Assembly (NCBI RefSeq): GCF_003721435.2
Contig: NZ_CP054586.1
Span: 248,001-312,000 of the forward strand
Length of the DNA stretch: 64,000 nucleotides
Source: Halorubrum sp. CBA1229
GTDB taxonomy: Archaea; Halobacteriota; Halobacteria; Halobacteriales; Haloferacaceae
Reading direction: 5' to 3'
The stretch's first letter is position 1, and each line of letters starts with the position of its first letter. Below the pieces are notes generated by a model. It was given only the letters and a program-made list of their open reading frames with translations, searched no databases and was not told where the DNA came from. Positions 1 through 64,000 of the stretch are shown piece by piece. The position numbers and the translations under genes were made by a program.

Positions 1-627
1 CGCGGTGAGAGGGACGATGACGGCCAAGAGATCGGTTTTGGGGAGTACACTCCGGAGGTCGTCGGCCGGGAGCACGTGCCCATCGGGAAGACAGCCGTCG
101 TAGTCGTCCGGATTGCGCTTGATCCCGTAGACGTCCATCTCGAACGCCAACCCTCGTCTTGCGATCGATTCACCGATGTTCCCGACTCCGTACACGGTCA
201 GCGTCTTGTTCTTCCAGTCGCCCAGTTCGAGGCTCAGTTCTGACCTGGGCCCCCACGTCCGCTCGTAGCGTCGCTGCGAGAACTCGGGTATGTTCCGCGT
301 GAACGAGAGCGCGAGCGCGAAAGCGTGTTCGGCCACTACTGAGTCGTGGATTCCGGCCGCGTTGGAGAATTTGATACCGCGGTCCCGAAACGCGTCGACG
401 GGGTAGGCATCGTATCCGGCACTAGTGACCTGAACCCAGTCGCCAGGTTCGAGCGCTTCGAGCAGACGGTCGTCCCACCTCACCGGATTACAAATGAGCA
501 TCTCTGCGTCTCGAAGGGCTGAAACGGTATCTTCCAGTTCGGTCAGGCCCGTCACCGACAGTTTGTCGCGACGTCCCCGGATCGCTCCCGCGATCGGTAA
601 ATCGTGAGCTACCACTACTGTAGGCAT
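1..627 (-). CDS. D-2-hydroxyacid dehydrogenase, C-terminus outside window
   Basis: Reading the minus strand from the ATG at 627 gives 209 open codons that run off the left edge. The product begins MPTVVVAHDLP and contains the family's Rossmann nucleotide-binding loop (VYGVGNIG, about residue 145-152). It also has the N-terminal substrate-domain pattern with a TSAGYDAYP stretch near residue 83. The family reduces 2-keto acids such as glyoxylate, hydroxypyruvate or pyruvate with NAD(P)H, or runs the reverse. The catalytic Arg/Glu/His region is mostly beyond the window, so the substrate cannot be read. It is divergently arranged with the mannonate-dehydratase-like gene, with about 100 bp between starts and a TATA-like box near 650-657. 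A role in sugar-acid or glycerate metabolism is inferred from the neighbours. Confidence 0.88.
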   Translation of the reverse strand, partial: MPTVVVAHDLPIAGAIRGRRDKLSVTGLTELEDTVSALRDAEMLICNPVRWDDRLLEALEPGDWVQVTSAGYDAYPVDAFRDRGIKFSNAAGIHDSVVAEHAFALALSFTRNIPEFSQRRYERTWGPRSELSLELGDWKNKTLTVYGVGNIGESIARRGLAFEMDVYGIKRNPDDYDGCLPDGHVLPADDLRSVLPKTDLLAVIVPLTA

Positions 628-649
628 ACATCCGTTACCCCGGACGGCA

Positions 650-709
650 CCATAATAGATGTTCGGTCGCTGTGGTCGGGGTGCGTCCAATTCCCAACAT
701 CCATTATGG
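650..709. promoter_or_regulatory. Inverted repeat in the divergent promoter
   Basis: The arms CCATAATAGATGTT (650-663) and AACATCCATTATGG (696-709) are inverted copies matching at 13 of 14 positions. They lie between the divergent starts at 627 and 730. The left arm overlaps the likely TATA element of the minus-strand dehydrogenase, and the right arm sits just upstream of the TATA-like TGTATAAT of the plus-strand gene. This is the expected layout of a shared operator. No cognate regulator is adjacent. Confidence 0.5.
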
Positions 710-729
710 GCTGTGTATAATGGCCATAT

Positions 730-1809
730 ATGCCGCAACAAGGTGTTACGGAAGCGGATACTCCGGACGCGCATACCGACGAGATGAGTGTCGGGTTCCG
801 AACCCGATGGCTGAACGACGAACGGCTCCGGTTTATGTCCCAGCTCGGCGTCGAAGACGTCTTCGTCGACGTCGTGTCCCCGGGATACCAGGCGGACGCG
901 TACCCCGACGACATCGAGTCCGAAGAGGCGAGACATCTCGAACTGTCGCCCGAGTCGATCCCGTCGGTCGATCGTCTTCGAGAGCTCAAAGTGCACCTCG
1001 CGGAGTTCGATCTCCGGTTCGCCGGAATCCATTCGCTTCACTACGGGATGTACGGGAACATTATGTTCGACCGGCCGGGTCGCGAGCAGCAACTCGAGGC
1101 GATCACGACGCTGCTCGAGCGGTTGGGCGATGCGGGGATCGACACGCTGGGGTACCAGTGGAATCCCCGCGGGGTGGTTCCGATGCGGACGGAGTTCGAG
1201 GCGTCCGTGCGGGGCGGTGCAACGGCGACTCGGTGGGACGAGAGTGATCTCGGCGAGATAGAGACGCCACCGGGTGAACTCGAGCGGACGTACACGGAGG
1301 CCGAGTGCTGGGAGAACTACGAAGCGTTTCTCGAAGCCGCCCTTCCGGTCGCCGAGGAGGCCGGAGTCCGTATGGCGCTTCATCCGGCCGACCCGCCGGT
1401 GTACGAGGAGATCGGCGGCGTCCCGCGGCTGTTCCGGAACGTCGCCGGCTTCGAGCGAGCGATGTCAACGGTCCCAAGCGACGCTCACGGGCTCAAACTC
1501 TGTCTGGGCTGTTTCTCCGAGATGGGTGAAGACATTCCGGGCGTGATACGGACGTTCGGTGACGACATCGTGTTCGTTCACTTCCGAGACGTCGTGGAGA
1601 CGGTCCCCGAGTTTACCGAGACATTCCTCGACGAGGGGAATTTCGACCAGTTCGAGGCGGTCGAGGCGCTACAGGAGGTGGGATTCGACGGTCCGCTGTT
1701 ACTCGATCACGTTCCGGAACTGGAGGGCGACACCGAGTGGCGCCATCGCTCCCGCGCCTACGGAGCTGGCTACCTCCGCTGTCTCGTCGATGGGGTTCGA
1801 CGTTCGTGA
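730..1809 (+). CDS. Mannonate dehydratase (UxuA)-like TIM-barrel protein
   Basis: The 359-residue product resembles the UxuA/xylose-isomerase-like TIM-barrel superfamily. Family hallmarks are in order: ALHPADPP (about 216-223), LKLCLGCFSE (about 255-264, the position of the metal-binding Cys in UxuA), FVHFRDV (about 281-287) and LLLDHVPE near 332. These supply the expected Cys, His and Asp metal ligands. UxuA dehydrates D-mannonate to 2-keto-3-deoxygluconate. This protein is a little shorter than bacterial UxuA (about 394), so the substrate may be another sugar acid. A TATA-like element lies just upstream, and the start gives a very short leader, as is common in haloarchaea. The aldehyde dehydrogenase gene follows after 129 bp. 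Confidence 0.72.
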   Translation: MPQQGVTEADTPDAHTDEMSVGFRTRWLNDERLRFMSQLGVEDVFVDVVSPGYQADAYPDDIESEEARHLELSPESIPSVDRLRELKVHLAEFDLRFAGIHSLHYGMYGNIMFDRPGREQQLEAITTLLERLGDAGIDTLGYQWNPRGVVPMRTEFEASVRGGATATRWDESDLGEIETPPGELERTYTEAECWENYEAFLEAALPVAEEAGVRMALHPADPPVYEEIGGVPRLFRNVAGFERAMSTVPSDAHGLKLCLGCFSEMGEDIPGVIRTFGDDIVFVHFRDVVETVPEFTETFLDEGNFDQFEAVEALQEVGFDGPLLLDHVPELEGDTEWRHRSRAYGAGYLRCLVDGVRRS

Positions 1810-1938
1810 GTTCTCCTCCGGAGGGATCCTCTCTCCCAACGCCGATCGATCGGTGACCGCCGCCCGGGAACACGAGGAATGTACCGTAAAGCCCGGATCC
1901 AAAACGTGTAAGTGATTCCGGGATGGACTTGGGATACT

Positions 1939-3387
1939 ATGAGCCTTGTCAACCTGTACGTTGACGGAGAGTGGATTCCCGCGGCGGATGGTGAGCGATT
2001 CGCTGTCGAGAACCCGGCAGACGTGACTGAGACGGTAAACGAGTACGCCAAAGGCGGGACGAGCGACGCCGAACGGGCGGTAGAGGCGGCGTCTGAGGCA
2101 CAACCGGACTGGGAATCGACACCGGCACCCGAACGCGGATCGATCCTGCGAGACGCCGCCGCAACTCTCGAAGACAAAAAAGATGTCCTGACCGAGCGGT
2201 TGACTCACGAGGAGGGTAAGACGCTTTCGGAGGCCGATCCGGAGGTCCAACGCGCGATCGACATCTTCTATTATTACGCGGAGAAGGCCTTCGACGACGG
2301 AGGGACCCGGAAGAACCCGAGCGGCGGTCGCACGTCCCTCTACACGGTCCGGGAACCGCTTGGTGTCGCTGGGTTGATCACGCCGTGGAACTATCCGATC
2401 GCGATCCCCGCCTGGAAGATTGCGCCGGCACTAGCGACCGGAAACACGGTCGTGCTCAAGCCGGCCTCGAACGCGCCTGGCGCCGCCGCGGCAATCGTCC
2501 GCGCTCTAGAGGATGCCGGTATCCCAGATGGGGTGATCAACTTCGTTCCCGGTTCGGGAAGCGACGTGGGCGAGGTCCTCACGACTCACGAAACCGTTGA
2601 CCTGGTTTCGTTCACTGGGAGTTCCGACGTCGGCCACCATGTCTACGAGCAGGCGACCGAGGATACGAAGCGTGCACAGGCCGAGATGGGGGGCAAGAAC
2701 CCTGCACTGGTCACGGCGAACGCAGATCTCGAGAGAGCTGTCGAAGCCGTTGGCGCCGGTGCGTTCGGCGTGACAGGGCAGGCGTGTACCGCTTGCTCGC
2801 GCGCTATCGTTCACACCGACCTCTACGACGAGTTCGTCGAGAGAATTGTCGAGTACGCCGAATCGATCGATGTCGGTCCCGGACTGGACGATCCGGGTAT
2901 GGGGCCGCACGTCACCCAGAGCGAACTCGACTCCACGCTAGATTACGTCGACGTCGGGGTCAGCGAAGGATCGACGCTCGAAACCGGGGGCGAACGCCTG
3001 GAGGACGACGATCTATCCGACGGGTACTTCGTGTCGCCGGCAGTCTTCACCGAAGTCGACCCCGAGACGCGTCTGTTTCAGGAGGAAATCTTCGGACCGG
3101 TTCTCGCAGTGACGGAGGTCAAAGATTTCGACGAGGGTGTCGAAGTCGCCAACGACAGTCAGTACGGTCTCTCTGCGAGCATCATCACCGATGACCTCGA
3201 AGAAGCACACGCGTTCGTCGACCGATCCGAGTGTGGTGTCGTTAAGATCAACGAGAAGACGACTGGATTGGACTTACACGTCCCGTTCGGTGGTGTGAAG
3301 GACTCTTCGACGAATACCCATCGCGAGCAGGGCGACGCCGGTATGGACTTCTTCACTCAGACGAAGACCGTCTATCTGAATACGTGA
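1939..3387 (+). CDS. NAD(P)-dependent aldehyde dehydrogenase
   Basis: The 482-residue product has the length and motif set of the ALDH superfamily. These are the PWNYP loop (about 149-153), VVLKPAS with the coenzyme Lys (about 174), FTGS (about 226-229), catalytic Glu in AEMGGKNP (about 249) and nucleophile Cys in GQACTACS (about 283). The ATG at 1939 gives MSLVNLYVDGEW, a typical ALDH N-terminus; an ATG nine codons upstream is less likely. It would oxidise an aldehyde such as a sugar-derived semialdehyde to the acid. The preceding sugar-acid dehydratase suggests a 2-ketoglutarate-semialdehyde-type role, but this is inference. A close paralogue is encoded at 45597-47045. Confidence 0.9.
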   Translation: MSLVNLYVDGEWIPAADGERFAVENPADVTETVNEYAKGGTSDAERAVEAASEAQPDWESTPAPERGSILRDAAATLEDKKDVLTERLTHEEGKTLSEADPEVQRAIDIFYYYAEKAFDDGGTRKNPSGGRTSLYTVREPLGVAGLITPWNYPIAIPAWKIAPALATGNTVVLKPASNAPGAAAAIVRALEDAGIPDGVINFVPGSGSDVGEVLTTHETVDLVSFTGSSDVGHHVYEQATEDTKRAQAEMGGKNPALVTANADLERAVEAVGAGAFGVTGQACTACSRAIVHTDLYDEFVERIVEYAESIDVGPGLDDPGMGPHVTQSELDSTLDYVDVGVSEGSTLETGGERLEDDDLSDGYFVSPAVFTEVDPETRLFQEEIFGPVLAVTEVKDFDEGVEVANDSQYGLSASIITDDLEEAHAFVDRSECGVVKINEKTTGLDLHVPFGGVKDSSTNTHREQGDAGMDFFTQTKTVYLNT

Positions 3388-3496
3388 GGATTCATCGGAT
3401 CTGGGAGTGGCTATTGTAACGATTGGCTCTGTAGTTTCGCTAGACATGAAGCCGACGACTCCGTTATTGCTGTAGAAAGCGAAGAGACAGATCGGT

Positions 3497-4115
3497 GTGA
3501 GATCCGAAATCCGTCTCTTCACGCGTGTTACGGTGGCTAAGGCTAAATCAGTTGTCGCTAATCCGGATGAACCCGCCTCCCCCACTGGGGTCGTCGGGTT
3601 CGCCGAGCGGGCGAGCTCACCGTGCATGCACTCTGCATCGAGTTGTCCAAATCCTACCGCGTTGCGGTGGATTTGCTCTCATAAATGCCCGGTGTCCTTG
3701 AAGAGATCGGTCTCACCAGATTTCCACACTACACGGTGCTTCGCACGTGATTTGATCGGATTCTGACCAAGACACGGCGTGCGTTTCTCGGCTGACGCGC
3801 CGAGAAACGCACCGGCCACGCTGCTATCGATTCGACTGGCTTTGACCGTGATCAGCCCAGCCGCCACTACGCCAACCGCACGAACTACCACGTTCGAGTG
3901 CTGAAAGTCACAGTTCTCGTGGATCGAGACGCTGTACATCACCGACATCCACTTGACGACCTCAAAGAGACACGATGCGAAGATCGGCCCGCAGGTTGCC
4001 CGGCGCAACGCCGGCGACCTGCGAAGTCTCGCCGCTGATCGCGGATACGACGCGAAATCCTTTCGTGACAAACTCCGCGAAAACGGCATCGGGTGTGTGC
4101 GGGCGAAGATATTTG
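3497..4115 (+). pseudogene. Degenerate IS5-family transposase
   Basis: The plus strand carries pieces of a haloarchaeal IS5-type transposase in shifting frames. An N-terminal piece (about 3500-3765, beginning MRSEIRLFTR) is followed by the DDE-domain stretch with IDSTGFDRDQPSRHY (about 3826 onward) and a later piece, RRNAGDLRSLAADRGYDAK (about 3995-4065). Frameshifts separate these blocks, and the third acidic region and C-terminus are missing. It fills the space between the aldehyde dehydrogenase and the enolase-like gene. No clear terminal repeats were found. Confidence 0.7.
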
Positions 4116-4143
4116 TAACAGGTTAAAAGAATGGATGTAAACG

Positions 4144-5406
4144 ATGGCAGAAATCAAACGTGTGGAGGCAACAGAGATTTTGGACTGTCGTCTAGAACCC
4201 ACGCTCAGGGTGACAGTAGCAACAGATAAGACAGTCGGACGCGCTGATGTCCCATGCGGTCGCTCGCGTGGTCGACACGAAGCGGTTGACCTCCGTGACG
4301 GAGGCGACCGATACGACGGTCTCGGCGTCCAGTCCGCGGTCGAGAACGTCGAAGAGCGGATCGCACCAGTCTTAATCGGTCACGATGTTTTACAACAGCG
4401 ACTCCTCGACGAGTTGATGATCGAACTCGATGGGACGCCGCAGAAATCGAACCTCGGTGGGAACGCGACGACGGGCGTCTCGCTTGCGATCCTCAAGTGT
4501 GCGGCGAACGACCGAGAGGTCCCATTATACAAATATATCGGCGGTGCGAACGCACACACCTTGCCAGTTCCATTCTTCGACCTCATCGAAGGCGGGGAAC
4601 TTGCGGCCGGTGAACTTGCGTTCCAAGAGCACCAAATCGTCCCGACAGGCGCAGAATCGTTCTCTGATGCCGTCCAAATCAGTGCCGAGGTGTACTATGA
4701 ACTTGGTGATCAACTCGCGGCGAATTACGGCGTTCGCTCGCGTAACGTCGGCTTCGAGGGCGGGTACACTCCGGGTGACATGGCAGACCCGCGCGATGCT
4801 TTCGAAGCCGAACTACAGGCGATAGCAGAACTCGGCTATGAAGACAAGTTTATGCTTGCGGCCGACGTCGCCGCGACCCATTTCTACGACGAGGACGCGG
4901 AGACGTACGAGTTGATGGGGAAGGCGTATACTCGCGGCGAATTAATCGACTTCTATGAGAAGTTGACTGATACGTATCCGATCGTCTCGCTAGAGGACCC
5001 TCTCGGAGAGGCTGACTTCGACGGTTTCCAAACGTTGACCGACGCACTCGATATACAGGTGATTGGCGACGATCTCTTCGTCACCGATCCCGACCGACTC
5101 CAGCATGGTATCGATCAGGGGGCAGCGAACGCGTTACTATTGAAGGTCAATCAGGTGGGAACGGTGACCGAGGCGCTCGACGCGGCCTCAATGGCCTTCC
5201 GGCACGGTTACGGGGTCCAAGTGTCAGAACGGTCCGGCCAGACGCCGGATACCTGGCTCGCGGACCTAGCCGTGGGCCTTGACGCCGGCCAGATCAAGAC
5301 CGGCGTGACGAGGAGCGAACGGACGGAACAGTACAATCGGATCCTCGAGATCGAATCAAACGACACGGGTTCGGAGTATGCGGCCGGACTCCCAGGATAC
5401 CAGTGA
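4144..5406 (+). CDS. Enolase-superfamily paralogue with altered active-site loops
   Basis: The 420-residue product aligns along its whole length with enolase. The three metal ligands are present: Asp in LAADVAAT (about 241), Glu in SLEDP (about 284) and Asp in VIGDDLFVTD (about 309). The catalytic Lys in LLLKVNQVGT (about 334) and the Lys in QIKTG (about 385) are also kept. The loops that contact 2-phosphoglycerate differ. The usual SGAST loop reads CGRSR (38-42), the His of the NGGxHAG loop is lost (EGGELAAG, about 149-156), and the SHRSGE motif reads SERSGQ (361-366), replacing another His. The protein probably acts on a different acid or is a weak enolase. Glycerate 2-kinase follows directly downstream. 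Confidence 0.85.
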   Translation: MAEIKRVEATEILDCRLEPTLRVTVATDKTVGRADVPCGRSRGRHEAVDLRDGGDRYDGLGVQSAVENVEERIAPVLIGHDVLQQRLLDELMIELDGTPQKSNLGGNATTGVSLAILKCAANDREVPLYKYIGGANAHTLPVPFFDLIEGGELAAGELAFQEHQIVPTGAESFSDAVQISAEVYYELGDQLAANYGVRSRNVGFEGGYTPGDMADPRDAFEAELQAIAELGYEDKFMLAADVAATHFYDEDAETYELMGKAYTRGELIDFYEKLTDTYPIVSLEDPLGEADFDGFQTLTDALDIQVIGDDLFVTDPDRLQHGIDQGAANALLLKVNQVGTVTEALDAASMAFRHGYGVQVSERSGQTPDTWLADLAVGLDAGQIKTGVTRSERTEQYNRILEIESNDTGSEYAAGLPGYQ

Positions 5407-5445
5407 CATGAATCCTCACCAGTTGACACGAAGAGGAAGTCATAT

Positions 5446-6795
5446 ATGATCGAGAACGGAGCAATGCTCACGGATCATGGGAACCGAGTCGCGCGTTCGT
5501 CGCTGATAGAGGTCTGCGAGGGTACCCTAACACGGATCCATCCGGAGTCGCTCGTCATGGCGCAAGTTGAGCGGGACGACAATACACTCGTAGTCGACGG
5601 GAAACAATACGACTTGGCTGACTTGGATAGAATCTTCGTCATCGGGGCGGGCAAAGGGTCGGCGGCCGTGGTTAACGCGGTCAGAGGTCAGATAGGCGAC
5701 CAACTGACCGACGGAGTCGTCGTAGAGAAGCACGGACAGGCGACATCTATTGCCGGTGTTTCCGTGGTAGAGGCGGGCCATCCGATACCAGACGAGAGCG
5801 GACTCACTGCTACAGAATCAGTGTTGGCCCTAGCGGACCGTGCCGACGAGAACGACTTGGTAATCGTTTGTATCACGGGTGGTACCTCCGCACAGTTGGT
5901 GGCACCGCCAGATGGCGTCTCGCTCGTGGATCTAGCTACTCTCACCGAGTCAATGTTGTATGCTGGCCTGCCTATCGAGGAGATCAACGCCGTCAGAAAA
6001 CACGTCTCGAACGTCAAGGGCGGTCGTCTGCTTGAACGTATTCTGCCAGCAACGTGTATCTCGTTGGTCATCGTCGACGAGGTGGCCGGCGAGCCGTGGG
6101 GGCCGACTGTCCTAGACGAGACGACATACAAAGATGCTGTTGAGGTATTGCGCAAGCGTTCGCTGTGGGATGCCGCGCCGAAGTCAATCCGGGCTCATCT
6201 AAAGGGTGGTCTGCATGGGGTCGTGACCGAGACGCCAGGACCAACCGATATACAGGCAGCTCGAGGGCAAACCGTGGTGCTGGCAGGCGCAACTGACCTC
6301 TGTGATGCCGCAATGACTGAAGCCGAGCAACTCGGGTTCAACGCGACAGTGCTCTCCAGCGTTCTCGAGGGTGAGAGCCGAACGGTTGGGACTGTCCTTG
6401 CGGCCGTAGCCCGTGAAATTGCCGAACGTGACAGGCCAATAGAGACGCCCTGTGTCGTCATCTCGGGTGGCGAGACGACCGTCACCGTTGAGGACGAAGC
6501 CGGGAGAGGCGGCCCTAATCAAGAACTAGCTCTCCAGTTTGCCATCCAGACGGCCGAAAGAGATGACTTGGCGCTCATGGCTATCGGAACTGACGGGACT
6601 GACGGACCTACCGACATCGCTGGGGGACTCGTTGATGGGACGACTGCGGGCAGAGCGCTGGAGCGCAATATCAGCCTCTTCGACCACGTACACCACCACG
6701 ACAGTTCGCCCGCTCTTGAGGAACTCGGGGACGCCGTCCGGACTGGGACCACCGGCACGAACGTGATGGACTTGCGGTTGTTACTGATCGAGTAG
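5446..6795 (+). CDS. Glycerate 2-kinase (MOFRL family)
   Basis: The 449-residue protein has the two-domain architecture of GckA-type glycerate kinases. The N-terminal part has the IGAGKGSAAVV segment (about 66-76), the GGTSAQLVAPP loop (about 145-155) and INAVRKHVSNVKGGRL (about 180-195). The C-terminal MOFRL domain has CVVISGGETTVTV, GRGGPNQELALQF and IGTDGTDGPTDIAGG. The enzyme phosphorylates D-glycerate to 2-phosphoglycerate, the normal enolase substrate. It starts 39 bp after the enolase-like gene and is probably cotranscribed with it. ATG 5446 was taken; an in-frame ATG at 5464 is possible. The stop lies at the junction with an IS66 fragment, and the C-terminal TGTNVMDLRLLLIE still looks complete. 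Confidence 0.9.
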   Translation: MIENGAMLTDHGNRVARSSLIEVCEGTLTRIHPESLVMAQVERDDNTLVVDGKQYDLADLDRIFVIGAGKGSAAVVNAVRGQIGDQLTDGVVVEKHGQATSIAGVSVVEAGHPIPDESGLTATESVLALADRADENDLVIVCITGGTSAQLVAPPDGVSLVDLATLTESMLYAGLPIEEINAVRKHVSNVKGGRLLERILPATCISLVIVDEVAGEPWGPTVLDETTYKDAVEVLRKRSLWDAAPKSIRAHLKGGLHGVVTETPGPTDIQAARGQTVVLAGATDLCDAAMTEAEQLGFNATVLSSVLEGESRTVGTVLAAVAREIAERDRPIETPCVVISGGETTVTVEDEAGRGGPNQELALQFAIQTAERDDLALMAIGTDGTDGPTDIAGGLVDGTTAGRALERNISLFDHVHHHDSSPALEELGDAVRTGTTGTNVMDLRLLLIE

Positions 6796-6796
6796 G

Positions 6797-7133
6797 TCCC
6801 AGAGGTGGTGTTCGTTTCATGGATTCGGACACCATCCGCTGATCGAAGGCTACGGAATATTTTCCGCAGGACAACCTGTTCGCGCAGAGCGCGCTCTGCG
6901 CGATTATTCGTTGAATCAACGTCTGGCTCTGTCACGAATGTCAGCCAGTGACTGAGCTCATTCCTGATCTTCTCGATCAGTTTACTAACCTCATCGTTGA
7001 CGTATCCCTTCCGAGTGAGTTCCTCTAAATGTAATATTGCCTCCGCCCGTTTCTCATGGCGGGCGGAGGCGGATTGATCTCCTTCGGTAAACATAGTCAG
7101 ATCCACGTGGAGATCATGTGACTCATCACACAA
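6797..7133 (-). pseudogene. IS66-family transposase fragment
   Basis: The minus strand encodes the C-terminal part of an IS66 transposase. It includes the conserved EPDVDSTNNRAERALR and IFRSLRSADGVRIHE stretches (about 6800-6940). The open frame continues leftward through the antisense of the glycerate kinase, but homology stops at the kinase end. The N-terminal two thirds and the usual accessory genes are absent, so this is a remnant that cannot move by itself. Confidence 0.78.
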
Positions 7134-7320
7134 CTATTGTGCTTCGTCGTATTGTTCAGAAACGAACTCTGCCTCCCGTAGCAGATGCCCTCAATATCTC
7201 TGTAGTTTCAGATGGTACGCTGGGTACGCTGACCAGCCGTCACAACTACTAGATTTTGTTGGGTGATGAGTATCAGTACCTCACAAAGCTGGTTAGTGAG
7301 AACGTCTGCTTGCTGATGGT

Positions 7321-7755
7321 GTGTCTACGACTAAGGAAGCAGATAGTGAAATCCACGAGGACCAGCTGCTTAACTTCCTCGTCAACCGGCTTGACGAGGA
7401 AGTCTCTCTCAACCTTGCGAACAACGCTGAAATCGGTGCTGAGGATATCTACGAGGTCCTTGTCGGTGCGACCGCCGACGGGACCTCGATCTCTACGCTA
7501 TGCAACTCCAGCGAAGACTCACCATCAGCAAACACGGTCCTCTACCATCTGCGGACGAAGTTCGAGCCGGACCGGCTCGAACAAGTCGCTAACACGCTCC
7601 TTCGACGGGATATCGTCGAATTGCTTCCCGAGCAGGTGGAGATCTGCGCAGATCTCCACCTGTGCCCTACTACGGTGACGAAGACGACACAGACGGTCTC
7701 TACCACTCAGAAGCGAAACGAGGAACCACTGCGTTTCACGCTTACCGCGCATATT
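7321..7755 (+). pseudogene. ISH3-family transposase remnant, frameshifted
   Basis: The N-terminal half of a haloarchaeal ISH3-type transposase is recognisable by NFLVNRLDEEVSLNLANNAEIGAEDIYEVLVG-like text split over 7350-7450 and YHLRTKFEPDRLEQVANTLLRRD (about 7545-7615). A single-base loss near 7665 shifts the frame: after CADLHL the expected PYYGDEDDTDGLYHSEAKRG continues in another frame to about 7750. The catalytic C-terminal half is absent. A 160-codon open frame exists only because the shifted frame happens to read into the next pseudogene. Confidence 0.8.
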
Positions 7756-8256
7756 GACCGGATCGATCACGAAGCGGAATTAGGTGTGGTTATCGGCGAA
7801 TAGTGTCGTAACGTCGACGCCGCCGATGCCGAAAACGACATCGCCGGCTACAACTGCGTCAACGACCTCTCGAACCGCGACGACCAACGCCGAGAGAAAA
7901 ACTGGGTCCGCGGCAAGTCCTTTGACAACGCCGCCCCCATCTGTCCCGTGGTCGCGACGCCCGAACACGTCCCGAACGACGCGACCGTGTCCCTATCCGT
8001 CAACGGCGAGCGGAAGCAATACTCGTCGATCGACAACCTAATCTTCTCTATCGATGAGCTTATCGCCGGGATCACGGACCTGATCACCCTCGAGGAGTGC
8101 GACGTTATCGCGACCGGGACGCCGGCGGAGGTGAGCCCGCTCACGGACGGTGACACGGTCGAAGTCACCGTCGAGGGTGCCAGCACGCTCGAACACGATG
8201 TGACCGCTGGGAAGTTTTCCGGCGACACCGACCACGATTTCATGCCCGACCAGTAA
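7751..8256 (+). pseudogene. Fumarylacetoacetate hydrolase family protein, 5'-truncated with in-frame stop
   Basis: The sequence encodes the C-terminal two thirds of an FAH-family hydrolase. Recognisable parts are HEAELGVVIGE (metal-site Glu), an in-frame TAG at 7801-7803, VNDLSNRDDQR, NWVRGKSFD and ATGTPAEVSPLTDGDTVEV near the end. The 5' part has been replaced by the ISH3 remnant. FAH-family enzymes cleave or decarboxylate acylpyruvate-type acids and often finish sugar-acid or aromatic pathways, so this may once have belonged to the catabolic block to its left. An ATG at 7948 opens a 102-codon frame that lacks the metal site. Confidence 0.8.
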
Positions 8257-8414
8257 CTCGCTGCGTCCCACGCTCTCTATCCGCGAACATTCGAACGGGT
8301 ACACGCGGAATGTCTCCGTTTCCTAGCCAATTTCCCTCGACCAGCGAACGACGCAACCGCGATCGCATTTATTATCAGACATCACTAAGCGTAAGTCATT
8401 TGTATGACTGTAAC

Positions 8415-9386
8415 ATGGTATCCAGGCGCATGGGACTCCAAACCGGACAGGCGGTGGTGTTCCGGGTCGCGGACGCGGATCCAGTGGCGAACCGCTGTGA
8501 GGGTCCCGCCTGTGATCTCGCCGGAGTCGTAACCGATCCCGGTATCGTCACCGGTGTCGTTCTCGTGGGGCTGGCGGCGCTGGTGGCGTTCGCGTACGTG
8601 CAAGATGCGAGCGAGACGTGTCAGCGCGAGCGTCGCCGTGTGCTGGACGAACGCGACGCATTCGTGGAATTTGCCGAGCGCGTCGAGGCACTGAATCCCG
8701 TCGCACCGGAGTCAGCGACCACGGGCGCCGCCGACCCTCCCACCGTCGATCACCACGCCGTGAGACCGACGAGCACGGGGGACGTCACGCTGCAGCGGTT
8801 GTTATTGATCTACGACGGAACGGTGATGTCCGTCCCGCATTACGAGGAGGAGTACGACGAGACAGTCAGCGAGAGTCTCGCGGCCGAGCTGGGACCTGAT
8901 TTGGCGACGTCGCTGTCAGCTAACAAAGTGCTATCTCCGTCCGCTCAGCGCGAGATTGTGCGCCGCAGCCGCGAGGTGGCCGCCGCCCGCGAGTCGCTGG
9001 CGGAGGCCGTCGAGACCGAACTGGACGCCCTATCCGATGCCGACGCGGAGTTGACAGCGATCGACCGACGCCGCCGCCATCTCATGGAGCATCTCGCGGA
9101 GGTTGGAAGCAATAAGACGGACGCCGCGATTGACGTATGGCACCGGCTCAACGATCTCGAAGCCGAAGCAGAATCGGTAGCGATCGAGCGCCAACAAGAC
9201 CTTCGAGACCCTCCGATGCGGCCAGATACCGGGATTACCGATGCCGGCGAGATGGCGTTTTACGACTACCTGTATGGTGGCACCGACGGCCCCCGTCACC
9301 CCGTGTTGTCACAGGTTGCCGACGTGACCGCCACCATTCGCACCAATCTCGACTGCACCAGCAACCGGATCAGCGACGGCAGCTGA
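8415..9386 (+). CDS. Membrane-anchored coiled-coil protein (haloarchaeal DUF7260-like)
   Basis: From the ATG at 8415 the product has 323 residues. A TATA-like ATTTATTA at 8367-8374 supports this start over an upstream ATG at 8310. One strong transmembrane helix (GIVTGVVLVGLAALVAFAYV, about residues 44-63) is followed by a long charged region rich in Glu, Arg and Ala with coiled-coil character (about 70-100 and 170-280). The C-terminus holds a DYLYGGTDGPRHPVL motif. This layout matches a family of uncharacterised haloarchaeal proteins I associate with DUF7260. No enzymatic motif is visible. It stands alone between two IS-rich stretches. Confidence 0.65.
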   Translation: MVSRRMGLQTGQAVVFRVADADPVANRCEGPACDLAGVVTDPGIVTGVVLVGLAALVAFAYVQDASETCQRERRRVLDERDAFVEFAERVEALNPVAPESATTGAADPPTVDHHAVRPTSTGDVTLQRLLLIYDGTVMSVPHYEEEYDETVSESLAAELGPDLATSLSANKVLSPSAQREIVRRSREVAAARESLAEAVETELDALSDADAELTAIDRRRRHLMEHLAEVGSNKTDAAIDVWHRLNDLEAEAESVAIERQQDLRDPPMRPDTGITDAGEMAFYDYLYGGTDGPRHPVLSQVADVTATIRTNLDCTSNRISDGS

Positions 9387-9795
9387 ATCCACTTCCAGCA
9401 CTCCCGCCGCCACCGTGACGGCTCGTGTAACTCAGGGTGAAACCCCAGTCTCGACGGATCACCGCTGGAGAGCTGATTTATCCTACACTGGGCAGATCTA
9501 TCCTAGCTGAGTAGATCCACGCCGCACCGTCTAGTTCGGGAGCGGACGGCGAACGCCCGAACGGGCGTCTCTGCCCGCCTCTACACGACCAATCGTTTGC
9601 TTCGAGGGATACACGAAGCTTTTCGCCTCTTCGACATCAAACGGCCGCGTCAAGCGATCTCTGAGCGATATCTCGAGTTGCGGATACCGTTGCCGACCCT
9701 CGGTGGCTGCCCCGGCGACGAGTCGTCGTTGACGAGGCTGTTCTTGAAACTAGCGGTCAGTTATTTTGTCATATGCTACAATCGCTCTTGATGGG
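9387..9795. other. Intergenic region without recognised gene
   Basis: The 409 bp between the coiled-coil protein and the IS110 unit have no convincing gene. A 64-codon plus-strand frame (9597-9791) resembles nothing I recognise. The stretch resembles IS-flanking debris. Confidence 0.4.
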
Positions 9796-9920
9796 ATGAA
9801 AGCCTGCTAAGTCCCCAGCGCATGGAGTAAGAATGGGGTGGTAAAGGCCGATGCTACACAAGCGTCTTCGAACGCGTGCTCTTGATTGGTCTACGTGCCA
9901 AGGAAGCCGCATCATGGGAC

Positions 9921-9953
9921 GCCGCCCGTCTGTCTGTCCGACAGACGGGCGGC
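9921..9953 (+). ncRNA. Perfect 14-bp hairpin upstream of the IS110 transposase, possible bridge-RNA part
   Basis: The arms 9921-9934 (GCCGCCCGTCTGTC) and 9940-9953 are perfectly complementary with a 5-base loop. The hairpin ends 54 bases before the transposase ATG. IS110 elements are known to encode structured bridge RNAs in non-coding ends, so this hairpin is a candidate part of one. Being an RNA at all is inference. Confidence 0.35.
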
Positions 9954-10007
9954 AAGCCCGAATAAGTGTGTCTCTACTCCATATGCACTCCCACTCCAGA
10001 GGTCACC

Positions 10008-11015
10008 ATGTACTACCTCGGAATCGACCTTCACAAGGACGAATCACACGTCGCCGCTTTGGACGACGATGCCGAGGTTGTCGAAGAGATTCGCGTCGCA
10101 AACGCGAATCTCGACGAAGTTGCCGAAGAATACGCCGGAGTCAAAGCCGCAATCGAAGCAACCAGCAACTACTACACGGTCTACGACACCCTCGACGAAC
10201 ATCTTGACGTGGTTGTCGCAGATCCGAGCCAAACCAAGGCGATTGGCTATGCTGAAGTGAAAAACGACCGGCTCGACGCGAAGTTGCTCGCGCAACTTCG
10301 CCGAGCCGGCATGATCGCTGAGAGTTACGTCCCGTCCGAGGAGCTCCGAGAGTGCCGCGCACTCGTGCGCCGCCGGAAGCGATTAGTTGAGAAACGTACG
10401 GACTTCAAAAACGAAGTCCACTCTCTCCTCGACAAACACGGGATCACCTCCGACTGGGATCCATTTAATGTGAACGGGCGAGACATCCTCGCTATCGAGG
10501 ATGTCTCGCTCGGTGTAGTCGGGGATCAGCTGATGGAGTCGTTCCTCTCGATCATCAACGAGTTAACCGCTCAAATCGAGGAACTCGAAGAATTGATCGA
10601 AGAAACCGCTGCGTCTCTGGAGGAGACGCAGCTGTTGATGACGATTCCCGGCGTGAGTTTCTACTCATCGTTGCTGATCACTTCGGAGAATGGTGAGATC
10701 GACCGATTCGACGAGGCAAAGCAGGTGGTGAGCTATGCGGGACTGGATCCGGTCGTCCGCGAGTCAAGCGACTCGCGGACTGAAGGATCGATCTCGAAGC
10801 GTGGAAGTGGAGACTTACGCTGGGTCCTCGTTCAGTGTGTTCAAACAGTGGTTCACCGGTGTAACGATCCATATCTTGGCCGGTTCTACGCTCGGTTGAA
10901 ACAGCGGAAGAACCACCAGATAGCGATTGTCGCAACAGCGCGGAAACTACTCGTGTCGATCTTACACATGCTGGAGCGTGAGGAGGTGTATAATCCACCA
11001 GAGGTGAGTGGCTGA
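10008..11015 (+). CDS. IS110-family transposase
   Basis: The 335-residue protein starts at the ATG preceded by AGAGGT (MYYLGIDLHKDE). An upstream in-frame ATG at 9966 adds 14 non-conserved residues. The N-terminal DEDD RuvC-like domain has GIDLHKD (about 4-10), the acidic residue in IEATSNY (about 46) and the KNDRLDAKLLA segment (about 84-94). The C-terminal Transposase_20 domain starts at TIPGVSFYSSLLI (about 209). It carries the Ser-containing EGSISKRGSGDLR region (about 249-261), where IS110 enzymes have their nucleophilic serine. The gene looks intact and possibly active. It would excise and insert the element as a circle intermediate. Confidence 0.93.
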   Translation: MYYLGIDLHKDESHVAALDDDAEVVEEIRVANANLDEVAEEYAGVKAAIEATSNYYTVYDTLDEHLDVVVADPSQTKAIGYAEVKNDRLDAKLLAQLRRAGMIAESYVPSEELRECRALVRRRKRLVEKRTDFKNEVHSLLDKHGITSDWDPFNVNGRDILAIEDVSLGVVGDQLMESFLSIINELTAQIEELEELIEETAASLEETQLLMTIPGVSFYSSLLITSENGEIDRFDEAKQVVSYAGLDPVVRESSDSRTEGSISKRGSGDLRWVLVQCVQTVVHRCNDPYLGRFYARLKQRKNHQIAIVATARKLLVSILHMLEREEVYNPPEVSG

Positions 11016-11038
11016 GGGCCGCCGGTCCGGCGGCCCTC
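11014..11038 (+). terminator. GC-rich palindrome overlapping the transposase stop codon
   Basis: GAGGGCCGCCGG (11014-11025) and its exact inverse (11027-11038) are separated by one base. The palindrome overlaps the last two bases of the TGA stop. It could end transcription of the transposase or fold as part of the element's right-end structure. No T-run follows directly. Confidence 0.45.
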
Positions 11039-11205
11039 ATCGGCCGGTCGCAGCAGTCGTGAGCCACAGCTAACGCGTTCACGTTCTGACCGCCTGCCGA
11101 CTGGTTCCTGAGCTATTACCGTGCCTGCTTGCGGTTTCTCTCTCGTAATCAAGATCGGATCGGTCCCGGCAAAAAATATAGTACCGCAGACGTGGTTTGT
11201 TGAGC

Positions 11206-11219
11206 TAGCAGGCTTTCAT
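11206..11219 (-). repeat. Right copy of 14-bp inverted repeat
   Basis: TAGCAGGCTTTCAT here is the exact inverse of 9796-9809. A TGCTACA heptamer lies on the same outer side of both copies within about 15-30 bases, so the two ends share more than the 14 bp. This fits ends of a common element type, probably IS1595-like at this copy. Confidence 0.5.
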
Positions 11220-11233
11220 AGGTGTGTAGCACA

Positions 11234-12130
11234 TTATTGATCCCAGAGCGTGGCTTCGATTGCATGTTTGAGCGCATCTCATCCGGGTTTACGGTAGAGT
11301 TCTCGCCTGAGTTGGAACGCGCAGAAATACTGTGTGAGGCGATCTTTTGAGATGCCTCGGGCGGCGAGAGCCACCGTCGCGCTAGCTACGCGTGGCTCTC
11401 GCACGTGTTCACGTGGACTGCGTCATCGGCGTATTCACCGTCTTCTTGAACGACGTATTCACGGTCGAATTTCTCATCTTCCTCAAGTAGATCGTAAGCG
11501 CAAAAATCCGTCGGTATAGACGGTGAGAGGCTTCTGCTGGCAGTCAGCCAGCAAAGCTGAATCGTCAGTTCATCTGCGGATTTCGCTGGCATAATGTATC
11601 GTTGTCGGTGCCGCGGTCTGTGAGAACGAAAGGGGGCGGTTTGTCCTGTTCATACGTCCCGCACCCGCGTTGAGAGAGGCCGGAAGAGACGTACAGTTCG
11701 TCGATTTCGACAGATCCGGCGAGATCGAGTGACGGCGTGTCGAGCGCTTTACCGAAGCGCTCGACACGCCTGTGGATCGTTTTGTAGGTGACCTCGATTT
11801 TACACTGTAACTGCCTGAGACTCGCGTTAAACCGGTGAAAGGCGTAGATCGAAAACAGCCACTTGCGGAGCGCAATCTTCGAATGAGCGAAGATTGTGCC
11901 GGTTTTATGATTGAATGTGCCGCCGCAATCCTTAACAGATACCGCTGAAACTGCCCATAGCTGCCGTTTCTGACCGTCAGGTCAGAACGGCAGCGGGAAC
12001 AAGTCACACCGTCACGCCAGCGAATCTGCTGTAACAGGTCCGCTGCAACCGATTTCGACTCAAACACATCGAGCGGAATCATCCGTGTCGGGCACCGCTG
12101 ACGCGGTGCCCTTGCCCTCGTCGGCTTCAC
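11234..12130 (-). pseudogene. IS1595-family transposase, frameshifted
   Basis: The minus strand begins near 12130. The zinc-ribbon region CSRCRSDLTVRNGSYGQFQRYL is readable in two parts at about 11945-12040. After a shift, fragments of the ISXO2-like DDE domain follow, including one ending near AKSADELTIQL and TDFCAYDLLEEDEKFDREYVVQ (about 11440-11585), then HVNTCESHA. The C-terminal LRRELYRKPG and HAIEATLWDQ text ends with a stop at 11234-11236. At least two frameshifts and one in-frame stop prevent a full protein. The last bases lie 15 bp from the 14-bp repeat at 11206-11219. Confidence 0.75.
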
Positions 12131-12206
12131 AGCGACAGCTCAGCAGTATCAACAATCTCCTACAGAAGAGCAAATATGGTATTTTAAAGGCTTTAACCGT
12201 GGTTTA

Positions 12207-12222
12207 CACATCGATAGAGGGG
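12207..12222 (+). repeat. Origin-box family A, copy 1 (partial)
   Basis: CACATCGATAGAGGGG matches the first 16 bases of the family-A box. The final TGT is changed to AGA. It lies downstream of the orc1/cdc6 gene at 12363-13820. Confidence 0.7.
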
Positions 12223-12308
12223 AGACCGTCGAGGAAATTCAGAGAAGACATGTTCAGTAAATAAAGTTGGATTGGCATCAATTGGTATTTGCTACCAAAC
12301 AGGTTGTA

Positions 12309-12327
12309 CACATCGATAGAGGGGTGT
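12309..12327 (+). repeat. Origin-box family A, copy 2
   Basis: CACATCGATAGAGGGGTGT, identical to copies 3-6 apart from orientation. It lies 36 bp beyond the stop codon of the neighbouring orc1/cdc6 gene. Confidence 0.8.
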
Positions 12328-12362
12328 CTGGTGAGCCATTCGTTGCTAGATATTTGTCATAA

Positions 12363-13820
12363 TTACGTCTGGTTTCTGATCTGTGCTTTGACGACAGAGT
12401 CGACCTCGTCTTCAGAGACTATTTCAATCCGAGAGTCCTCACGCAGCGTCTCAAGGATCGTTTCCGGCCGTTCGCCGAATTGGAATTCGAGGAACATTCC
12501 GGAGCTGGGGCCGTGGCTCCGCCGTTTGAAGTCGACGAGAGAATACGTCGTGAGTTCTTTCATTTTGTTCACGTACGTTTCTTGATGGTACTGATCGGCG
12601 TCGATCGCGTCAGTCAGATACTGGTACAGGCGGTATCCCGTCGTACTCCGTGCCGTCCCATCGGGTGCCTGTGACGCGACGGCGGCTGTCGCGTACAGAC
12701 AGAGTTTCTTTTGGGTGCTGATCCCGCGGACGACCTCTAACACACGGTTCTTTTCGACTTTCGCCTGGGCGGCACGAACGTGTTCTTCACGAACCCGAGC
12801 GTCACCCTCCCGTTCCGCAAGCTCGCCGGCCACGCGCATCAGATCGATGGCTTTCCGTGCGTCACCATGCGTTTGCGCGGCGAAGGCAGCTGCAAGCGGG
12901 ATCACGTCGTCATCGATGACATCATCGTGGAACGCGTCTTGACGTCGCCGTAGAATAGCCTTGAGCTGGTCCGCGTCGTAATCATCGAAATGGACGTCTT
13001 CCGGGGTGAAGGAACTGACTGCCCGACTCCCCACGGCCTCCATCATTTTCGTATCGTTTGAGATAGCAACAACCGAAATGTACGCGTCGAGGTCGTCGTT
13101 CGCACCGGCTCGAGAGAGCTGATACAGCAGGCGTGAGAACGCAGGGTCCTGTTTATCACGCCGACCGACGAGCATATCCAGCTCGTCAAGCACGAACACG
13201 ACTGAGTCGAAGTTTGCATTCACGATTCGGTACAACTCATCCCATTTTTCTTTCGTCGCCACACCGTGTTTCGGGACGCGGACCTCGACGCCAGCCTCGT
13301 CTGCCGCCTGTTGGGCGAGTTCATACACGGCAACACCGAGCGTATCCAGGTCTTGGCAGTTTACCTCGATCGTCCCAAATTGGATGTCTCGGGAATCACA
13401 GATGCGGCTAATGTTGTGACAGACAGCTTTGGTGATGAGTGATTTCCCCGTTCCCGACGGGCCATACAAAAACAAGTTCGGCGGACGGTTGTCGCCGAGC
13501 GCGACACGGAGCATCTTCGTAACCTCTTGGAGCTGTTCGTCACGACCGACGATGCGGTCCTCTTTAACGACAAAATTGGGATCAAGCAGTGATCGATCGC
13601 GGATGAGCCCCTGTTGTTCGTCGAACTCTAGCAGCATGTCCTCGATTGATTGTTGAGACGCGTCAGTCGACTCGGTCGCCGACTGATCGGTATCACTCCC
13701 AGCAGCAGACTCTGATTGGGATTCAACCTCCGCGGTGCTCACCACATCAGAGTGTGCCGGAGGTTCATCCTCCAGCGATCCCGGATCCTCAGAGAGATCA
13801 TCGGAATCGTCGATATCCAT
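12363..13820 (-). CDS. Orc1/Cdc6 replication initiator, first copy
   Basis: The start at 13820 (MDIDDSDDLSED) is preferred over an upstream ATG at 13880 because a TATA-like TTTTCATA lies about 25 bases before it. The 485-residue product has an acidic N-terminal extension of about 85 residues. An AAA+ ATPase follows, with Walker A LYGPSGTGKS (about 129-138), Walker B VVFVLDELDML (about 214-224) and a sensor region with VAISND. A C-terminal winged helix (from about 400) would bind origin boxes. It assembles on origin-box repeats and helps load MCM. Six family-A boxes flank the gene, four of them upstream. A degenerate box near 13857-13874 overlaps its promoter, suggesting autoregulation. Confidence 0.92.
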   Translation of the reverse strand: MDIDDSDDLSEDPGSLEDEPPAHSDVVSTAEVESQSESAAGSDTDQSATESTDASQQSIEDMLLEFDEQQGLIRDRSLLDPNFVVKEDRIVGRDEQLQEVTKMLRVALGDNRPPNLFLYGPSGTGKSLITKAVCHNISRICDSRDIQFGTIEVNCQDLDTLGVAVYELAQQAADEAGVEVRVPKHGVATKEKWDELYRIVNANFDSVVFVLDELDMLVGRRDKQDPAFSRLLYQLSRAGANDDLDAYISVVAISNDTKMMEAVGSRAVSSFTPEDVHFDDYDADQLKAILRRRQDAFHDDVIDDDVIPLAAAFAAQTHGDARKAIDLMRVAGELAEREGDARVREEHVRAAQAKVEKNRVLEVVRGISTQKKLCLYATAAVASQAPDGTARSTTGYRLYQYLTDAIDADQYHQETYVNKMKELTTYSLVDFKRRSHGPSSGMFLEFQFGERPETILETLREDSRIEIVSEDEVDSVVKAQIRNQT

Positions 13821-13984
13821 ACTCGGAGTGACACCGGCCCGTATGAAAAAGGTTCGCACCTCTATCGAAGTGTGATTCAACGTTTAGAACGTCTATTCGC
13901 TCAATACCATCGATTAGAGTATGTAGTTCGTGTCGGTTATCCGCTAGCCGGTGACGATGTGTTCGAAAGCGTCCTATCGGAGAC

Positions 13985-14003
13985 ACACCCCTCTATCGAT
14001 GTG
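13985..14003 (-). repeat. Origin-box family A, copy 3
   Basis: Inverse of CACATCGATAGAGGGGTGT, exact match. Outer left box of origin A. Confidence 0.8.
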
Positions 14004-14177
14004 TTCGATGTCTTCACGGTGCGGGGGGTCAGGCGGGACCTTTGAGTCGAATCGTCACCGCTTGATGACTGTTCGGGCTCGAAAGCGCGGGATATCCTAT
14101 AAGAACGTCTTTCAAACGATGAGCGATAGTTGTCTCACCTCCCTTCTTCTCTTTCTACAAACATACAACACACACAC

Positions 14178-14196
14178 ACACCCCTCTATCGATGTG
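14178..14196 (-). repeat. Origin-box family A, copy 4
   Basis: Exact inverse of the 19-bp box. It is preceded by a short (AC)n run at 14166-14180 and is the inner left box of origin A. Confidence 0.8.
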
Positions 14197-14357
14197 TTTT
14201 GTCGTCAGTGTTCTATGGTTCTACAGACAACTATATTTGGCGTGCCTTTACTGTCGTCTAAAACCGCTCAAAAAGACCTTATATTCCTGTTTTCGAGAGG
14301 TACTCACTATACGCATCTCACATGACGAGGAAACCTCTCTCCAGTATTGCACAGAAA

Positions 14358-14376
14358 CACATCGATAGAGGGGTGT
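14358..14376 (+). repeat. Origin-box family A, copy 5
   Basis: Exact 19-bp box, inner right box of origin A. Confidence 0.8.
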
Positions 14377-14500
14377 GTGTCTCAACTCCCCACGAGTAGG
14401 CAGTCATGCCCGTGAGACAGGACCGATATAAACGGATCTGTTTTGATAACACCGTTGAACGATCCCTACCATTCACTCGGCTACTACAACGCGGTGTGAA

Positions 14501-14519
14501 CACATCGATAGAGGGGTGT
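14501..14519 (+). repeat. Origin-box family A, copy 6
   Basis: Exact 19-bp box, outer right box of origin A, 140 bp before the IS6 transposase gene. Confidence 0.8.
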
Positions 14520-14640
14520 CTCCTCGACTTTGAGTCCAACACAACCGAGACAGGGTGTGTCAATTGGTGCTTGCTAGCGGTTGTGGTGGTGGTGTTGAAA
14601 TAACGTCGAAGGATGAGGCGGTCAAAAAATTGAGTGGTTC

Positions 14641-15276
14641 ATGCTCTCGTTCGATCGCCTCAGCGGCGATAGCGGTCGTACCGAGTTAGATTTTCTGGAG
14701 CGAGAGGCGACACCCGAGCAGGCGATGAAGCTCGGTATTCGACCCCATTCGGCTGAATTACCATTTTTGGATATATTTTTAGTTCTTGAGAAGTTGGGTG
14801 TCGATCGCCATCGGACCACCGTTCATCGGTGGGTACAGAAAGCTGATCTACAGCCGACAGACGGTGCTGATCCGAATCACGTCGCGGTCGATGAAACCGT
14901 GATTCAGCTCAATTCTGAACGATATTGGCTGTACGCTACCGTCGATCCCGACACCAACCGCCTGCTCCACGTCCGACTGCATCCGACGAAAACCAACGCG
15001 ATCTCCTCGATGTTTCTCTCGGAACTGCGTGAGAAACATCAGGTTGACAACGCGGTCTTTCTCGTTGACGGTGCTCCGTGGCTGCAGGCGGCCTGCCATC
15101 GTCATGGGCTCCGATTCCAACACGTTACACATGGGAATCGGAATGCCGTCGAACGTGTCTTTCGCGAAGTAAAACGACAAACAAAACAGTTCTCAAATAT
15201 GTTTAGCCACGTCGAACCGAGTACCGCTGAAAATTGGCTCCAGGCGTTCGCCTTCGCATGGAACCAGCTTATCTAA
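14641..15276 (+). CDS. IS6-family transposase
   Basis: The 211-residue product has the length and full motif set of haloarchaeal IS6 (ISH14/15-like) transposases. These are an N-terminal HTH region with DRHRTTVHRWVQKADLQP (about 55-72), first Asp in HVAVDETVIQL (about 83), second Asp in FLVDGAPW (about 142) and Glu in NAVERVFREVKR (about 169). The DDE triad is intact. The usual left end (TGTTGAAATAACGTCG, near 14591-14606) is visible. No matching right terminal repeat is seen after ACACTACCG near 15285, where an unrelated inverted repeat begins. The element may therefore be truncated on the right. Confidence 0.9.
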   Translation: MLSFDRLSGDSGRTELDFLEREATPEQAMKLGIRPHSAELPFLDIFLVLEKLGVDRHRTTVHRWVQKADLQPTDGADPNHVAVDETVIQLNSERYWLYATVDPDTNRLLHVRLHPTKTNAISSMFLSELREKHQVDNAVFLVDGAPWLQAACHRHGLRFQHVTHGNRNAVERVFREVKRQTKQFSNMFSHVEPSTAENWLQAFAFAWNQLI

Positions 15277-15291
15277 ACACTACCGTTGTGG

Positions 15292-15331
15292 TTAACCAAC
15301 AAATTCTTCTAGGAACCGTTCGTTTGGTTAA
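15292..15331. repeat. Dispersed long inverted repeat, copy 1
   Basis: TTAACCAACA (15292-15301) faces GTTTGGTTAA (15322-15331), with one mismatch to the consensus right arm and a 20-bp spacer. It abuts the decayed polB 3' end, just as copy 3 abuts the intact polB stop. Confidence 0.75.
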
Positions 15332-15475
15332 GAACGAGCCGTGCCCGCGAATGCCGTCAAGTCTGGTATTTGTGTCTCCGCGAGTTCTCGACGAACCCCG
15401 TCTGATCCCAGCCAAGCGGTGACAGCACACTCTCGACAGCTCTGATGAGTTACGTCTCATAGTACGACTCGATTC
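15330..15475 (-). pseudogene. Remnant of a second family-B DNA polymerase 3' end
   Basis: About 140 bp match the last codons of the polB gene at 23316-25481. The run giving YETRL-RAVESVL-PLGWD on the minus strand (about 15385-15465) corresponds to 23385-23455. The match decays toward the stop. Copy 1 of the inverted repeat sits at the same relative place as copy 3 does behind the intact polB, so gene end and repeat appear to have been duplicated together. Confidence 0.65.
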
Positions 15476-15769
15476 CTTGTCAGCCGCAAGCTCCTCACGT
15501 TTGTCTTCCAGTGCATCGATGAGGAGCTGCATTTAAGGAAACATCGAGTATCTCGACGACGCTGTCATCACGCTCGACGAGAGATATCGGGGTGTTGAAA
15601 TCAACCAACACAGCCCTTCGTTCTATCGGCAATTTAAGCCGGGTGCTTTGGAGCCTCACCCCGAGGTAGTTCAGTATGTGAGAAGAGCATCAGCGCTACT
15701 CGTGAGTTGATATTTCGGGCATCTAACCTTTATATGTCCTACACGCGTAGTTTCACGTGGTGTGTTCAC
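15476..15769 (+). other. Gene-fragment region and cetZ promoter
   Basis: The plus strand has an open stretch without a start (about 15540-15710) reading NIEYLDDAVITLDERYRG and ending PEVVQYVRRASALLVS. It looks like the C-terminus of a lost gene of unknown family. A TATA-like TTTATAT near 15730 lies about 38 bases before the cetZ start. Confidence 0.45.
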
Positions 15770-16942
15770 ATGAAACTTGCATTAATTGGGGTCGGACAGG
15801 CAGGTGGGAAGGTGGTCGACGAGTTCTTGGCCTACGACGCACGGACCGGTGCAGATATCGTTCGTGGAGCGATCGCGGTCAACACGGCGAAAGCGGATCT
15901 CCAAGGCATCGACCGCCTCCCGAAGGACCGCCGCATCCTGATCGGGCAATCACGAGTAAAGGGCCACGGCGTGGGCGCGGACAACGAACTGGGCGCAGAG
16001 GTTGCTGAAGAGGACATCGACGAGATTCAAGGGGCACTCGACTCGGTGCCAGTCCACGAGATTGATGCGTTCCTCGTCGTCGCGGGACTCGGTGGGGGTA
16101 CGGGATCGGGTGGCGCGCCCGTCATCGCCAAGAACCTCAAGCGGATCTACACCGAACCTGTGTATGGGCTCGGTATCCTGCCCGGGAGCGACGAGGGTGG
16201 GATCTACACACTGAACGCCGCCCGATCGCTCAAAACGTTCGTCGATGAGGTGGACAATCTCATGCTGTTTGACAACGACGCGTGGCGCAGTTCGGGTGAG
16301 TCTGTCGGCGAGGGGTTCGATGCGATCAACAACGAGCTCGTCCAGCGGTTTGGTGTGCTCTTCAGTGCGGGCGAGATAACGAACGGAAGCGACGTCGCTG
16401 AGAGTGTCGTCGACTCCTCAGAGATCATCAATACGCTCAAAGGCGGCGGGATCTCCTCGTTGGGCTACGCCGATGTCAGCGTGGACGAACCGGAGCGGAA
16501 AGGGTTGCTCTCGCGACTCCGTGGCGATATGGATGATGGGATAGACAGTACAGAAGCCACAAACCGGATTACAAGTCTCGTCCGGAAGGCGACGCTGGGT
16601 CGACTCACCTTACCCTGTGAAGTGAACGGGACAGAGCGGGCGTTGCTTGTCGTCGCCGGCCCACCGGCGTACCTCAACCGGAAAGGAATCGAACACGGTC
16701 GCAAGTGGCTCGAAGAACAGACCGGCTCGATGGAGGTCCGTGGTGGTGACTATCCGCGGCGTGGGGAAGGGACGGTCGCAGCGCTCGTGTTGCTCGGCGG
16801 CGTGACGAACGTCCCGCGGGTGAAAGAACTCCAACAGGTCGCGATTGAGGCTCAACAGAATCTCGGTGAGATTACTGACGAGAGCGCAGACCGCTTTGCG
16901 GAGCTGATGGATAGTGACGGAGAACTGGAGTCGCTGTTTTGA
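15770..16942 (+). CDS. cetZ: CetZ tubulin-superfamily protein
   Basis: The 390-residue protein starts MKLALIGVGQAGGKVVDEF, a typical CetZ N-terminus; an in-frame ATG 21 codons upstream was not used. It carries the CetZ NTAKADLQGI segment (about 44-53), the tubulin GTP-binding signature GGGTGSG (about 108-114) and a T7-like loop near NNELVQRFG. The C-terminus is a short acidic tail. CetZ proteins are GTPases that control haloarchaeal cell shape and motility. It stands alone and is convergent with the methyltransferase; copy 2 of the dispersed repeat lies 60 bp beyond its stop. Haloarchaea carry several cetZ paralogues and the subgroup cannot be assigned here. Confidence 0.92.
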   Translation: MKLALIGVGQAGGKVVDEFLAYDARTGADIVRGAIAVNTAKADLQGIDRLPKDRRILIGQSRVKGHGVGADNELGAEVAEEDIDEIQGALDSVPVHEIDAFLVVAGLGGGTGSGGAPVIAKNLKRIYTEPVYGLGILPGSDEGGIYTLNAARSLKTFVDEVDNLMLFDNDAWRSSGESVGEGFDAINNELVQRFGVLFSAGEITNGSDVAESVVDSSEIINTLKGGGISSLGYADVSVDEPERKGLLSRLRGDMDDGIDSTEATNRITSLVRKATLGRLTLPCEVNGTERALLVVAGPPAYLNRKGIEHGRKWLEEQTGSMEVRGGDYPRRGEGTVAALVLLGGVTNVPRVKELQQVAIEAQQNLGEITDESADRFAELMDSDGELESLF

Positions 16943-17002
16943 GACCGTGATGGCCTCCTTCCTGGACTCTTTCCGAAGTGGCCGTCACCTTCCGTCGTCA
17001 GA

Positions 17003-17043
17003 TTAACCAACAGTTTGGCATACTCCGACAGTTTGTTGGTTAA
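17003..17043. repeat. Dispersed long inverted repeat, copy 2
   Basis: Exact arms TTAACCAACA and TGTTGGTTAA with a 21-bp spacer, between convergent genes. About 40 bp to its left (GACTCTTTCCGA and GTGGCCGTCACC) recur next to copy 5, so these two copies share a longer duplicated context. Confidence 0.85.
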
Positions 17044-17091
17044 GATCGGTCACCATCACGGTACAGTACTCCGTCCGACGGCGATCAGCAG

Positions 17092-17712
17092 TTAGTCGGA
17101 CACGCGAAAAGTTCGTATGGTGTCCCTGTCGCCATGGACGACGTCGACCTCCACGAGATCGAACGCGGTGAAGATACGGCTCCAATCTCGGTAGTATAGG
17201 GGAGTCTCCTTGTCGACGTAGTTCACGTCTGGGTCAGGCGACGATGAGTCACGAATTGGTTCCTCGATCTCCGCTGTGACCAAGACGTTGTTCGTGACTC
17301 GAGCGACCTCCTTGAAGACCCACTCGACATCAGGATGGAGGTGTTGGAGCGTTTCGACCGAATACACCGCATCAAACTGTCCATCGTCGAAGTCACCGAT
17401 TATATCCTCTATCGGGCCGCAGTGAAACGTTCCGTCGGCGGCAAGTGTGGGATAGGTCTCTCGCATCGTGTCGAATGCCTCGGCGTTGATGTCGACGCCT
17501 GAGAGGTTTTCGAAGCCGCCGCTAGCGAGGTGTTTGAGGTGACGGCCAGACCCACACCCGAGTTCGAGAACCGTTGCGTCACGAGGAAGGTGTCCGCTGA
17601 GAATATCGCGAATTACGGTACTCGTGTCATTCGGACCGTGATGTGCGTAGTACGCTGGTGAGTATTCGCCCGCCCGGTCTGTCCATGTGTTTTGGACGGA
17701 ATGAAGATCCAC
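17092..17712 (-). CDS. Class I SAM-dependent methyltransferase
   Basis: A 206-residue product is obtained from the GTG at 17712 (VDLHSVQNTW). The frame is open further upstream to 17895, but that part is basic and unlike a haloarchaeal protein. Motif I, VLELGCGSGRHLKHL, and the acidic GVDINAEAFD (motif II) are clear, followed by FDAVYSVETLQHLH as the post-I region. The family moves a methyl group from S-adenosylmethionine to a small molecule, protein or nucleic acid; the acceptor cannot be predicted. It converges on cetZ and is divergent from the EamA permease. Confidence 0.82.
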   Translation of the reverse strand: MDLHSVQNTWTDRAGEYSPAYYAHHGPNDTSTVIRDILSGHLPRDATVLELGCGSGRHLKHLASGGFENLSGVDINAEAFDTMRETYPTLAADGTFHCGPIEDIIGDFDDGQFDAVYSVETLQHLHPDVEWVFKEVARVTNNVLVTAEIEEPIRDSSSPDPDVNYVDKETPLYYRDWSRIFTAFDLVEVDVVHGDRDTIRTFRVSD

Positions 17713-17906
17713 GTGTATCAACACGGGCAACGGTGTAAAACGCCGTCGGACAACACCTGACTGCAGAGCTGACGGCTTCCGACGCACACTATCGATTTTT
17801 GATTTACCACACCGCGCCGTCGCCGCCGTCGCCAAGCGCATCCGGACGCTCGGAGCGTCAGGGCGGTTCGACGCATATTTCGCCGTTGACGGCAACTTCC
17901 GCGTGA

Positions 17907-18821
17907 ATGAGTCGCTACCGGACAGCCGGCCGTTTCTTGTTGCTGTGTGCGGTCTGGGGGACGGCGTTCATGGCGACGGATGTCGGCCTTACAGATCTCC
18001 CCGCGGTCCCGTTCGCCGCCGTGCGCTTTGATCTCGCTGCCGTGCTGCTGTTCGCCGCCATTCTTGTCTCCGGTGCGGACATCCGTCCCCGGACTCGGGA
18101 TGACTACGTCTACGTGCTCGTCGGCGGTGCTCTCATCATCGGCGCCCACCACGCGTTCCTCTTTGCCGGCCAGCGATACGTTACGGGCGGTGTCGCCGCT
18201 GTGTTGTTAGGGCTCGTCCCCGTGGTGACGCCCGCGCTCACCCGACTCGTCTCCACCGATGAGGAGTTCACATTTGCCACCGCGCTCGGCGTCGCGCTCG
18301 GGTTCGCTGGCGTCGTCGTCATCGCTAACCCCGACCCCGCGAATATCGCGGACAGCGTCCTCGGGGTCGCGCTCGTGCTTGCGTCCGCGCTCGCGTTCGC
18401 CGTCGCCGCAGTCGTCACCCACAGCCGATCGCCGTCGATGCCGTTCCTCTCCACGCAGGCGTGGATGATGGCCGTCGGCGCGATCGTCCTCCACGCAGCC
18501 GTGCTCGTCCTCCCTGGCCAGTCGTTCGCGGCCGCCACATGGACGCCGTCCGCGCTCGGCGCCATCGCGTACCTCTCCGTGGTCGCCGGTGTCGGCGGCT
18601 TTCTACTGTATTTCACACTCCTTGACGAGCTTGGCCCCATCGAAATGAGCTTTATTGAGTATGTGATTCCCGTCTTTGCGGCGCTAGCTGGCTGGCTCGT
18701 GCTCGGGCAGGACGTGACGCCGGCGACCGTCGCCGGGTTCGTGTTCATTCTGGCAGGGTTCATCGCCGCGAAGTGGCGGGCGCTGCGTGGGACATACTGG
18801 CGCGTAGTGACGCCACGGTGA
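17907..18821 (+). CDS. EamA/DMT-family transporter
   Basis: The 304-residue integral membrane protein has about ten predicted transmembrane helices arranged as two EamA repeats. The first begins with FLLLCAVWGTAFMATDVGL, and the second ends with the ELGPIEMSFIEYVIPVFAALAGWLVLGQ segment typical of the family. Members export amino acids, metabolites or drugs. The TrpB gene follows 59 bp downstream on the same strand, so a link to aromatic amino-acid or indole export is possible but only inferred. Confidence 0.88.
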   Translation: MSRYRTAGRFLLLCAVWGTAFMATDVGLTDLPAVPFAAVRFDLAAVLLFAAILVSGADIRPRTRDDYVYVLVGGALIIGAHHAFLFAGQRYVTGGVAAVLLGLVPVVTPALTRLVSTDEEFTFATALGVALGFAGVVVIANPDPANIADSVLGVALVLASALAFAVAAVVTHSRSPSMPFLSTQAWMMAVGAIVLHAAVLVLPGQSFAAATWTPSALGAIAYLSVVAGVGGFLLYFTLLDELGPIEMSFIEYVIPVFAALAGWLVLGQDVTPATVAGFVFILAGFIAAKWRALRGTYWRVVTPR

Positions 18822-18880
18822 CCGTCATCGGGGATTGCTCTTTTGTATGGTTTTTTGAGAATTGAGTACGAGGTTACCCT

Positions 18881-20044
18881 ATGGCGACGCCAGGCCAGTT
18901 CGGTGAATTCGGGGGGCGACATGTTCCAGAACCGCTTGAGGAACCGTTAGCAGAATTAGCTGCTGCGTACGAAGAGGCGATCGCTGATGACGCGTTCATG
19001 GCCGAACTCCGGGATCTGCTGGAACACTTTGCAGGGCGTCCAACACCGGTGTTCTACGCAGAAACCCTCAGCGAACGGTACGGCGCGGATATCTATCTCA
19101 AGCACGAGGATCTTCTCCACGGCGGAGCACACAAACTCAACAACACGCTCGGGCAGGCGCTGCTGGCAAAACGGGCTGGGAAAGACCGACTGATCGCAGA
19201 GACAGGCGCCGGCCAACATGGTACTGCAACCGCGATGGTCGGTGCCCTGTTGAACCTGGATACGACCGTGTACATGGGCCGCCACGACATGCAGCGGCAG
19301 GAAATGAACGTGTTCCGAATGCGGCTCATGGGTGCCGAGGTGAAACCGGTCGATCGTGGCAACCAGGGCCTCGCGGAAGCGGTCGACGCTGCGTTAGAAG
19401 ACTTTGCTGCGAACGTCGCGTCAACGCATTATCTCGTCGGGAGTGTCGTTGGTCCCGACCCGTTCCCGCGGATGGTACGGGAGTTCCAGTCCGTCATCGG
19501 GGAGGAGGCACGCGAACAAATCCAAGACCTCCACGGCGACCTACCGGATGCGTGTGTGGCGTGTGTCGGTGGCGGCTCGAACTCAATTGGCCTCTGGCAT
19601 GCGTTCAAAGACGACGATGTCGCGTTCTACGGCGCTGAGCCGGGTGGTACTGATGACGCGAACCACTCAGCGCCGCTGTCGAAGACAAAGCAAGAGGAAC
19701 CCCAGATCTTCCAGGGAATGAAAACGAAGACCATCGGAGACGATACTGAAAACCACTCGATTTCGGCTGGGCTTGATTATCCGGCGATTGGCCCCGAGCA
19801 TGCCGCGCTCCAAGAGATGGGGCGGGCTGAGTACCACGCTGTCTCAGATGATGAAGCGCTGGCCGCCTTCCGTGAACTGAGCGAAGCAGAGGGGATTATC
19901 CCCGCCTTGGAGCCGGCCCATGCGCTTGCGCTGGCCGCCAAACTGGCTGAGGAAGATCGACACGACACACTGCTCGTGAACCTCTGTGGCCGTGGCGATA
20001 AAGACATGCAAACGGCTGCGGAGCACTTTGATCTCGCAGACTGA
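18881..20044 (+). CDS. trpB: Tryptophan synthase beta subunit, orphan copy
   Basis: The 387-residue protein matches TrpB throughout. It has the N-terminal GQFGEFGGRHVPE, the PLP Lys in HGGAHKLNN (about 85), the catalytic Glu in AETGAGQHG (about 107), the phosphate-binding CVGGGSNSIG (about 227-236) and SAGLDYPAIGPEHA. It condenses indole with serine to tryptophan. The segment before HSISAGLDYP reads GMKTKTIGDDTENHSIS, slightly unusual for the COMM-domain border. No trpA or other trp gene is nearby, so it either serves a distant trpA, uses free indole, or has another beta-replacement role. Confidence 0.92.
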   Translation: MATPGQFGEFGGRHVPEPLEEPLAELAAAYEEAIADDAFMAELRDLLEHFAGRPTPVFYAETLSERYGADIYLKHEDLLHGGAHKLNNTLGQALLAKRAGKDRLIAETGAGQHGTATAMVGALLNLDTTVYMGRHDMQRQEMNVFRMRLMGAEVKPVDRGNQGLAEAVDAALEDFAANVASTHYLVGSVVGPDPFPRMVREFQSVIGEEAREQIQDLHGDLPDACVACVGGGSNSIGLWHAFKDDDVAFYGAEPGGTDDANHSAPLSKTKQEEPQIFQGMKTKTIGDDTENHSISAGLDYPAIGPEHAALQEMGRAEYHAVSDDEALAAFRELSEAEGIIPALEPAHALALAAKLAEEDRHDTLLVNLCGRGDKDMQTAAEHFDLAD

Positions 20045-20078
20045 GCTATCTCTCTGGGAACTCGCCGCTGTCCGTTGA

Positions 20079-20654
20079 CTACAGCTCCTTTTCAAAATGG
20101 ACGAGCTCGTACGATCCAGCGGTTGATGTCCCTGTCTGTTCATACCCCTGCTCGGAATAGAATTCAAGCGCGGCAGACTGCCGTGTTGAAGTCGTCGCGA
20201 GAAGCGTCTCAAAGCCAGTAGCAGCCGCTCGCCGCTCTAGTTCCCTAAGAATTTGCTTGCCATACCCCCGTCGTTGATGCGTCGGGGCGACACGCATTCG
20301 GTGGAGTTCTGCGGCCCCGGGTCTGTCACGTTCGTCGCTGTGACCGGCTTGATTTGGCAGAATCCCACCCATTACGACGAGGAACCCGTCGTAGGTTGTG
20401 AGGTCAGATATTGTGTAAGCCGATTGCTCACCCTCATTTGATAGATCGCCTTGTGACTTTTCGCCGTCGACGGTGCCGACAATGAACGTTCCTCCTGTCT
20501 CAAGATACGCTGTTTCTACTGTCCGGAGATCCCTTGTTCCTGGAACGTCAGCCGGATTGACACCCGTTTCCCGTATCGCCCATTCATGAAGAGACCAAAT
20601 GGCATCGTCATCCCGCGTGTCGTAGGATCGGAGCGACAATTCGTTCGATTCCAC
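20079..20654 (-). CDS. GNAT-family N-acetyltransferase
   Basis: The 191-residue product shows the GNAT acetyl-CoA loop RVAPTHQRRGYGKQIL (about 120-135, Q/RxxGxG/A). It is preceded by strand-forming FLVVMGGILPN and followed by ALEFYSEQGYEQTG near the C-terminus. It transfers an acetyl group from acetyl-CoA to an unknown amine. It faces trpB convergently with a 34-bp gap. Confidence 0.85.
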   Translation of the reverse strand: MESNELSLRSYDTRDDDAIWSLHEWAIRETGVNPADVPGTRDLRTVETAYLETGGTFIVGTVDGEKSQGDLSNEGEQSAYTISDLTTYDGFLVVMGGILPNQAGHSDERDRPGAAELHRMRVAPTHQRRGYGKQILRELERRAAATGFETLLATTSTRQSAALEFYSEQGYEQTGTSTAGSYELVHFEKEL

Positions 20655-20789
20655 ATTATTGGGTGGCGCCTGTCCCCGCTTGAAAATATGGATCGCGAAT
20701 CTCGATCTGAATGCTTCGACTTAGCTGGCGACTCGTCCACCAACCCGTCATCAAGCATGTTGGGGAATACAACAGGACCTCGCCGAGCG

Positions 20790-22694
20790 TCAGTCGTCGG
20801 CAGCAGCAGTCTCTGCCTGCCCCTGCCAGAGGTTCGCATATGTTCCCTCGCCCGCAACCAGTTCTTCGTGCCCTCCCTGCTCGACGATCTGACCCTGATC
20901 CATTACAACAATCTCGTCTGCGTTCTGAATCGTCGACAGTCGGTGGGCAATGATGAACGCGGTTCGCTCCTCGACCAGCCGCTCAAGGCTTTCTTGAATC
21001 AATTCTTCCGTCTCCGTATCAACATCTGATGTGGCCTCATCAAAAACGATGATCTCAGGATCATTAAGCAGTGCCCGGGCGATGGCGAGACGTTGCCGCT
21101 GGCCGCCCGAGAGTTTGACACCTCGCTCGCCGACTTGCGTGTCGTACCCATTAGGAAGATCTTCGATGAACTCGTCAGCCGCGGCGGCCTCAGCCGCCCG
21201 CTCAACCCGAGCGCGGGCGCTTTTGTCAGGCCCGTCTGCCCACTCGGCCTCGAGTGTCTCGCGGTCGCCGTACGCGATATTTTCTGCGACAGTCCCCGAG
21301 AACAGGTACGGATTCTGCTCGACAATAGCGATGGCGTCCCGCAACGACTGTAAATCATACTCCCGGACGTCAGTTCCGTCAACCCGGACGGCCCCGTCAT
21401 CGACATCGTGGAATCGGGGAATAAGTTTCAGGAGTGTTGACTTCCCGGCCCCGGTCGCCCCGGCAAGCCCGATCGTTGTCCCTGCCGGCACATCAAGCGA
21501 GACATCATGTAGGACCGGCTCGCGGTCCCCGTAGGCGAAGGTAACATCTTCGAACGTGACGTCCCCGTCAATCGACGCAGGGGTGTGCGGCGAGTCGGGG
21601 CTCGTAATCGTCGGTTCGCGGCCGAGCAACCCAAACACGCGCTCAGCACTCGATTTCGCAAGCTGGTACTTATTTGCTGACTTCCCGACTCGGCGCATCG
21701 GCGAGTACAGCCGCCGTAACAGGAGGAAAAAGAGCGCGAACCCGCCAAGGGTCAGCACCCCTGCCTCGCCAGGAACGCCGGTGATGATATCAGTGCCACC
21801 GATGTAGAGAACGAGGACGAACACGACGCCGGTTAACAGCCGTAGGGTCGCAAAGAATCCACGTCGGATTCGCAGCGCCGCGACCTTCTCGTCGTGGTAC
21901 GCCTCGCTCTGCGCAGCGACCCGACGCTCCTCAAAACTGTACCGGTCGAACGCTTTAATCACCGCAGCGCCACCAAGGTTGTTCTCGAGTCGCGTGTTCA
22001 GTCGAGCGACGGTCTCGCGAATCGACTTATATCGAGGCTCAATCCAGGTGAGAAACTGGCTACTAGCCAATCCGATGACCGGGACCGGTGCGAGCGCGAT
22101 GAGTGCCAGCTTCGGCGAGTATGTCCACAGGATGATGGCAATCCCGCCGACCGTTGCGATCACGCGGATGAGTTGCCGGAACTCCGTGTTCAGGAACTGC
22201 TCAAGCCGATTAATATCGCTGTTGAGGATCGACATCATACCGCCGGTCTGATGATCGGCGAAGAAATCCATCGAGAGCCGCTGGAGATGGTCGTACGTGT
22301 CGTTTCGCAGATCACGCTGAACCTTCTGGGCAGTCGCTTGAAGCAGATACCGGGACACAAACCGAGCGACCGACCGGACCAGATACGCGAGCACCGCGAT
22401 GAGCACGAGCTGTTCGAGCACCGCGAGGCGAGCCGCTTCGCCGGTGATCTCACCCGGCGGCAGCAAGCCCACGTCGGTCAACAGGCCTGCGTCGGCCGAG
22501 CCGCGGATCGCTCGATCGATTGCAGCCGCGACGACAATCGGTGGGACCAGCCGGGCAAACCTCGTGAGAAACGCCGCAAGCACGCCGAGCGTGAGGGTCG
22601 GCCAATAGCGCTTGGCGTAGCCGAGCAAACTCACCATCGGGTGGCCGTCAACGTTCTCCCGAGCGTGTTCAAACCCGCCGTGGTCGTCTGTCAC
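20790..22694 (-). CDS. ABC exporter, fused permease and ATPase
   Basis: The 634-residue half-transporter has an N-terminal membrane domain with about six helices (residues about 30-340). An ATPase domain follows, with Walker A GATGAGKSTLL (about 415-425), signature LSGGQRQRLAIARAL (about 540-554), Walker B IIVFDEATS and the H-loop AHRLST. This is the MsbA/LmrA-type architecture that exports lipids, peptides or drugs as a dimer. It is divergent from the PadR-type regulator gene at 22805, 110 bp away, which suggests regulation of the pump by that protein. Confidence 0.92.
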   Translation of the reverse strand: MTDDHGGFEHARENVDGHPMVSLLGYAKRYWPTLTLGVLAAFLTRFARLVPPIVVAAAIDRAIRGSADAGLLTDVGLLPPGEITGEAARLAVLEQLVLIAVLAYLVRSVARFVSRYLLQATAQKVQRDLRNDTYDHLQRLSMDFFADHQTGGMMSILNSDINRLEQFLNTEFRQLIRVIATVGGIAIILWTYSPKLALIALAPVPVIGLASSQFLTWIEPRYKSIRETVARLNTRLENNLGGAAVIKAFDRYSFEERRVAAQSEAYHDEKVAALRIRRGFFATLRLLTGVVFVLVLYIGGTDIITGVPGEAGVLTLGGFALFFLLLRRLYSPMRRVGKSANKYQLAKSSAERVFGLLGREPTITSPDSPHTPASIDGDVTFEDVTFAYGDREPVLHDVSLDVPAGTTIGLAGATGAGKSTLLKLIPRFHDVDDGAVRVDGTDVREYDLQSLRDAIAIVEQNPYLFSGTVAENIAYGDRETLEAEWADGPDKSARARVERAAEAAAADEFIEDLPNGYDTQVGERGVKLSGGQRQRLAIARALLNDPEIIVFDEATSDVDTETEELIQESLERLVEERTAFIIAHRLSTIQNADEIVVMDQGQIVEQGGHEELVAGEGTYANLWQGQAETAAADD

Positions 22695-22804
22695 TGTGTT
22701 CGATCACGCTTTCGCGCACAAATATCCGGTGACATGGCACTGTAACCGAGCTACGATGTTCTGGAAAGCGTAGTATTTCAAGTCTCGATAAATCACCCGC
22801 ATCT

Positions 22805-23092
22805 ATGTACGACCTCACCGGCTTTCAGCGCGACCTGCTGTACTTGGTCGACGGGCTCAACGACCCCCACGGGCTCGCGATCAAAGATGAGCTCGACGAG
22901 TACTACGACCAAGAGATCCATCACGGGCGGCTCTATCCGAACCTCGACACCCTCGTCGAGAAAGGACTCATCGAAAAAAGCCAACGCGATAAGCGGACCA
23001 ACGAGTACACCACCACTCGGCGCGGGACCAGAGAAATCGAAGCCCGCGTTGAGTGGGAAGACCAGTACATCAATCGCGACACGGCGGATTAA
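22805..23092 (+). CDS. PadR-family transcriptional regulator
   Basis: The 95-residue product begins MYDLTGFQRDLLYLV and contains the PadR winged helix: GLAIKDELDEYYDQEIHHGRLYPNL is the HTH with the conserved GxLYPxLxxLxxKGLI pattern. It lacks a long C-terminal dimerisation helix. Members sense small molecules and often repress neighbouring exporters; the adjacent divergent ABC exporter fits this. A near-identical paralogue lies at 63662-63943. Confidence 0.88.
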   Translation: MYDLTGFQRDLLYLVDGLNDPHGLAIKDELDEYYDQEIHHGRLYPNLDTLVEKGLIEKSQRDKRTNEYTTTRRGTREIEARVEWEDQYINRDTAD

Positions 23093-23275
23093 CCGCCCCA
23101 ACCGATTCGATAGCGATCCCAGGGCGGTACACGACCATCTCGATCACGCGGGATATTCTATTTCTCTTGGTTGGTGCCCGTCTGCGAGATCGAGCTACAC
23201 GCTTGGTAGCGATGTGGCCAGATCGCTCTGTCTTCCGGCTCATGTCTGGTCGATATCGTGTCGTGGTCGCTGTTG

Positions 23276-23319
23276 TTAACCAACAGTTCCCCGCTCTGAA
23301 CGGTTCCTCTGTTGGTTAA
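23276..23319. repeat. Dispersed long inverted repeat, copy 3
   Basis: Exact arms TTAACCAACA and TGTTGGTTAA with a 24-bp spacer. The right arm includes the polB stop codon (TAA on the minus strand, 23316-23318). The polB coding end and the repeat are physically fused. Confidence 0.85.
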
Positions 23320-25481
23320 TTATTCGCCGGGTTCGTGTACGCCGACAACTCTGGGATCCGCGTCTCTGCGATCTCACGTCGGATCTCCGTCCGATCCCAG
23401 CCGAGCGGTGCCAGCACACTCTCGACAGCTCTGACGAGTCGCGTCTCATAGTACGACGCATCGTACGACGCTATCTCCTCGTGGGCTAACGCGACCCGTG
23501 CTCGCGAGCTTTTCTCGTCGTCGACGACTACGTACTCGATATCTTGTCCCGGGTGAATAGCGAGGTCCTGCTCGCGACCCCGTTTCAACGCAGCCACGTT
23601 TTGGGTATTCTGCGTGTACCCTTCCAGCGGCTTGGAGACACGATTTCGTTCGACGAGCTGCTTGACCGGCACCGTTCCAGCGTGGAGGCGCTTGATGGCG
23701 TCCTGGAGACAGTCGAGGACGGCGTCCGGTGACCGCGTGGCATCGAGCCGGTCGAGACACTCCCGCTGGACGGCCTCGATGAACGGCGGGGTTGAGCGCT
23801 GCCGGGCTTCGATACCTCTGATCTTGAAGTCATCGCCGCCGGCGACCTTTCCGAAGTACTTCGTCAGCGCGCCGGCGTCGCTCTCGCGCTGCGGCACGAA
23901 CGCCACCCAGTCGTAGTGGGCCTCGTGTTCGAGCCGAATCTCGACGCGCTCCGTGATCTCCGTCGCGAGCGTCTCGAGGTCCTCGCGGTCCTCGTCGTCG
24001 CCGTCGGGGTCCGGGGTCACCCAGATGGAGTCGACGATACCGTGGACGACGCGCCAGCCGCCAGCTTCCAGTCGCTGTTTCGCCGTCAGCAGAATCTCAC
24101 GAGCGAACGCGTTGATTGCTTCGTGGCACTCGATGCGGCCGAACTTCGCGTTGCTAAACCCTTGATAGCCGAAGCAGGCGACGAGGATCCACTTCAGCGC
24201 TCCCGACCGTCCCTCGAGTTCCGCCAGACGGTCCTCGTCGGGATCGTCTCGATCCGTCTCGCGACGGATGGCCGCCTTGATCTCGTCGCGAGCGTCGATG
24301 ATCGGCTGTAGCACGTCGACGAGGTACCCCCGCTCGTCGCAGATCGAGTATCCAAGGCCGGGGACGTCGTCGCGGTCGCGGTGGCAGTCACACCGGATGA
24401 CGTCCGGTGAGACGTTCCGGGTACAGATGATGTTCGGGTACAACGAGGAGAAGTCGAGTTCGTGGACGTTCTCGTGGAGGCCGACCTCGGGCGCGAAGAT
24501 GAAGCCGCCACGGTCGGCGTCGTGGAGCGTCCCCATCGGCTTGTAAAACTCGTGACGCCAGGAGTTCCACGGGACGAGGACACCGCGGTCGTGGGCCTCG
24601 CAAATCTGGATCGCCGTGAGGACGTTCCCGATCGACGCCCACGCGAGCTCCTGGACGGGCTTGTTCGAGCGCGACACGAGATCGAGGACGCCCTCAAGAT
24701 TTGTCTCTCCGTAGAAGAACGTGTTCGACTCGTCGATGATCGCCCGCCCGGGCACGTTGTACCGCGCCGGCGAGTGACCGACGCGGCCGTAGCTCGAGTA
24801 CGTCGACCGGCTCGCAAGCTGCTGGTAGCCGACGTCCGGCCACCGACTCAGCGAGAAGTCGTCGACGCCGGCGTCCGTCGCCATCTCGTACAGGGTCGGG
24901 ACGATCTCGCTCGTCGAGCAAACCAAGACATCTGGATCGTGTGCGTCGAGCGCTCTCTGGACAGCCGTGAGGAGATCCGTCGGCGAGCCGATGACAGTGT
25001 CGCCGGCGACGGACAGTTCCTCGTAGACGTCGTTGCTCGTTTCGGTCACTGGGACGCTGAGCCGGAGCGTCGACAGCTCGCTCGCCGGCGTCGGATCGAT
25101 GCCGGTCTCCAGACAGTACCGGAACGCTCGCGAGAAATCGACGTTGAAACAGGCGAGATCGCCGACTGGATGCTCTGATAGGTGGCGTGTCTGTCGCGCA
25201 AGCGGTGTGACGCGGTCGACGTGGTCGACGTCGACAGCGAGAGCAGACTCGCCGTCACGACGAAATCCGGACCGCCGGGATACGATCTCGGTCGCGACGA
25301 CATCCGGGTGTCGTTCATATTGTGCGCGAAGTGGTGTGAGATCGATGTCGGTCTCAGAGTCACGTGCTGCGACGTAAAACCGGGGCGTGTAGTCGTCGCG
25401 GTCGGTCGCGGTTGCGCCGTCGTTGGTCGCTTCCCACTCGAGGACGCGACCATCGTCAAGGAAATCGATTGTGAACGGCAT
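23316..25481 (-). CDS. Family-B DNA polymerase with degenerate exonuclease domain
   Basis: The 721-residue product is a short family-B polymerase. Motif A is ELDFSSLYPNII (Asp about 343). Motif B is LKWILVACFGYQG (Lys about 430). Motif C is GIVDSIWV, where the usual DTDS reads IVDS, so the second, essential Asp (about 484) remains. The N-terminal part has no Exo I DxE (only LRLSVPV at about 139-145), and the Exo II region reads DPDVLVCSTSEIV without the Asn and Asp. Proofreading in cis is therefore probably lost. A separate DEDD exonuclease is encoded at 26936-27592. It probably serves repair, translesion synthesis or plasmid replication rather than being the main replicase. A TATA-containing divergent region with repeat copy 4 lies upstream. 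Confidence 0.88.
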   Translation of the reverse strand: MPFTIDFLDDGRVLEWEATNDGATATDRDDYTPRFYVAARDSETDIDLTPLRAQYERHPDVVATEIVSRRSGFRRDGESALAVDVDHVDRVTPLARQTRHLSEHPVGDLACFNVDFSRAFRYCLETGIDPTPASELSTLRLSVPVTETSNDVYEELSVAGDTVIGSPTDLLTAVQRALDAHDPDVLVCSTSEIVPTLYEMATDAGVDDFSLSRWPDVGYQQLASRSTYSSYGRVGHSPARYNVPGRAIIDESNTFFYGETNLEGVLDLVSRSNKPVQELAWASIGNVLTAIQICEAHDRGVLVPWNSWRHEFYKPMGTLHDADRGGFIFAPEVGLHENVHELDFSSLYPNIICTRNVSPDVIRCDCHRDRDDVPGLGYSICDERGYLVDVLQPIIDARDEIKAAIRRETDRDDPDEDRLAELEGRSGALKWILVACFGYQGFSNAKFGRIECHEAINAFAREILLTAKQRLEAGGWRVVHGIVDSIWVTPDPDGDDEDREDLETLATEITERVEIRLEHEAHYDWVAFVPQRESDAGALTKYFGKVAGGDDFKIRGIEARQRSTPPFIEAVQRECLDRLDATRSPDAVLDCLQDAIKRLHAGTVPVKQLVERNRVSKPLEGYTQNTQNVAALKRGREQDLAIHPGQDIEYVVVDDEKSSRARVALAHEEIASYDASYYETRLVRAVESVLAPLGWDRTEIRREIAETRIPELSAYTNPANN

Positions 25482-25664
25482 TTGTGCAAGTCACCCACCT
25501 TCCCGTCTCTACACCGGAGTCTCGCATAATCGCCGGCGTGTCTGTTCCGGATTTCAGGGAATGGAGATCGTCTTGACAGAAACAGCGTACTCTCGCGGAT
25601 TCGCGCTGTTAACCCCACTTCCAGAATCGTTTCCGAGTTTGTTAGCTGAACCTCCGGTAGCGTG

Positions 25665-25706
25665 TTAACCAACAGAACGACCGTCTCACTGATGACTGTT
25701 GGTTAA
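25665..25706. repeat. Dispersed long inverted repeat, copy 4
   Basis: Exact arms with a 22-bp spacer, in the divergent region between polB (start 25481) and the winged-helix gene (start 25799). Confidence 0.85.
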
Positions 25707-25798
25707 GACTGCTGTGGACAGTCCTCCATATCTTGGATTCGGTGATCAATATACTACCCCACAGATTATTATACCGCTCTCTCGTTGGTTGGCACATA

Positions 25799-26410
25799 AT
25801 GTCCGAGGAGCCGTCCCCGCCCCACCGAATGAGCTCGGATGGCGGCACCGACCACCGTGACGTGAACGACGTCGTCGAAGCAGAATGGATCGAGGAGACG
25901 ACGCCCTTTGAACGAGTGTACGAAGTCATCTCTCGTGTGTACGATCCGCTGTCTGCAGCACAGATCGCCGAGCGTGCCCGCGTCTCATCGACCACGGCGC
26001 GAAAGCACCTGCGAACGCTCGAGAGCGCTGGTGAGGTAACGACATCTCAGGATGGTCAGACGACGCACTACCGACGGTCGGAAACGGCTATCGTCACCGA
26101 ACACGCCCAGTCGCTCCTCGCGGAACGGACGCCCGAAGAGATCGCGTCCGGCATCGCTGATATGAAGGCGCAAATACAAGCGTGGCGCGAGGAATACGGT
26201 GTTGATTCACCCGAGGAATTCGCCCGAGAGCTGGATATCGACGACGCTGACAGCGACCACGGTGCGCTCCTCACAGAATGGCAAACGACGCGGCGTAACC
26301 TCGCGCTCGCACAGGCAACACTCGCGATCGGCGAAGTGAGTCAAACTGGTCACCTCACTGGCACGGATACGGACGACGATGGTAACGGCGATACATCCGT
26401 CGTCGTATGA
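25799..26410 (+). CDS. Winged-helix protein, possible antitoxin partner
   Basis: The ATG at 25799 gives 203 residues; a TATA-like ATTATTATACC at 25765-25775 fits it, so the upstream ATG at 25733 was not used. A winged-helix domain occupies about 35-95, with AAQIAERARVSSTTARKHLRTLESAGEV. A helical region with many Glu and Arg follows to about 180. The C-terminal tail is very acidic. Its stop overlaps the next start by ATGA, so the two are translated together. The pattern of DNA-binding gene plus small overlapping gene resembles haloarchaeal toxin-antitoxin-like pairs, but this is inferred. Confidence 0.75.
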   Translation: MSEEPSPPHRMSSDGGTDHRDVNDVVEAEWIEETTPFERVYEVISRVYDPLSAAQIAERARVSSTTARKHLRTLESAGEVTTSQDGQTTHYRRSETAIVTEHAQSLLAERTPEEIASGIADMKAQIQAWREEYGVDSPEEFARELDIDDADSDHGALLTEWQTTRRNLALAQATLAIGEVSQTGHLTGTDTDDDGNGDTSVVV

Positions 26411-26889
26411 GTGACGACGGAGACCCCACTCCCCATACTCAGCCAGACGAGCAGTCTGAGGTGTTTGGTCCTATCGACGCCGGGGCACTACGGGAAATCC
26501 GAGACCTGTTTGTGGACCTCGAACCGCTGGTCCGGACCGCGTCGTTAGACGACCCGCTGAATCCACAGACACTTTCGGTTGAACTATCTGACGGCGTCGG
26601 AGCGGCGTCAACCGCGCGGATAGACGTCCGGTGGAGTCTCACCGGGAACTACGCCGCACACTACACAGATGCCCGAGACCGGAATTTTCGGTTCGACTGC
26701 CACCCGAAACCTGACGCGCCGCGCCGCCACTTCCATCCACCCCCTGATGCGCCGAGCCGTCCCGTTGACCCATCCTGTATTGCTGTGTCTGAGACCAGCC
26801 TTGTGACGCGCGCGATTCTCCAACGGTGGCGATACGCCTACACGAATGGAACATTCGAGGGACTCAACGACGCAGAAAACCCACCGTGA
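26407..26889 (+). CDS. Small protein with His-rich TumE-like pattern, possible toxin
   Basis: The 160-residue product has a central segment TARIDVRWSLTGNYAAHYTD (about 67-86) followed by FRFDCHPKPDAPRRHFHPPPDAP. This resembles the DVRW...HY...HP...HFH pattern I associate with TumE (DUF6516)-type small toxins. The C-terminal part is helical. It overlaps the winged-helix gene by 4 bp. The toxin function is a hypothesis. The pair sits between polB and its presumed exonuclease and breaks up what may be one module. Confidence 0.55.
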   Translation: MSDDGDPTPHTQPDEQSEVFGPIDAGALREIRDLFVDLEPLVRTASLDDPLNPQTLSVELSDGVGAASTARIDVRWSLTGNYAAHYTDARDRNFRFDCHPKPDAPRRHFHPPPDAPSRPVDPSCIAVSETSLVTRAILQRWRYAYTNGTFEGLNDAENPP

Positions 26890-26935
26890 TATCTTTCTCA
26901 CCGTTCACGACAAGGAGGACGCCACGTTGATCGAG

Positions 26936-27592
26936 TCACTGGCTACCCATCACCGGATCGAGCGATTTCATCGAAAAGTCTGATTTTGAGCAGTACCGTT
27001 CTGCAACGGCCATTAGCGCTCGTGTACGCCGAATATCGGCGATGTTATGCAGTACGACCGCTTCGAAATCACCGGTCTGCCACGCGTTGACGGCTTCGCT
27101 ACTTTCTTCAAATGGATCGACTGTGCTGTGGCCGGACGCCACGAGCTCGTCATACACTCCAGTGAGGCTGTTCTCGCTCGTATTGAACCGTGAGGCGAAG
27201 ACCTCCATCACGTCGATGTACGGCAGCTCGGCGAACGGCCACTCGCGTTCGTGATGACTCAACCGCGTTCGAAGAAATGGCAGATCAAACCCGCCCTTCC
27301 AGGTTTCCCCGTTGTAGGCTACGAGTTTGACGTCTCGCTGTGCGATCGTGGTGTCGACGAACGTCTTGACGGCGTCCAACAGCGCGCCCTCATCATCATG
27401 AACAGAGAGCGTCACTGGTGTGGTGAGATGGTCGTTCACGTGCTGTTCGATATCTGTAGCACACGGACTGCCGTCTGTATTGAGGAACACTCGCGAGCCA
27501 ATCTCGGCGTCGAAGCCGACAACGGTCAGCTGGTCAGTCGTCGAAAATCCCGTCGTCTCGATGTCGAATGCGATCGTGGCGAGTGTACTCAT
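26936..27592 (-). CDS. Stand-alone DEDD-type 3'-5' exonuclease (RNase H fold)
   Basis: The 218-residue protein carries Exo I as IAFDIETTGF (Asp 10, Glu 12), Exo II as LVAYNGETWKGGFDLPFL (Asn and Asp around 93-104) and an Exo III-like Asp in LHNIADIRRTRAL near the C-terminus. It lacks a polymerase domain. It could proofread for the neighbouring exonuclease-degenerate PolB or act in repair. Its start overlaps the stop of the upstream gene by 4 bp, so it is the third gene of a tight three-gene operon (28853 to 26936). Confidence 0.82.
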   Translation of the reverse strand: MSTLATIAFDIETTGFSTTDQLTVVGFDAEIGSRVFLNTDGSPCATDIEQHVNDHLTTPVTLSVHDDEGALLDAVKTFVDTTIAQRDVKLVAYNGETWKGGFDLPFLRTRLSHHEREWPFAELPYIDVMEVFASRFNTSENSLTGVYDELVASGHSTVDPFEESSEAVNAWQTGDFEAVVLHNIADIRRTRALMAVAERYCSKSDFSMKSLDPVMGSQ

Positions 27593-27906
27593 TCGGGTGG
27601 CTCGCTGGCTTCTTCATCGGGGAACTGCTCATCGGTGCTCTGTTCGTTGAGCCGGCGTTCGAGCGCTTCGAGGCGTTCCTCGTGGTCTTCCAATTTAGCC
27701 TCCTGTTCGAGATCGATGCTGAACAGTGCCGGCAGCAGCGGGTTCTGGTGGTTCAACAGCCCGCTCGCGTCGGCGTGCTCGCGGGCGTACTCGAACAGCT
27801 GGTCAAATCGTGGCTGGTCGCGACGCCGCAGTGCCCGCCGGAACTCCGCCCAGCGCTCTTCGATGGCCCGCAGTGCATCCCGGTAGGTTGGGTTCGTCCG
27901 CCCCAT
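27589..27906 (-). CDS. Small helical protein in the polymerase-associated operon
   Basis: The ATG at 27906 (MGRTNPTYRDALRAIEERW) gives 105 residues; the frame is open for 11 more codons upstream. The protein is almost entirely helical, with a charged coiled-coil C-terminus (LEDHEERLEALERRLNEQ) and no enzymatic motif. The start follows the RecA-like gene's stop by 2 bp, and its stop overlaps the exonuclease start. The coupling suggests an adaptor or structural role. It resembles an uncharacterised haloarchaeal family. Confidence 0.7.
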   Translation of the reverse strand: MGRTNPTYRDALRAIEERWAEFRRALRRRDQPRFDQLFEYAREHADASGLLNHQNPLLPALFSIDLEQEAKLEDHEERLEALERRLNEQSTDEQFPDEEASEPPE

Positions 27907-27908
27907 CG

Positions 27909-28853
27909 CTATTGACCTCCTGTATCGCTCGCCGTCCACGCATCGAGCAAGGGGTCGGCGGTGGCCGCCACCGTCTCACCGTCAGCGGTGACGCTCGTCC
28001 CGACGCCCTCCGGGGTCGGCGTCGACGGCGCCGGCGTCGTCGGTTCCACGCCGACCTGCGTGGCGCGTGCCGCGAGCAGCTGCCGCCAGTACGCGAACGT
28101 CGTCTGGTAGTACGCGCCGTCGTCGACGGGGTAGACGAGCGTCTCGACGTCCTCGCCGACGACCCGTGGCCCCATCCGGGTCTGCTCACATTCCAGATGG
28201 TGGTCGGCGACCGTCGCAATTGGTTCGGTGAATTCGTTTCGTTCGTTTCGCGTAACGAGCACCGGGATGTCGTACCCCTCGGCGTAGGTCCCTAACCGAG
28301 CAAGGGTGCGGGCCTGGAGGGTTTTTGCGTGGGTTTCGCCGAGGGTATCGTCGGCGCGGTACTGGGTGTCGACGGCCGGCGCGACGATGAGCGACGGGGT
28401 GTGTGAAGACGAGTCTTCGCTTTGACCCGATGACTGTCGACCGGATGTGCCGGTGACAGCGGTCGATTTCTGGATGACTTGGTTTACTGCCGTCGGGAGA
28501 TCATCGACAGCGCCGTAGTGCTGGTACGCGGTAAATCCCCGTGCGACGTGGATCCGGTCGAGCAACCGCTGGCTCGGTGTGATCTGAGCCAGCGTCGTCG
28601 TCGTCGCGTGGCCGTTCGCATCAACCCAGAAGGTGGGGCCATCGTGTACCAGGAGATGGTCAAGTACGAGCGACTGGAGGATTGGGACGCCACGGCCGCC
28701 GTCTATGTCGAGCAGCGTGATGCCGTCGTCGAGTGACGGTAGGAGCATTTCTTCTGTGGTTGGGTCGGCTTGCTCTGCCAGGCCCAGATTGCGGTCTGCG
28801 CCCCGTGTCGGCTTGTCGGCCGCCATTCGGTTCGATGGTGGGTGGTCTCCCAT
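27909..28853 (-). CDS. RecA/RadA-like protein lacking a canonical P-loop
   Basis: The 314-residue product has a RecA/RadA-like core: GITLLDIDGGRGVPILQSLVLD where RadA has its Walker A, then FWVDANGHATTT, LLDRIHVARGFTAYQH, a Walker-B-like SLIVAPAVD and later IPVLVTRNERNEF. The Walker A Lys-Thr/Ser is missing, so ATP binding as in RadA is unlikely. The last 60 residues are Thr/Pro/Ala-rich. It is the first gene of the operon with the small helical protein and the exonuclease. A RecA-like protein next to an unusual polymerase recalls the bacterial ImuA-ImuB-DnaE2 mutagenesis cassette; the analogy is inference. Confidence 0.7.
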   Translation of the reverse strand: MGDHPPSNRMAADKPTRGADRNLGLAEQADPTTEEMLLPSLDDGITLLDIDGGRGVPILQSLVLDHLLVHDGPTFWVDANGHATTTTLAQITPSQRLLDRIHVARGFTAYQHYGAVDDLPTAVNQVIQKSTAVTGTSGRQSSGQSEDSSSHTPSLIVAPAVDTQYRADDTLGETHAKTLQARTLARLGTYAEGYDIPVLVTRNERNEFTEPIATVADHHLECEQTRMGPRVVGEDVETLVYPVDDGAYYQTTFAYWRQLLAARATQVGVEPTTPAPSTPTPEGVGTSVTADGETVAATADPLLDAWTASDTGGQ

Positions 28854-29268
28854 ACTCGATAACTAGTCACGCTCTCAATAAGCGACGGCGCGGTGCTTCC
28901 GGACTTCCAGAAAGGACTTTACAAAACGTCAATTCGGACTCTGTCACCGGATCTTGAGGAGTGGTCGACTGTTTCCAAGACTCTTTCCGAGGTGGCCGTC
29001 ACCCTTGATCGTCGGATTAACCAACATTTCGGTATGTCCCGGCAGATTGTTGGTTGATTTAGCTATTCTTATTGTACCGACCCCGTCGATGATATCTGTA
29101 GATATGATATTCTAGAATATGATTATTCAGAATATTTTCATCAGGCACGACAGAAGCCACGGGAGCTCCGACTGGAACAGCTCGTCGAAGCTGCGGCCGA
29201 CACGGTTCCTGGTCTCGAAGACATTTGTCCTGATTGTTGCCCGCGACCCAGGAAACGCATCATACCGG
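28854..29268. other. Intergenic region with repeat copy 5
   Basis: No convincing gene in 415 bp. The left end carries the promoter of the RecA-like operon (TATA-like CTTATTGA about 30 bases upstream). Copy 5 of the dispersed repeat is at 29017-29057. An AT-rich run follows at about 29085-29135. A short plus-strand stretch (about 29145-29260) reads PRELRLEQLVEAAADTVPGLEDICPDC and might be a gene remnant. Confidence 0.4.
29017..29057. repeat. Dispersed long inverted repeat, copy 5
   Basis: TTAACCAACA faces TGTTGGTTGA (one mismatch) with a 21-bp spacer. The preceding ~35 bp match those before copy 2. Confidence 0.8.
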
Positions 29269-29757
29269 TCAGCCTCGACAGAGACACTCGTGTGACACCC
29301 GTGTCATATCGATGAGGTGCCGGTGGATGTCGTCGGCGAGCCGGTACATTGCCTCAGCCTGTTCCTTCGTTGCGATACCAAGTCTGTAATAGGTCTTCGT
29401 TCGGTTTCGGTTCCACAGCTCGGCAAGCTCCTCTCCGAACGCGTCGTCGTAGAGGCCGATCTCGGCACCACGTTGGTAGAGCCGGCGGTGGCTACTGATG
29501 ACCTCCGCTGCGGACATGGCCCCATCGTGAATCAACCGGAACTGGATAGTGCGCTCGATGGCGACGAACGCCGACTCAATTACGACCGTGTAGTACCCTT
29601 GCTCGAGGAGATTCGATCCGACCTCCAGCAGCCGGCAGGCACGGCGAAGTTGGACCAACTCCGCATCGTCGACGTCCAATCCCTCCTCGATCGTTCCGGG
29701 ACTGCCCTCGAAGGTTCGCTCGGCTTCCCCCAATTGGTCTCGGATATCGTCATTCAT
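29269..29757 (-). CDS. HEPN-domain protein of an MNT-HEPN pair
   Basis: The 162-residue product (MNDDIRDQLGEAE) is all-helical and has the HEPN layout, with the conserved LLEQGYYTVVIESAFVAIERTIQ helix pair. Where HepT-type toxins carry the RX4HXY RNase motif, this reads RNRTKTYYR (about 120-128), so the His is Thr or Tyr. RNase activity may be lost or altered. The start overlaps the end of the nucleotidyltransferase gene by 8 bp; another ATG two codons upstream is possible. Such pairs act as toxin and antitoxin, the MNT partner modifying the HEPN protein. Confidence 0.78.
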   Translation of the reverse strand: MNDDIRDQLGEAERTFEGSPGTIEEGLDVDDAELVQLRRACRLLEVGSNLLEQGYYTVVIESAFVAIERTIQFRLIHDGAMSAAEVISSHRRLYQRGAEIGLYDDAFGEELAELWNRNRTKTYYRLGIATKEQAEAMYRLADDIHRHLIDMTRVSHECLCRG

Positions 29758-30415
29758 CGGCATACACCTCGGTTCGGAGTTCGGAGAGTTGGTCGGACCC
29801 GACCAACGTGATCCCGTCGTCGAACTGCGGGCGAAGTTGATCACCGATTCGTTGGACGCTGTCCGTCGATTCGACAAGCGGCTGGAACGTGTACCGATTC
29901 CCTTCGAACCGTTGGTCTTCGAGATCGCTAACAACCGTCTGGACAGTCCGGCGAGCTGCCGTTCGGTCTTCGTCGACGATCACCAATAGGTCGATGTCGC
30001 TGGCCCTATCTGCCTCGCCCCGAGCGACGCTTCCGAACAGGACGACCCCGACTAATCCATCCAACTCGTCCTGAAGTCGTTGTAGAAATGCCTGAACTGG
30101 TTGGTGGAACTCACTCTGTGGGATCGAGAGAATTGGATCTGGTTTTGTGAGCCGTTCACGGTTGATCTGGACCTGCTGAGTCCGCCCGTCTGGTGCGATC
30201 TCGATGACATCGAGCTCGGAAAGTAATGTGACCGCTTTTGAGATCGTTCCCTTATTTGCCCCGGTGAGGCTTGCGAGTTCGCTCATCGAGTACGTCGCAT
30301 ACGGCTGATCTATGAGAACGTTGAGAACGTCTTGCATTGCTTGGTATCGAAATACCCGATCCTCCGGAAACGGATAGCGTAGCTCTATTGAGATCGACTC
30401 TTTCCTATTAGGCAT
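29750..30415 (-). CDS. MNT-type nucleotidyltransferase with N-terminal winged helix
   Basis: The 221-residue protein combines an N-terminal winged-helix region (about 25-85, with YSMSELASLTGANKGTISKAV) with a minimal nucleotidyltransferase core. The core has VVLFGSVARGEADRASDIDLLVIVDE (about 124-149), including the GS and DxD metal motif. In MNT-HEPN systems this enzyme AMP-modifies and neutralises the HEPN toxin. The fused DNA-binding domain would also let it repress its own operon. A palindrome-like TCCTATTAGG at 30360-30430 recurs around its start (TTCCTATTAGG and ATTCCTATTAGG), a candidate operator. Confidence 0.85.
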   Translation of the reverse strand: MPNRKESISIELRYPFPEDRVFRYQAMQDVLNVLIDQPYATYSMSELASLTGANKGTISKAVTLLSELDVIEIAPDGRTQQVQINRERLTKPDPILSIPQSEFHQPVQAFLQRLQDELDGLVGVVLFGSVARGEADRASDIDLLVIVDEDRTAARRTVQTVVSDLEDQRFEGNRYTFQPLVESTDSVQRIGDQLRPQFDDGITLVGSDQLSELRTEVYADE

Positions 30416-30431
30416 ATGATTCCTATTAGGA
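30403..30431. promoter_or_regulatory. Repeated TCCTATTAGG around the MNT start
   Basis: The near-palindromic TCCTATTAGG occurs at about 30404-30413 and again at about 30421-30430. One copy overlaps the first codons of the winged-helix nucleotidyltransferase gene, and the other is just upstream. A 17-bp centre spacing suggests a dimeric or tandem operator, probably for autoregulation. Confidence 0.5.
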
Positions 30432-30466
30432 AACAGTATGAAAACTCTGGTGGTGAACTGGCCAAA

Positions 30467-31495
30467 TTACGAAACCGGCGACGCAGCCGCTGAGTCGACG
30501 AGCGAGTACTCCCGGTCCCGACTCGTCCCTTCTGCCTCAATCAGATTGTACTGGGCCATCTTCGAGAGATATGTTCGAACGGTGCGCTTCGTTCGGGGCT
30601 CATCAACTTCCGCAGTGTAGCGGCTGTGAATTTCACTTGGGGCGAGCGGACCGTGATCGCGAACGATATCGTACACGACCCGCTGGTGTGGCGTGAGCGA
30701 ATCGAGGCTCTTCTGTTTAATCTGTGCCTTGGCGTCGTCAGCCGCATCGGCGAGAATCTCAGTCGTAATCCGATCGTGGTTCTCCCGCGCAGCCGTGCTG
30801 GCTGCGCTGCGAAGCATCCCGATAGCCAGACGGGCATCACCAGCGGCGGCATCAGCGATCTGATAAAGCTGCTCGTCGGTAATGACGCTGTTTTCAAGCC
30901 CCCATTTCGTTCGAGCGCTCAGAATGTCGTAGAGTTGCTCGTTGTGGTACTTGTCCATCCGGACGTGCTCGCTGGAGCGCAGCCGACTCACCAGCCGGTC
31001 GTCAACGCGGCTGAACAGCTCTTCTTCTTTGTTCGCGATACAGATCACCGCGAACTGCTCCATGCTGTGGAGGTCGTAGATGAGGCTCGGGTCTTCGAGT
31101 TGATCGACCTCGTCGAGGATGACGACGGTTCGAGGACCGTCGTACTGTTGGAGCCGATCAATGAGCTCGTCGTGGGGTGTCGACTGCCGATGAATGTCTA
31201 TCGTCGCACCGATGTCGTCGAGGATCTGGTACAGTGTCCGGAAGCGGCTGTAGTTTCGCCAGCAGTTGACGTAGGTGGCCTCGACGTCGAGCACTTCCTC
31301 GCGGAGCCGTTCAGTGACGAACTTCGAGACACAGGTTTTACCGACACCGCTCGGGCCGGTGACGATGGCCGTGTCAGCTGGCTCGCCGTTCGTGATCGGC
31401 TCGAGAACGCTTGAGAGGTGGTTGACTTCGGCGTCGCGATGCTCGACTTCTCGAGGGACGAACCCAGCGCGGAGGACGCGAGCATCACGGATCAT
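30467..31495 (-). CDS. Orc1/Cdc6 replication initiator, second copy
   Basis: The ATG at 31495 (MIRDARVLRAGFVPREVEHRD) is the usual start of this haloarchaeal Orc subgroup; the open frame continues upstream but is not conserved. The 342-residue AAA+ protein has Walker A VTGPSGVGKT (about 46-55), Walker B TVVILDEVDQL (about 125-135), the ISM-bearing AAA+ core, and a winged-helix C-terminus from about 250 (LTPHQRVVYDIVRDHGPLAPSEIHSRY). It lacks the long acidic N-terminal extension of the first copy. Family-B origin boxes lie 0.9-1.3 kb upstream, and a decayed fragment of a similar gene lies at about 32300-32410. Confidence 0.9.
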   Translation of the reverse strand: MIRDARVLRAGFVPREVEHRDAEVNHLSSVLEPITNGEPADTAIVTGPSGVGKTCVSKFVTERLREEVLDVEATYVNCWRNYSRFRTLYQILDDIGATIDIHRQSTPHDELIDRLQQYDGPRTVVILDEVDQLEDPSLIYDLHSMEQFAVICIANKEEELFSRVDDRLVSRLRSSEHVRMDKYHNEQLYDILSARTKWGLENSVITDEQLYQIADAAAGDARLAIGMLRSAASTAARENHDRITTEILADAADDAKAQIKQKSLDSLTPHQRVVYDIVRDHGPLAPSEIHSRYTAEVDEPRTKRTVRTYLSKMAQYNLIEAEGTSRDREYSLVDSAAASPVS

Positions 31496-31772
31496 CGGTC
31501 GTGGGTAGTTATTCTCAGCGTGAGTGATATAAGTGTGACCGGGGAGATTCCGGAAACGCTCTGATCGCAGTGGTATCTTCACCTCGATTGCCCCGCCGTC
31601 TCTCGATTCTGATTGTGTAACCACACTGCTTCCGGAAACGTCCAGAAACCCAGTCTACGGTGTAGAGCTCGCTCTATACAGATCACAGTAGTTCGAGCCG
31701 GCTGGACCTCATGGAGAGCACTGTCTGACGTGCTCATCGAGATCGCTAGGTCGTAGATACAGACAGACAGCT

Positions 31773-32066
31773 TTAGCTCTGGTTGCCTGCGTCAAATACG
31801 GCGGCAAAGTCCTCGAGAAGCTCCTGAGGTGATTGCTCATCACCCTGAGACGGAAGTGGTGCTTCCCAGCAGTCGATCTGGAGTGTGTGTGCATTCGATA
31901 CCGGCTCCGGGTCGGTTACTATATTAAAGATACCGGTATGATAGATAGCAAGTAGTCGCTGATCATGAACACCGACATAATCGATACCAGCCCGATCTAG
32001 GACTGCCGGAATGTCAGTGGGCTCAGATAGCGAGACAGAGGCGCTTGGAGACGCCGAGTCGCTCAT
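31773..32066 (-). CDS. Small hypothetical protein
   Basis: The 97-residue acidic product (MSDSASPSASVSLSE) has a strand-rich middle with GIDYVGVHDQRLLAIYHTGIFN and no recognised motif. A TATA-like TTTATCC about 30 bases upstream supports expression. It lies between the second orc gene and origin B. Repeat copy 6 is 63 bp upstream. Confidence 0.5.
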   Translation of the reverse strand: MSDSASPSASVSLSEPTDIPAVLDRAGIDYVGVHDQRLLAIYHTGIFNIVTDPEPVSNAHTLQIDCWEAPLPSQGDEQSPQELLEDFAAVFDAGNQS

Positions 32067-32128
32067 ATCTTAGTTTGGTCCATCGCACGGATAAAGACCC
32101 GTCTCAGGAAAGGCCGCACTCTCGACGA

Positions 32129-32160
32129 TTAACCAACAGTAGCGGGATTTTGTTGGTTAA
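32129..32160. repeat. Dispersed long inverted repeat, copy 6 (short spacer)
   Basis: Exact arms TTAACCAACA and TGTTGGTTAA with a 12-bp spacer. The start-to-start arm distance is 22 bp against 30-34 in the other copies, a difference of about one helical turn. Confidence 0.85.
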
Positions 32161-32299
32161 ATCTTGATGACATCTAACTCGATCAGTTGCTGAAACAGAC
32201 GACCGAACGCTGACTCAGTAGAGGACATATCTCCCGATTACCGGCGACTTAGTGTAATTATACGGGCTTTCCGCGTTTCTACATAAGAGCGAATCATCT

Positions 32300-32415
32300 G
32301 CGCCGGTAGTTCCGGTGACGATGGCGGTGTTGGCGGGTTTCCCGTTCATGGTAGAATCGAGGACGTTGGAGGGGTGGTTGATTTCAGCGTCGCGATGCTC
32401 GAGGTATCAGAGATC
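32300..32415 (-). pseudogene. Fragment of an orc1/cdc6 gene
   Basis: The minus strand reads EHRDAEINHPSNVLDSTMNG and KPANTAIVTG, matching EHRDAEVNHLSSVLEPITNG and EPADTAIVTG in the second orc protein. It breaks off before the Walker A Lys. It is a leftover of a duplication of that gene. Confidence 0.75.
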
Positions 32416-32424
32416 ATCTGTCGC

Positions 32425-32448
32425 ACACCCCTCGTTGCCGCTGTAAAC
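32425..32448 (-). repeat. Origin-box family B, copy 1
   Basis: Exact inverse of copy 3 over 24 bp; key parts ACACCCCTCGTTGCCG and CTGTAAAC. Confidence 0.75.
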
Positions 32449-32486
32449 ATCTCCCGGGAAATGGTATGGTGGCTCGAAAGAGATGG

Positions 32487-32507
32487 ACCCCTCGTTGCCG
32501 CTGTAAA
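32487..32507 (-). repeat. Origin-box family B, copy 2
   Basis: Matches copy 1 over 21 bp (ACCCCTCGTTGCCG then CTGTAAA); the outer ACA is replaced by GG. Confidence 0.7.
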
Positions 32508-32785
32508 ACCACCGTAGAGCGGTGTATTTATGGAAAATATCCACCTGCCCGCTCACACGTTCTACTATCAACACCACATCGACCAGTAATTTTATACCAA
32601 AGCGTGTTGTTTGCTACCGTACCACGCTTTTGGCATACTGAGAGGCCATGTTGTTTTGGCGTCGAAGACCTGAACCGTATGTTTCACCGTCATGGTGTTT
32701 TCCCCCAACTCACGTAGCTGACCGGCTCTCGCTCGACTTTCTCCGAATCACCCGCAATTTCATCTGGAGGTCACACATCATTCGT

Positions 32786-32809
32786 GTTTACAGCGGCAAC
32801 GAGGGGTGT
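32786..32809 (+). repeat. Origin-box family B, copy 3
   Basis: GTTTACAG followed by CGGCAACGAGGGGTGT, inverted relative to copies 1 and 2. Confidence 0.75.
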
Positions 32810-32958
32810 GAGACCACCTCGATACTACTCTTAGAGCGGCAATACGCAGCCCGTTATAAGACTAGAATTCTCAAAAAGAGTTTTGAAAAGAATTTATAAT
32901 GTGAAACAAACGGGATATCTACTGTGAGCGGACAACGGGAGATAATATAGGTAGCTCT

Positions 32959-33263
32959 CACACCCCATATTCGATATGAAATCGGAGATTGACGTAGTAG
33001 TAAGATGACTCTCACACACCGTCTTCGATATGAATTTGGTTCTTCCACAGAGAAAATTGCTCTAAACCTAATTTGTACGGTCTAATACAGCAGTATTCGT
33101 GTTTTGTTCGAGCATTTCATCTCGAAGAACCTGCTGCCACTCCTCACGATGAAATCTCGTTGACGGGCTCGGACACAGTGTTTTTGTATTTCATTTCGAT
33201 GACGGGGTGTGTGGACGGGGACAATTTCCGGACTAAATGACTTCATATCGACTGAGGGGTGCT
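32959..33263. other. Predicted replication origin C with family-C boxes
   Basis: Boxes of the form TTCATATCGAC-GAGGGGTG occur inverted at 32959-32980 (ending TTCGATATGAA) and 33015-33034. They occur directly at 33190-33213 (TTCATTTCGAT, GACGGGGTGTGTG) and 33242-33263 (TTCATATCGACTGAGGGGTG). The inverted and direct pairs flank about 155 bp that include AT-rich sequence. The third, interrupted orc1/cdc6 gene begins 166 bp to the right. Confidence 0.65.
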
Positions 33264-33332
33264 CACTTCGAAGAAGATCTACCGCGGCCAGGACTCTGAG
33301 ATGAGATTTCATGATATGAAAGAAGCAGGAAA

Positions 33333-33412
33333 TTCATTTCGACGGAGGGGTGTTCATATCGACATAGCTCCCTTCATTTCGACTCAGCCCCCTTCATTTC
33401 GACAAAGGTTAT
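33333..33412 (+). repeat. Four 20-bp iterons before the third orc gene
   Basis: Units start exactly every 20 bp at 33333, 33353, 33373 and 33393 with TTCATTTCGAC or TTCATATCGAC. Only the first has the full GAGGGGTG tail; the others end in CATAGCTCCC, CTCAGCCCCC and CAAAGGTTAT. They stop 16 bp before the ATG and overlap the likely promoter. They look like autoregulatory or plasmid-type iterons derived from the family-C box. Confidence 0.75.
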
Positions 33413-33428
33413 TAGCGGTTAGATCACA

Positions 33429-33548
33429 ATGACCACTATGGAAGGCGACGAAACCGACTCGGGGCAGCCAGATACCGAGTCTGGTGGGTCACAAGAGTCC
33501 GGATCATCTGTCGTGGATAGCATCCTCGATGGCGACGTACAGACTGTT
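33429..33548 (+). pseudogene. Orc1/Cdc6, third copy, N-terminal part (split by IS)
   Basis: The ATG at 33429 opens MTTMEGDETDSGQ, an acidic Ser/Gly-rich N-terminus ending SILDGDVQTV. Family members continue at this point with a (F)ENKDL segment, which is found at 34957 after the tnpB element. The segment is open and in frame with the distal part once the element is removed. Confidence 0.75.
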
Positions 33549-34956
33549 TGTCAACAACCCCACCCTACTTCGCTCACCCTGACGGGTTCGCTCGTTGAGG
33601 GAGGGGCTTGTCCGTGAGCTCGGCCTCGAACCCGTCCGGGTGGGCGGTGAATCCGCCACTCGGCGTCACCGTTCCAGACTTGAGGGCGAGTTGACTGTCG
33701 CCCGTCCGCCGAGACGACTGTTGGCCTCGATGGACGTACCGCATCCCGATGTTCTTCGCCGCATTGTAATCCGCGTTCGCTTCCGACTCACACTTCACGC
33801 ACCGGAAATCCGTGCGAGTTCGGCGATTCTCCTCAGCTGTGAATCCACACTCGGCACACCGCTGTGACGTGTACGCCGAACCCACTTGCTTCACAGAGAT
33901 GCCGACTGCTTCGGCTTTGTACTCCACTTGCTCGTACAGCGTTCGGAACGCCCACTTGTGCCCCCACGACGCACCCGTTCGGTCGCGGATGTCAGTCAAG
34001 TCCTCGAACGCAATTACGTCGCACTTGTATCGAAGTGCTTCATCCACAATCGCGTTCGACACTTGGTGAACCACGTCACGAACGTATCGTAGTTCGCGTC
34101 CACTTGATTGTTCGAGCGTTCTGTGGGCGCTTCGCGTGCCTGTCTGTTGGAGTCCTGCACGGACTTTCTCGAACTCGCGGAGGTTATGAGAGAATTCGCG
34201 CCCGTTGACGAATCGTGCTGTGCTGGTGACGGCGAGGTTTTCAATACCGAGGTCGACCCCGAGAACCGTTCCGTCCTCGGCGGTGTCTCGCTCGGTGTCG
34301 GTCTTGGGTCGGCGGAAGCTAATGTGCAAAAAGTAGTCACCGTCACGAGCAGTGAGCGTGCTTTCCGTGACGCTCCAGTGGTCGGAGTCGAGATACTGCC
34401 GTTGGTAGCCATCCTCGGCTTCAGGGAGCGCAAGGTCACATCGGACGCGACTCTCCGTCGTGGAGAGTGACACTGTATCGTCATCGAACAGCGTCATCGT
34501 TCGAGTGTCGTAAGTTATCGTGGGTGCGGTGAACGTCGGCTTACTGACCTGTTTGCCGTTCGAGCGGCGTTCGAGACAGCCAGTGATGGCTTGAGCTGCT
34601 TGGTGTGTGGCGAGAATCGCGTGCTGACTCCCGAGGTCGGTGTGTTCGCGCACGTCGTCGTAAGCGAGGGGCTGTACGTCGCTTTTCGCGTTACAGTTGC
34701 CCCACGCCATGTCCGTGGTGAGTTGGCACCCGCGCTTCCACTCGGAGATCGTCTCTTCGAGGAGGTCGCGTTGCTCGTCCGTAACCTCAAGACGAGTGAT
34801 TGCCGTCCGACGCACGTAGTCGTCTGCCACATATATAATGTATATAGAAGGATACATATAAGTAGTGTTTATGACTGATACGAACGCGCTCCTCCTCTCC
34901 CTACTCACTCCCTTCGGTCGCTCCTTGAGGAAGGGGACTCCGCGCTACCGCTTCAG
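33549..34956 (-). mobile_element. tnpB-only IS200/IS605-type (IS1341-like) element in orc1/cdc6
   Basis: The element carries a tnpB gene on the minus strand and no tnpA, and lies inside the third orc1/cdc6 gene. Ends were placed where the Orc reading frame breaks, so they are accurate only to a few bases. The left (5') end includes CCTTGAGGAAGGGG-type hairpin sequence near 34920-34940. The right (3') end runs just past the tnpB stop. No target duplication is expected for this family, and none is seen. Confidence 0.75.
33574..34830 (-). CDS. tnpB: TnpB, RNA-guided nuclease of IS200/IS605 type
   Basis: From a GTG at 34830 (VADDYVRRTAITRLEV) the product has 418 residues; an upstream in-frame ATG at 34908 adds unlikely sequence. 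RuvC catalytic residues are present: Asp in VLGVDLGIENLAV, Glu in DVIAFEDLTDIRD, and Asp in ANADYNAAKNIG. The zinc ribbon has two CxxC pairs, CAECGF and CVKCE. TnpB nucleases use an RNA overlapping the gene's 3' end to cut target DNA and keep the element at its site. The guide region would extend leftward past 33574 into orc sequence. The nuclease looks intact. Confidence 0.9.
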   Translation of the reverse strand: MADDYVRRTAITRLEVTDEQRDLLEETISEWKRGCQLTTDMAWGNCNAKSDVQPLAYDDVREHTDLGSQHAILATHQAAQAITGCLERRSNGKQVSKPTFTAPTITYDTRTMTLFDDDTVSLSTTESRVRCDLALPEAEDGYQRQYLDSDHWSVTESTLTARDGDYFLHISFRRPKTDTERDTAEDGTVLGVDLGIENLAVTSTARFVNGREFSHNLREFEKVRAGLQQTGTRSAHRTLEQSSGRELRYVRDVVHQVSNAIVDEALRYKCDVIAFEDLTDIRDRTGASWGHKWAFRTLYEQVEYKAEAVGISVKQVGSAYTSQRCAECGFTAEENRRTRTDFRCVKCESEANADYNAAKNIGMRYVHRGQQSSRRTGDSQLALKSGTVTPSGGFTAHPDGFEAELTDKPLPQRANPSG

Positions 34957-36194
34957 TTGAAAACAAGGACCTCGTTGACTCGAGTACGATTGTCGATCAG
35001 GATCGGATCTACGGCCGGGACGAGCAACTCGCTGCCGAAGCTCGGGCGTTTCGGGATACTCTCGATGGTGAGCGACCGCCGGATCTGCTTTTGTACGGTC
35101 CCAGTGGAACAGGCAAGACCTTGACGGTGAAAGCCGTCGCGAACAAAGTCAAAGAACGAGCTCAGGAGAGCGGTATTGAGTTCGACTTTGTGGCAGTCAA
35201 TTTCAAAACGATGGAGTCCCACACGCTCGACCGCGCCGTGTGGAAGCTAGGCCACCAGACGGCACGGAAAGCGGGCGTGGTTTGGGATGTCCCTCGGTCG
35301 GGTGTCTCGACCGATATGAAATACACCCGGCTCTACGAGATCGTCGACGATCACTTCGACTCACTCGTGTTCATCCTCGACGAGATCGACGCGCTGACCG
35401 GCAGTACGGGCGCAGACGAGCCGGCCTACTCTCGACTGCTCTATAGTTTGAGCCGAGTCATGTCGGAACAGCATGTTGATACACAGCTGTCAACGGTGGT
35501 TGTCACTAACTACCCGAAGTTCCGCGAGAACCTGGACAGCCGGACTGACAGCTCTTACAACCCGAACGGGATTCACTTCTCCGATTACGACGCCAACGAG
35601 CTCATCGAAATTCTCGAACGACGTCGAGATGCGTTTAAAGACGACGCCCTCGAAGACGGAGTAATCGAGATCGTGGCTGCGTACGGTGCTCAAAACGAAG
35701 GTGACGCGCGTCGCGCGATCGATCTGCTCCGTGATGCTGGAGAGATCGCGAACCGGGCGGGCGACCCGGTGGTGACGCAGGACCACGTCAGATCGGCAAA
35801 CGACTCTGTGGTGAAGAATCGGGTCCTCGAGATCGTTGGCGGGATGTCTGTCCAAAAGAAACTATCTCTGTACGCTGCCGCACTTGTCGCGAAAGAGAAT
35901 GAAGGAGCGGCTCCGAGCCCCGTGGTGTACGACATCTACAAAATTCTCTGTGAGGGAAGCGACATGGAAATATACACACAAGAAACAGTCAACAGCCACA
36001 TCAACAAGGCCGGAACGTACGGTGTTCTGGAAAGCGAACGGGTCAGTGGTGGATTCAAATCGGGTGTCCACTTGGTTTTCAAGTTCACCGAGCCCGTTGG
36101 GGCTGTTCTAGATACATTGAGCGAAGACGAGCGACTCCAAGAGATTCCTTCGAAAGAACTTGGGGAGGTCGTGAAGAGACGGTTGCGGGATTAG
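34957..36194 (+). pseudogene. Orc1/Cdc6, third copy, AAA+ and winged-helix part (split by IS)
   Basis: The frame resumes with ENKDLVDSSTIVDQDRIYGRDEQL and stays open to the TGA-free end at 36194. It has Walker A LYGPSGTGKT (about 35089-35118), Walker B LVFILDEIDAL (about 35365-35397), the ARKAGVVWDVPR region and a C-terminal winged helix (about from 35850, VQKKLSLYAAALVAK). No native start codon remains, so without excision the product is probably not made, unless an internal start is used. The lack of stops or frameshifts suggests a recent insertion. Confidence 0.82.
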
Positions 36195-36281
36195 TAGTCC
36201 GGTCCGCACAGCCAGTTCGTGCTTTTTATCAACCGGCTGTTTCAGATGTCGTGCGATATAGTTCGAGGTCCTCGTTATTGA

Positions 36282-36467
36282 GATATCGACTCAGTTGATT
36301 ATCTAGTTCTCACCCATCCAGATGAAGACCACATCGAAGATCTCCCCGAATTTTTGTCTTACTACTCACCCGAAGTGATTGCTCGTCGTGACGTGGCAGA
36401 TGAGTACATGAATAGGAGTCCCATCGGGTACATCGATACAAACAGACCTGCCGGGAACAGCGAGTGA
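36282..36467 (+). pseudogene. Metallo-beta-lactamase-fold fragment
   Basis: An open stretch without a start reads DIDSVDYLVLTHPDEDHIEDLP, containing the THPDxDH metal-binding signature of ComEC/MBL-fold hydrolases. SYYSPEVIARRDVADEYM follows, with a stop at 36465-36467. The 5' and 3' parts of the gene are missing. It overlaps a minus-strand open frame (36362-36634), so only one is likely to be functional. Confidence 0.5.
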
Positions 36468-36634
36468 AACGGACTCACGAGCTCAGCGAACATCGGCAGC
36501 GAGAGTGCAAAGACAGTCACGGCCGCGAGAGCTCCGGTGATCGCCTCTAACAGCCGCCAAACGGCACCGTCATCGGAACCGACATTACGCTTTGAGGCAT
36601 GCTGCGTCTCAGTTTTATTGGTGTGCTCATACAT
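36362..36634 (-). CDS. Small two-helix membrane protein (uncertain)
   Basis: The 90-residue frame predicts two transmembrane helices (about 33-53 and 58-76) after a polar N-terminus MYEHTNKTETQHASKR. Several TATA-like AT runs lie upstream (about 36640-36680). I recognise no family. Its C-terminal third is antisense to the MBL-fold fragment, which weakens both calls. Confidence 0.4.
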   Translation of the reverse strand: MYEHTNKTETQHASKRNVGSDDGAVWRLLEAITGALAAVTVFALSLPMFAELVSPFHSLFPAGLFVSMYPMGLLFMYSSATSRRAITSGE

Positions 36635-36769
36635 ACCACTTGTTGAATATAATAATCAATCATTATAAATATATCGGCCAACGATCCGTCGTGTTACGTT
36701 AAGCAGGAGGCGGGACGAAAAAGCATCTGCTACTACAGCAGAATAACCATTTACGCATACAGTTATATT

Positions 36770-37060
36770 TCTTGATTAATTGGGAGTAAATCGGATCCGT
36801 GCGGCTGTTCATAACTGGTTACAGAAAACGGATTTACAGGTCGTTAGCGGTGGGATCTCGGAACGCGTTGCGGTCGATCAGAAACCCGAACCAACGGTGG
36901 GCCGTACTCGCTGTACGCTGCTGTCGATCCAGAAACCAAAACGGCCATCCATTAACGGCTGTTTTCAACGTATATAATCGATCATACGAGCGTTTCTTTC
37001 TAGATTAGCAGAGAACCACGGACGACGCGCTGTTTCTCGTCGATGGTGCCGACGATCTGA
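36770..37060 (+). pseudogene. IS6-family transposase remnant
   Basis: Text such as GVNRIRAAVHNWLQKTDLQ, then SERVAVDQK and, after a shift, AAVDPETKTAIH resembles the intact IS6 transposase at 14641-15276 (DRHRTTVHRWVQKADLQ, HVAVDE, ATVDPDTNRLLH). The first catalytic site is damaged and several frameshifts follow. Confidence 0.7.
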
Positions 37061-37421
37061 TCGGTGGACTCCGCTAGGAGAACTACAGCTACCGCGTTGA
37101 ACAACCGGATTCAGAAATGCTGCCAAACATATAACCAGAAAAATAGAATAGCAAAAGTATTTGTTTGCAAACTAATTATTCCGTCGACTCACCGACCACG
37201 GAAACGTGGTTATAAGCCCGCTCCGTCTGGTAATGTCGTAGCCAAGCTGACAAGACGTGAACAGGTTCGTCACGAAACTACGCGGCTACTTGCGACTCCG
37301 CTCAGAAGATGTGATGGTTGAGAAGGGTCTCAGAGCGCGAGCGGGTAGCGACGCGCGTCAGGCCGTTCTCGGTGCGACTACCGTTTGGAATCTCCACTTA
37401 TCGGGTTCGAACTTCTATCAA
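37061..37421. other. Intergenic region, decayed sequence
   Basis: About 360 bp between the IS6 remnant and the saccharopine-dehydrogenase-family gene. The short frames here have no recognised homology. Tail sequences of the IS6 remnant may reach to about 37150. Confidence 0.4.
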
Positions 37422-38672
37422 TTATCGGCTCTGTGCTGCAATCGACTTGCTGGGCGTTTCTTCAGTTACGAAGTCGAAGCCGCGCTCCTCCATCTCCTCG
37501 AGGTACCGTTCCGCGTCGAGACCACTGGTCTCGGTAATGAAGATGCCGTCCTCATCGATGGCACCGTCAGCCATGAGTTGGAGCGTGACGGACAGCGGGA
37601 CGCCGACGTAGCAGCCGTACTCGCGCATCACGGTGATCTCGTCGACGTCGAAGAACGGAGACGGTTGCTCTAAGTGGAAGACGGCACGGTCGTCCTGGCC
37701 GTCTACGGTTCCGGTTACCTCCGCCGAAAGGATGGTCTGAGGCGTCCACTCCGTCTCGGGTGACAGGTCTTCGGGCGGCTTCCACTGCGTTTCGAGCTCC
37801 AGTCCCTGGTTCTTCACCTGCTGTTGCATGACCTCGATGGGGTCGACCTCCGCTCCGTCGACCTCGAGGCTGTCCGTCTCGAACGCGTTCGACGCGTGGA
37901 GGGTCCGCTCGTAGCGTTTCCATTCCTCGTGCCACGCACCGCGCGTAATGATACTGTCGACGTTCTTCGCTTGAGCGACCGGGGCCTTCGGGAAGGTGAC
38001 CGGTTCGGGGTGGGAGATGACGTACGTATCCTCTTCGCCGATCGGGTCCGGGAACTCGAACGTCCGCTGTTCGCTGAACGCCGGGAGATCGTTGATAACC
38101 TCGCCGTCTTCCCACTTCGCTCGCTCGTCGACGTCGGGGTCGTGTTCGTAGGTGACCGTGTCCGTGAGTCCCGGCGTCGTCTGGGTGAGGAGGCGCCACA
38201 TCCCCCAGTAGAAGTTGACGTCCTCGACGTCGTCGAACCGTTCACAGGCAGCCATTCCGAGCGCGATAGTGCTTACGAGGCCTCCGTTAGCGAACCAGAG
38301 GGAGTTCCCCGCCTCGGCGAACTCTTCGGACCGGTCGAGTACCTCCTCGAAGTCGAACGCGTTCAGATCGACGCCCGTGAGGTTGCCCACCTCTTGCATC
38401 GCATCGAGGACGTTCTCCTCGAACGGGTACGGCAAGCCGTTGACGACGTAGTCGGCGCCCTCGAGAACACGCACGATATCGTCCGTGTCGGTCGCGTCGA
38501 CCGATTCGAACCGAAATCGATCGTCGTCGATGACCTCGAGGAGGCGACGCGCGTTTTCTTCGTCAGCGTCGGCCACGACGATTTCGTCGAAGTCGCTCGT
38601 CTGATGGAGGTCGTAGACGCAGCCCGCTGCCATCGCTCCTGAACCGCCTAGTACGACAGTTTTGCTACTCAT
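37422..38672 (-). CDS. Saccharopine dehydrogenase-family oxidoreductase
   Basis: The ATG at 38672 (MSSKTVVLGGSGAMAAGC) gives 416 residues; an ATG five codons upstream was rejected. The N-terminus is a Rossmann fold with VLGGSGAMAAG and the acidic VVADADEENARRL. It is followed by ADYVVNGLPYPFEENVLDAM and GVDLNAFDFEEVLDRSEEF, typical of the saccharopine/homospermidine dehydrogenase fold. A long C-terminal domain follows. The substrate is unknown; members act on amino acids or polyamines. It is divergent from uspA (150 bp). Confidence 0.82.
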   Translation of the reverse strand: MSSKTVVLGGSGAMAAGCVYDLHQTSDFDEIVVADADEENARRLLEVIDDDRFRFESVDATDTDDIVRVLEGADYVVNGLPYPFEENVLDAMQEVGNLTGVDLNAFDFEEVLDRSEEFAEAGNSLWFANGGLVSTIALGMAACERFDDVEDVNFYWGMWRLLTQTTPGLTDTVTYEHDPDVDERAKWEDGEVINDLPAFSEQRTFEFPDPIGEEDTYVISHPEPVTFPKAPVAQAKNVDSIITRGAWHEEWKRYERTLHASNAFETDSLEVDGAEVDPIEVMQQQVKNQGLELETQWKPPEDLSPETEWTPQTILSAEVTGTVDGQDDRAVFHLEQPSPFFDVDEITVMREYGCYVGVPLSVTLQLMADGAIDEDGIFITETSGLDAERYLEEMEERGFDFVTEETPSKSIAAQSR

Positions 38673-38821
38673 ATAGCAGTTTAGCATTTTGGCCGAACCG
38701 GCTTAAAACTAGGGGAAAATGCGGAATAATTCGGTCGTTACCCGCCGCGTTTCTGTGCAGCGGTTGCTCGCGACTGTCTTCCTCCCGGAATCTCTTTGTG
38801 GATCGAATCGAACATCGGAGT

Positions 38822-39250
38822 ATGGTTATTGTGGCAGCCATTGACGATTCGGAGCGAGCAGCACCCGTTCTCCAAGAAGCACAGACGATAGCGACCAATT
38901 TCGACGAAGCGGTACACGCGGTTCACGTCCTCCAACGGTCCGAACTCGTCAAAGTCCTCGAGAAAGACATCGAAGGACAGGATCTGACCGATAATTATGA
39001 GGTACAACAAATCGGTGAGAACATCGTGTCCCGGGCGACGGGCGAGTCGACGCTGCCAGAACCCACTGTCTCGGTCCGCGTCGGCGACCCAGCAGCCGAG
39101 ATCTCGGCGTACGCTGAGGAGCAGGATGCGCGCTACGTCGTTATCGGTGGACGGCAGCGGTCACCGACCGGGAAGGCGCTGTTCGGAAGCGTCACACAGG
39201 ACGTGATGTTCGAATCGCCTACGCCGGTCGTTAACGTCGCTCTCGACTGA
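38822..39250 (+). CDS. Universal stress protein (UspA family)
   Basis: The 142-residue product (MVIVAAIDDSERAAPVL) starts after a GGAG ribosome-binding site at 38817-38820. It has the UspA fold with the C-terminal ATP-binding signature YVVIGGRQRSPTGKALFGSVTQDVMFESPTPVVNV (G-2x-G-9x-G-S/T). It likely binds ATP and supports stress survival. It lies between two catabolic genes, both on the other strand, and may be coregulated with the transporter operon. Confidence 0.9.
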   Translation: MVIVAAIDDSERAAPVLQEAQTIATNFDEAVHAVHVLQRSELVKVLEKDIEGQDLTDNYEVQQIGENIVSRATGESTLPEPTVSVRVGDPAAEISAYAEEQDARYVVIGGRQRSPTGKALFGSVTQDVMFESPTPVVNVALD

Positions 39251-39394
39251 TCCGTAACGTCGCTCTCGGCTCATTCTTACGGAACGGCTGGTGGTCCATG
39301 CACGATCGCCGGTGAGGTGGTCGTACTGAGGAAAGATACTGCCGACTTGTAGTCTCGAGAACGGACCGGGAGAAATCGTCGGGTGAACCGAACT

Positions 39395-41038
39395 TCAGTC
39401 GTCGGAACCACCCGCCCAGGCGGGACGGCGATCCGAGAGATAATCGACGACCGTCTGCTGATCCTCGCTCTCGCGGTCGGCTTTCTTGTGGCGTTCGGTC
39501 AACAAGACGGGACGAGTCCGCTCGAGTTCGATGGTGAGTCCGATGAAACACAGCCCGATGACGAACGCGATCGGGAACCCGAGCAGGACGACGAAGTTCT
39601 GGAGCGCCTCGAGTCCGCCGGTGATGAGCAGCAGCGAGGAGAGCAAGCCCACGAGTCCGCCCCAGAGGACGCGATTGATCGTCGACGGATGCTCGCTCCC
39701 GTCCGTGGTGAACATCGCGAGACTCAGCGTCGTCGAGTCGACGGTCGTGATGAGGAACGTGAGGACGAGAAGCAAGTAGGCGGCGGCGAAGATGCCGCCG
39801 AAGGGCATGAGCGTCTCGAACAGCGGGAACGCGGCGACTTCGCGTCCTTGCTCGAACACGATGGAGAGCAGATCGACGGTGCCCCTCGTTTGGACCCACA
39901 GCGACGACCCGCCCATGACGATGAACCAGGGGAACGAGGCTGCGGTGGTTCCGATGAGTCCCGCAAAGACGACTTGCCGGATCGTTCGACCGCGACAGAT
40001 CCGCGTGATGAAGATACCAATCATCGGCGCGAACGAGAACCACCAGGCCCAGTAGAAGACGGTCCAGCTACCGACCCACTCGGCGCCGTTCGCCGAGTTC
40101 GAATAGAGACTCATGTCGACGAAGCTGTTGATGTACCCGCCGAGCGCCTCCGTTCCGGTGTTGAGCAGGAACGATGTCGGACCGAACACGAACGCGACCG
40201 CGAGGAGGAACAGGAATAGATACATGTTGAACGTCGAGACGCGACGGATGCCGCGTTTGACACCCAGAGCTGCGGAAATGGTGAACCCGACGGTCAGGCC
40301 GACGGTCACCAGTATTGTTCCGAGATTTCCGACCTCGACGCCGTAGTTGTAGGAGATCCCGCCGAGGAACTGAGTGACGACGAACCCGAGCGAGACGGCG
40401 ACGCCGCCAACTGAGACGATGACCATCAAGAGGTCGAGCGGCTTCACCCATTTCTTGTCGAGATTCTCGACGCCGATGAAGGGGGCGAACACGGTTGACG
40501 GTTTGATCGGAGCGCCCTTACGGTGGACGTAGTAGGCAATCGTCACACCGACGATCAGGTACGCTGACCACGGGGAGATACCCCAGTGGAGCATCGTATA
40601 CTGGATCGCGTCGGGGACAGCAGCGGCGCTCTCGGCTTCGGCACCGAAATACGGCGGCCCCGAAGAGTAGTGGAACAGCGCTTCGGCCGGGCCGTAGAAG
40701 ACCAGCCCGGTCGAGAGGCCCGCGGAGAACAGCATCGCGAGGAACGAGGTGTACGAGAATTCCGGTTCCTCGTCGGGTCCGCCGAGCTTGATTTTCCCCC
40801 ACGGTCCGACCAGCAGCCACAGGCAGAACGCGACGGCGAGGAACATCGCCCAGAGGAACACCCATCCGAGTTCGCTCCAGAGGAACGTATTCGCGTTCGT
40901 GAGGAACTCCCCCGCTGCACCCGGACGGGCGGCGATGTAGCCGATCGCGATGATGGTCGCGATCGCTCCGCCGAGAAAGACGAACGGGTCAATCTCGTCG
41001 CGGAGGGCAGCGATGGCGCTCTCCGAATCTGCGCTCAT
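39395..41038 (-). CDS. BCCT-family transporter
   Basis: The start at 41038 (MSADSESAIAALRDE) gives 547 residues; the frame is open further upstream across the Rieske gene and was cut back. About 12 transmembrane helices are predicted. BCCT marks are FSAGLSTGLVFYGPAEALFHY (about 95-115), the Trp-rich VFYWAWWFSFAPMIGIFITRICRGRTIRQ (about 310-340) and TTVDSTTLSLAMFT. The family takes up betaine, choline, carnitine or similar compounds with Na+ or H+. Its start overlaps the stop of the Rieske gene by 4 bp (ATGA), so the three-gene operon 42617-39395 couples uptake to breakdown of one compound. Confidence 0.92.
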   Translation of the reverse strand: MSADSESAIAALRDEIDPFVFLGGAIATIIAIGYIAARPGAAGEFLTNANTFLWSELGWVFLWAMFLAVAFCLWLLVGPWGKIKLGGPDEEPEFSYTSFLAMLFSAGLSTGLVFYGPAEALFHYSSGPPYFGAEAESAAAVPDAIQYTMLHWGISPWSAYLIVGVTIAYYVHRKGAPIKPSTVFAPFIGVENLDKKWVKPLDLLMVIVSVGGVAVSLGFVVTQFLGGISYNYGVEVGNLGTILVTVGLTVGFTISAALGVKRGIRRVSTFNMYLFLFLLAVAFVFGPTSFLLNTGTEALGGYINSFVDMSLYSNSANGAEWVGSWTVFYWAWWFSFAPMIGIFITRICRGRTIRQVVFAGLIGTTAASFPWFIVMGGSSLWVQTRGTVDLLSIVFEQGREVAAFPLFETLMPFGGIFAAAYLLLVLTFLITTVDSTTLSLAMFTTDGSEHPSTINRVLWGGLVGLLSSLLLITGGLEALQNFVVLLGFPIAFVIGLCFIGLTIELERTRPVLLTERHKKADRESEDQQTVVDYLSDRRPAWAGGSDD

Positions 41039-41499
41039 AGGTAGACCACAACCGTTCCCTGTTCGACTTCCACGTCGTACGTCTCGACCGGCGGTTCGTC
41101 CCCCTCCAAGTCGGCACCACACCCTTCACAGCCGCCGTCGGCGACGGTGTCCTCACATTCGGACGGTTCGACCCGCGTCTCGAACGTTTTGGCTTTCACC
41201 TTGTGCGGGTTGAAAACCGACTCGCCCGTCGTGACGTCGAACTCCCACCCGTGCCACGGGCAGCGAACGACCTGTCCCGGCCGAACCCACTCGTACTCGC
41301 CGGGGCTGTCCGATTCCGTGGTGCCGCCGAGTTTCCCCTCACAGAGCGGTGCGCGCTGGTGCGGGCAGTCGTTTTTCATCGCGTGGTACTCCCCGTCGAC
41401 GTTGAAAACGCCGACCGAGAATCCGTCGAGGTCGACGATGAGCCGCTCGCCGGCGTCGAATTCGGCAGCCGGACAGATCTCGAATCGTTTTTTCGTCAT
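41035..41499 (-). CDS. Rieske [2Fe-2S] protein
   Basis: The 154-residue product starts at 41499 (MTKKRFEICPAAEFD). It has the cluster ligands in NDCPHQRAPLCEG (Cys-x-His) and VVRCPWHGWEFDVTTGE (Cys-x2-His). A C-terminal Cys-rich insertion, CEDTVADGGCEGCGAD, is unusual and could bind a second metal. It has no oxygenase catalytic domain, so it acts as an electron carrier, probably for an oxygenase not encoded here. It lies between the amidohydrolase (5-bp gap) and the BCCT transporter (4-bp overlap). Confidence 0.88.
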   Translation of the reverse strand: MTKKRFEICPAAEFDAGERLIVDLDGFSVGVFNVDGEYHAMKNDCPHQRAPLCEGKLGGTTESDSPGEYEWVRPGQVVRCPWHGWEFDVTTGESVFNPHKVKAKTFETRVEPSECEDTVADGGCEGCGADLEGDEPPVETYDVEVEQGTVVVYL

Positions 41500-41504
41500 T
41501 GGAA

Positions 41505-42617
41505 TCACTTCAGTTTGCTTCCGTCCGTCGGGAGATCCCACAACTCGGCCGCGTTCTCGTGTTTGATCGCTTGCTCCATGTCGTCGTCCATTGGCGGCAG
41601 CCCCCACGTAGGATCGTCACCGTCCCAGTGTGGATAGTCCGACGCGTAGATGAGCATCTCGTCCGCGTGCATCATCTCGAGGATGTAGTCGTGGAACTCC
41701 GGCTGCTCGGGCTCCTCGACGGGCTGGCTGGCGAACCAGACGTTGTTTCGGATGTAGTGGCTCGGCTTCTCCTCCAACCACGGGACCTGCGAGCGGAGCC
41801 CCTTCCAGTTCTTATCAAGCCGCCACATGAAGTGGGGGACCCACCCGTAACCGCCCTCGATGAACGCCCACCGCAGGTCGGGATACTCGACGAGGACGCC
41901 CTCGGTGACGATCGAGGCGAGCTGTCCCATGTAGTACGAGCCGAGGAGCGTGTGCCACTCGATGTAATTGTTCGGATGGCCGGCACCGGTCGGCGGGTTG
42001 CTCGTTCCGTGCCCTTCCGAGAACGGGTGGACCGCCATGGCGAGGTTCTGTTCTTCGGCGGCCTCGTACATCGGCCAGTACTGGGGCCGACCGTACGGCA
42101 CTTCGGCTCCGCCGGGCAGCATCACCTGACGGATCTGTGGGTGGTCGCCGTATTCGCGGATGAGCTCCGCGGCTTTCTCTGGCGCCTTCGGTGCGACGTA
42201 CATCGATCCGATAAACCGGTCGTCGACCGGAAGAACGTCGTTCACCAACCACTCGTTGTGCGCCCGAGCGAGCTCGTGCGCGTAATCGCGGTGAGGCAGT
42301 GCCGCGAGGTTGAACCACGAGTTCCCGGTCAACATCGCGTAGTCGATGTCGTGCTTATCTAGGTGATCGTCGCAGATCTTTTGAAGATCGGTTCCCGGTT
42401 TGTTCCCGTCCTCCGTCTTCTCGTCTTGCCGGAGGAACTCCCCGGGGTTTCGGTACAGCAGCTCTGGGAGCACTAGCCCATCGTCTCTGTAGCGGTCCGG
42501 AAGGTATTGGGCGATCGCTTCGTCGTCCGCCCACCGCTGGTGGACATCCGCGTCGACTAGCGTTAGTTCCGACTCCGATCGACGGTCTTGTCTCGTCCCC
42601 TGGGTATCTTGTGCCAT
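41505..42617 (-). CDS. Amidohydrolase-2 family metal-dependent hydrolase
   Basis: The 370-residue TIM-barrel protein carries the N-terminal metal motif LVDADVHQRW (Asp-x-Asp-x-His region, about 20-29), a central AVHPFSEGHG with His, LRWAFIEGGYGWVPH and the C-terminal IYASDYPHWDGDDP, with the catalytic Asp. Members hydrolyse or decarboxylate ring or amide substrates. It is first in the operon with the Rieske protein and the BCCT transporter. An IclR regulator is divergent at 42896, with an inverted repeat between them. Confidence 0.85.
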   Translation of the reverse strand: MAQDTQGTRQDRRSESELTLVDADVHQRWADDEAIAQYLPDRYRDDGLVLPELLYRNPGEFLRQDEKTEDGNKPGTDLQKICDDHLDKHDIDYAMLTGNSWFNLAALPHRDYAHELARAHNEWLVNDVLPVDDRFIGSMYVAPKAPEKAAELIREYGDHPQIRQVMLPGGAEVPYGRPQYWPMYEAAEEQNLAMAVHPFSEGHGTSNPPTGAGHPNNYIEWHTLLGSYYMGQLASIVTEGVLVEYPDLRWAFIEGGYGWVPHFMWRLDKNWKGLRSQVPWLEEKPSHYIRNNVWFASQPVEEPEQPEFHDYILEMMHADEMLIYASDYPHWDGDDPTWGLPPMDDDMEQAIKHENAAELWDLPTDGSKLK

Positions 42618-42672
42618 GCTCTACACAGACATACACTGACTCCCCCTAATAACTCTTTCCTCATCTTGAATA

Positions 42673-42712
42673 GCGAAAGTAGCCATAGAGCGCTTCTAGA
42701 GTGGCTATTCGC
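42673..42712. promoter_or_regulatory. Inverted repeat upstream of the amidohydrolase operon
   Basis: GCGAAAGTAGCCA (42673-42685) faces TGGCTATTCGC (42702-42712); core arms are TAGCCA and TGGCTA plus GCGAA and TTCGC. It lies 56 bp upstream of the operon start and 184 bp upstream of the divergent IclR gene, fitting an operator for it. Confidence 0.45.
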
Positions 42713-42895
42713 CAGAAGAGCGGAACCTTCATGATTTAAAAAACGGGCGCTAAATTCGGTATTATCGAATGAACCAGCACGAACATGATCAATAGTTATG
42801 GATATATCTTCGCTTCCTCGATTTGGGCCGCTTGCTCCGATCACTATATTCGACAATTCCGAATGTATATGTGCGATGGCCCTGATAGCAAGGGT

Positions 42896-43681
42896 ATGGA
42901 TGACGAAGCTAACCGTCCGATCAAGGCGTTACTGACGATGGACGATATCGTGGCGGCACTCCAGAAAGACGGTGAGCGTGGTGTGACCTCGATCGCAGAG
43001 ACGATCGACAGACCGGCGAGCATTGTTCACGACTACCTGAGCACGCTTCAGCAATTGGGGTACGTGGTACAGAACGAGGACAACGGTGCGTACGAACTCA
43101 GCTTCCGGTATTTGGAACTCGGGGGATCCGTTCGCGACGACGTCACGCTTTACAACGTAGCGAAGCCGGAAGTGAATGCCCTCGCCGAAAAAACCAGCAG
43201 CGAATTCGTCACGCTGTCCGTCGAACAGAACGGAATGTGCGTCGCGCTCGATGTCGTTCAGAACGATCTCAGCATCTCGTACGACTTTACCGACGGGACG
43301 CACTTTCACATGCACGCCTCTGCCGTCGGCAAAGCGTTCCTCGCACAGTACTCCGACAACCGCGTAACCGAGATACTCGACCGACACGGAATGCCCGCAC
43401 ACACGGAAAACACGGTCACGGAGCGTGACGAACTCGAAGAACGGTTCGAACGGATCCGCGAGAGCGGCATCTCCTTCGACCACGAAGAATACAGGATGGG
43501 GATGGCGTCGGTCTCGACGGTGATCAAGGATTCAACCGGTGGCGTTCTCGGCGGCCTCAGTATCACCGGCCCTGCGCACCGCTTGCGAGAACCCGATGTC
43601 GAAGAGGAGTTTCGAAAGGAGCTCCTCTCGGCCAGAAATATAATCGAACTAAACTACAGTTCGAGTGATGCGACCAGCTAA
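42896..43681 (+). CDS. IclR-family transcriptional regulator
   Basis: The ATG at 42896 (MDDEANRPIKALLTMDDIV) gives 261 residues and is preceded by a TATA-like TGTATATG near 42862-42870; an upstream ATG at 42785 is less likely. The N-terminal winged helix (about 10-70) has GVTSIAETIDRPASIVHDYLSTLQQLGYV. The IclR ligand domain follows, with HMHASAVGKAFLAQYSD and VSTVIKDSTGGVLGGLSITGPAHRL. It probably controls the divergent BCCT-Rieske-amidohydrolase operon. Confidence 0.9.
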   Translation: MDDEANRPIKALLTMDDIVAALQKDGERGVTSIAETIDRPASIVHDYLSTLQQLGYVVQNEDNGAYELSFRYLELGGSVRDDVTLYNVAKPEVNALAEKTSSEFVTLSVEQNGMCVALDVVQNDLSISYDFTDGTHFHMHASAVGKAFLAQYSDNRVTEILDRHGMPAHTENTVTERDELEERFERIRESGISFDHEEYRMGMASVSTVIKDSTGGVLGGLSITGPAHRLREPDVEEEFRKELLSARNIIELNYSSSDATS

Positions 43682-43881
43682 ATCGAGTCGCCCCCGCGGA
43701 AATACTCTCGGAGATCGACCCGCTGATCGGTCGTTCTGTCATCTCAAACGACCTTCAGAGCCACTGATAGGGCGATTCAGGTTCTCTTCGGTCGAATCAG
43801 TATCGAGTCGGGTGTTCGTCACCGAACCTGATTCGATTGAGCGGCACAGTAATAGATAGTGTGCTGGTTACATCCTTCAGT

Positions 43882-43898
43882 GTTCTGTCTACCAGAAC
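43882..43898. promoter_or_regulatory. IclR-type palindrome, copy 1
   Basis: GTTCTGTCTACCAGAAC, a 17-bp near-perfect palindrome about 330 bp upstream of the second IclR gene. Confidence 0.55.
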
Positions 43899-44026
43899 AA
43901 AGAATTGTCGGTCGCTCTGGGCACCGTCGGTATTACAGTCGTACTACTGTAATCCCTTTCCCAAATTCCGCACGGCAAATCGCTTGGTCAGGAGAGAATA
44001 CGCACGAAAGGAACGCTCAGAGAAAC

Positions 44027-44044
44027 GTTCCTGTCCCACAGAAC
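44027..44044. promoter_or_regulatory. IclR-type palindrome, copy 2
   Basis: GTTCCTGTCCCACAGAAC, as copy 1 with one inserted base, about 185 bp upstream of the second IclR gene. Confidence 0.5.
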
Positions 44045-44165
44045 GGAACGGTCAGATAGTACTGCCCTCCACACGAACGCATGAGCAATCGTCACGGAAC
44101 TCGAATTAAACCGGAGAAGGGAGTACTGACAGCACTACGGTAGCAGAAACAAAAATAATGCAAGC

Positions 44166-44182
44166 GTTCTGTCGTACAAAAC
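44166..44182. promoter_or_regulatory. IclR-type palindrome, copy 3
   Basis: GTTCTGTCGTACAAAAC, next to the likely promoter of the second IclR gene (ATG 44228). Spacing between copies is about 145 and 139 bp. Confidence 0.55.
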
Positions 44183-44227
44183 AGTTTTGAGCTAATTACA
44201 AGTGCACCCGGTGAGTACGCTTCGTCC

Positions 44228-44989
44228 ATGGACCGCACAAATGCCCCTGTCGAATCGATTACCACCCTCTTATCAGTGGTAGAATACCTAGAGCAGGCGG
44301 ATAAGGCCGGTGTGACCGAAATTTCCGATTCGGTCGGTGTTTCGAAAAGCACCGTGCACAACCATCTGACAACGCTTCGCGAACGCGGGTATGTCGTAAA
44401 TGAGGACGGTCGATATCGACTCGGGCTCCGTTTCCTTCGCATCGGCGAGACGACACGGATGCAGACGGACCTGTTCGAGATAGCGCGACCGCAAATCGAA
44501 TCCCTCGTCGAAGGGCTGGACGTAGTTGGTAATCTGAGTGCCGAAGAGCATGGTGAAGGAGTCTACCTGTACCGATCTCGCGGAAGCGACGACGTTCGCT
44601 TTTCGACGCGGGCCGGCGAGAGACATGACTTACACTGTACGGCTACCGGTAAATCGATTCTCGCTCACGCTTCGTCAGATCGGCTCGAGACATTACTCGA
44701 ATCGATGGACCTAGTCGGCTACACTGAGAACACTATCACCGAACGCGAAAAGCTACTGGACGAACTCAAACGGGTTCGTGATCGCGGCGTCGCGTTCGAC
44801 GAAGAGGAGTATGGTCCCGGGCTCCGATGCGTCGGAGTACCGGTGTTCGGTTCCGACGACGCAGTAATCGGCGCGATTAGTCTCTCGGGGCCCGCAGCCG
44901 ACATGAAAGGAGAATGGTATCGTGAAACCCTTCGGGACCGATTACTCGTGACGAAGAACCGAATCGAAGTGAATCTTCGAGATTACTAA
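44228..44989 (+). CDS. IclR-family transcriptional regulator, second copy
   Basis: The 253-residue protein has a winged helix (about 10-70, GVTEISDSVGVSKSTVHNHLTTLRERGYVV) and the IclR sensor domain with HDLHCTATGKSILAHASSD and CVGVPVFGSDDAVIGAISLSGPAADM. The layout matches the first IclR protein but the sequences differ clearly. The 546-bp region before it has no gene and holds three copies of a palindrome, pointing to autoregulation or control of a lost neighbour. The nearest downstream metabolic gene is the aldehyde dehydrogenase at 45597. Confidence 0.9.
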   Translation: MDRTNAPVESITTLLSVVEYLEQADKAGVTEISDSVGVSKSTVHNHLTTLRERGYVVNEDGRYRLGLRFLRIGETTRMQTDLFEIARPQIESLVEGLDVVGNLSAEEHGEGVYLYRSRGSDDVRFSTRAGERHDLHCTATGKSILAHASSDRLETLLESMDLVGYTENTITEREKLLDELKRVRDRGVAFDEEEYGPGLRCVGVPVFGSDDAVIGAISLSGPAADMKGEWYRETLRDRLLVTKNRIEVNLRDY

Positions 44990-45060
44990 CACTCATAGTA
45001 CCGTTTTTAATGAGGATACCTACAAAATATATATATGTAGGATCGATCAAAAGACGTCTG

Positions 45061-45174
45061 ATGGCACCATTCCATTACGAGTGTACGAACTGCGGCACAG
45101 AGATGGATTACAGGACAACAAAGCATAATGGCTGTCCGAGTTGCGGATTCATACCGCTCCATAGCGCAGACTGA
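45061..45174 (+). CDS. Zinc-ribbon microprotein, 37 residues
   Basis: The ATG at 45061 opens MAPFHYECTNCGTEMDY, followed by GCPSCGF and ending HSAD. Two CxxC pairs spaced about 18 residues apart form a minimal zinc ribbon. A strong TATA-like AAATATATATATG lies about 20-35 bp upstream, giving an almost leaderless transcript. Haloarchaea express many such small zinc-finger proteins that affect regulation or stress. No partner is adjacent. Confidence 0.7.
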   Translation: MAPFHYECTNCGTEMDYRTTKHNGCPSCGFIPLHSAD

Positions 45175-45596
45175 AGCGACTGAGAGGTGGCGACGAGCCG
45201 CGGCAGGAGGCCGTTGTGAATCGTCGTGGGATATGCAGCCAGGTCGTCGCAGTTAGCGAGACACAGCAAGACATTTTTACAGCCTCCCAGCTTCGCGCAC
45301 GGCGACCCCGAGCGTGTACTTGAGCGGTAAAACGGCGGTCACAGACAGCTTCGGGACGGTACCGTCGGCTCAGTACTTTTCACCGAGATTGCGACCGGAG
45401 AGTTGGCAGCCCGGCTAGGTGTACTGACTGTCCTGGAGCGGACGGTGATCGACGGACACACTCGCGTCACTGTATCGGCGGTGCCGACCGTTTTAATGCC
45501 CGAAAGCGGCAGTCTAGCGATTCGCCGGAGCCAGAAGGGGCGAATACCCGTGACACCGCAACTAATCTATACCAGCAGAGAGGGTAATTGAATGGA
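45175..45596. other. Intergenic region and aldehyde dehydrogenase promoter
   Basis: About 420 bp without a convincing gene. A TATA-like ATCTATA near 45565-45571 lies about 25 bp before the aldehyde dehydrogenase start. Confidence 0.45.
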
Positions 45597-47045
45597 ATGG
45601 CGACAGCTCACGAGAACTATATCGACGGGGAGTGGATTGAATCGGAAAGCGGCGACACGTTCGAGGTCCACAACCCCGCAGCTCCCGATGAGACGATAGC
45701 GAGCTACCAGCAGTCCAGCGCGGCGGACGCCGTCGAGGCGGTCGACGCGGCGGTCGACGCGCAGGACGAGTGGGCGGCTACGCCCGGCCCGGAGCGCGGT
45801 CGCATCCTCCGGCAGGCGGGGATGATCCTCGCTGATCGGAAAGACGAGCTCACCACGATGCTCGTCGAAGAGGAGGGGAAGGCCCGTCCCGAGGCGGCCG
45901 GCGAGGTACAGCGCGCGATCGACATCTTCCACTACTTCGCCGGGAAGGCGTCGGACCTCGGCGGGACGATGAAGGCCTCCAGCAGCCGTGACACGACCCT
46001 CTACACGCGCAAGGAGCCGGTCGGCGTCGCGGCGCTGATCACGCCGTGGAACTACCCTATCGCGATTCCGGCCTGGAAGCTTGCCCCTGCGCTCGCAGCG
46101 GGGAATTCCGTCGTCATCAACCCCGCGAGCGCCGCCCCGGGGGTCGTCCTCGCGGTCACAGAGGCGCTGGACAAGGCCGGGCTCCCCGCCGGCGTGCTCA
46201 ACGTCGTGACCGGCCCCGGAAGCGAAGTCGGCAACGAGTTCATCACCAGCGAGGGCACCGACGCCGTCTCCTTCACCGGCAGCGGACAGGTCGGTGAGCT
46301 GGTTTACGATCAGGCCACGGACGCCGGCAAGCGGGTCCAGACCGAGATGGGCGGGAAGAACCCCACGCTGGTCACCGACTCAGCCGACCCTGCGGAGGCC
46401 GCCGAGATCGTCGCGACCGGCGGCTTCGGGACGACCGGCCAGTCGTGTACTGCGTGTTCCCGCGCGGTCGTTCACGAGGACGTGTACGACGAGTTCGTCG
46501 ACGAACTCGTCGACGCGGCCGAGGCCATCGACATCGGTCCGGGGGTCGACCACGAGATGGGGCCGCAGGTCAGCGCCGACGAACTGGAGTCGACGCTGGA
46601 GTATATTGACATCGCTCGCGATGAGGGGGCGACGGTTGCCGCGGGGGGCGGCCAGCCGACCGGTGAGGCGGTTGAGACCGGCCACTTCGTCGAACCGACC
46701 GTCCTGACCGATGTTGAAAACGACGACACGATCGCGTGCGAGGAGGTCTTCGGCCCGGTCGTCGCCGTCATCAAGGTCAGCGACTTCGACGAGGGGGTCC
46801 ACGTCGCCAACGACGTCGAGTACGGACTCTCGGCCAGCGTCGTCACCGACGACCACACCGAGGCCAAGCAGTTCATCGACAAGGCCGAGGCCGGTGTCGT
46901 GAAGGTCAACGAGAAGACGACCGGATTGGAGCTTCACGTTCCATTTGGCGGGTTCAAGCGGTCCTCCTCGGAAACGTGGCGCGAGCAAGGCGACGAGGGC
47001 TTGGAGTTCTACACGATCGAGAAAACCGTCTACGACAACCACTAA
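45597..47045 (+). CDS. NAD(P)-dependent aldehyde dehydrogenase, second copy
   Basis: From the ATG at 45597 (MATAHENYIDGEW) the product has 482 residues. It has catalytic Glu in TEMGGKNP (about 250), nucleophile Cys in GQSCTACS (about 284), PWNYP and FTGSG. The VVLKPAS motif of the paralogue at 1939-3387 reads VVINPAS here (about 172-178), so the Lys that normally contacts the coenzyme adenosine ribose is Asn. Cofactor preference or affinity may differ. GC content at third positions is visibly higher than in the neighbouring intergenic DNA. It is monocistronic, and the substrate is unknown. Confidence 0.88.
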   Translation: MATAHENYIDGEWIESESGDTFEVHNPAAPDETIASYQQSSAADAVEAVDAAVDAQDEWAATPGPERGRILRQAGMILADRKDELTTMLVEEEGKARPEAAGEVQRAIDIFHYFAGKASDLGGTMKASSSRDTTLYTRKEPVGVAALITPWNYPIAIPAWKLAPALAAGNSVVINPASAAPGVVLAVTEALDKAGLPAGVLNVVTGPGSEVGNEFITSEGTDAVSFTGSGQVGELVYDQATDAGKRVQTEMGGKNPTLVTDSADPAEAAEIVATGGFGTTGQSCTACSRAVVHEDVYDEFVDELVDAAEAIDIGPGVDHEMGPQVSADELESTLEYIDIARDEGATVAAGGGQPTGEAVETGHFVEPTVLTDVENDDTIACEEVFGPVVAVIKVSDFDEGVHVANDVEYGLSASVVTDDHTEAKQFIDKAEAGVVKVNEKTTGLELHVPFGGFKRSSSETWREQGDEGLEFYTIEKTVYDNH

Positions 47046-47924
47046 CGGCAGTTGCATGGCGGTTCACATGAGGTCAAAGTGAGGCTCGGCGTTTTCTAAT
47101 AGCGGAGGCCGCTCATCAGACCGGTTGTGTTACGTTTAGCATCGGTTCCAGCAGACGGTGACAGCTCGGGGCCATGATTCTTCTGTCGTCGGCTCCGCAT
47201 TTTGAATGTATATAGGAACAAATAAGTATATTTTTCTACCTCTAAAAATATGTGTCTCACCGCATTCCGATTACTATGGTGAGCGAGTTAAAATCTGAGT
47301 GAGATCCGCACGAGTGTAGCTGCGGGATCTTGACCATCAGCAACGAAGACGCGTTCATCGTTAACGTGTTGATAATCACCAAACTTCGAGAGAAACAACA
47401 GCGGGAGTCGTTGATTTTGGGTCAAAAATACGTCAACGTGGAGGATTTATTTGTACGGGGGTCGACAGTAGTGTACAGCCAGCATCTGTTGGTGCCGATC
47501 TGAATCGCAGTCTTATCGACCGGAACGTGACTCGACTCGCACCGTCAGTTAGCTGTCGATCGGCTTCTGAACTAAGTTGTGAATTGCTGTCCTGGGTCGT
47601 CTGACACCCAATATATCAAGATAGTATTTTATATTAAAAATCGATAGTTCAACGAGGTACAGTTGAATACCGGGTTCAATAATCTCGTGGGGTCTCAGCT
47701 CTACGAACTCCAAACCGATCTACTCAGTACCGTCGGTGAGACGGGCGCAGTCGCCGATCGCTTTGGAGCAAGAAGATCGGAGCAGCCGGTGCTCAGCCGC
47801 CCTGTATTCCTAAGACATCTCTCAACTGCGCCGAGAAGGTAGTGCTATACACAAAACCGCAGTAACCCCACTTGGTTAATGTAGCGGCGTGTACTCGAAA
47901 ATACGAGTGAGAGCGGACCCGCGA
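47046..47924. other. Gene-poor, partly AT-rich region
   Basis: About 880 bp with no intact gene. AT-rich tracts lie at about 47205-47260 and 47610-47650. A short stretch reading KLREKQQRESLILGQKYVNVEDLFVRG (about 47380-47465) may be a gene remnant of unknown type. Confidence 0.4.
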
Positions 47925-48113
47925 CCGTGGCGATCTACGCCAAGGTCTCGACGTCGGACCGGGACGTGTCCCGGTAGCTCGAGGAGGTAGGAGGAGTGAA
48001 CACCTAGAGCGTCTCGGTGTCAGAGACGTTGAGGTGTATTCGGGGGGCAGTCAGCAAGACGTGGATCAAACAAGATTAAGAGTATATCGCGACATGCTCA
48101 CGGAAGCGTAGGT
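47925..48113 (+). pseudogene. Serine recombinase (resolvase) N-terminal remnant
   Basis: The plus strand reads AIYAKVSTSDRDVSR, matching the catalytic Ser region of serine resolvases (YxRVSTxDQ). It has an in-frame stop at about 47974 and, after a frameshift, ERLGVRDVEVYSGGS. The DNA-binding domain is absent. It ends next to the mobA start. Confidence 0.65.
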
Positions 48114-48121
48114 GATCTAGA

Positions 48122-48229
48122 ATGAGTTCCCAGAAACGGGTAGGCGTTGTGCTTGCAGGCGGATACTCTACCAGGTTCGGCGAGCAAGAAAAGGCGCTAG
48201 CAGAACTAAATAAACGTCCCCTTATAGAG
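48122..48229 (+). pseudogene. mobA: mobA N-terminal part (split by IS)
   Basis: The ATG at 48122 gives MSSQKRVGVVLAGGYSTRFG, the nucleotide-binding LAGGxSxRFG signature of MobA (molybdenum cofactor guanylyltransferase), then EKALAELNKRPLIE. The frame then enters the tnpB element. The matching C-terminal part resumes at 49715. Together they would give about 214 residues, near the normal MobA length. Confidence 0.82.
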
Positions 48230-49714
48230 AATCAAGGAGAATACCTGCGCCTTTAGGCGCAGGATGAATCCGACAACACCTGCACAACCCACCGTCGATA
48301 GCAAGGCCGGATATTCTACGCCAGCCGACACTATTAATAAAACAGCATCCATAACCAGTTATGAAGCCAGAAATGAGTCGAACCATCCGAACCTTCGAGG
48401 CTACTATCACGAATCAGCAACAGGTTCGTGACGACCTTGACCAACTCGGATGGGCCGCCTCAAAACTCTGGAACGTCGGTCGCTACTACGCACAAGAACA
48501 GTGGGACGAAACGGGCGAGATCCCCGATGACGGGGAACTCAAAGCCGAACTCAAACGCCATGAACGCTACACGGACTTACATTCTCAGTCCAGTCAGCGC
48601 GTTCTCGAAGAACTCGCTGAAGCGTTCAACGGCTGGTTCGGCAAGCGTCGGAACGGCGACGACCGTGCCAGACCGCCCGGCTACCGCAAGAACGGAGACT
48701 CCCACCCACGTTCAACCGTGTCGTTCAAAGCGGCTGGCTTCAAGCACGACGCACAGTTCACCCGTGTCCGCCTCTCGAAAGGCCTCAACCTCAAAGAACA
48801 CCGTTCAGACTTCATCCTGTGTGAGTACCAGACTCGCCCGGATGTTGACCTGACCGAGTGGGACATTCAGCAGGTTCGCGCGATCTACAAGCGCGACGAG
48901 TGGCGACTACAATTCGTCTGTCGCACCACTATCGACCCGGACCCACCGGGCGACGAAGTGGCCGGTGTTGACCTCGGGATGTGCAACTTCGCCGCCGTCT
49001 CGTTCGGCGGTGAATCGATGTTGTATCCCGGTGGCGCACTCAAAGAGGACGAATACTACTTCACGAAAAAGAAGGCTAAGTGCGACGATTCCTCGTCTCG
49101 TGTGGCCACCCGTCTTGACCGGACGCGGAGGGGTCGTCGGACACACTTCTTGCACGCACTCTCGAAAGCGATTGTCGAGGAGTGCGTCGAACGAGATGTC
49201 GGGACTCTTGTCGTTGGCGACCTCGGCGGGATCCGAGAGGACGACGAGAACGGCGAGTCTCGGAATTGGGGCGACCACGGCAATCTTGACTTGCACGGGT
49301 GGGCGTTCGACCGCTTCACGGCGCTACTTGACTACAAGGCGGAAGCCGAAGGCATCGACGTGGAGTTGGTGTCGGAACGCGATACGTCGAAGTCGTGTTC
49401 AGCATGTGGTCACACGGATGACAATCAGCGTGTGGAACGTGGGTTGTACGTCTGTGAGGCGTGCGATACGGTTGCGAACGCGGACGTGAACGGTGCGGAG
49501 AACATTCGACAAAAGGTACTCCCGAGTCTCGCCACGGATGGCGGCGATAGGGATAACGGCTGGTTGGCACAGCCAGCGGTTCACCTGTTCGACCGCAGCG
49601 AGGGCCGTTTCGCCCCACGAGAACAGGTCGTGAACCGCGAACCATAATATCCCAACTCAGCGGTGCGGTGCCGTGGGATTCCCGCGTCTTCAGGCGCGGG
49701 AGGATGTCAATACC
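48230..49714 (+). mobile_element. tnpB-only IS200/IS605-type element in mobA
   Basis: Boundaries were placed at the break in the MobA frame. A perfect hairpin (CCTGCGCC-TTTA-GGCGCAGG, 48244-48263) marks the left end. A similar hairpin (CCCGCGTC-TTCA-GGCGCGGG, 49681-49700) followed by AGGATGTCAA marks the right end. There is no tnpA, so movement would need help from another element's TnpA. Confidence 0.8.
48361..49647 (+). CDS. tnpB: TnpB, RNA-guided nuclease of IS200/IS605 type
   Basis: The 428-residue product has RuvC residues in VAGVDLGMCNFAAV (Asp), VGDLGGIRED (Glu) and ANADVNGAENI (Asp). The zinc ribbon is CSACG and CEACD. An N-terminal helical region with KLWNVGRYYAQEQW is typical of the family. 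ATG 48361 or 48373 could start it. It is unlike the TnpB at 33574-34830 outside the motifs, so the two elements come from different lineages. The catalytic set is intact. The guide RNA should overlap the 3' end and the right-end hairpin, with its guide in the mobA sequence at about 49715. Confidence 0.92.
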   Translation: MKPEMSRTIRTFEATITNQQQVRDDLDQLGWAASKLWNVGRYYAQEQWDETGEIPDDGELKAELKRHERYTDLHSQSSQRVLEELAEAFNGWFGKRRNGDDRARPPGYRKNGDSHPRSTVSFKAAGFKHDAQFTRVRLSKGLNLKEHRSDFILCEYQTRPDVDLTEWDIQQVRAIYKRDEWRLQFVCRTTIDPDPPGDEVAGVDLGMCNFAAVSFGGESMLYPGGALKEDEYYFTKKKAKCDDSSSRVATRLDRTRRGRRTHFLHALSKAIVEECVERDVGTLVVGDLGGIREDDENGESRNWGDHGNLDLHGWAFDRFTALLDYKAEAEGIDVELVSERDTSKSCSACGHTDDNQRVERGLYVCEACDTVANADVNGAENIRQKVLPSLATDGGDRDNGWLAQPAVHLFDRSEGRFAPREQVVNREP

Positions 49715-50248
49715 CACGTCGTCACGAGAGTGGACCCGACAGTCGATCGAATACTCATTAATTGTCGACGAGACCAACAGGCAGACTTCAAGAGCGCGCT
49801 TGATTCGACAACGGCAGACGTCGAGTTCGTCTGTGACCCGGTGCCGGATTCGGGACCCGCAGCTGGACTGCGGACCGCACTCGAAACCGTCTCCGAACCA
49901 GTGGTTGCCGTGGTCGCCTGTGATATGCCGTTCCTGGACTCATCGTTCTTAGACTGGTTGTTCGAAAAAATGGACGGCGCAGACGGAACTGTTCCATACG
50001 TCGACGGAACACCCCAGCCGACTCACGCGGTCTTCACAACGGAGCCTACTCGACGAGCTGCGGACGACGCAGTTAGGACCGCGTCCGGGAGTCTGCGGGA
50101 TATCCTCGATCGACTTGACCTCGGTGAAATCCTAGAGTCCCGAGTGCTGGAACAGACTAACAAAACGACTTTCGTAGACATCAACACCCCGGCAGATCTG
50201 GTAGCGTGGACTGACACCGATTCGGCTCCGTTGAGACGCATGGACTAG
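49715..50248 (+). pseudogene. mobA: mobA C-terminal part (split by IS)
   Basis: The frame resumes HVVTRVDPTVDRILINCRRD and continues with VVAVVACDMPFLDSSFLDWL (the MobA CDMPF metal-binding motif), VDGTPQPTHAVF and the C-terminal FVDINTPADL. It is fully open to the stop at 50248. An ATG inside the element (49673) opens the same frame and could yield an N-terminally wrong protein lacking the GTP-binding loop. mobB follows 239 bp downstream. Confidence 0.82.
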
Positions 50249-50487
50249 CTGCTCCGAGACGGCCCGCCGACAGCACCATCCGCAGCACAGACTTGGGCGT
50301 ACCCGACGCTATTCTCCTCAGTGTTTGCTTCGTTGTACCTTGACGACGCAGCGGTCGGAATCGCTGAGCCGCTCAGTCGAACGCGGCGAAACCGGCGAGC
50401 ACGCGTTTCACGTCGGGTTAGACAGACCTGCGGCGTGTTGACGCACTTTATCAGATTCTATTTATCAGCCTATAACCGAGAATTTGT

Positions 50488-51219
50488 ATGAAGGTACTCG
50501 GTGTCGCCGGACCGTCTGACTCCGGAAAGACGACCGTCGTTGAAGGGCTTGCTGCCCGACTCAGCCAGTGCGGGACGGTCGGGACTGTGAAACGGCTTAC
50601 TCACGAGCCGGACATCGACACCGACGGGAAGGATACTGCGAGACACCGAGACGCCGGATCAGCGCACACAGTCGGGGTCACCGACGGTGGCGAATGGTTC
50701 GGTACCGGAGACGGTTGGACGCTTCCTGGTGTATTGGACGACTTTGCGCCAGAGTGCGACTACGTGATCGTCGAGGGGTTCAGTGGAAGCCACCTTCCGA
50801 AGGTGTCACTCGGCGATAGATCGACAGCGTCCCCGGTCGTGGCTACGGCCGCTGATGCCGACGCTCTGGACCTCGACGAGGTGGCGGCTATTGTCAAAGA
50901 CCTCGCGTCCTACGAGACGCCGGCATCTCTCGTAGTAACGCTCCGGGACTCGCTTCGACCGAAACATTACGAAACTACCGCGACAAGCACTATCCCAGCA
51001 GCAGTAGTAGCCTCCGACGACGGGGTGGCAGCAGAGATCGAAGCGGCCAATCGCCGCCTCCGTTCTGTAGACGGTGTTTGTGCGGCATGCGTTCATCACC
51101 AGCGGTCGCTCTTCGACGGCCGTGACGACGTCGTTCATCTGGCAGTACTGGCAGAGGGCACTGTCAGAGCAAACGAGGCGATCGGTGGCGAAATCGAACG
51201 ACTCGTCAACACTGGCTGA
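50488..51219 (+). CDS. mobB: Molybdopterin-guanine dinucleotide biosynthesis protein MobB
   Basis: The 243-residue protein starts MKVLGVAGPSDSGKTTVVEGL, with a P-loop (GPSDSGKT, about 8-15). It has the MobB features KRLTHEPDIDTDGKDTARHRDAG and CDYVIVEGFSGSHLPKV (the VEGF motif). A C-terminal extension with CAACVHH near 195 could bind a metal. MobB binds GTP and assists MobA in making the bis-MGD cofactor used by the dms-type reductase next door. A TATA-like TTTATCAG and CTATAAC lie 20-30 bases upstream. Confidence 0.88.
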   Translation: MKVLGVAGPSDSGKTTVVEGLAARLSQCGTVGTVKRLTHEPDIDTDGKDTARHRDAGSAHTVGVTDGGEWFGTGDGWTLPGVLDDFAPECDYVIVEGFSGSHLPKVSLGDRSTASPVVATAADADALDLDEVAAIVKDLASYETPASLVVTLRDSLRPKHYETTATSTIPAAVVASDDGVAAEIEAANRRLRSVDGVCAACVHHQRSLFDGRDDVVHLAVLAEGTVRANEAIGGEIERLVNTG

Positions 51220-51394
51220 CTACCTGCGCATACGCAAGTGGTTCAAGATCGTCGTCAGGATCGTCGATATTGGGCAGTACTTGAAAGGCGTGGAGGTGAA
51301 TTACCAGAATTGGCGAGAGAATGCCTTTTCGTCAAAGAACGGCCGGCATCAGCCGTGAGCGAGTAGGGTGGTGTAGTTCACTCGTGGGGAGATA

Positions 51395-51979
51395 TCACCC
51401 TAACACCTCTCGAGTCGTCGCTGCCAACGATTTATAGTACTGTTCACACGTTTCTTCTTCGACAAGCCCCAAGAATTCTTTAGTCCAAGTATTGAGGTGT
51501 TCGTCACAGAACTGGTCGAGGCGCTCATCGAACCCTTCTTCTGCTAGGTACGCGGCGAACTCTAACTCCGTCGCGATATGGTCTGGAAGGTCCGAATGGT
51601 CCTTGGCGGGCTGGACGCCAAACTCTTGATACCAGCGCATGACCGCTATTGTGGCTGGTCCCTTGACTGGACCGAGTTCGTCAGGGTCGTCGCGGTCGCG
51701 GTAGACACTCTCGTACGGCGGACATGGCGGTCCTGCCGGGCCGATAAACAGCCGCGTGTGTTCGGTTCGAAGGTCCTTGAGGTCTACCGAACCGAGGTCG
51801 CCGAACACCGGTTCTAACTCACCCGCTTCAACGGCCGTGACGAGCCGGTGGCTGGGCTCCCGCCAACACTCGGCGAGGACTGCGTACATCGCCGCTACGT
51901 CTGACTGGAGCGCATCGCTTTCGGCGGTTCGTTCGGCCGATCGCTCGCGTTCAGTCAGTGCGTCGGTTTGGTCGGTCAT
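51395..51979 (-). CDS. dmsD: TorD/DmsD-family redox enzyme maturation chaperone
   Basis: The 194-residue helical protein has the family marks TEHTRLFIGPAGPPCPPYESVYRD (about 72-95) and SDLPDHIATELEFAAYL (about 126-142). Such chaperones bind the twin-arginine leader of the molybdoenzyme and help insert the cofactor before export. It is the last gene of the operon. Its start overlaps the membrane subunit's stop by 4 bp. Confidence 0.88.
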   Translation of the reverse strand: MTDQTDALTERERSAERTAESDALQSDVAAMYAVLAECWREPSHRLVTAVEAGELEPVFGDLGSVDLKDLRTEHTRLFIGPAGPPCPPYESVYRDRDDPDELGPVKGPATIAVMRWYQEFGVQPAKDHSDLPDHIATELEFAAYLAEEGFDERLDQFCDEHLNTWTKEFLGLVEEETCEQYYKSLAATTREVLG

Positions 51980-53280
51980 TGGTCGTGTTTTCCGCCGTCG
52001 GCTGCGTACGAGGGCTCTGTGTCGACTCGCTGAATTGGCACGTACTTCAGACCGAGTGTGACAATAAGCGCCCCGAAGGCGATGATGCCGAGGGTAACAG
52101 CGATCTCAACGAGGGTCGGGGTGTAGGCCCCTGCTGTCGCCCAGATATCGGTCGTAATACCGGTGTACTCGCCGCCGAGCGAGATGCCGGGCGCAGAGTC
52201 GATGTTGGCGACCTCGTACCCCGTGAACACGAGGCGAATCCCCTCGAACATCGTCCCGATGACCGCGAGCACGCTCGCGGTAAAGATAACTGACACGCGC
52301 TTTCGGAGAGGCGGGAGTGCCAGCAGAGCGAGTGGGACCGCGCCACCGACGACGGTCCACAGCCAGAAGTACACCGAGTCTCCGATCAGGAAGTTACTCA
52401 TGATGGCCCAGAACTCGAAGTGATCCGCCCAAGCGTGTGGTAGTCGCTCGGCCGCTAAGAGGTACACCACGTGGAAGGCGAGGAAGATCCCGAGGATCTT
52501 CCCGAGGCTCGTGAGCTCCTCTCGGTCGACTTCGAAGTTCGTGTACCGGTCCGCGAGGACCGACACGATCAACAGCAGGCCGAGCCCGGAGACGAGTGCT
52601 TTCGCGATGAACACCGGGGCGACGAGCGGGCTGAACCAGTCACCGCGACCGACCTGCGTCGCGAATATCCAGCCCGTCACCGAGTGGAGCGCGACCGCGG
52701 TCGGAAGCGCGACTGCCGCCGTCCAGAACATAAGCGTTCGATCGCGCTCACGGCCCGCCTCGGTGTCTTTGAAGCCGAGCGCGAGGGATGACCCACGTGC
52801 GGCTAGGTCACGACGGGTCAAGAGCCACAGGTACCAGAGGTTTAACAGTCCGTACAGCAGGACGATACCGAAGTCCCACACCATCGGTGACCGGAAGTCC
52901 GGTGAGGTGAAAAATTGGTATATCCGCCCCGGACGACCGATGTCCGGCAAAATGAGCAGTCCCGCAACGATGATACACGCGAGGCTGACCAGCACTCCGA
53001 GCCGGGCGAACCCCTCGTAGCGGTGCGAATGGAAGAACTTCGGCGCGCTACTGATGATGAGTCCGCCTGCCGACAGCCCCACGAACAGGACGAACATCAT
53101 GATGTACAGCCCCCACGAGAAGACGTTGCGCATGCCTGTGGCGATCAGCCCTGTCGTGAGCTGATACCCCCACGCAGCGATTCCAGCAGCCATGAGCGCG
53201 ACGAGCAGGCCGATCCAAAGCTTGCCCTTTCCGCCGAAAGAGGGGATCGCGACCCGCGACGACTCGGTATTCGCTGCCAT
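51976..53280 (-). CDS. dmsC: NrfD/PsrC-type membrane subunit (DmsC-like)
   Basis: The 434-residue product has about ten transmembrane helices, beginning LWIGLLVALMAAGIAAWGY and including the NrfD-type LFVGLSAGGLIIS and FLIGDSVYFWLWTVVGG. NrfD subunits take electrons from menaquinol and pass them to the Fe-S subunit. It overlaps the start of the chaperone gene (4 bp) and abuts the Fe-S gene (1-bp overlap at 53280). It is larger than E. coli DmsC and resembles PsrC. Confidence 0.9.
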   Translation of the reverse strand: MAANTESSRVAIPSFGGKGKLWIGLLVALMAAGIAAWGYQLTTGLIATGMRNVFSWGLYIMMFVLFVGLSAGGLIISSAPKFFHSHRYEGFARLGVLVSLACIIVAGLLILPDIGRPGRIYQFFTSPDFRSPMVWDFGIVLLYGLLNLWYLWLLTRRDLAARGSSLALGFKDTEAGRERDRTLMFWTAAVALPTAVALHSVTGWIFATQVGRGDWFSPLVAPVFIAKALVSGLGLLLIVSVLADRYTNFEVDREELTSLGKILGIFLAFHVVYLLAAERLPHAWADHFEFWAIMSNFLIGDSVYFWLWTVVGGAVPLALLALPPLRKRVSVIFTASVLAVIGTMFEGIRLVFTGYEVANIDSAPGISLGGEYTGITTDIWATAGAYTPTLVEIAVTLGIIAFGALIVTLGLKYVPIQRVDTEPSYAADGGKHDQ

Positions 53281-54110
53281 CAGTCGTCACCTCCCGATTT
53301 CGCAGGTGTAGCGTACGGAATCTCGCCACCCTCGACCGAGTGGCTGCTACTGCTCGACTCGCCACCAACACTATCGGCTTCCTTCGACGGAACATCGTCG
53401 TCACCGTCGGACCACGGCGAGACGTCGTCGAGTTCGCTCTCCATCTTGTCCGACGTCTGCGGGCGTCCGGGGCTCATCTCACCGCTGATGTAGTGCGTCT
53501 TCGGCTTCGTCCCGCGGTCTTCGAGTAACTGATCCGTCTCGTACTCGTTGATATACTTCGAGACCGTGCTGGTCTCGTCGTCAAGGTCCCCGAAGATACG
53601 CGCGTCTGCCGGGCAATTGACGACGCAGGCTGGATCGAGGCCGTCCTCAACGCGATGGCTACAGAACGTACACTTCTCGACGACGCCCTGCGGTCGCGCC
53701 TCGACGTCCCCCGTCCCTTCTTCCGGCATGTGTTTGGGTTCGTCCCAGTTGAACACCCGTGCGTTGTACGGACACGCCGCCATACAGTAGCGACAGCCGA
53801 TACATTTGTCGTAGTCGATCTCGACGATGCCGTCGTCACGGGTGTACGTCGCGTTGACCGGACAGACCTTCACACACGGCGCGTTCTCACAGTGTTGACA
53901 CGCCGTCGGCTGGTACTGCATGTCCAGCGATCCACTCCCTCCGTCTTCGGGATAGCCACCCGACGGGGTATCCATCTTCTCGCCGCCCTCAGTGAGAACG
54001 CGGTTCCAGAACTGTCCCATTGGAACGTTGTTCTCCTGTTTACACGACACTGCGCACGCTTGACAACCGATACACCGCTCTTGGTCGATTACGAGCCCGT
54101 AGTTTGTCAT
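53280..54110 (-). CDS. dmsB: Four-cluster ferredoxin subunit (DmsB-like)
   Basis: The 276-residue protein carries four [4Fe-4S] motifs: CIGCQACAVSCKQENN (about 15-30), CQHCENAPCVKVCPV, CIGCRYCMAACPYNARV and CTFCSHRVEDGLDPACVVNCP. This is the DmsB/PsrB electron-transfer subunit. The C-terminal 70 residues are a Ser/Asp-rich acidic extension typical of halophilic versions. It is 2 bp from the catalytic subunit gene. Confidence 0.92.
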   Translation of the reverse strand: MTNYGLVIDQERCIGCQACAVSCKQENNVPMGQFWNRVLTEGGEKMDTPSGGYPEDGGSGSLDMQYQPTACQHCENAPCVKVCPVNATYTRDDGIVEIDYDKCIGCRYCMAACPYNARVFNWDEPKHMPEEGTGDVEARPQGVVEKCTFCSHRVEDGLDPACVVNCPADARIFGDLDDETSTVSKYINEYETDQLLEDRGTKPKTHYISGEMSPGRPQTSDKMESELDDVSPWSDGDDDVPSKEADSVGGESSSSSHSVEGGEIPYATPAKSGGDD

Positions 54111-54112
54111 TG

Positions 54113-56596
54113 TTAGTCACCTCCGGTGGGGGCAGCTTCAGCACCAGCTCCGAGCGGGTTACCGGATTCGTATTTGTCAGTATCGACGTCGTCGGGAGCG
54201 GGTTCGACCGCCACACGGACGTCGTAGAACGCCATCGTCTGGCCGACCTCGCTGACCTCGTTGTGCGTGAGGTCTTGGAGGTGACCCTCGACGAAGTCGC
54301 GACTCCACCACCCCTGGTCGGTGTTGACCAGGCCGGGCTGGAAGGCATCGTTGTATTTCGCCTTCACGACCATCTCGCCGCGGTCGTTGTACACTCGGAC
54401 GTACTCGCCATCCCCGATACCGCGGGCCTTCGCGTCCTTCGGGTGGATGTCCAGCTGCGGTTCGGGGTTGATCTCACGCACCCAGTTCAACATCTCGTAC
54501 TGCGAGTGGATGCGGAACCGACTGTGCTTCTGCATGAACATCAGCGGGTACTCGTCGGCCTGCTCGTAGTCGTCGGCAGTCCGATCTTCGAGCGGTCGCG
54601 GAACATCGAACGTCACGCCCTCCTCGCTTGGGGCGTCGTCGTCGTACATCTTGATGCGCCCCGTTTCGGTGGGGAACTCGTCGGTGTACTTGACTATCGG
54701 AACGCTCTCTTTCTTTTGCGTCCCCTGCTCGAACAGCGTGTCGAAGTCGATGTCGTCGTCTCGGCCGGCGAGCTTCCGGAGCATGTCACGTTTCGTCTCC
54801 GGGAAGCGATCGCCGTACCCGAACCGCTCCGCGAGTCCGCGGATGGCATAGTAGTCGTCTTTGGTCTCCCACATCGGTTCCTGCACCTTGTGGCGGTAGC
54901 CGAGATGCGGATGGGACCCCCAGCCGGAGCTGATATCTTCCTGCTCGAACCAGTGGGGGACCGGGAAGATAATGTCGGCGTGCTGGACCGTGTCCGTGTG
55001 GTGCATGTCTGCGACCACGTACATCTCGAGGCTTCTGATGGCCTCCCTGAACCGCTGTCGGTCCGGGAACTGGTTCCCCATCATGTTCGACTCGATAGAG
55101 TAGACGGCTCTGATCTGGTGCGGGTCGCCGTCGATCATCGCGTCGGGGTAGTTGGGGAAAGTCAACGATGGGCCGGGGTCGGCATCCTCTGGACTAGCCC
55201 AGTTGCCGGCGGCGAGCGTCGCACCGCCAGAGTGGTGGGCGTGAATGTTGCCGTGCCGACCGTAGTCGCCAGTCATCCCCATCAACATGGCGTACGCCTG
55301 TCCGAAGATGTGGCCGTGCTTGTACCGCCCGAGTGCGTAACTCGGAGCGATACCGCCGGGACCACGGGTCGCCAGCCACCGGATCGCAGTCCGGATGTTC
55401 TCGGCGTCGACACCGGTCGTCTCTGCGACCTTCTCGGGCGCATAGTCTGCCACGTGGTCTCGGAGCCGAGTTAGTGCCGTCTCGCACTCGACGCCGTCGA
55501 CGGTGAACTCTCCGAAGAGCGCGTACGCGCCGCCGGTTTCGGGTTCCAGTGCGACTGGGCCGCCGCTACCCCGTTCGACGGCGACGACCTGTTGTTCGCC
55601 GCCGTCTTTGAAGACGTCGCTCGCCTTGAGCAACTCCCCGGTGTCCTTGCGGATCAGCGCCGGTGCGGTCGTCCGTTTTCGGAGGAAGTCCTCGTCGTAC
55701 GTCTCGTCCTCGAAGACGGTGTGCATCATCGCGAGCGCGAGGTGTACGTCTTTGCCGGGCTCAACGGGGAGCCACAGGTCCGCTTTCGACGCCGTCGTCG
55801 TGTACACCGGATCGACGACGACGAGTTTCGCCCCGTTCTCGATCGCGTCGAGGATCTTCGAGGCGTCCATCTGGAACTGACTGGAGAAGATATCCGATCC
55901 CCAGACGATGATCGTGTTCGCGTTCTCCCAGTCTTCGGCCTCGTTCGTCGGTGGGAGGAAGGCACCGACACCAGTGACGCGGTTGAACCCGCGACCGACG
56001 TTGGTGTCGATACCCCAAGCGGACTGGGTCGCGCCGAAGAGCGAGGCGAGCCGCTTGAACGATTTCCCCGACTGCCCGTAGTTCCCCGATCCCTCGTGGA
56101 AGAGGACGCTCTCGGCGCCGTGGTCGGCTTTTAATGACTGCATCTTGTCGGCGACGAGGTCGAGCGCCTCGTCCCACGAGACGCGCTCGAACTCCGCGTC
56201 CGGACCGCGTCCCTGGGGATTGGGCTCGTCAGGCGACCAGTCCGCCCGCTTCATCGGGTACTTCAGTCGCGTCGGGTCGTACACGCGTTGGGTGTGCGAC
56301 AGCCCGAGCACGCAGGCTCGCTTGTACTGTTCGTCTTCCGGTGGATGTGGTTCGATCTTCTTCACCTGACCGTCGCGAACGTGAACGTCGATCGGACACT
56401 TCCCCCTACAGTTGGGCGAACAGACGGTCTGGACGACGTCGTTTTGACCGACAAAGCTCTCGATCCCGGAGGTCGACGGCTGGTCTTTTTCTTTCTCGAC
56501 GAGGGTCTGGAGAAACCCGCCACCCCCAACTCCGAGGGCGGCAGCGGCTCCACCGGCCTTCAGTACGTCCCGTCTGTACGCTTTCCCGTCAGTCAT
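54113..56596 (-). CDS. dmsA: Molybdopterin oxidoreductase catalytic subunit (DmsA-like)
   Basis: The 827-residue protein begins MTDGKAYRRDVLKAGGAAAA, a twin-arginine leader (RRDVLK), so the enzyme acts outside the membrane. A [4Fe-4S] site follows (CSPNCRGKC with a fourth Cys in KRACVLG, about 60-95). The bis-MGD domains contain HEGSGNYGQSGKS, IIVWGSDIFSSQFQMD and YALGRYKHGHIFGQAYAMLMG; the molybdopterin dinucleotide-binding domain is C-terminal. The stretch AWGIDTNVGRGFNR lies where related enzymes keep the Mo ligand, so the ligand might be Asp rather than the Ser of DmsA. DMSO, TMAO, polysulfide or another acceptor is possible. Confidence 0.9.
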   Translation of the reverse strand: MTDGKAYRRDVLKAGGAAAALGVGGGGFLQTLVEKEKDQPSTSGIESFVGQNDVVQTVCSPNCRGKCPIDVHVRDGQVKKIEPHPPEDEQYKRACVLGLSHTQRVYDPTRLKYPMKRADWSPDEPNPQGRGPDAEFERVSWDEALDLVADKMQSLKADHGAESVLFHEGSGNYGQSGKSFKRLASLFGATQSAWGIDTNVGRGFNRVTGVGAFLPPTNEAEDWENANTIIVWGSDIFSSQFQMDASKILDAIENGAKLVVVDPVYTTTASKADLWLPVEPGKDVHLALAMMHTVFEDETYDEDFLRKRTTAPALIRKDTGELLKASDVFKDGGEQQVVAVERGSGGPVALEPETGGAYALFGEFTVDGVECETALTRLRDHVADYAPEKVAETTGVDAENIRTAIRWLATRGPGGIAPSYALGRYKHGHIFGQAYAMLMGMTGDYGRHGNIHAHHSGGATLAAGNWASPEDADPGPSLTFPNYPDAMIDGDPHQIRAVYSIESNMMGNQFPDRQRFREAIRSLEMYVVADMHHTDTVQHADIIFPVPHWFEQEDISSGWGSHPHLGYRHKVQEPMWETKDDYYAIRGLAERFGYGDRFPETKRDMLRKLAGRDDDIDFDTLFEQGTQKKESVPIVKYTDEFPTETGRIKMYDDDAPSEEGVTFDVPRPLEDRTADDYEQADEYPLMFMQKHSRFRIHSQYEMLNWVREINPEPQLDIHPKDAKARGIGDGEYVRVYNDRGEMVVKAKYNDAFQPGLVNTDQGWWSRDFVEGHLQDLTHNEVSEVGQTMAFYDVRVAVEPAPDDVDTDKYESGNPLGAGAEAAPTGGD

Positions 56597-56831
56597 CCTC
56601 GAACCCCTCCGGCTTCGTCGGGCGTGCGTCCTCGCCGAACTCTTCCAGTACCGCTTCGTGGTACTTTTCGTGGAACTCGGCGTCAGTCAGCTCTCCATTC
56701 GAGACCCGAATCGCATCACGAGCCATCTGGACACCGAGATCAGTGTCATATTCGACATCATCTAGCATCGCTTCAGCTTCATCTTCCCACTCATCGATCG
56801 GCGTCAGTCTCGGCTGCTGTGGGTCATCCAT
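56589..56831 (-). CDS. Small acidic protein heading the dms-like operon
   Basis: The 80-residue, very acidic protein (MDDPQQPRLTPIDEWEDEAEAM) ends PTKPEGFEDD and overlaps the DmsA start by 8 bp, so it is translated with it. It has no Cys and no signal. Its position equals that of dmsE in the haloarchaeal dmsREABCD order, but I cannot confirm homology. It may be a maturation or anchoring factor. Confidence 0.65.
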   Translation of the reverse strand: MDDPQQPRLTPIDEWEDEAEAMLDDVEYDTDLGVQMARDAIRVSNGELTDAEFHEKYHEAVLEEFGEDARPTKPEGFEDD

Positions 56832-57010
56832 GGCTCTATCTGTATATTGTGAGTAGACTGCGATACGACTCGCGCTGTATACTACAGCATCTTATATACA
56901 CCGCGGGTTATCGGTGAACAATTATTATATTATGACACAGATAGAATACTATCTTGGTATTTCTCACGCTTATCGCCGCACATCGATGACCGTCCCGAGA
57001 GTCGGACAGC

Positions 57011-57667
57011 TTACCTGAAGGCGGCGAGCGCGAGTTTCGACTCCACCGAGCTCAGCCGCTGCGACATCGCCGACTTCGTGATGTCTAGGTCTGCAGCGAG
57101 TTCACCGACGCTCGTCTTCCTCGGCGTCTCGTAGTAGCCCGACGAGACCGCCATCGCGGCCGTCTCCCGTTCGGTCTCGGTCAGCGTGGAGAGGTCGAGG
57201 GTGACGCGGTTCGACCGGTCGCCGTCGACGGAGTCGACCCGCGTGAGACGGCGCAGCGAGAGGTCGTCCGTCGCCTCTCTGAGATCGTCTATCAGCGCGG
57301 AGAGGTGGTCGCGGTCCGGGAGGAACGCCTGAATGACAACGGCCTCGTCGGTGACCTCCGTGATCTTCGGAATGCAATCGTAATCAAAGAAAATTGGGCA
57401 GAAACACTCAGATGTGATCTCGGTTTTCGAGTGACGGATCTCGGTGTCAGTCGAGCTTCCCTCCGTTTCGTCGTCGTGAGCCCGCGCTGTTTCCGTGTGA
57501 CACTCTCCGTCGGAAGACTGTCGGTCGATCCGGTCAGCGTCTCGGCCGTAGACCTCGACGGGACAGGCGACCGCGCCAGACGCAGACAGCTCGAACTCGA
57601 CGTAAAGGCGACGGGTCTCTTCCGTGTCCCCACTCTCTCCGTTCGACGATCGCTCTGTCATTTCCAC
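57011..57667 (-). CDS. HTH_10 (bacterio-opsin activator type) regulator, DmsR-like
   Basis: The 218-residue protein has an N-terminal strand-rich region with many polar residues and two Cys in SECFCPIFFDYDC (about 90-102), possibly redox- or metal-sensing. The C-terminal HTH_10 domain (about 150-215) has TETERETAAMAVSSGYYETPRKTSVGELAADLDITKSAMSQRL. It lies 180 bp upstream of the operon, as DmsR does in Halobacterium, and probably activates it under anoxia. Confidence 0.82.
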   Translation of the reverse strand: MEMTERSSNGESGDTEETRRLYVEFELSASGAVACPVEVYGRDADRIDRQSSDGECHTETARAHDDETEGSSTDTEIRHSKTEITSECFCPIFFDYDCIPKITEVTDEAVVIQAFLPDRDHLSALIDDLREATDDLSLRRLTRVDSVDGDRSNRVTLDLSTLTETERETAAMAVSSGYYETPRKTSVGELAADLDITKSAMSQRLSSVESKLALAAFR

Positions 57668-57758
57668 AGTCGGCGTGTTTGATAAACGATCATAAGACGT
57701 TGTCTCAGGTTATCGGCCTTTAGAACGGCCGAGAAGACAAGACAGGTCAACTTGTTGA

Positions 57759-58100
57759 TCACTCTGCATCGACAATATCGTCGATCCACGTTAGCACTGC
57801 CACCGCCTTCGGAAACCCGATCGTTGGCACGGCCAGCAGGGCGACGTGTCGCAACGCCTCGGGATCGGCACCCTCCTCAAGCGCTCTCCGGACGTGGGAG
57901 TGGACGGCTCCCTCCGACCCAGAGCCGGCCGCCAGCGCCAGCTTGACGAGGCGTTTCTCTTCGCCTTCGATCGGGCCGGCTTCCGAACAAGCCTTTCCCA
58001 AAGCGGCGTACTCGTCCCACACCTCGGGGAATTCGGCCGCGAGATCGCCAGCCTTTGCCGGGAGTTCGTCGGTGTCTTCGACAGCATCAGACATACACAT
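57759..58100 (-). CDS. Carboxymuconolactone decarboxylase (CMD/AhpD)-family protein
   Basis: The 113-residue protein contains the CMD core AEFPEVWDEYAALGKA and KRLVKLALAAGSGSEGAVHSHVRRALEEGADPEALRHVALLA. The CxxC pair of AhpD is absent, with Ser-Gly-Ser-Glu in its place, so peroxide-type redox chemistry is unlikely. It starts at ATG 58100; the second ATG two codons on is also possible. It sits between two HTH_10 regulators and may have a detoxifying role. Confidence 0.8.
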   Translation of the reverse strand: MCMSDAVEDTDELPAKAGDLAAEFPEVWDEYAALGKACSEAGPIEGEEKRLVKLALAAGSGSEGAVHSHVRRALEEGADPEALRHVALLAVPTIGFPKAVAVLTWIDDIVDAE

Positions 58101-58186
58101 ACTTCCGGAGAGCAGAGGTAAAAACCGAACCGAACGTTTCCACGACGTGACGATACCTCCCCGATCGGTTCAGCCGGGTCGACCGA

Positions 58187-58585
58187 TCACTCCCTCCGGC
58201 CAAACGCAATCGTCGAATCCAGTAGCTCTTCGCGGGCCATCTCCTGCACTACCCGCCGAACAATAGTCGCCTCGGCGCCATGGAGACGTTGTGAAACCGC
58301 GGACTTGGAAACGTCGAACTCGTCCGCGAGATCCGTGAGCGTCACCTCCCGCGGATCGGCGTAGTACCCGGCCTCCACCGCCCGAAGTAACGTCCGGCGC
58401 TGTACCGCGGTCAGTTCCCCGGGATCGACCGAGACCGTCGACTGACCCTCGTCACGGATGTCACGGATCCGTACCCCTTCGATGTCGAGATCCGCAATAG
58501 TACCTAACACGGCCGCGACGTCGACACACGGATCGATCTCTATCACGACCGTGTGTCCGTCGTCGCCCGCGTCGTTCGTGACCAT
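58187..58585 (-). CDS. HTH_10 regulator, second copy
   Basis: The start at 58585 (MVTNDAGDDGHTVVIEI) gives 132 residues. A short N-terminal domain has DIEGVRIRDIRDEGQSTVSV. The HTH_10 domain follows (about 60-120) with AVQRRTLLRAVEAGYYADPREVTLTDLADEFDVSKSAVSQRLHGAE. It is a smaller relative of the DmsR-like protein. It lies next to the CMD gene and upstream of the molybdate transport block. Confidence 0.8.
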   Translation of the reverse strand: MVTNDAGDDGHTVVIEIDPCVDVAAVLGTIADLDIEGVRIRDIRDEGQSTVSVDPGELTAVQRRTLLRAVEAGYYADPREVTLTDLADEFDVSKSAVSQRLHGAEATIVRRVVQEMAREELLDSTIAFGRRE

Positions 58586-58837
58586 CGGTAGATCTATGCC
58601 ATTATGGTGTACTGAAAAGAACAAACCAGATCTGGTGAATTATGTGGGTCATTAAATATCTCTCTCAGATCTTACGGGTCATCGCTTCCCTGAACATGAC
58701 GTTCACGCGGCGCGGCGCCTGTTCGCAGGATTCACTCTGGTCGGTGCGGCTGTGTAGGGTCGGAATTTGCCGATAGATTTTAAACCCCTGTAATATACAG
58801 GCGTATGTCTTGGGTCGTCGGGTTATAATTGATAGAT

Positions 58838-59005
58838 ATGCATCGACACCGTGGCGGCTGCCGGGCGTCGACAGATTCGAAGTTCGGCTTCTGGTTCGAG
58901 ACGCACCACGACTGGGCGGCGTTCGTCGAAAGCGGCGCCAACGAGACCGTAGTCGACGGGGGCGAACCGCAACTATCCGCCTCTCAATTTAATTCGGGGA
59001 TCTAA
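58838..59005 (+). CDS. Small ORF preceding mrp, 55 residues
   Basis: The ATG at 58838 opens MHRHRGGCRASTDSKFG; FWFETHHDWAAFVE and DGGEPQLSASQFNSGI follow to the TAA at 59003-59005. The next gene's ATG is 3 bp further, so cotranscription is likely. A TATA-like TTATAAT lies at 58823-58829. The FWFE...DW core looks like a real fold, but no family was recognised. Confidence 0.45.
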   Translation: MHRHRGGCRASTDSKFGFWFETHHDWAAFVESGANETVVDGGEPQLSASQFNSGI

Positions 59006-59007
59006 TA

Positions 59008-60066
59008 ATGACCTCTACCCTTCGTAACGCGCTCGCCCGAGTCGAGGATCCGATCCTCGACGACGACATCGTCTCGCTCGGACTCGTCGGCGACGTCGAA
59101 GTCGACGGCGATACCGCTCATGTCCCGCTCGCTCTCGGCGCCCCACACTCGCCGGTTGAGACACGGATCACCGAGGACGTTCGAGCCGTCGTTCGAGACG
59201 AAGGATACGAACCCGTTCTCTCGGTCGAGATCGACGATACGACACCTGCCGGCCAGATGGACGGCGCACCGAATGTGATCGCCGTCTCCTCCGGTAAGGG
59301 CGGCGTCGGCAAAAGCACCGTCTCGGTAAATCTCGCAACGGCGATGGCCGAGCGGGGGGCCAACGTCGGACTGTTCGACGCCGACGTGTACGGCCCTAAC
59401 ATCCCGCGGATGCTCGGCGTACAAAGTGAACCGGGGAAGGCGGAGGACGACGAGACAATCAGACCGGTCGAGAGCCACGGACTCAAACTGATGAGCATCG
59501 GTTTCCTCGTCGGTGACGCCGATCCGGTCATCTGGCGGGGCGCCATGGTCAATAAGGTACTCACAGAGCTACTACACGACACCAACTGGGGAGATCTCGA
59601 CTACTTCGTCGTCGACTTGCCTCCGGGAACGGGAGACGTACAGCTGACCTTGCTCCAGCAGATAGGGGTCTTGGGTGCGCTCGCCGTGACGACGCCGCAG
59701 GACATCTCGCTGGACAACGCCCGAAAGAGTGTCAGGATGTTTGACAAACATGACACGTCAGTACTCGGCGTTGTCGAGAATATGAGCGGGTTCCTCTGCG
59801 ACGAGTGCGGGACTCAACACGACGTGTTTGCGACCGGTGGAGGTCGACGACTCGCTGACGAGTTCGATCATCCGCTCCTCGCAAAGATCCCCCTCGATCC
59901 CTCGATCCAAGAGAGTTGTGAAGTCGGTGAACCTGTCGTCACCGATGGTGACTCGGAACCGGCGAAGGCATTCCGCGATCTCGCTGAGCAGACGATGGAT
60001 CAAGTCGGTCGAGAGCGGCGACGTTCGCACGCCGATGGTGCCGCCGACCTCCAACCGGAACCGTAG
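59008..60066 (+). CDS. Mrp/Nbp35-type Fe-S cluster carrier ATPase
   Basis: The 352-residue protein has a DUF59 (MIP18-like) N-terminus (about 1-90, DDDIVSLGLVGDVEV) and a ParA/MinD-type ATPase domain. The deviant Walker A is VSSGKGGVGKSTV (about 93-105), with GLFDADVYGPNIPRMLG and DLPPGTGDVQLT. The CDECG pair with nearby Cys in FLCDECG (about 270-274) can hold a shared [4Fe-4S] cluster. It transfers Fe-S clusters to apoproteins, here plausibly the dms-type enzymes. It ends about 175 bp before wtpA. Confidence 0.92.
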   Translation: MTSTLRNALARVEDPILDDDIVSLGLVGDVEVDGDTAHVPLALGAPHSPVETRITEDVRAVVRDEGYEPVLSVEIDDTTPAGQMDGAPNVIAVSSGKGGVGKSTVSVNLATAMAERGANVGLFDADVYGPNIPRMLGVQSEPGKAEDDETIRPVESHGLKLMSIGFLVGDADPVIWRGAMVNKVLTELLHDTNWGDLDYFVVDLPPGTGDVQLTLLQQIGVLGALAVTTPQDISLDNARKSVRMFDKHDTSVLGVVENMSGFLCDECGTQHDVFATGGGRRLADEFDHPLLAKIPLDPSIQESCEVGEPVVTDGDSEPAKAFRDLAEQTMDQVGRERRRSHADGAADLQPEP

Positions 60067-60241
60067 TCACACAACCCGGTCACCGGAGAGCGAACAACAG
60101 CAATCGCCACCAAATTGGGTGTCGAAACTGAAATCGGTCGCACGTGACGTGGAGTCGGCGATGAAGTAATTATAGATGGTAACTTCTCACGAAATAGTAA
60201 CGGGAGTCGATTATATGCCGCCAGTAACTGAAGTATTCACC

Positions 60242-61162
60242 ATGCAATCGCGTTCCCGGCGGTCGGTCCTCACGGCACTCGCCGGTGGGGGTGGGCTCGG
60301 GATCGCCGGCTGTCTCGGTGGCAAAGACTCTGTTGCCGTCCTCGCCGCCGGCAGCCTCGCAATCCTCGTCGATGACCACCTTGGGGAGCGGTATGAGTCT
60401 GAGACAGGAGTCGCTTGTCATGGGGAGTATTACGGCACGAACGCGGTGATGAGAATGGTAACCGGCGGCCGGAAGTATCCAGATGTCGTCGTGAGCGCGG
60501 ACGCCGAGTTATTGCGCGACCGACTCTACGACACCCATACCGCGTGGGATATCTCGTTCGCGTCGAACGCTATCGGGATCGCTTATGCCCCAGACACGCG
60601 GTTTGGGGAACGGCTAGAGGCGGGCGATCCCTGGTATGAAATCGCACGCGACGCGGACGACGGCGACCTTGCGATAAGCGATCCCAATCTCGATCCCCTC
60701 GGATACCGTGCCGTCCACGCGTTCCAACTAGCCGAGCAGGAACACGAATTCGATAGCTTTGCCGAGGACGTCATGAACGCAGCGTACCAGGAGCCAGAGG
60801 AACCGCAACTACTCGCCGGCGTTGAGACTGGGAACCGCGCTGCCGCGGTTGTCTACCGGAACATGGCCGCTGACCACGGGTTGCCGTTTCACCCGTTCCC
60901 AGAGACGTACAACTTCTCGAACCCAGAGTACGCCGATCACTACGCAGAGGCCTCGTACACGACGGATGAGGGGTACACAGCGACCGGGAGACCGATCGTG
61001 TACAATGCGACGGTGCTCGAAAGCGCGGACTCACCAGAGGCCGGACACGAGTTTGTCCGATTGCTCGCGAACGCTGATGACACCTTGCGCGAGAACGGAT
61101 TTGAGACAGACGGGTTTCCGAGCACGCACGGCGACGTTCCTGCCGAGGTGACGGACGGATGA
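60242..61162 (+). CDS. wtpA: Tungstate/molybdate-binding lipoprotein WtpA
   Basis: The ATG at 60242 (MQSRSRRSVLTALAGGGGLGIAGC) gives 306 residues. It has a twin-arginine signal with a lipobox ending in Cys near residue 23, so the protein is membrane-anchored outside the cell. The binding domain has VLAAGSLAILVDDHL, FASNAIGIAYAPD and the WtpA-specific ISDPNLDPLGYRAVHAFQL. It would deliver tungstate or molybdate to the permease. Its stop overlaps wtpB by 4 bp. Confidence 0.9.
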   Translation: MQSRSRRSVLTALAGGGGLGIAGCLGGKDSVAVLAAGSLAILVDDHLGERYESETGVACHGEYYGTNAVMRMVTGGRKYPDVVVSADAELLRDRLYDTHTAWDISFASNAIGIAYAPDTRFGERLEAGDPWYEIARDADDGDLAISDPNLDPLGYRAVHAFQLAEQEHEFDSFAEDVMNAAYQEPEEPQLLAGVETGNRAAAVVYRNMAADHGLPFHPFPETYNFSNPEYADHYAEASYTTDEGYTATGRPIVYNATVLESADSPEAGHEFVRLLANADDTLRENGFETDGFPSTHGDVPAEVTDG

Positions 61163-61980
61163 GCCTCGTCGACGCGACCCGGTCAGTTATAAACTCCCGG
61201 CGGCTGCCGCCGCTGCTGGTCTTCGGACTCCTCGGCGGGATACTGCTTGTCTACTTTGCGCTTCCCTTCGTAGTGTTTCTCGGCCGAACCGGATCGGTTC
61301 CTGTCGTCGAGACACTGCTGGAGACATCGAGCACCACGGCGGTCCGGAACTCGCTTCTCACCGCGCCGGCTGCAACCGCGGTCGCGACTGCGTTCGGTGT
61401 TCCGCTTGCGTACGTCCTTGCGCGCAAAACGTTCCCAGGAAAACGGCTTATCGAGGCGCTCGTTGTGCTCCCGCTCGTTGTCCCGCCGGTTGTTGGTGGG
61501 GCGATGCTGCTCAGCGTGGTGGGGCGGTTTACACCGATCGGCGCCGCCGCAGCACGCGCGGGGGTACCGCTGACGGGCAGCCTGCTTGGCGTCGTCCTCG
61601 CTCAGATGTTTGTCGCCGCGCCGTTCGTAGTGATTACTGCACGCGCCGGGTTTGGCGCCGTCGACGAACGGCTCGAACAGGCGTCTCGGTCACTCGGATA
61701 TGGGCCGATAGCCACGTTCAGACACGTGTCGCTTCCGCTCGCGAGCCGAGCGATCGTCGCCGGGATTGTGCTCACGTTCGCGCGGGCGATGGGCGAGTTT
61801 GGCGCCACGATGATGGTCGCGTACAACCCTCGGACGATGCCGACGCGTATCTGGGTTGACTTTATTTCCGGCGGGATCGACGCGATCGTCCCACTCGCGC
61901 TCGCTCTGTTGGCGGTCACGCTTGTCGTAGTTGTTACAGTACAACAATTCGCTGGCGTTCCAACAGTGGTGGAACGATGA
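61159..61980 (+). CDS. wtpB: Tungstate/molybdate ABC permease WtpB
   Basis: The 273-residue membrane protein has about six helices. It carries the BPD-permease signature with EAA-type loop LEQASRSLGYGPIATFRHVSLPLASRAIVAGI (about 177-208) and FARAMGEFGATMMVAYNPRTMPTRIWVDFISGG. Overlaps with wtpA and wtpC (4 bp each) show a single transcription unit. Confidence 0.92.
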   Translation: MSLVDATRSVINSRRLPPLLVFGLLGGILLVYFALPFVVFLGRTGSVPVVETLLETSSTTAVRNSLLTAPAATAVATAFGVPLAYVLARKTFPGKRLIEALVVLPLVVPPVVGGAMLLSVVGRFTPIGAAAARAGVPLTGSLLGVVLAQMFVAAPFVVITARAGFGAVDERLEQASRSLGYGPIATFRHVSLPLASRAIVAGIVLTFARAMGEFGATMMVAYNPRTMPTRIWVDFISGGIDAIVPLALALLAVTLVVVVTVQQFAGVPTVVER

Positions 61981-63128
61981 CCCTCAAACTTGACGGGCTA
62001 AGCCATCGATACGAGAGCGGACGTGCCCTCAACGATGTGTCGCTTGCCCTCGACGACGGAGAACTCGTTGCGCTGCTCGGACCGAGTGGCTGCGGGAAGA
62101 CGACCGTCGTCCAGGCGATCGCCGGACACCTCAACCCAACGGCTGGACGAGTGTCACTCCGCGAAATCGACGTCACCAGCGCCCCGCCGGAGAACCGCAA
62201 CGTTGGACTCGTTTTTCAGCAGCCGACGCTGTATCCGCATATGACTGTCAGCGAGAACGTCGCGTACGGCCTGAAAAGCGATGATCTCTCAGCCGAACAG
62301 GTGAGTAACCGCGTCGATCGGTACCTCGAACTGGTCGAACTCGCTGACCGACACGACGCGTCTCCGGAATCGCTGAGCGGAGGGGAGAGCCGCCGGATCG
62401 AACTCGCTCGTGCACTCGCTCCCGAACCGGATGTTCTCCTACTCGATGAACCGCTGTCGGCACTCGATAAGGGACTGCGTGCGCGGCTCCGCGACGAGAT
62501 CATCCGAGTCCAGCAGGAAACTGGCGTGACGACGCTGTTCGTCACCCACGATCAGGAAGACGCGATGTCGGTTGCGGACCGACTCGTCGTACTCCGCGAC
62601 GGGGAGGTTGTCGCGTCTGGACCGCCCAGAGAACTCTACGACTCGCCGCCGACCCGGTTCGTCGCGTCGTTTCTCGGACGCTCGAACGAACTCTCAGCAA
62701 GGGTCGAGAGCGGCGAGTCGTCACTGGTGACAATCGGCGGGACCGACTTCGCGGTCGACGCTTTGACGGACAGGCTCACTGATGCACCCCGAGCAGCTAT
62801 TCACGTGCGCCCCAGTGACCTGACTGTGAGATCTATGACACGGTCTGGAAAGTCGTCAAGTGAGATCGAGAGCATGTCGGACCGGTCAGGCGTATCGGTC
62901 GATGGTGGGGCACCCAACGAGCGACTGGGAACGATCAGGATGCCTGGGACAGTAGCACACGTACGCGACGTGGGGCGCCGCTACGACGTGTGCGTCGAGG
63001 TCGACTCCGGCGAGTCGGTGACCGTCGAGCGGCATCGTAGCGGACTCCACGAAAATGAACGCGTGACCGTTACCGCCGCAGTGAGCGACCTCACCGCATT
63101 TCCCGTCTCAGAACGAACCTCTGACTGA
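61977..63128 (+). CDS. wtpC: Tungstate/molybdate ABC ATPase WtpC
   Basis: The 383-residue protein has Walker A LLGPSGCGKTTV (about 34-45), Q-loop VFQQPTLYPHMTV, signature LSGGESRRIELARAL (about 134-148), Walker B DVLLLDEPLSALD and H-loop VTHDQEDA. The C-terminal 150 residues form a TOBE-like accessory domain (VRPSDLTVRS) with an unusually polar insertion around 288-318. It energises WtpB. Confidence 0.92.
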   Translation: MTLKLDGLSHRYESGRALNDVSLALDDGELVALLGPSGCGKTTVVQAIAGHLNPTAGRVSLREIDVTSAPPENRNVGLVFQQPTLYPHMTVSENVAYGLKSDDLSAEQVSNRVDRYLELVELADRHDASPESLSGGESRRIELARALAPEPDVLLLDEPLSALDKGLRARLRDEIIRVQQETGVTTLFVTHDQEDAMSVADRLVVLRDGEVVASGPPRELYDSPPTRFVASFLGRSNELSARVESGESSLVTIGGTDFAVDALTDRLTDAPRAAIHVRPSDLTVRSMTRSGKSSSEIESMSDRSGVSVDGGAPNERLGTIRMPGTVAHVRDVGRRYDVCVEVDSGESVTVERHRSGLHENERVTVTAAVSDLTAFPVSERTSD

Positions 63129-63186
63129 TTCTAACACATCCAGAGACAAAGACTCAAATAGTCAATTAGAGTATAATTCAACATCA

Positions 63187-63558
63187 TGCTCCCAGACGAT
63201 CTCCCAGTTGATCGCCAGAAATTGCTGACGTAGGAAACAGACTGCTGGCAGTGTAGCGAACAAACGCCTGTGGTCTGGCCCCGAGGGGGACCATCTTGAT
63301 ACGCCTCTCGGAGATATATTGGCGAATTACGAAACTCCTGTTAAACGGGTTTACAGCAATACTCTCGGCAAGAAAGTCTGGGGGAACGTCTGTCAGCACT
63401 GTGAGTCTTACCAAGGGAATCATTTCATCCAGCAAAAGGCACTGGAGATTGACCCTCCACTGGTAGACTGTCCATATTGTGGAGATGAACACGAATGGAG
63501 CCTGGACCAAGGGATGGGTGGGTCATTCGGACAGGGATGGGTCTCATGTCCAGAATAA
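63187..63558 (+). pseudogene. Zinc-ribbon protein, broken by a stop and a frameshift
   Basis: The ATG at 63187 gives MLPDDLPVDRQKLLT, then an in-frame TAG at 63232-63234. The same frame continues ETDCWQCSEQTPVVWPRGG before a shift near 63290. The downstream frame reads LDTPLGDILANYETPVKRVYSN, then VCQHCESYQGNHF and CPYCGDEHEW. Three CxxC pairs remain. A 79-codon frame from 63319 could still make the C-terminal two zinc pairs. Confidence 0.65.
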
Positions 63559-63661
63559 GGTGAAATACCGGTTGGTGACCCAAGGGGAGAGTGATGAATC
63601 AATTAGCTCCATACGGGGCCAGATCAGTAGTGTTTCAAAACCCGAATGAGTAAATTGCGAC

Positions 63662-63943
63662 ATGTACGATCTCACTGGCTTTCAGCGCGATCTGCTGTAC
63701 GTAGTTGCCGGACTTGATGACCCCCACGGACTCGCGATCAAAGACGAGCTCGAGGACTACTACGAAAAGGAAATCCATCATGGTCGGCTCTATCCGAATC
63801 TCGACACACTCGTTGAGAAGGGACTTGTCGAGAAAAGTCAGCGAGACCGTCGAACCAACGAGTACACTACCACTCGTCGGGGCAACAGAGAAATTGAGGC
63901 GCGAGCAGAATGGGAAGCTGAGTACATCGACCACGACGGCTGA
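63662..63943 (+). CDS. PadR-family transcriptional regulator, second copy
   Basis: The 93-residue product (MYDLTGFQRDLLYVVAGLDD) is nearly the same as the PadR protein at 22805-23092, differing by few residues in the HTH (YYEKEIHHGRLYPNLDTLVEKGLVEKS). It carries the complete PadR winged helix. It stands alone here, without the ABC exporter that the other copy faces, so one copy probably arose by duplication or transfer. No target is visible in the window. Confidence 0.88.
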   Translation: MYDLTGFQRDLLYVVAGLDDPHGLAIKDELEDYYEKEIHHGRLYPNLDTLVEKGLVEKSQRDRRTNEYTTTRRGNREIEARAEWEAEYIDHDG

Positions 63944-64000
63944 ACCGTCGCGATCGAGAACAGCCTAGCTTTGCCGCTTCACACTCTCGATGGCAATGAT

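Follow-up and report, generated by a model that had tools for sequence, protein, structure and literature searches.

The pdif site of the XerC/XerD system is 28 bp long, with an 11-6-11 layout and ordered XerC and XerD halves. The attC sites of integrons carry the core boxes RYYYAAC and GTTRRRY. KorB of RK2 is a global regulator whose operators occur replicon-wide as short contiguous palindromes.

Herein, an inverted-repeat site of haloarchaea is compared with these systems. The window is a 64,000-nucleotide stretch of the 363,938-bp plasmid C2 of Halorubrum sp. CBA1229 (G000:C2:248001-312000), whose chromosome C1 has 3,218,340 bp. Six copies of the repeat were found in the window (Table 1), and the pattern is not due to chance, with 4 exact pairs compared with 0 in 100 shuffles. 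The repeat of copy 1, which lies behind a decayed end of a family B DNA polymerase gene (polB), is a member of a large family that marks gene borders on haloarchaeal plasmids and in some viruses. Our main reading is that the repeat is a pair of half-sites read by one putative protein and that copies 1 and 2 are the ends of a lost polB operon. We give this reading a probability of about one half.

The pdif sites of Acinetobacter plasmids resemble the present sites: both are short, are dispersed over plasmids, and border modules that consist of one or a few genes. Compared with pdif, the sites here are 41 or 42 bp long, with symmetrical arms, an unconserved middle of 21-22 bp, and a break rate that is not clearly raised. 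Similarly, the attC sites of integrons, which are also described in archaea (PMC9668308), show inverted short boxes, a variable middle, and a frequent position directly behind a stop codon. The site arms AACCAAC/GTTGGTT deviate from the attC core at one position, and, unlike attC, the sites here are also found upstream of genes. No integrase was found among the window genes scanned beside the sites. Like the sites, the KorB operators occur in many copies on a single replicon and in various gene contexts; the sites here, unlike these palindromes, are two half-sites placed three turns apart.

The PATE, SMR and MITE of Haloquadratum are described in PMC3119063 as mobile elements that end in repeats or have palindromes near their ends. 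They resemble the sites as small inverted-repeat features of haloarchaeal genomes; unlike them, the sites here are conserved only in the arms and are tied in position to genes. The repeats treated in passages of PMC3119063, PMC11431627, and PMC10818511 differ from this site. No published description of the site was found in the open-licence literature searched, and one may exist elsewhere.

Table 1 Repeat copies, polB remnant and neighbouring genes in the window.
Feature	Position	Strand	Remark
Site copy 1	15292-15331		40 bp; right arm with 1 mismatch; at 3' end of polB remnant
Decayed 3' end of polB (remnant coding for the C-terminus)	15332..15468	-	Alignment to polB ends
CetZ tubulin-like gene	15707..16942	+	Between copies 1 and 2; Pfam CetZ_C E=3e-79
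Site copy 2 with remnant of 314-aa-gene 5' region	16947..17043 (site 17003-17043)		78% over 95 bp to 28961-29055
Site copy 3	23276-23319		Arm includes the stop codon of intact polB
Intact family B DNA polymerase gene	23316..25481	-	721 aa; Pfam DNA_pol_B E=1e-25
Site copy 4	25665-25706		Between polB and divergent DUF7342 winged-helix gene
DUF7342 helix-turn-helix gene	25733..26410	+
314-aa gene	27909..28853	-	Copy 5 in 5' region; no match in Pfam or PHROG
Site copy 5 with conserved flank	28961..29057 (site 29017-29057)		One arm with 1 mismatch
AAA+ Orc1/Cdc6-like gene (phrog_7998)	30467..31624	-	Between copies 5 and 6
97-aa gene	31773..32066	-	Copy 6 lies 62 bp upstream
Site copy 6	32129-32160		32 bp; 62 bp upstream of 97-aa gene start

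Architecture and conservation of the site

The consensus of the site is TTAACCAAC(A/G)-N21/22-(T/C)GTTGGTTAA. Arm pairing and length were counted in 30 contigs comprising 1,708,567 bp. Exact arms were found in inward pairs in 268 of 282 cases. When at most one mismatch per arm was permitted, 144 inward pairs were counted, compared with 0 for the reversed control, 0 for the outward control, and 2 for the direct control. The length of the exact pairs was 41 bp in 71 and 42 bp in 45 of 134, giving 116 with one of these two lengths. None was below 31 bp, so the 28-bp length of pdif was not seen. The centres of the two arms are about 31.5 bp apart, which by arithmetic is three helical turns. The nearly constant inward pairing of the arms and the sharp length of 41/42 bp fit two half-sites for one DNA-binding protein. 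Copy 6 has 10 bases fewer than a homologous 42-bp site (L271:6553), a difference of one helical turn seen in this single case.

Conservation was measured in 246 orthologous gap pairs (65 sites), which were located via both flanking proteins, independently of the site in the subject. The identity was 0.964 and 0.966 for the two arms, 0.612 for the spacer, and 0.747 and 0.686 for the outer 20 bp on the two sides. Both arms matched at 9/9 positions in 216 of the 246 pairs. The site pair is under clear selection, and its conserved arms enclose a fast-evolving spacer. A MITE-type element would have a conserved interior or ends with a target duplication; the spacer here is unconserved.

Distribution in haloarchaea and viruses

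The genome of the strain contains 18 exact sites, 16 on the 364-kb plasmid C2 and 2 on the 3.2-Mb chromosome C1. Among 59 genomes of relatives, the site was present in 38 and the reversed control pattern in 1, and the number of sites per genome ranged from 0 to 34. In a sample of the whole class, 99 of the 145 haloarchaeal genomes and 44 of the 58 genera had the site.

A collection of named sequences gave at least 120 stretches with sites. Of 80 titles, 75 were haloarchaeal and 5 were bacterial; the 5 bacterial stretches were removed by hand, and 40 of the 120 stretches (L101-L140) were used with titles unseen. Similarly, 74 stretches with sites were found in IMG/VR, and the genes were inspected in five. 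One of these contigs (L143) encodes both a terminase and a portal protein. This indicates that at least one real virus has the sites. Thirteen sites of 45 bp, in IMG/VR as far as checked, appear to be chance matches in a coding gene.

Placement of the sites relative to genes

Gap orientation was assigned by a simple home-made gene caller, which also underlies the neighbour conservation, family and stop-codon distances, promoter search, orthologous gaps and bracketed insertions in this study. By this caller, the 141 gaps with a site were tandem in 80, divergent in 42 and convergent in 19 cases, compared with 596, 251 and 231 among the non-site gaps of at least 40 bp. In several convergent site gaps, both stop codons fall within about 30 bp. 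In 82 tandem gaps, the median distance from the site to the upstream stop codon was 18 bp, where random placement gives 55 bp. The half-sites are conserved, inverted and constrained in spacing, as in replicon-wide operators. Their placement is not confined to upstream regions, and the convergent sites (19 of 141) indicate that a plain promoter operator is insufficient. A search for a fixed AT-rich promoter signal next to the sites showed none, and no link of the spacer to one gene orientation emerged either.

The position of the sites close behind stop codons favours an RNA hairpin with a 10-bp stem and a loop of 21-22 bases, which would serve on either strand as a terminator or as an element of RNA stability. 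Among 13 sites with mutated arms, 2 carried matching changes in both arms, as base pairing would require, which favours the hairpin and counts against the half-site model. In the other 11 only one arm was altered, and at arm position 10 no covariation was found, as the match of 0.775 observed and 0.767 expected (n = 320) indicates independent variation. Furthermore, a loop would not require the sharp length limit, 42 of the 141 site gaps are divergent, and no Rfam family was found at the sites. The hairpin is highly improbable on these data.

The distance from site to gene depends on the gene family. For the SWIM-type 273-aa protein, the site was located 49-52 bp upstream in 11 of the 12 members having a 5' site. 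For polB it was located 183 bp upstream in 3 of 4 such members, window copy 4 included, and for the 314-aa family 156-163 bp upstream in all 5 members. DUF6610 proteins had the site 60-78 bp upstream in 9 of 11 cases. In the 313-aa family, which is ArdC-like according to its annotated members, the site was behind the stop codon in 13 of 16 cases, 12 of them within 18 bp. A site at the end of polB was found not only in the window but also in Halorarius and several further contigs. Among the genes adjoining the sites are polB, Orc1/Cdc6-like genes and genes for anti-restriction. The phrog_7998 AAA+ protein encoded in the window also adjoins sites in three IMG/VR contigs (L149:1090-2178, L203:8492-9607, and L208:4490-5563).

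These family-specific distances also weigh against a role for the whole replicon, such as partition by centromere-like sites, replication control, compaction or packaging, where the places at gene borders would be merely tolerated. Such a role agrees with the location of 16 of the 18 exact sites on the plasmid, with the sites in viral contigs, one of them with terminase and portal genes, and with the occurrence of the sites in all gene orientations. A range of 0 to 34 sites per genome is hard to reconcile with an essential function, and every gene family has its own site distance. We consider a replicon-wide role unlikely.

When the neighbouring gene differed, homologs retained a site on the same side in 54% of stop-facing (n = 411) and 77% of start-facing (n = 648) comparisons, against a background of 141 of all 1768 gaps (8%); here and in the other comparisons of this study, sequence pairs rather than independent events are counted. 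The initial annotation had proposed that the repeats travel with gene ends, as in cassette exchange or duplication. Particular gene ends are indeed accompanied by the site across genera, and this part of the proposal holds; cassette exchange as the reason is not supported.

The arrangement of two neighbouring families was also recorded. In L216:20610-22253 and L018:14796-16441, a two-gene module with two bounding sites lies between the ArdC-like and SWIM-type genes. In L217 and L001, the ArdC-like and SWIM-type genes are joined by a single site.

A decayed polB end and a probable lost operon

When 15332-15468 was aligned locally to the end of polB at 23320-23457, the score was 132, compared with a maximum of 27 in 300 mononucleotide shuffles. 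Within this region, the repeat search gave 89% identity without gaps between 15393-15468 and the intact polB end at 23382-23457. By blastn, the remnant together with its site was 76% identical to the window's own polB over 187 bp, so that the match extends through the repeat to 15468, where the polB homology ends. The remnant is at least one base short relative to all five aligned relatives.

The second polB gene end with the same inverted repeat, as initially annotated, is confirmed, as is the position of copy 1 behind the remnant, which is that of copy 3 behind the intact gene. A shared flank of about 40 bp had also been described for copies 2 and 5. It was borne out and proved longer, with about 95 bp at 78% identity, spacer included (16947-17041 and 28961-29055). 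The flanks of the copies were compared by alignment, and similarity was present.

The same relative position and the 89% identity over 76 bp would suit a recent duplication in which copy 1 arose together with the adjoining end of the window's own polB. In comparison, the remnant and its site share 84% identity over 182 bp with the end of polB in another species (G023:C11), against the 76% to the window's own polB. In an alignment with five other polB ends, the spacer of copy 1 was also closer to that of G023 than to that of copy 3. A recent duplication is very unlikely in view of these comparisons. A separate polB lineage appears likelier than a fresh internal duplication as the source of the remnant, because the remnant is nearer to the G023:C11 polB than to that of the window.

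An intact order of these genes is found in Halorarius halobius (NZ_CP101165), where a site at 38194 is followed by the 314-aa gene, a 102-aa gene, polB, and a site at 41809. When the window is read leftwards, copy 2 corresponds to the start of this operon, and the polB remnant together with copy 1 corresponds to its end. By this order, a second polB operon appears to have been lost from the window; copies 1 and 2 would mark its two ends, and cetZ is the gene that lies between them today. Such an operon, from the 314-aa gene to polB, would have lost its interior, and its end sites would have survived beside the remnants. The duplication proposed initially thus keeps one part, since a second polB operon seems to have left copies 1 and 2 behind; a fresh duplication is the less likely source, since the remnant is nearer to the polB of the other species.

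Breaks, insertions and possible exchange at the sites

The repeats were also considered as recombination sites bounding exchangeable gene modules, comparable to pdif modules or integron cassettes. Exchange would then depend on a putative recombinase or on the short homology that the arms provide. The break counts in this comparison, and the spacer-pair and junction comparisons, retain the 13 chance-like 45-bp sites. Without correction, 44 breaks within 25 bp were counted for 345 sites, compared with 40 for 783 other gaps. With correction for coverage, breaks were found in 170 of 739 alignments at risk at the sites and in 227 of 1189 at other intergenic gaps (0.230 vs 0.191) for alignments of at least 90% identity, a small excess. 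The per-point mean break rate at high identity was 0.261 at the sites and 0.259 in other gaps, so that no excess is left by this measure. At 80-90% identity, the breaks were 629 of 1327 at sites and 915 of 2364 in other gaps (0.474 vs 0.387). Breaks are not clearly commoner at the sites than in other intergenic gaps, and cassette exchange is therefore unsupported as the main explanation.

Individual junctions are more favourable to recombination. Three recent-looking contig pairs (L011/L080, L096/L134, and L029/L034; 95.6-96.1% identity) match through the flank and the site and break at most 10 bp past the distal arm, and further recent-looking exchanges end directly at an arm. Insertions bracketed by sites, between genes that a single site joins elsewhere, were found in 18 of 57 subject places, compared with 5 of 173 for non-site gaps; many places were counted from both directions. 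These 18 separated gene pairs with sites flanking the inserted genes fit module exchange and count against the half-site model. A homologous flank was seen without a homologous opposite flank in 642 of 1066 pairs.

On the other side, neighbour conservation was 0.36 (n = 1516) at the sites and 0.38 (n = 5367) elsewhere. Both flanks were kept with unlike spacers in 35 pairs, so an altered spacer is no proof of a crossover. No gene for a recombinase could be linked to the sites, and no clear case of spacer inversion was seen among the compared site pairs. Recombination as the main explanation is weakened by the neighbour conservation, the spacer turnover and the coverage-corrected break rate. It is retained as a rival on account of the higher uncorrected breaks, the exchanges ending at an arm and the bracketed insertions, and we regard it as rather doubtful.

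A wider proposal is a class-wide system of module borders, in which palindromic half-site pairs read by a common protein would fix the gene borders and also permit the gain and loss of modules of one to a few genes. This is clearly unlikely in our assessment. If it applies, it may be a site-based cassette system of plasmids and viruses, unlike integrons and Xer modules.

The half-site model and candidate binding proteins

The preferred reading remains two half-sites for one protein. The repeat would consist of two inverted half-sites of 9-10 bp, about 31.5 bp apart from centre to centre, and one dimeric or tetrameric protein would recognise both arms as double-stranded DNA. The paired 10-letter sites probably bind such a putative protein, which would act across haloarchaeal plasmids, integrated elements and viruses. 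The protein-site complex would set the borders of transcription units or regulate adjacent promoters; alternatively, it would be an operator for replication, anti-restriction or other plasmid genes. The paired arms, the fixed length, the conserved arms and the family-specific distances are supported by sequence, and from them we infer the protein and its effect.

Three proteins were tried as the binder in the 59 genomes and rejected. The PF24271 double winged-helix protein is absent in G023 (18 sites) and G010 (10 sites). The presence of DUF6610 does not follow the presence of the sites. The phrog_7998 AAA+ protein has no strong match in G006 (15 sites), G008 (9 sites) and G021 (11 sites), and has a strong match in the site-free G027, G038 and G055.

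Other features of the window

An IS6-like element at 14588-15284 has a DDE transposase gene (14641-15276). By eye, it has imperfect 16-bp inverted ends and is flanked by an 8-bp target duplication (14580-14587 and 15285-15292), the last base of which is the first base of copy 1. In the region 12190-14527, an Orc1/Cdc6 gene (12363-13880) is flanked on both sides by ACACATCGATAGAGGGGTGT repeats, which occur in the two orientations; this region is a candidate plasmid replication origin. A 30-bp inverted pair (32420-32449 and 32785-32814), 97% complementary and 335 bp apart, lies near a TnpB-like gene (33574-34908). A match to the Rfam family sot0042 (sense overlapping transcript) was found at 49514-49701 with 122 bits. 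The PadR-like regulator gene at 22805-23080 is 80% identical in DNA to 63662-63937.

Significance

Two thirds of the sampled haloarchaeal genomes contain the site pair. Should a single protein bind it, mobile elements of haloarchaea would have a common regulator or organiser in this protein. The sites are also a simple marker for the history of plasmids, as in the example of the proposed lost polB operon.
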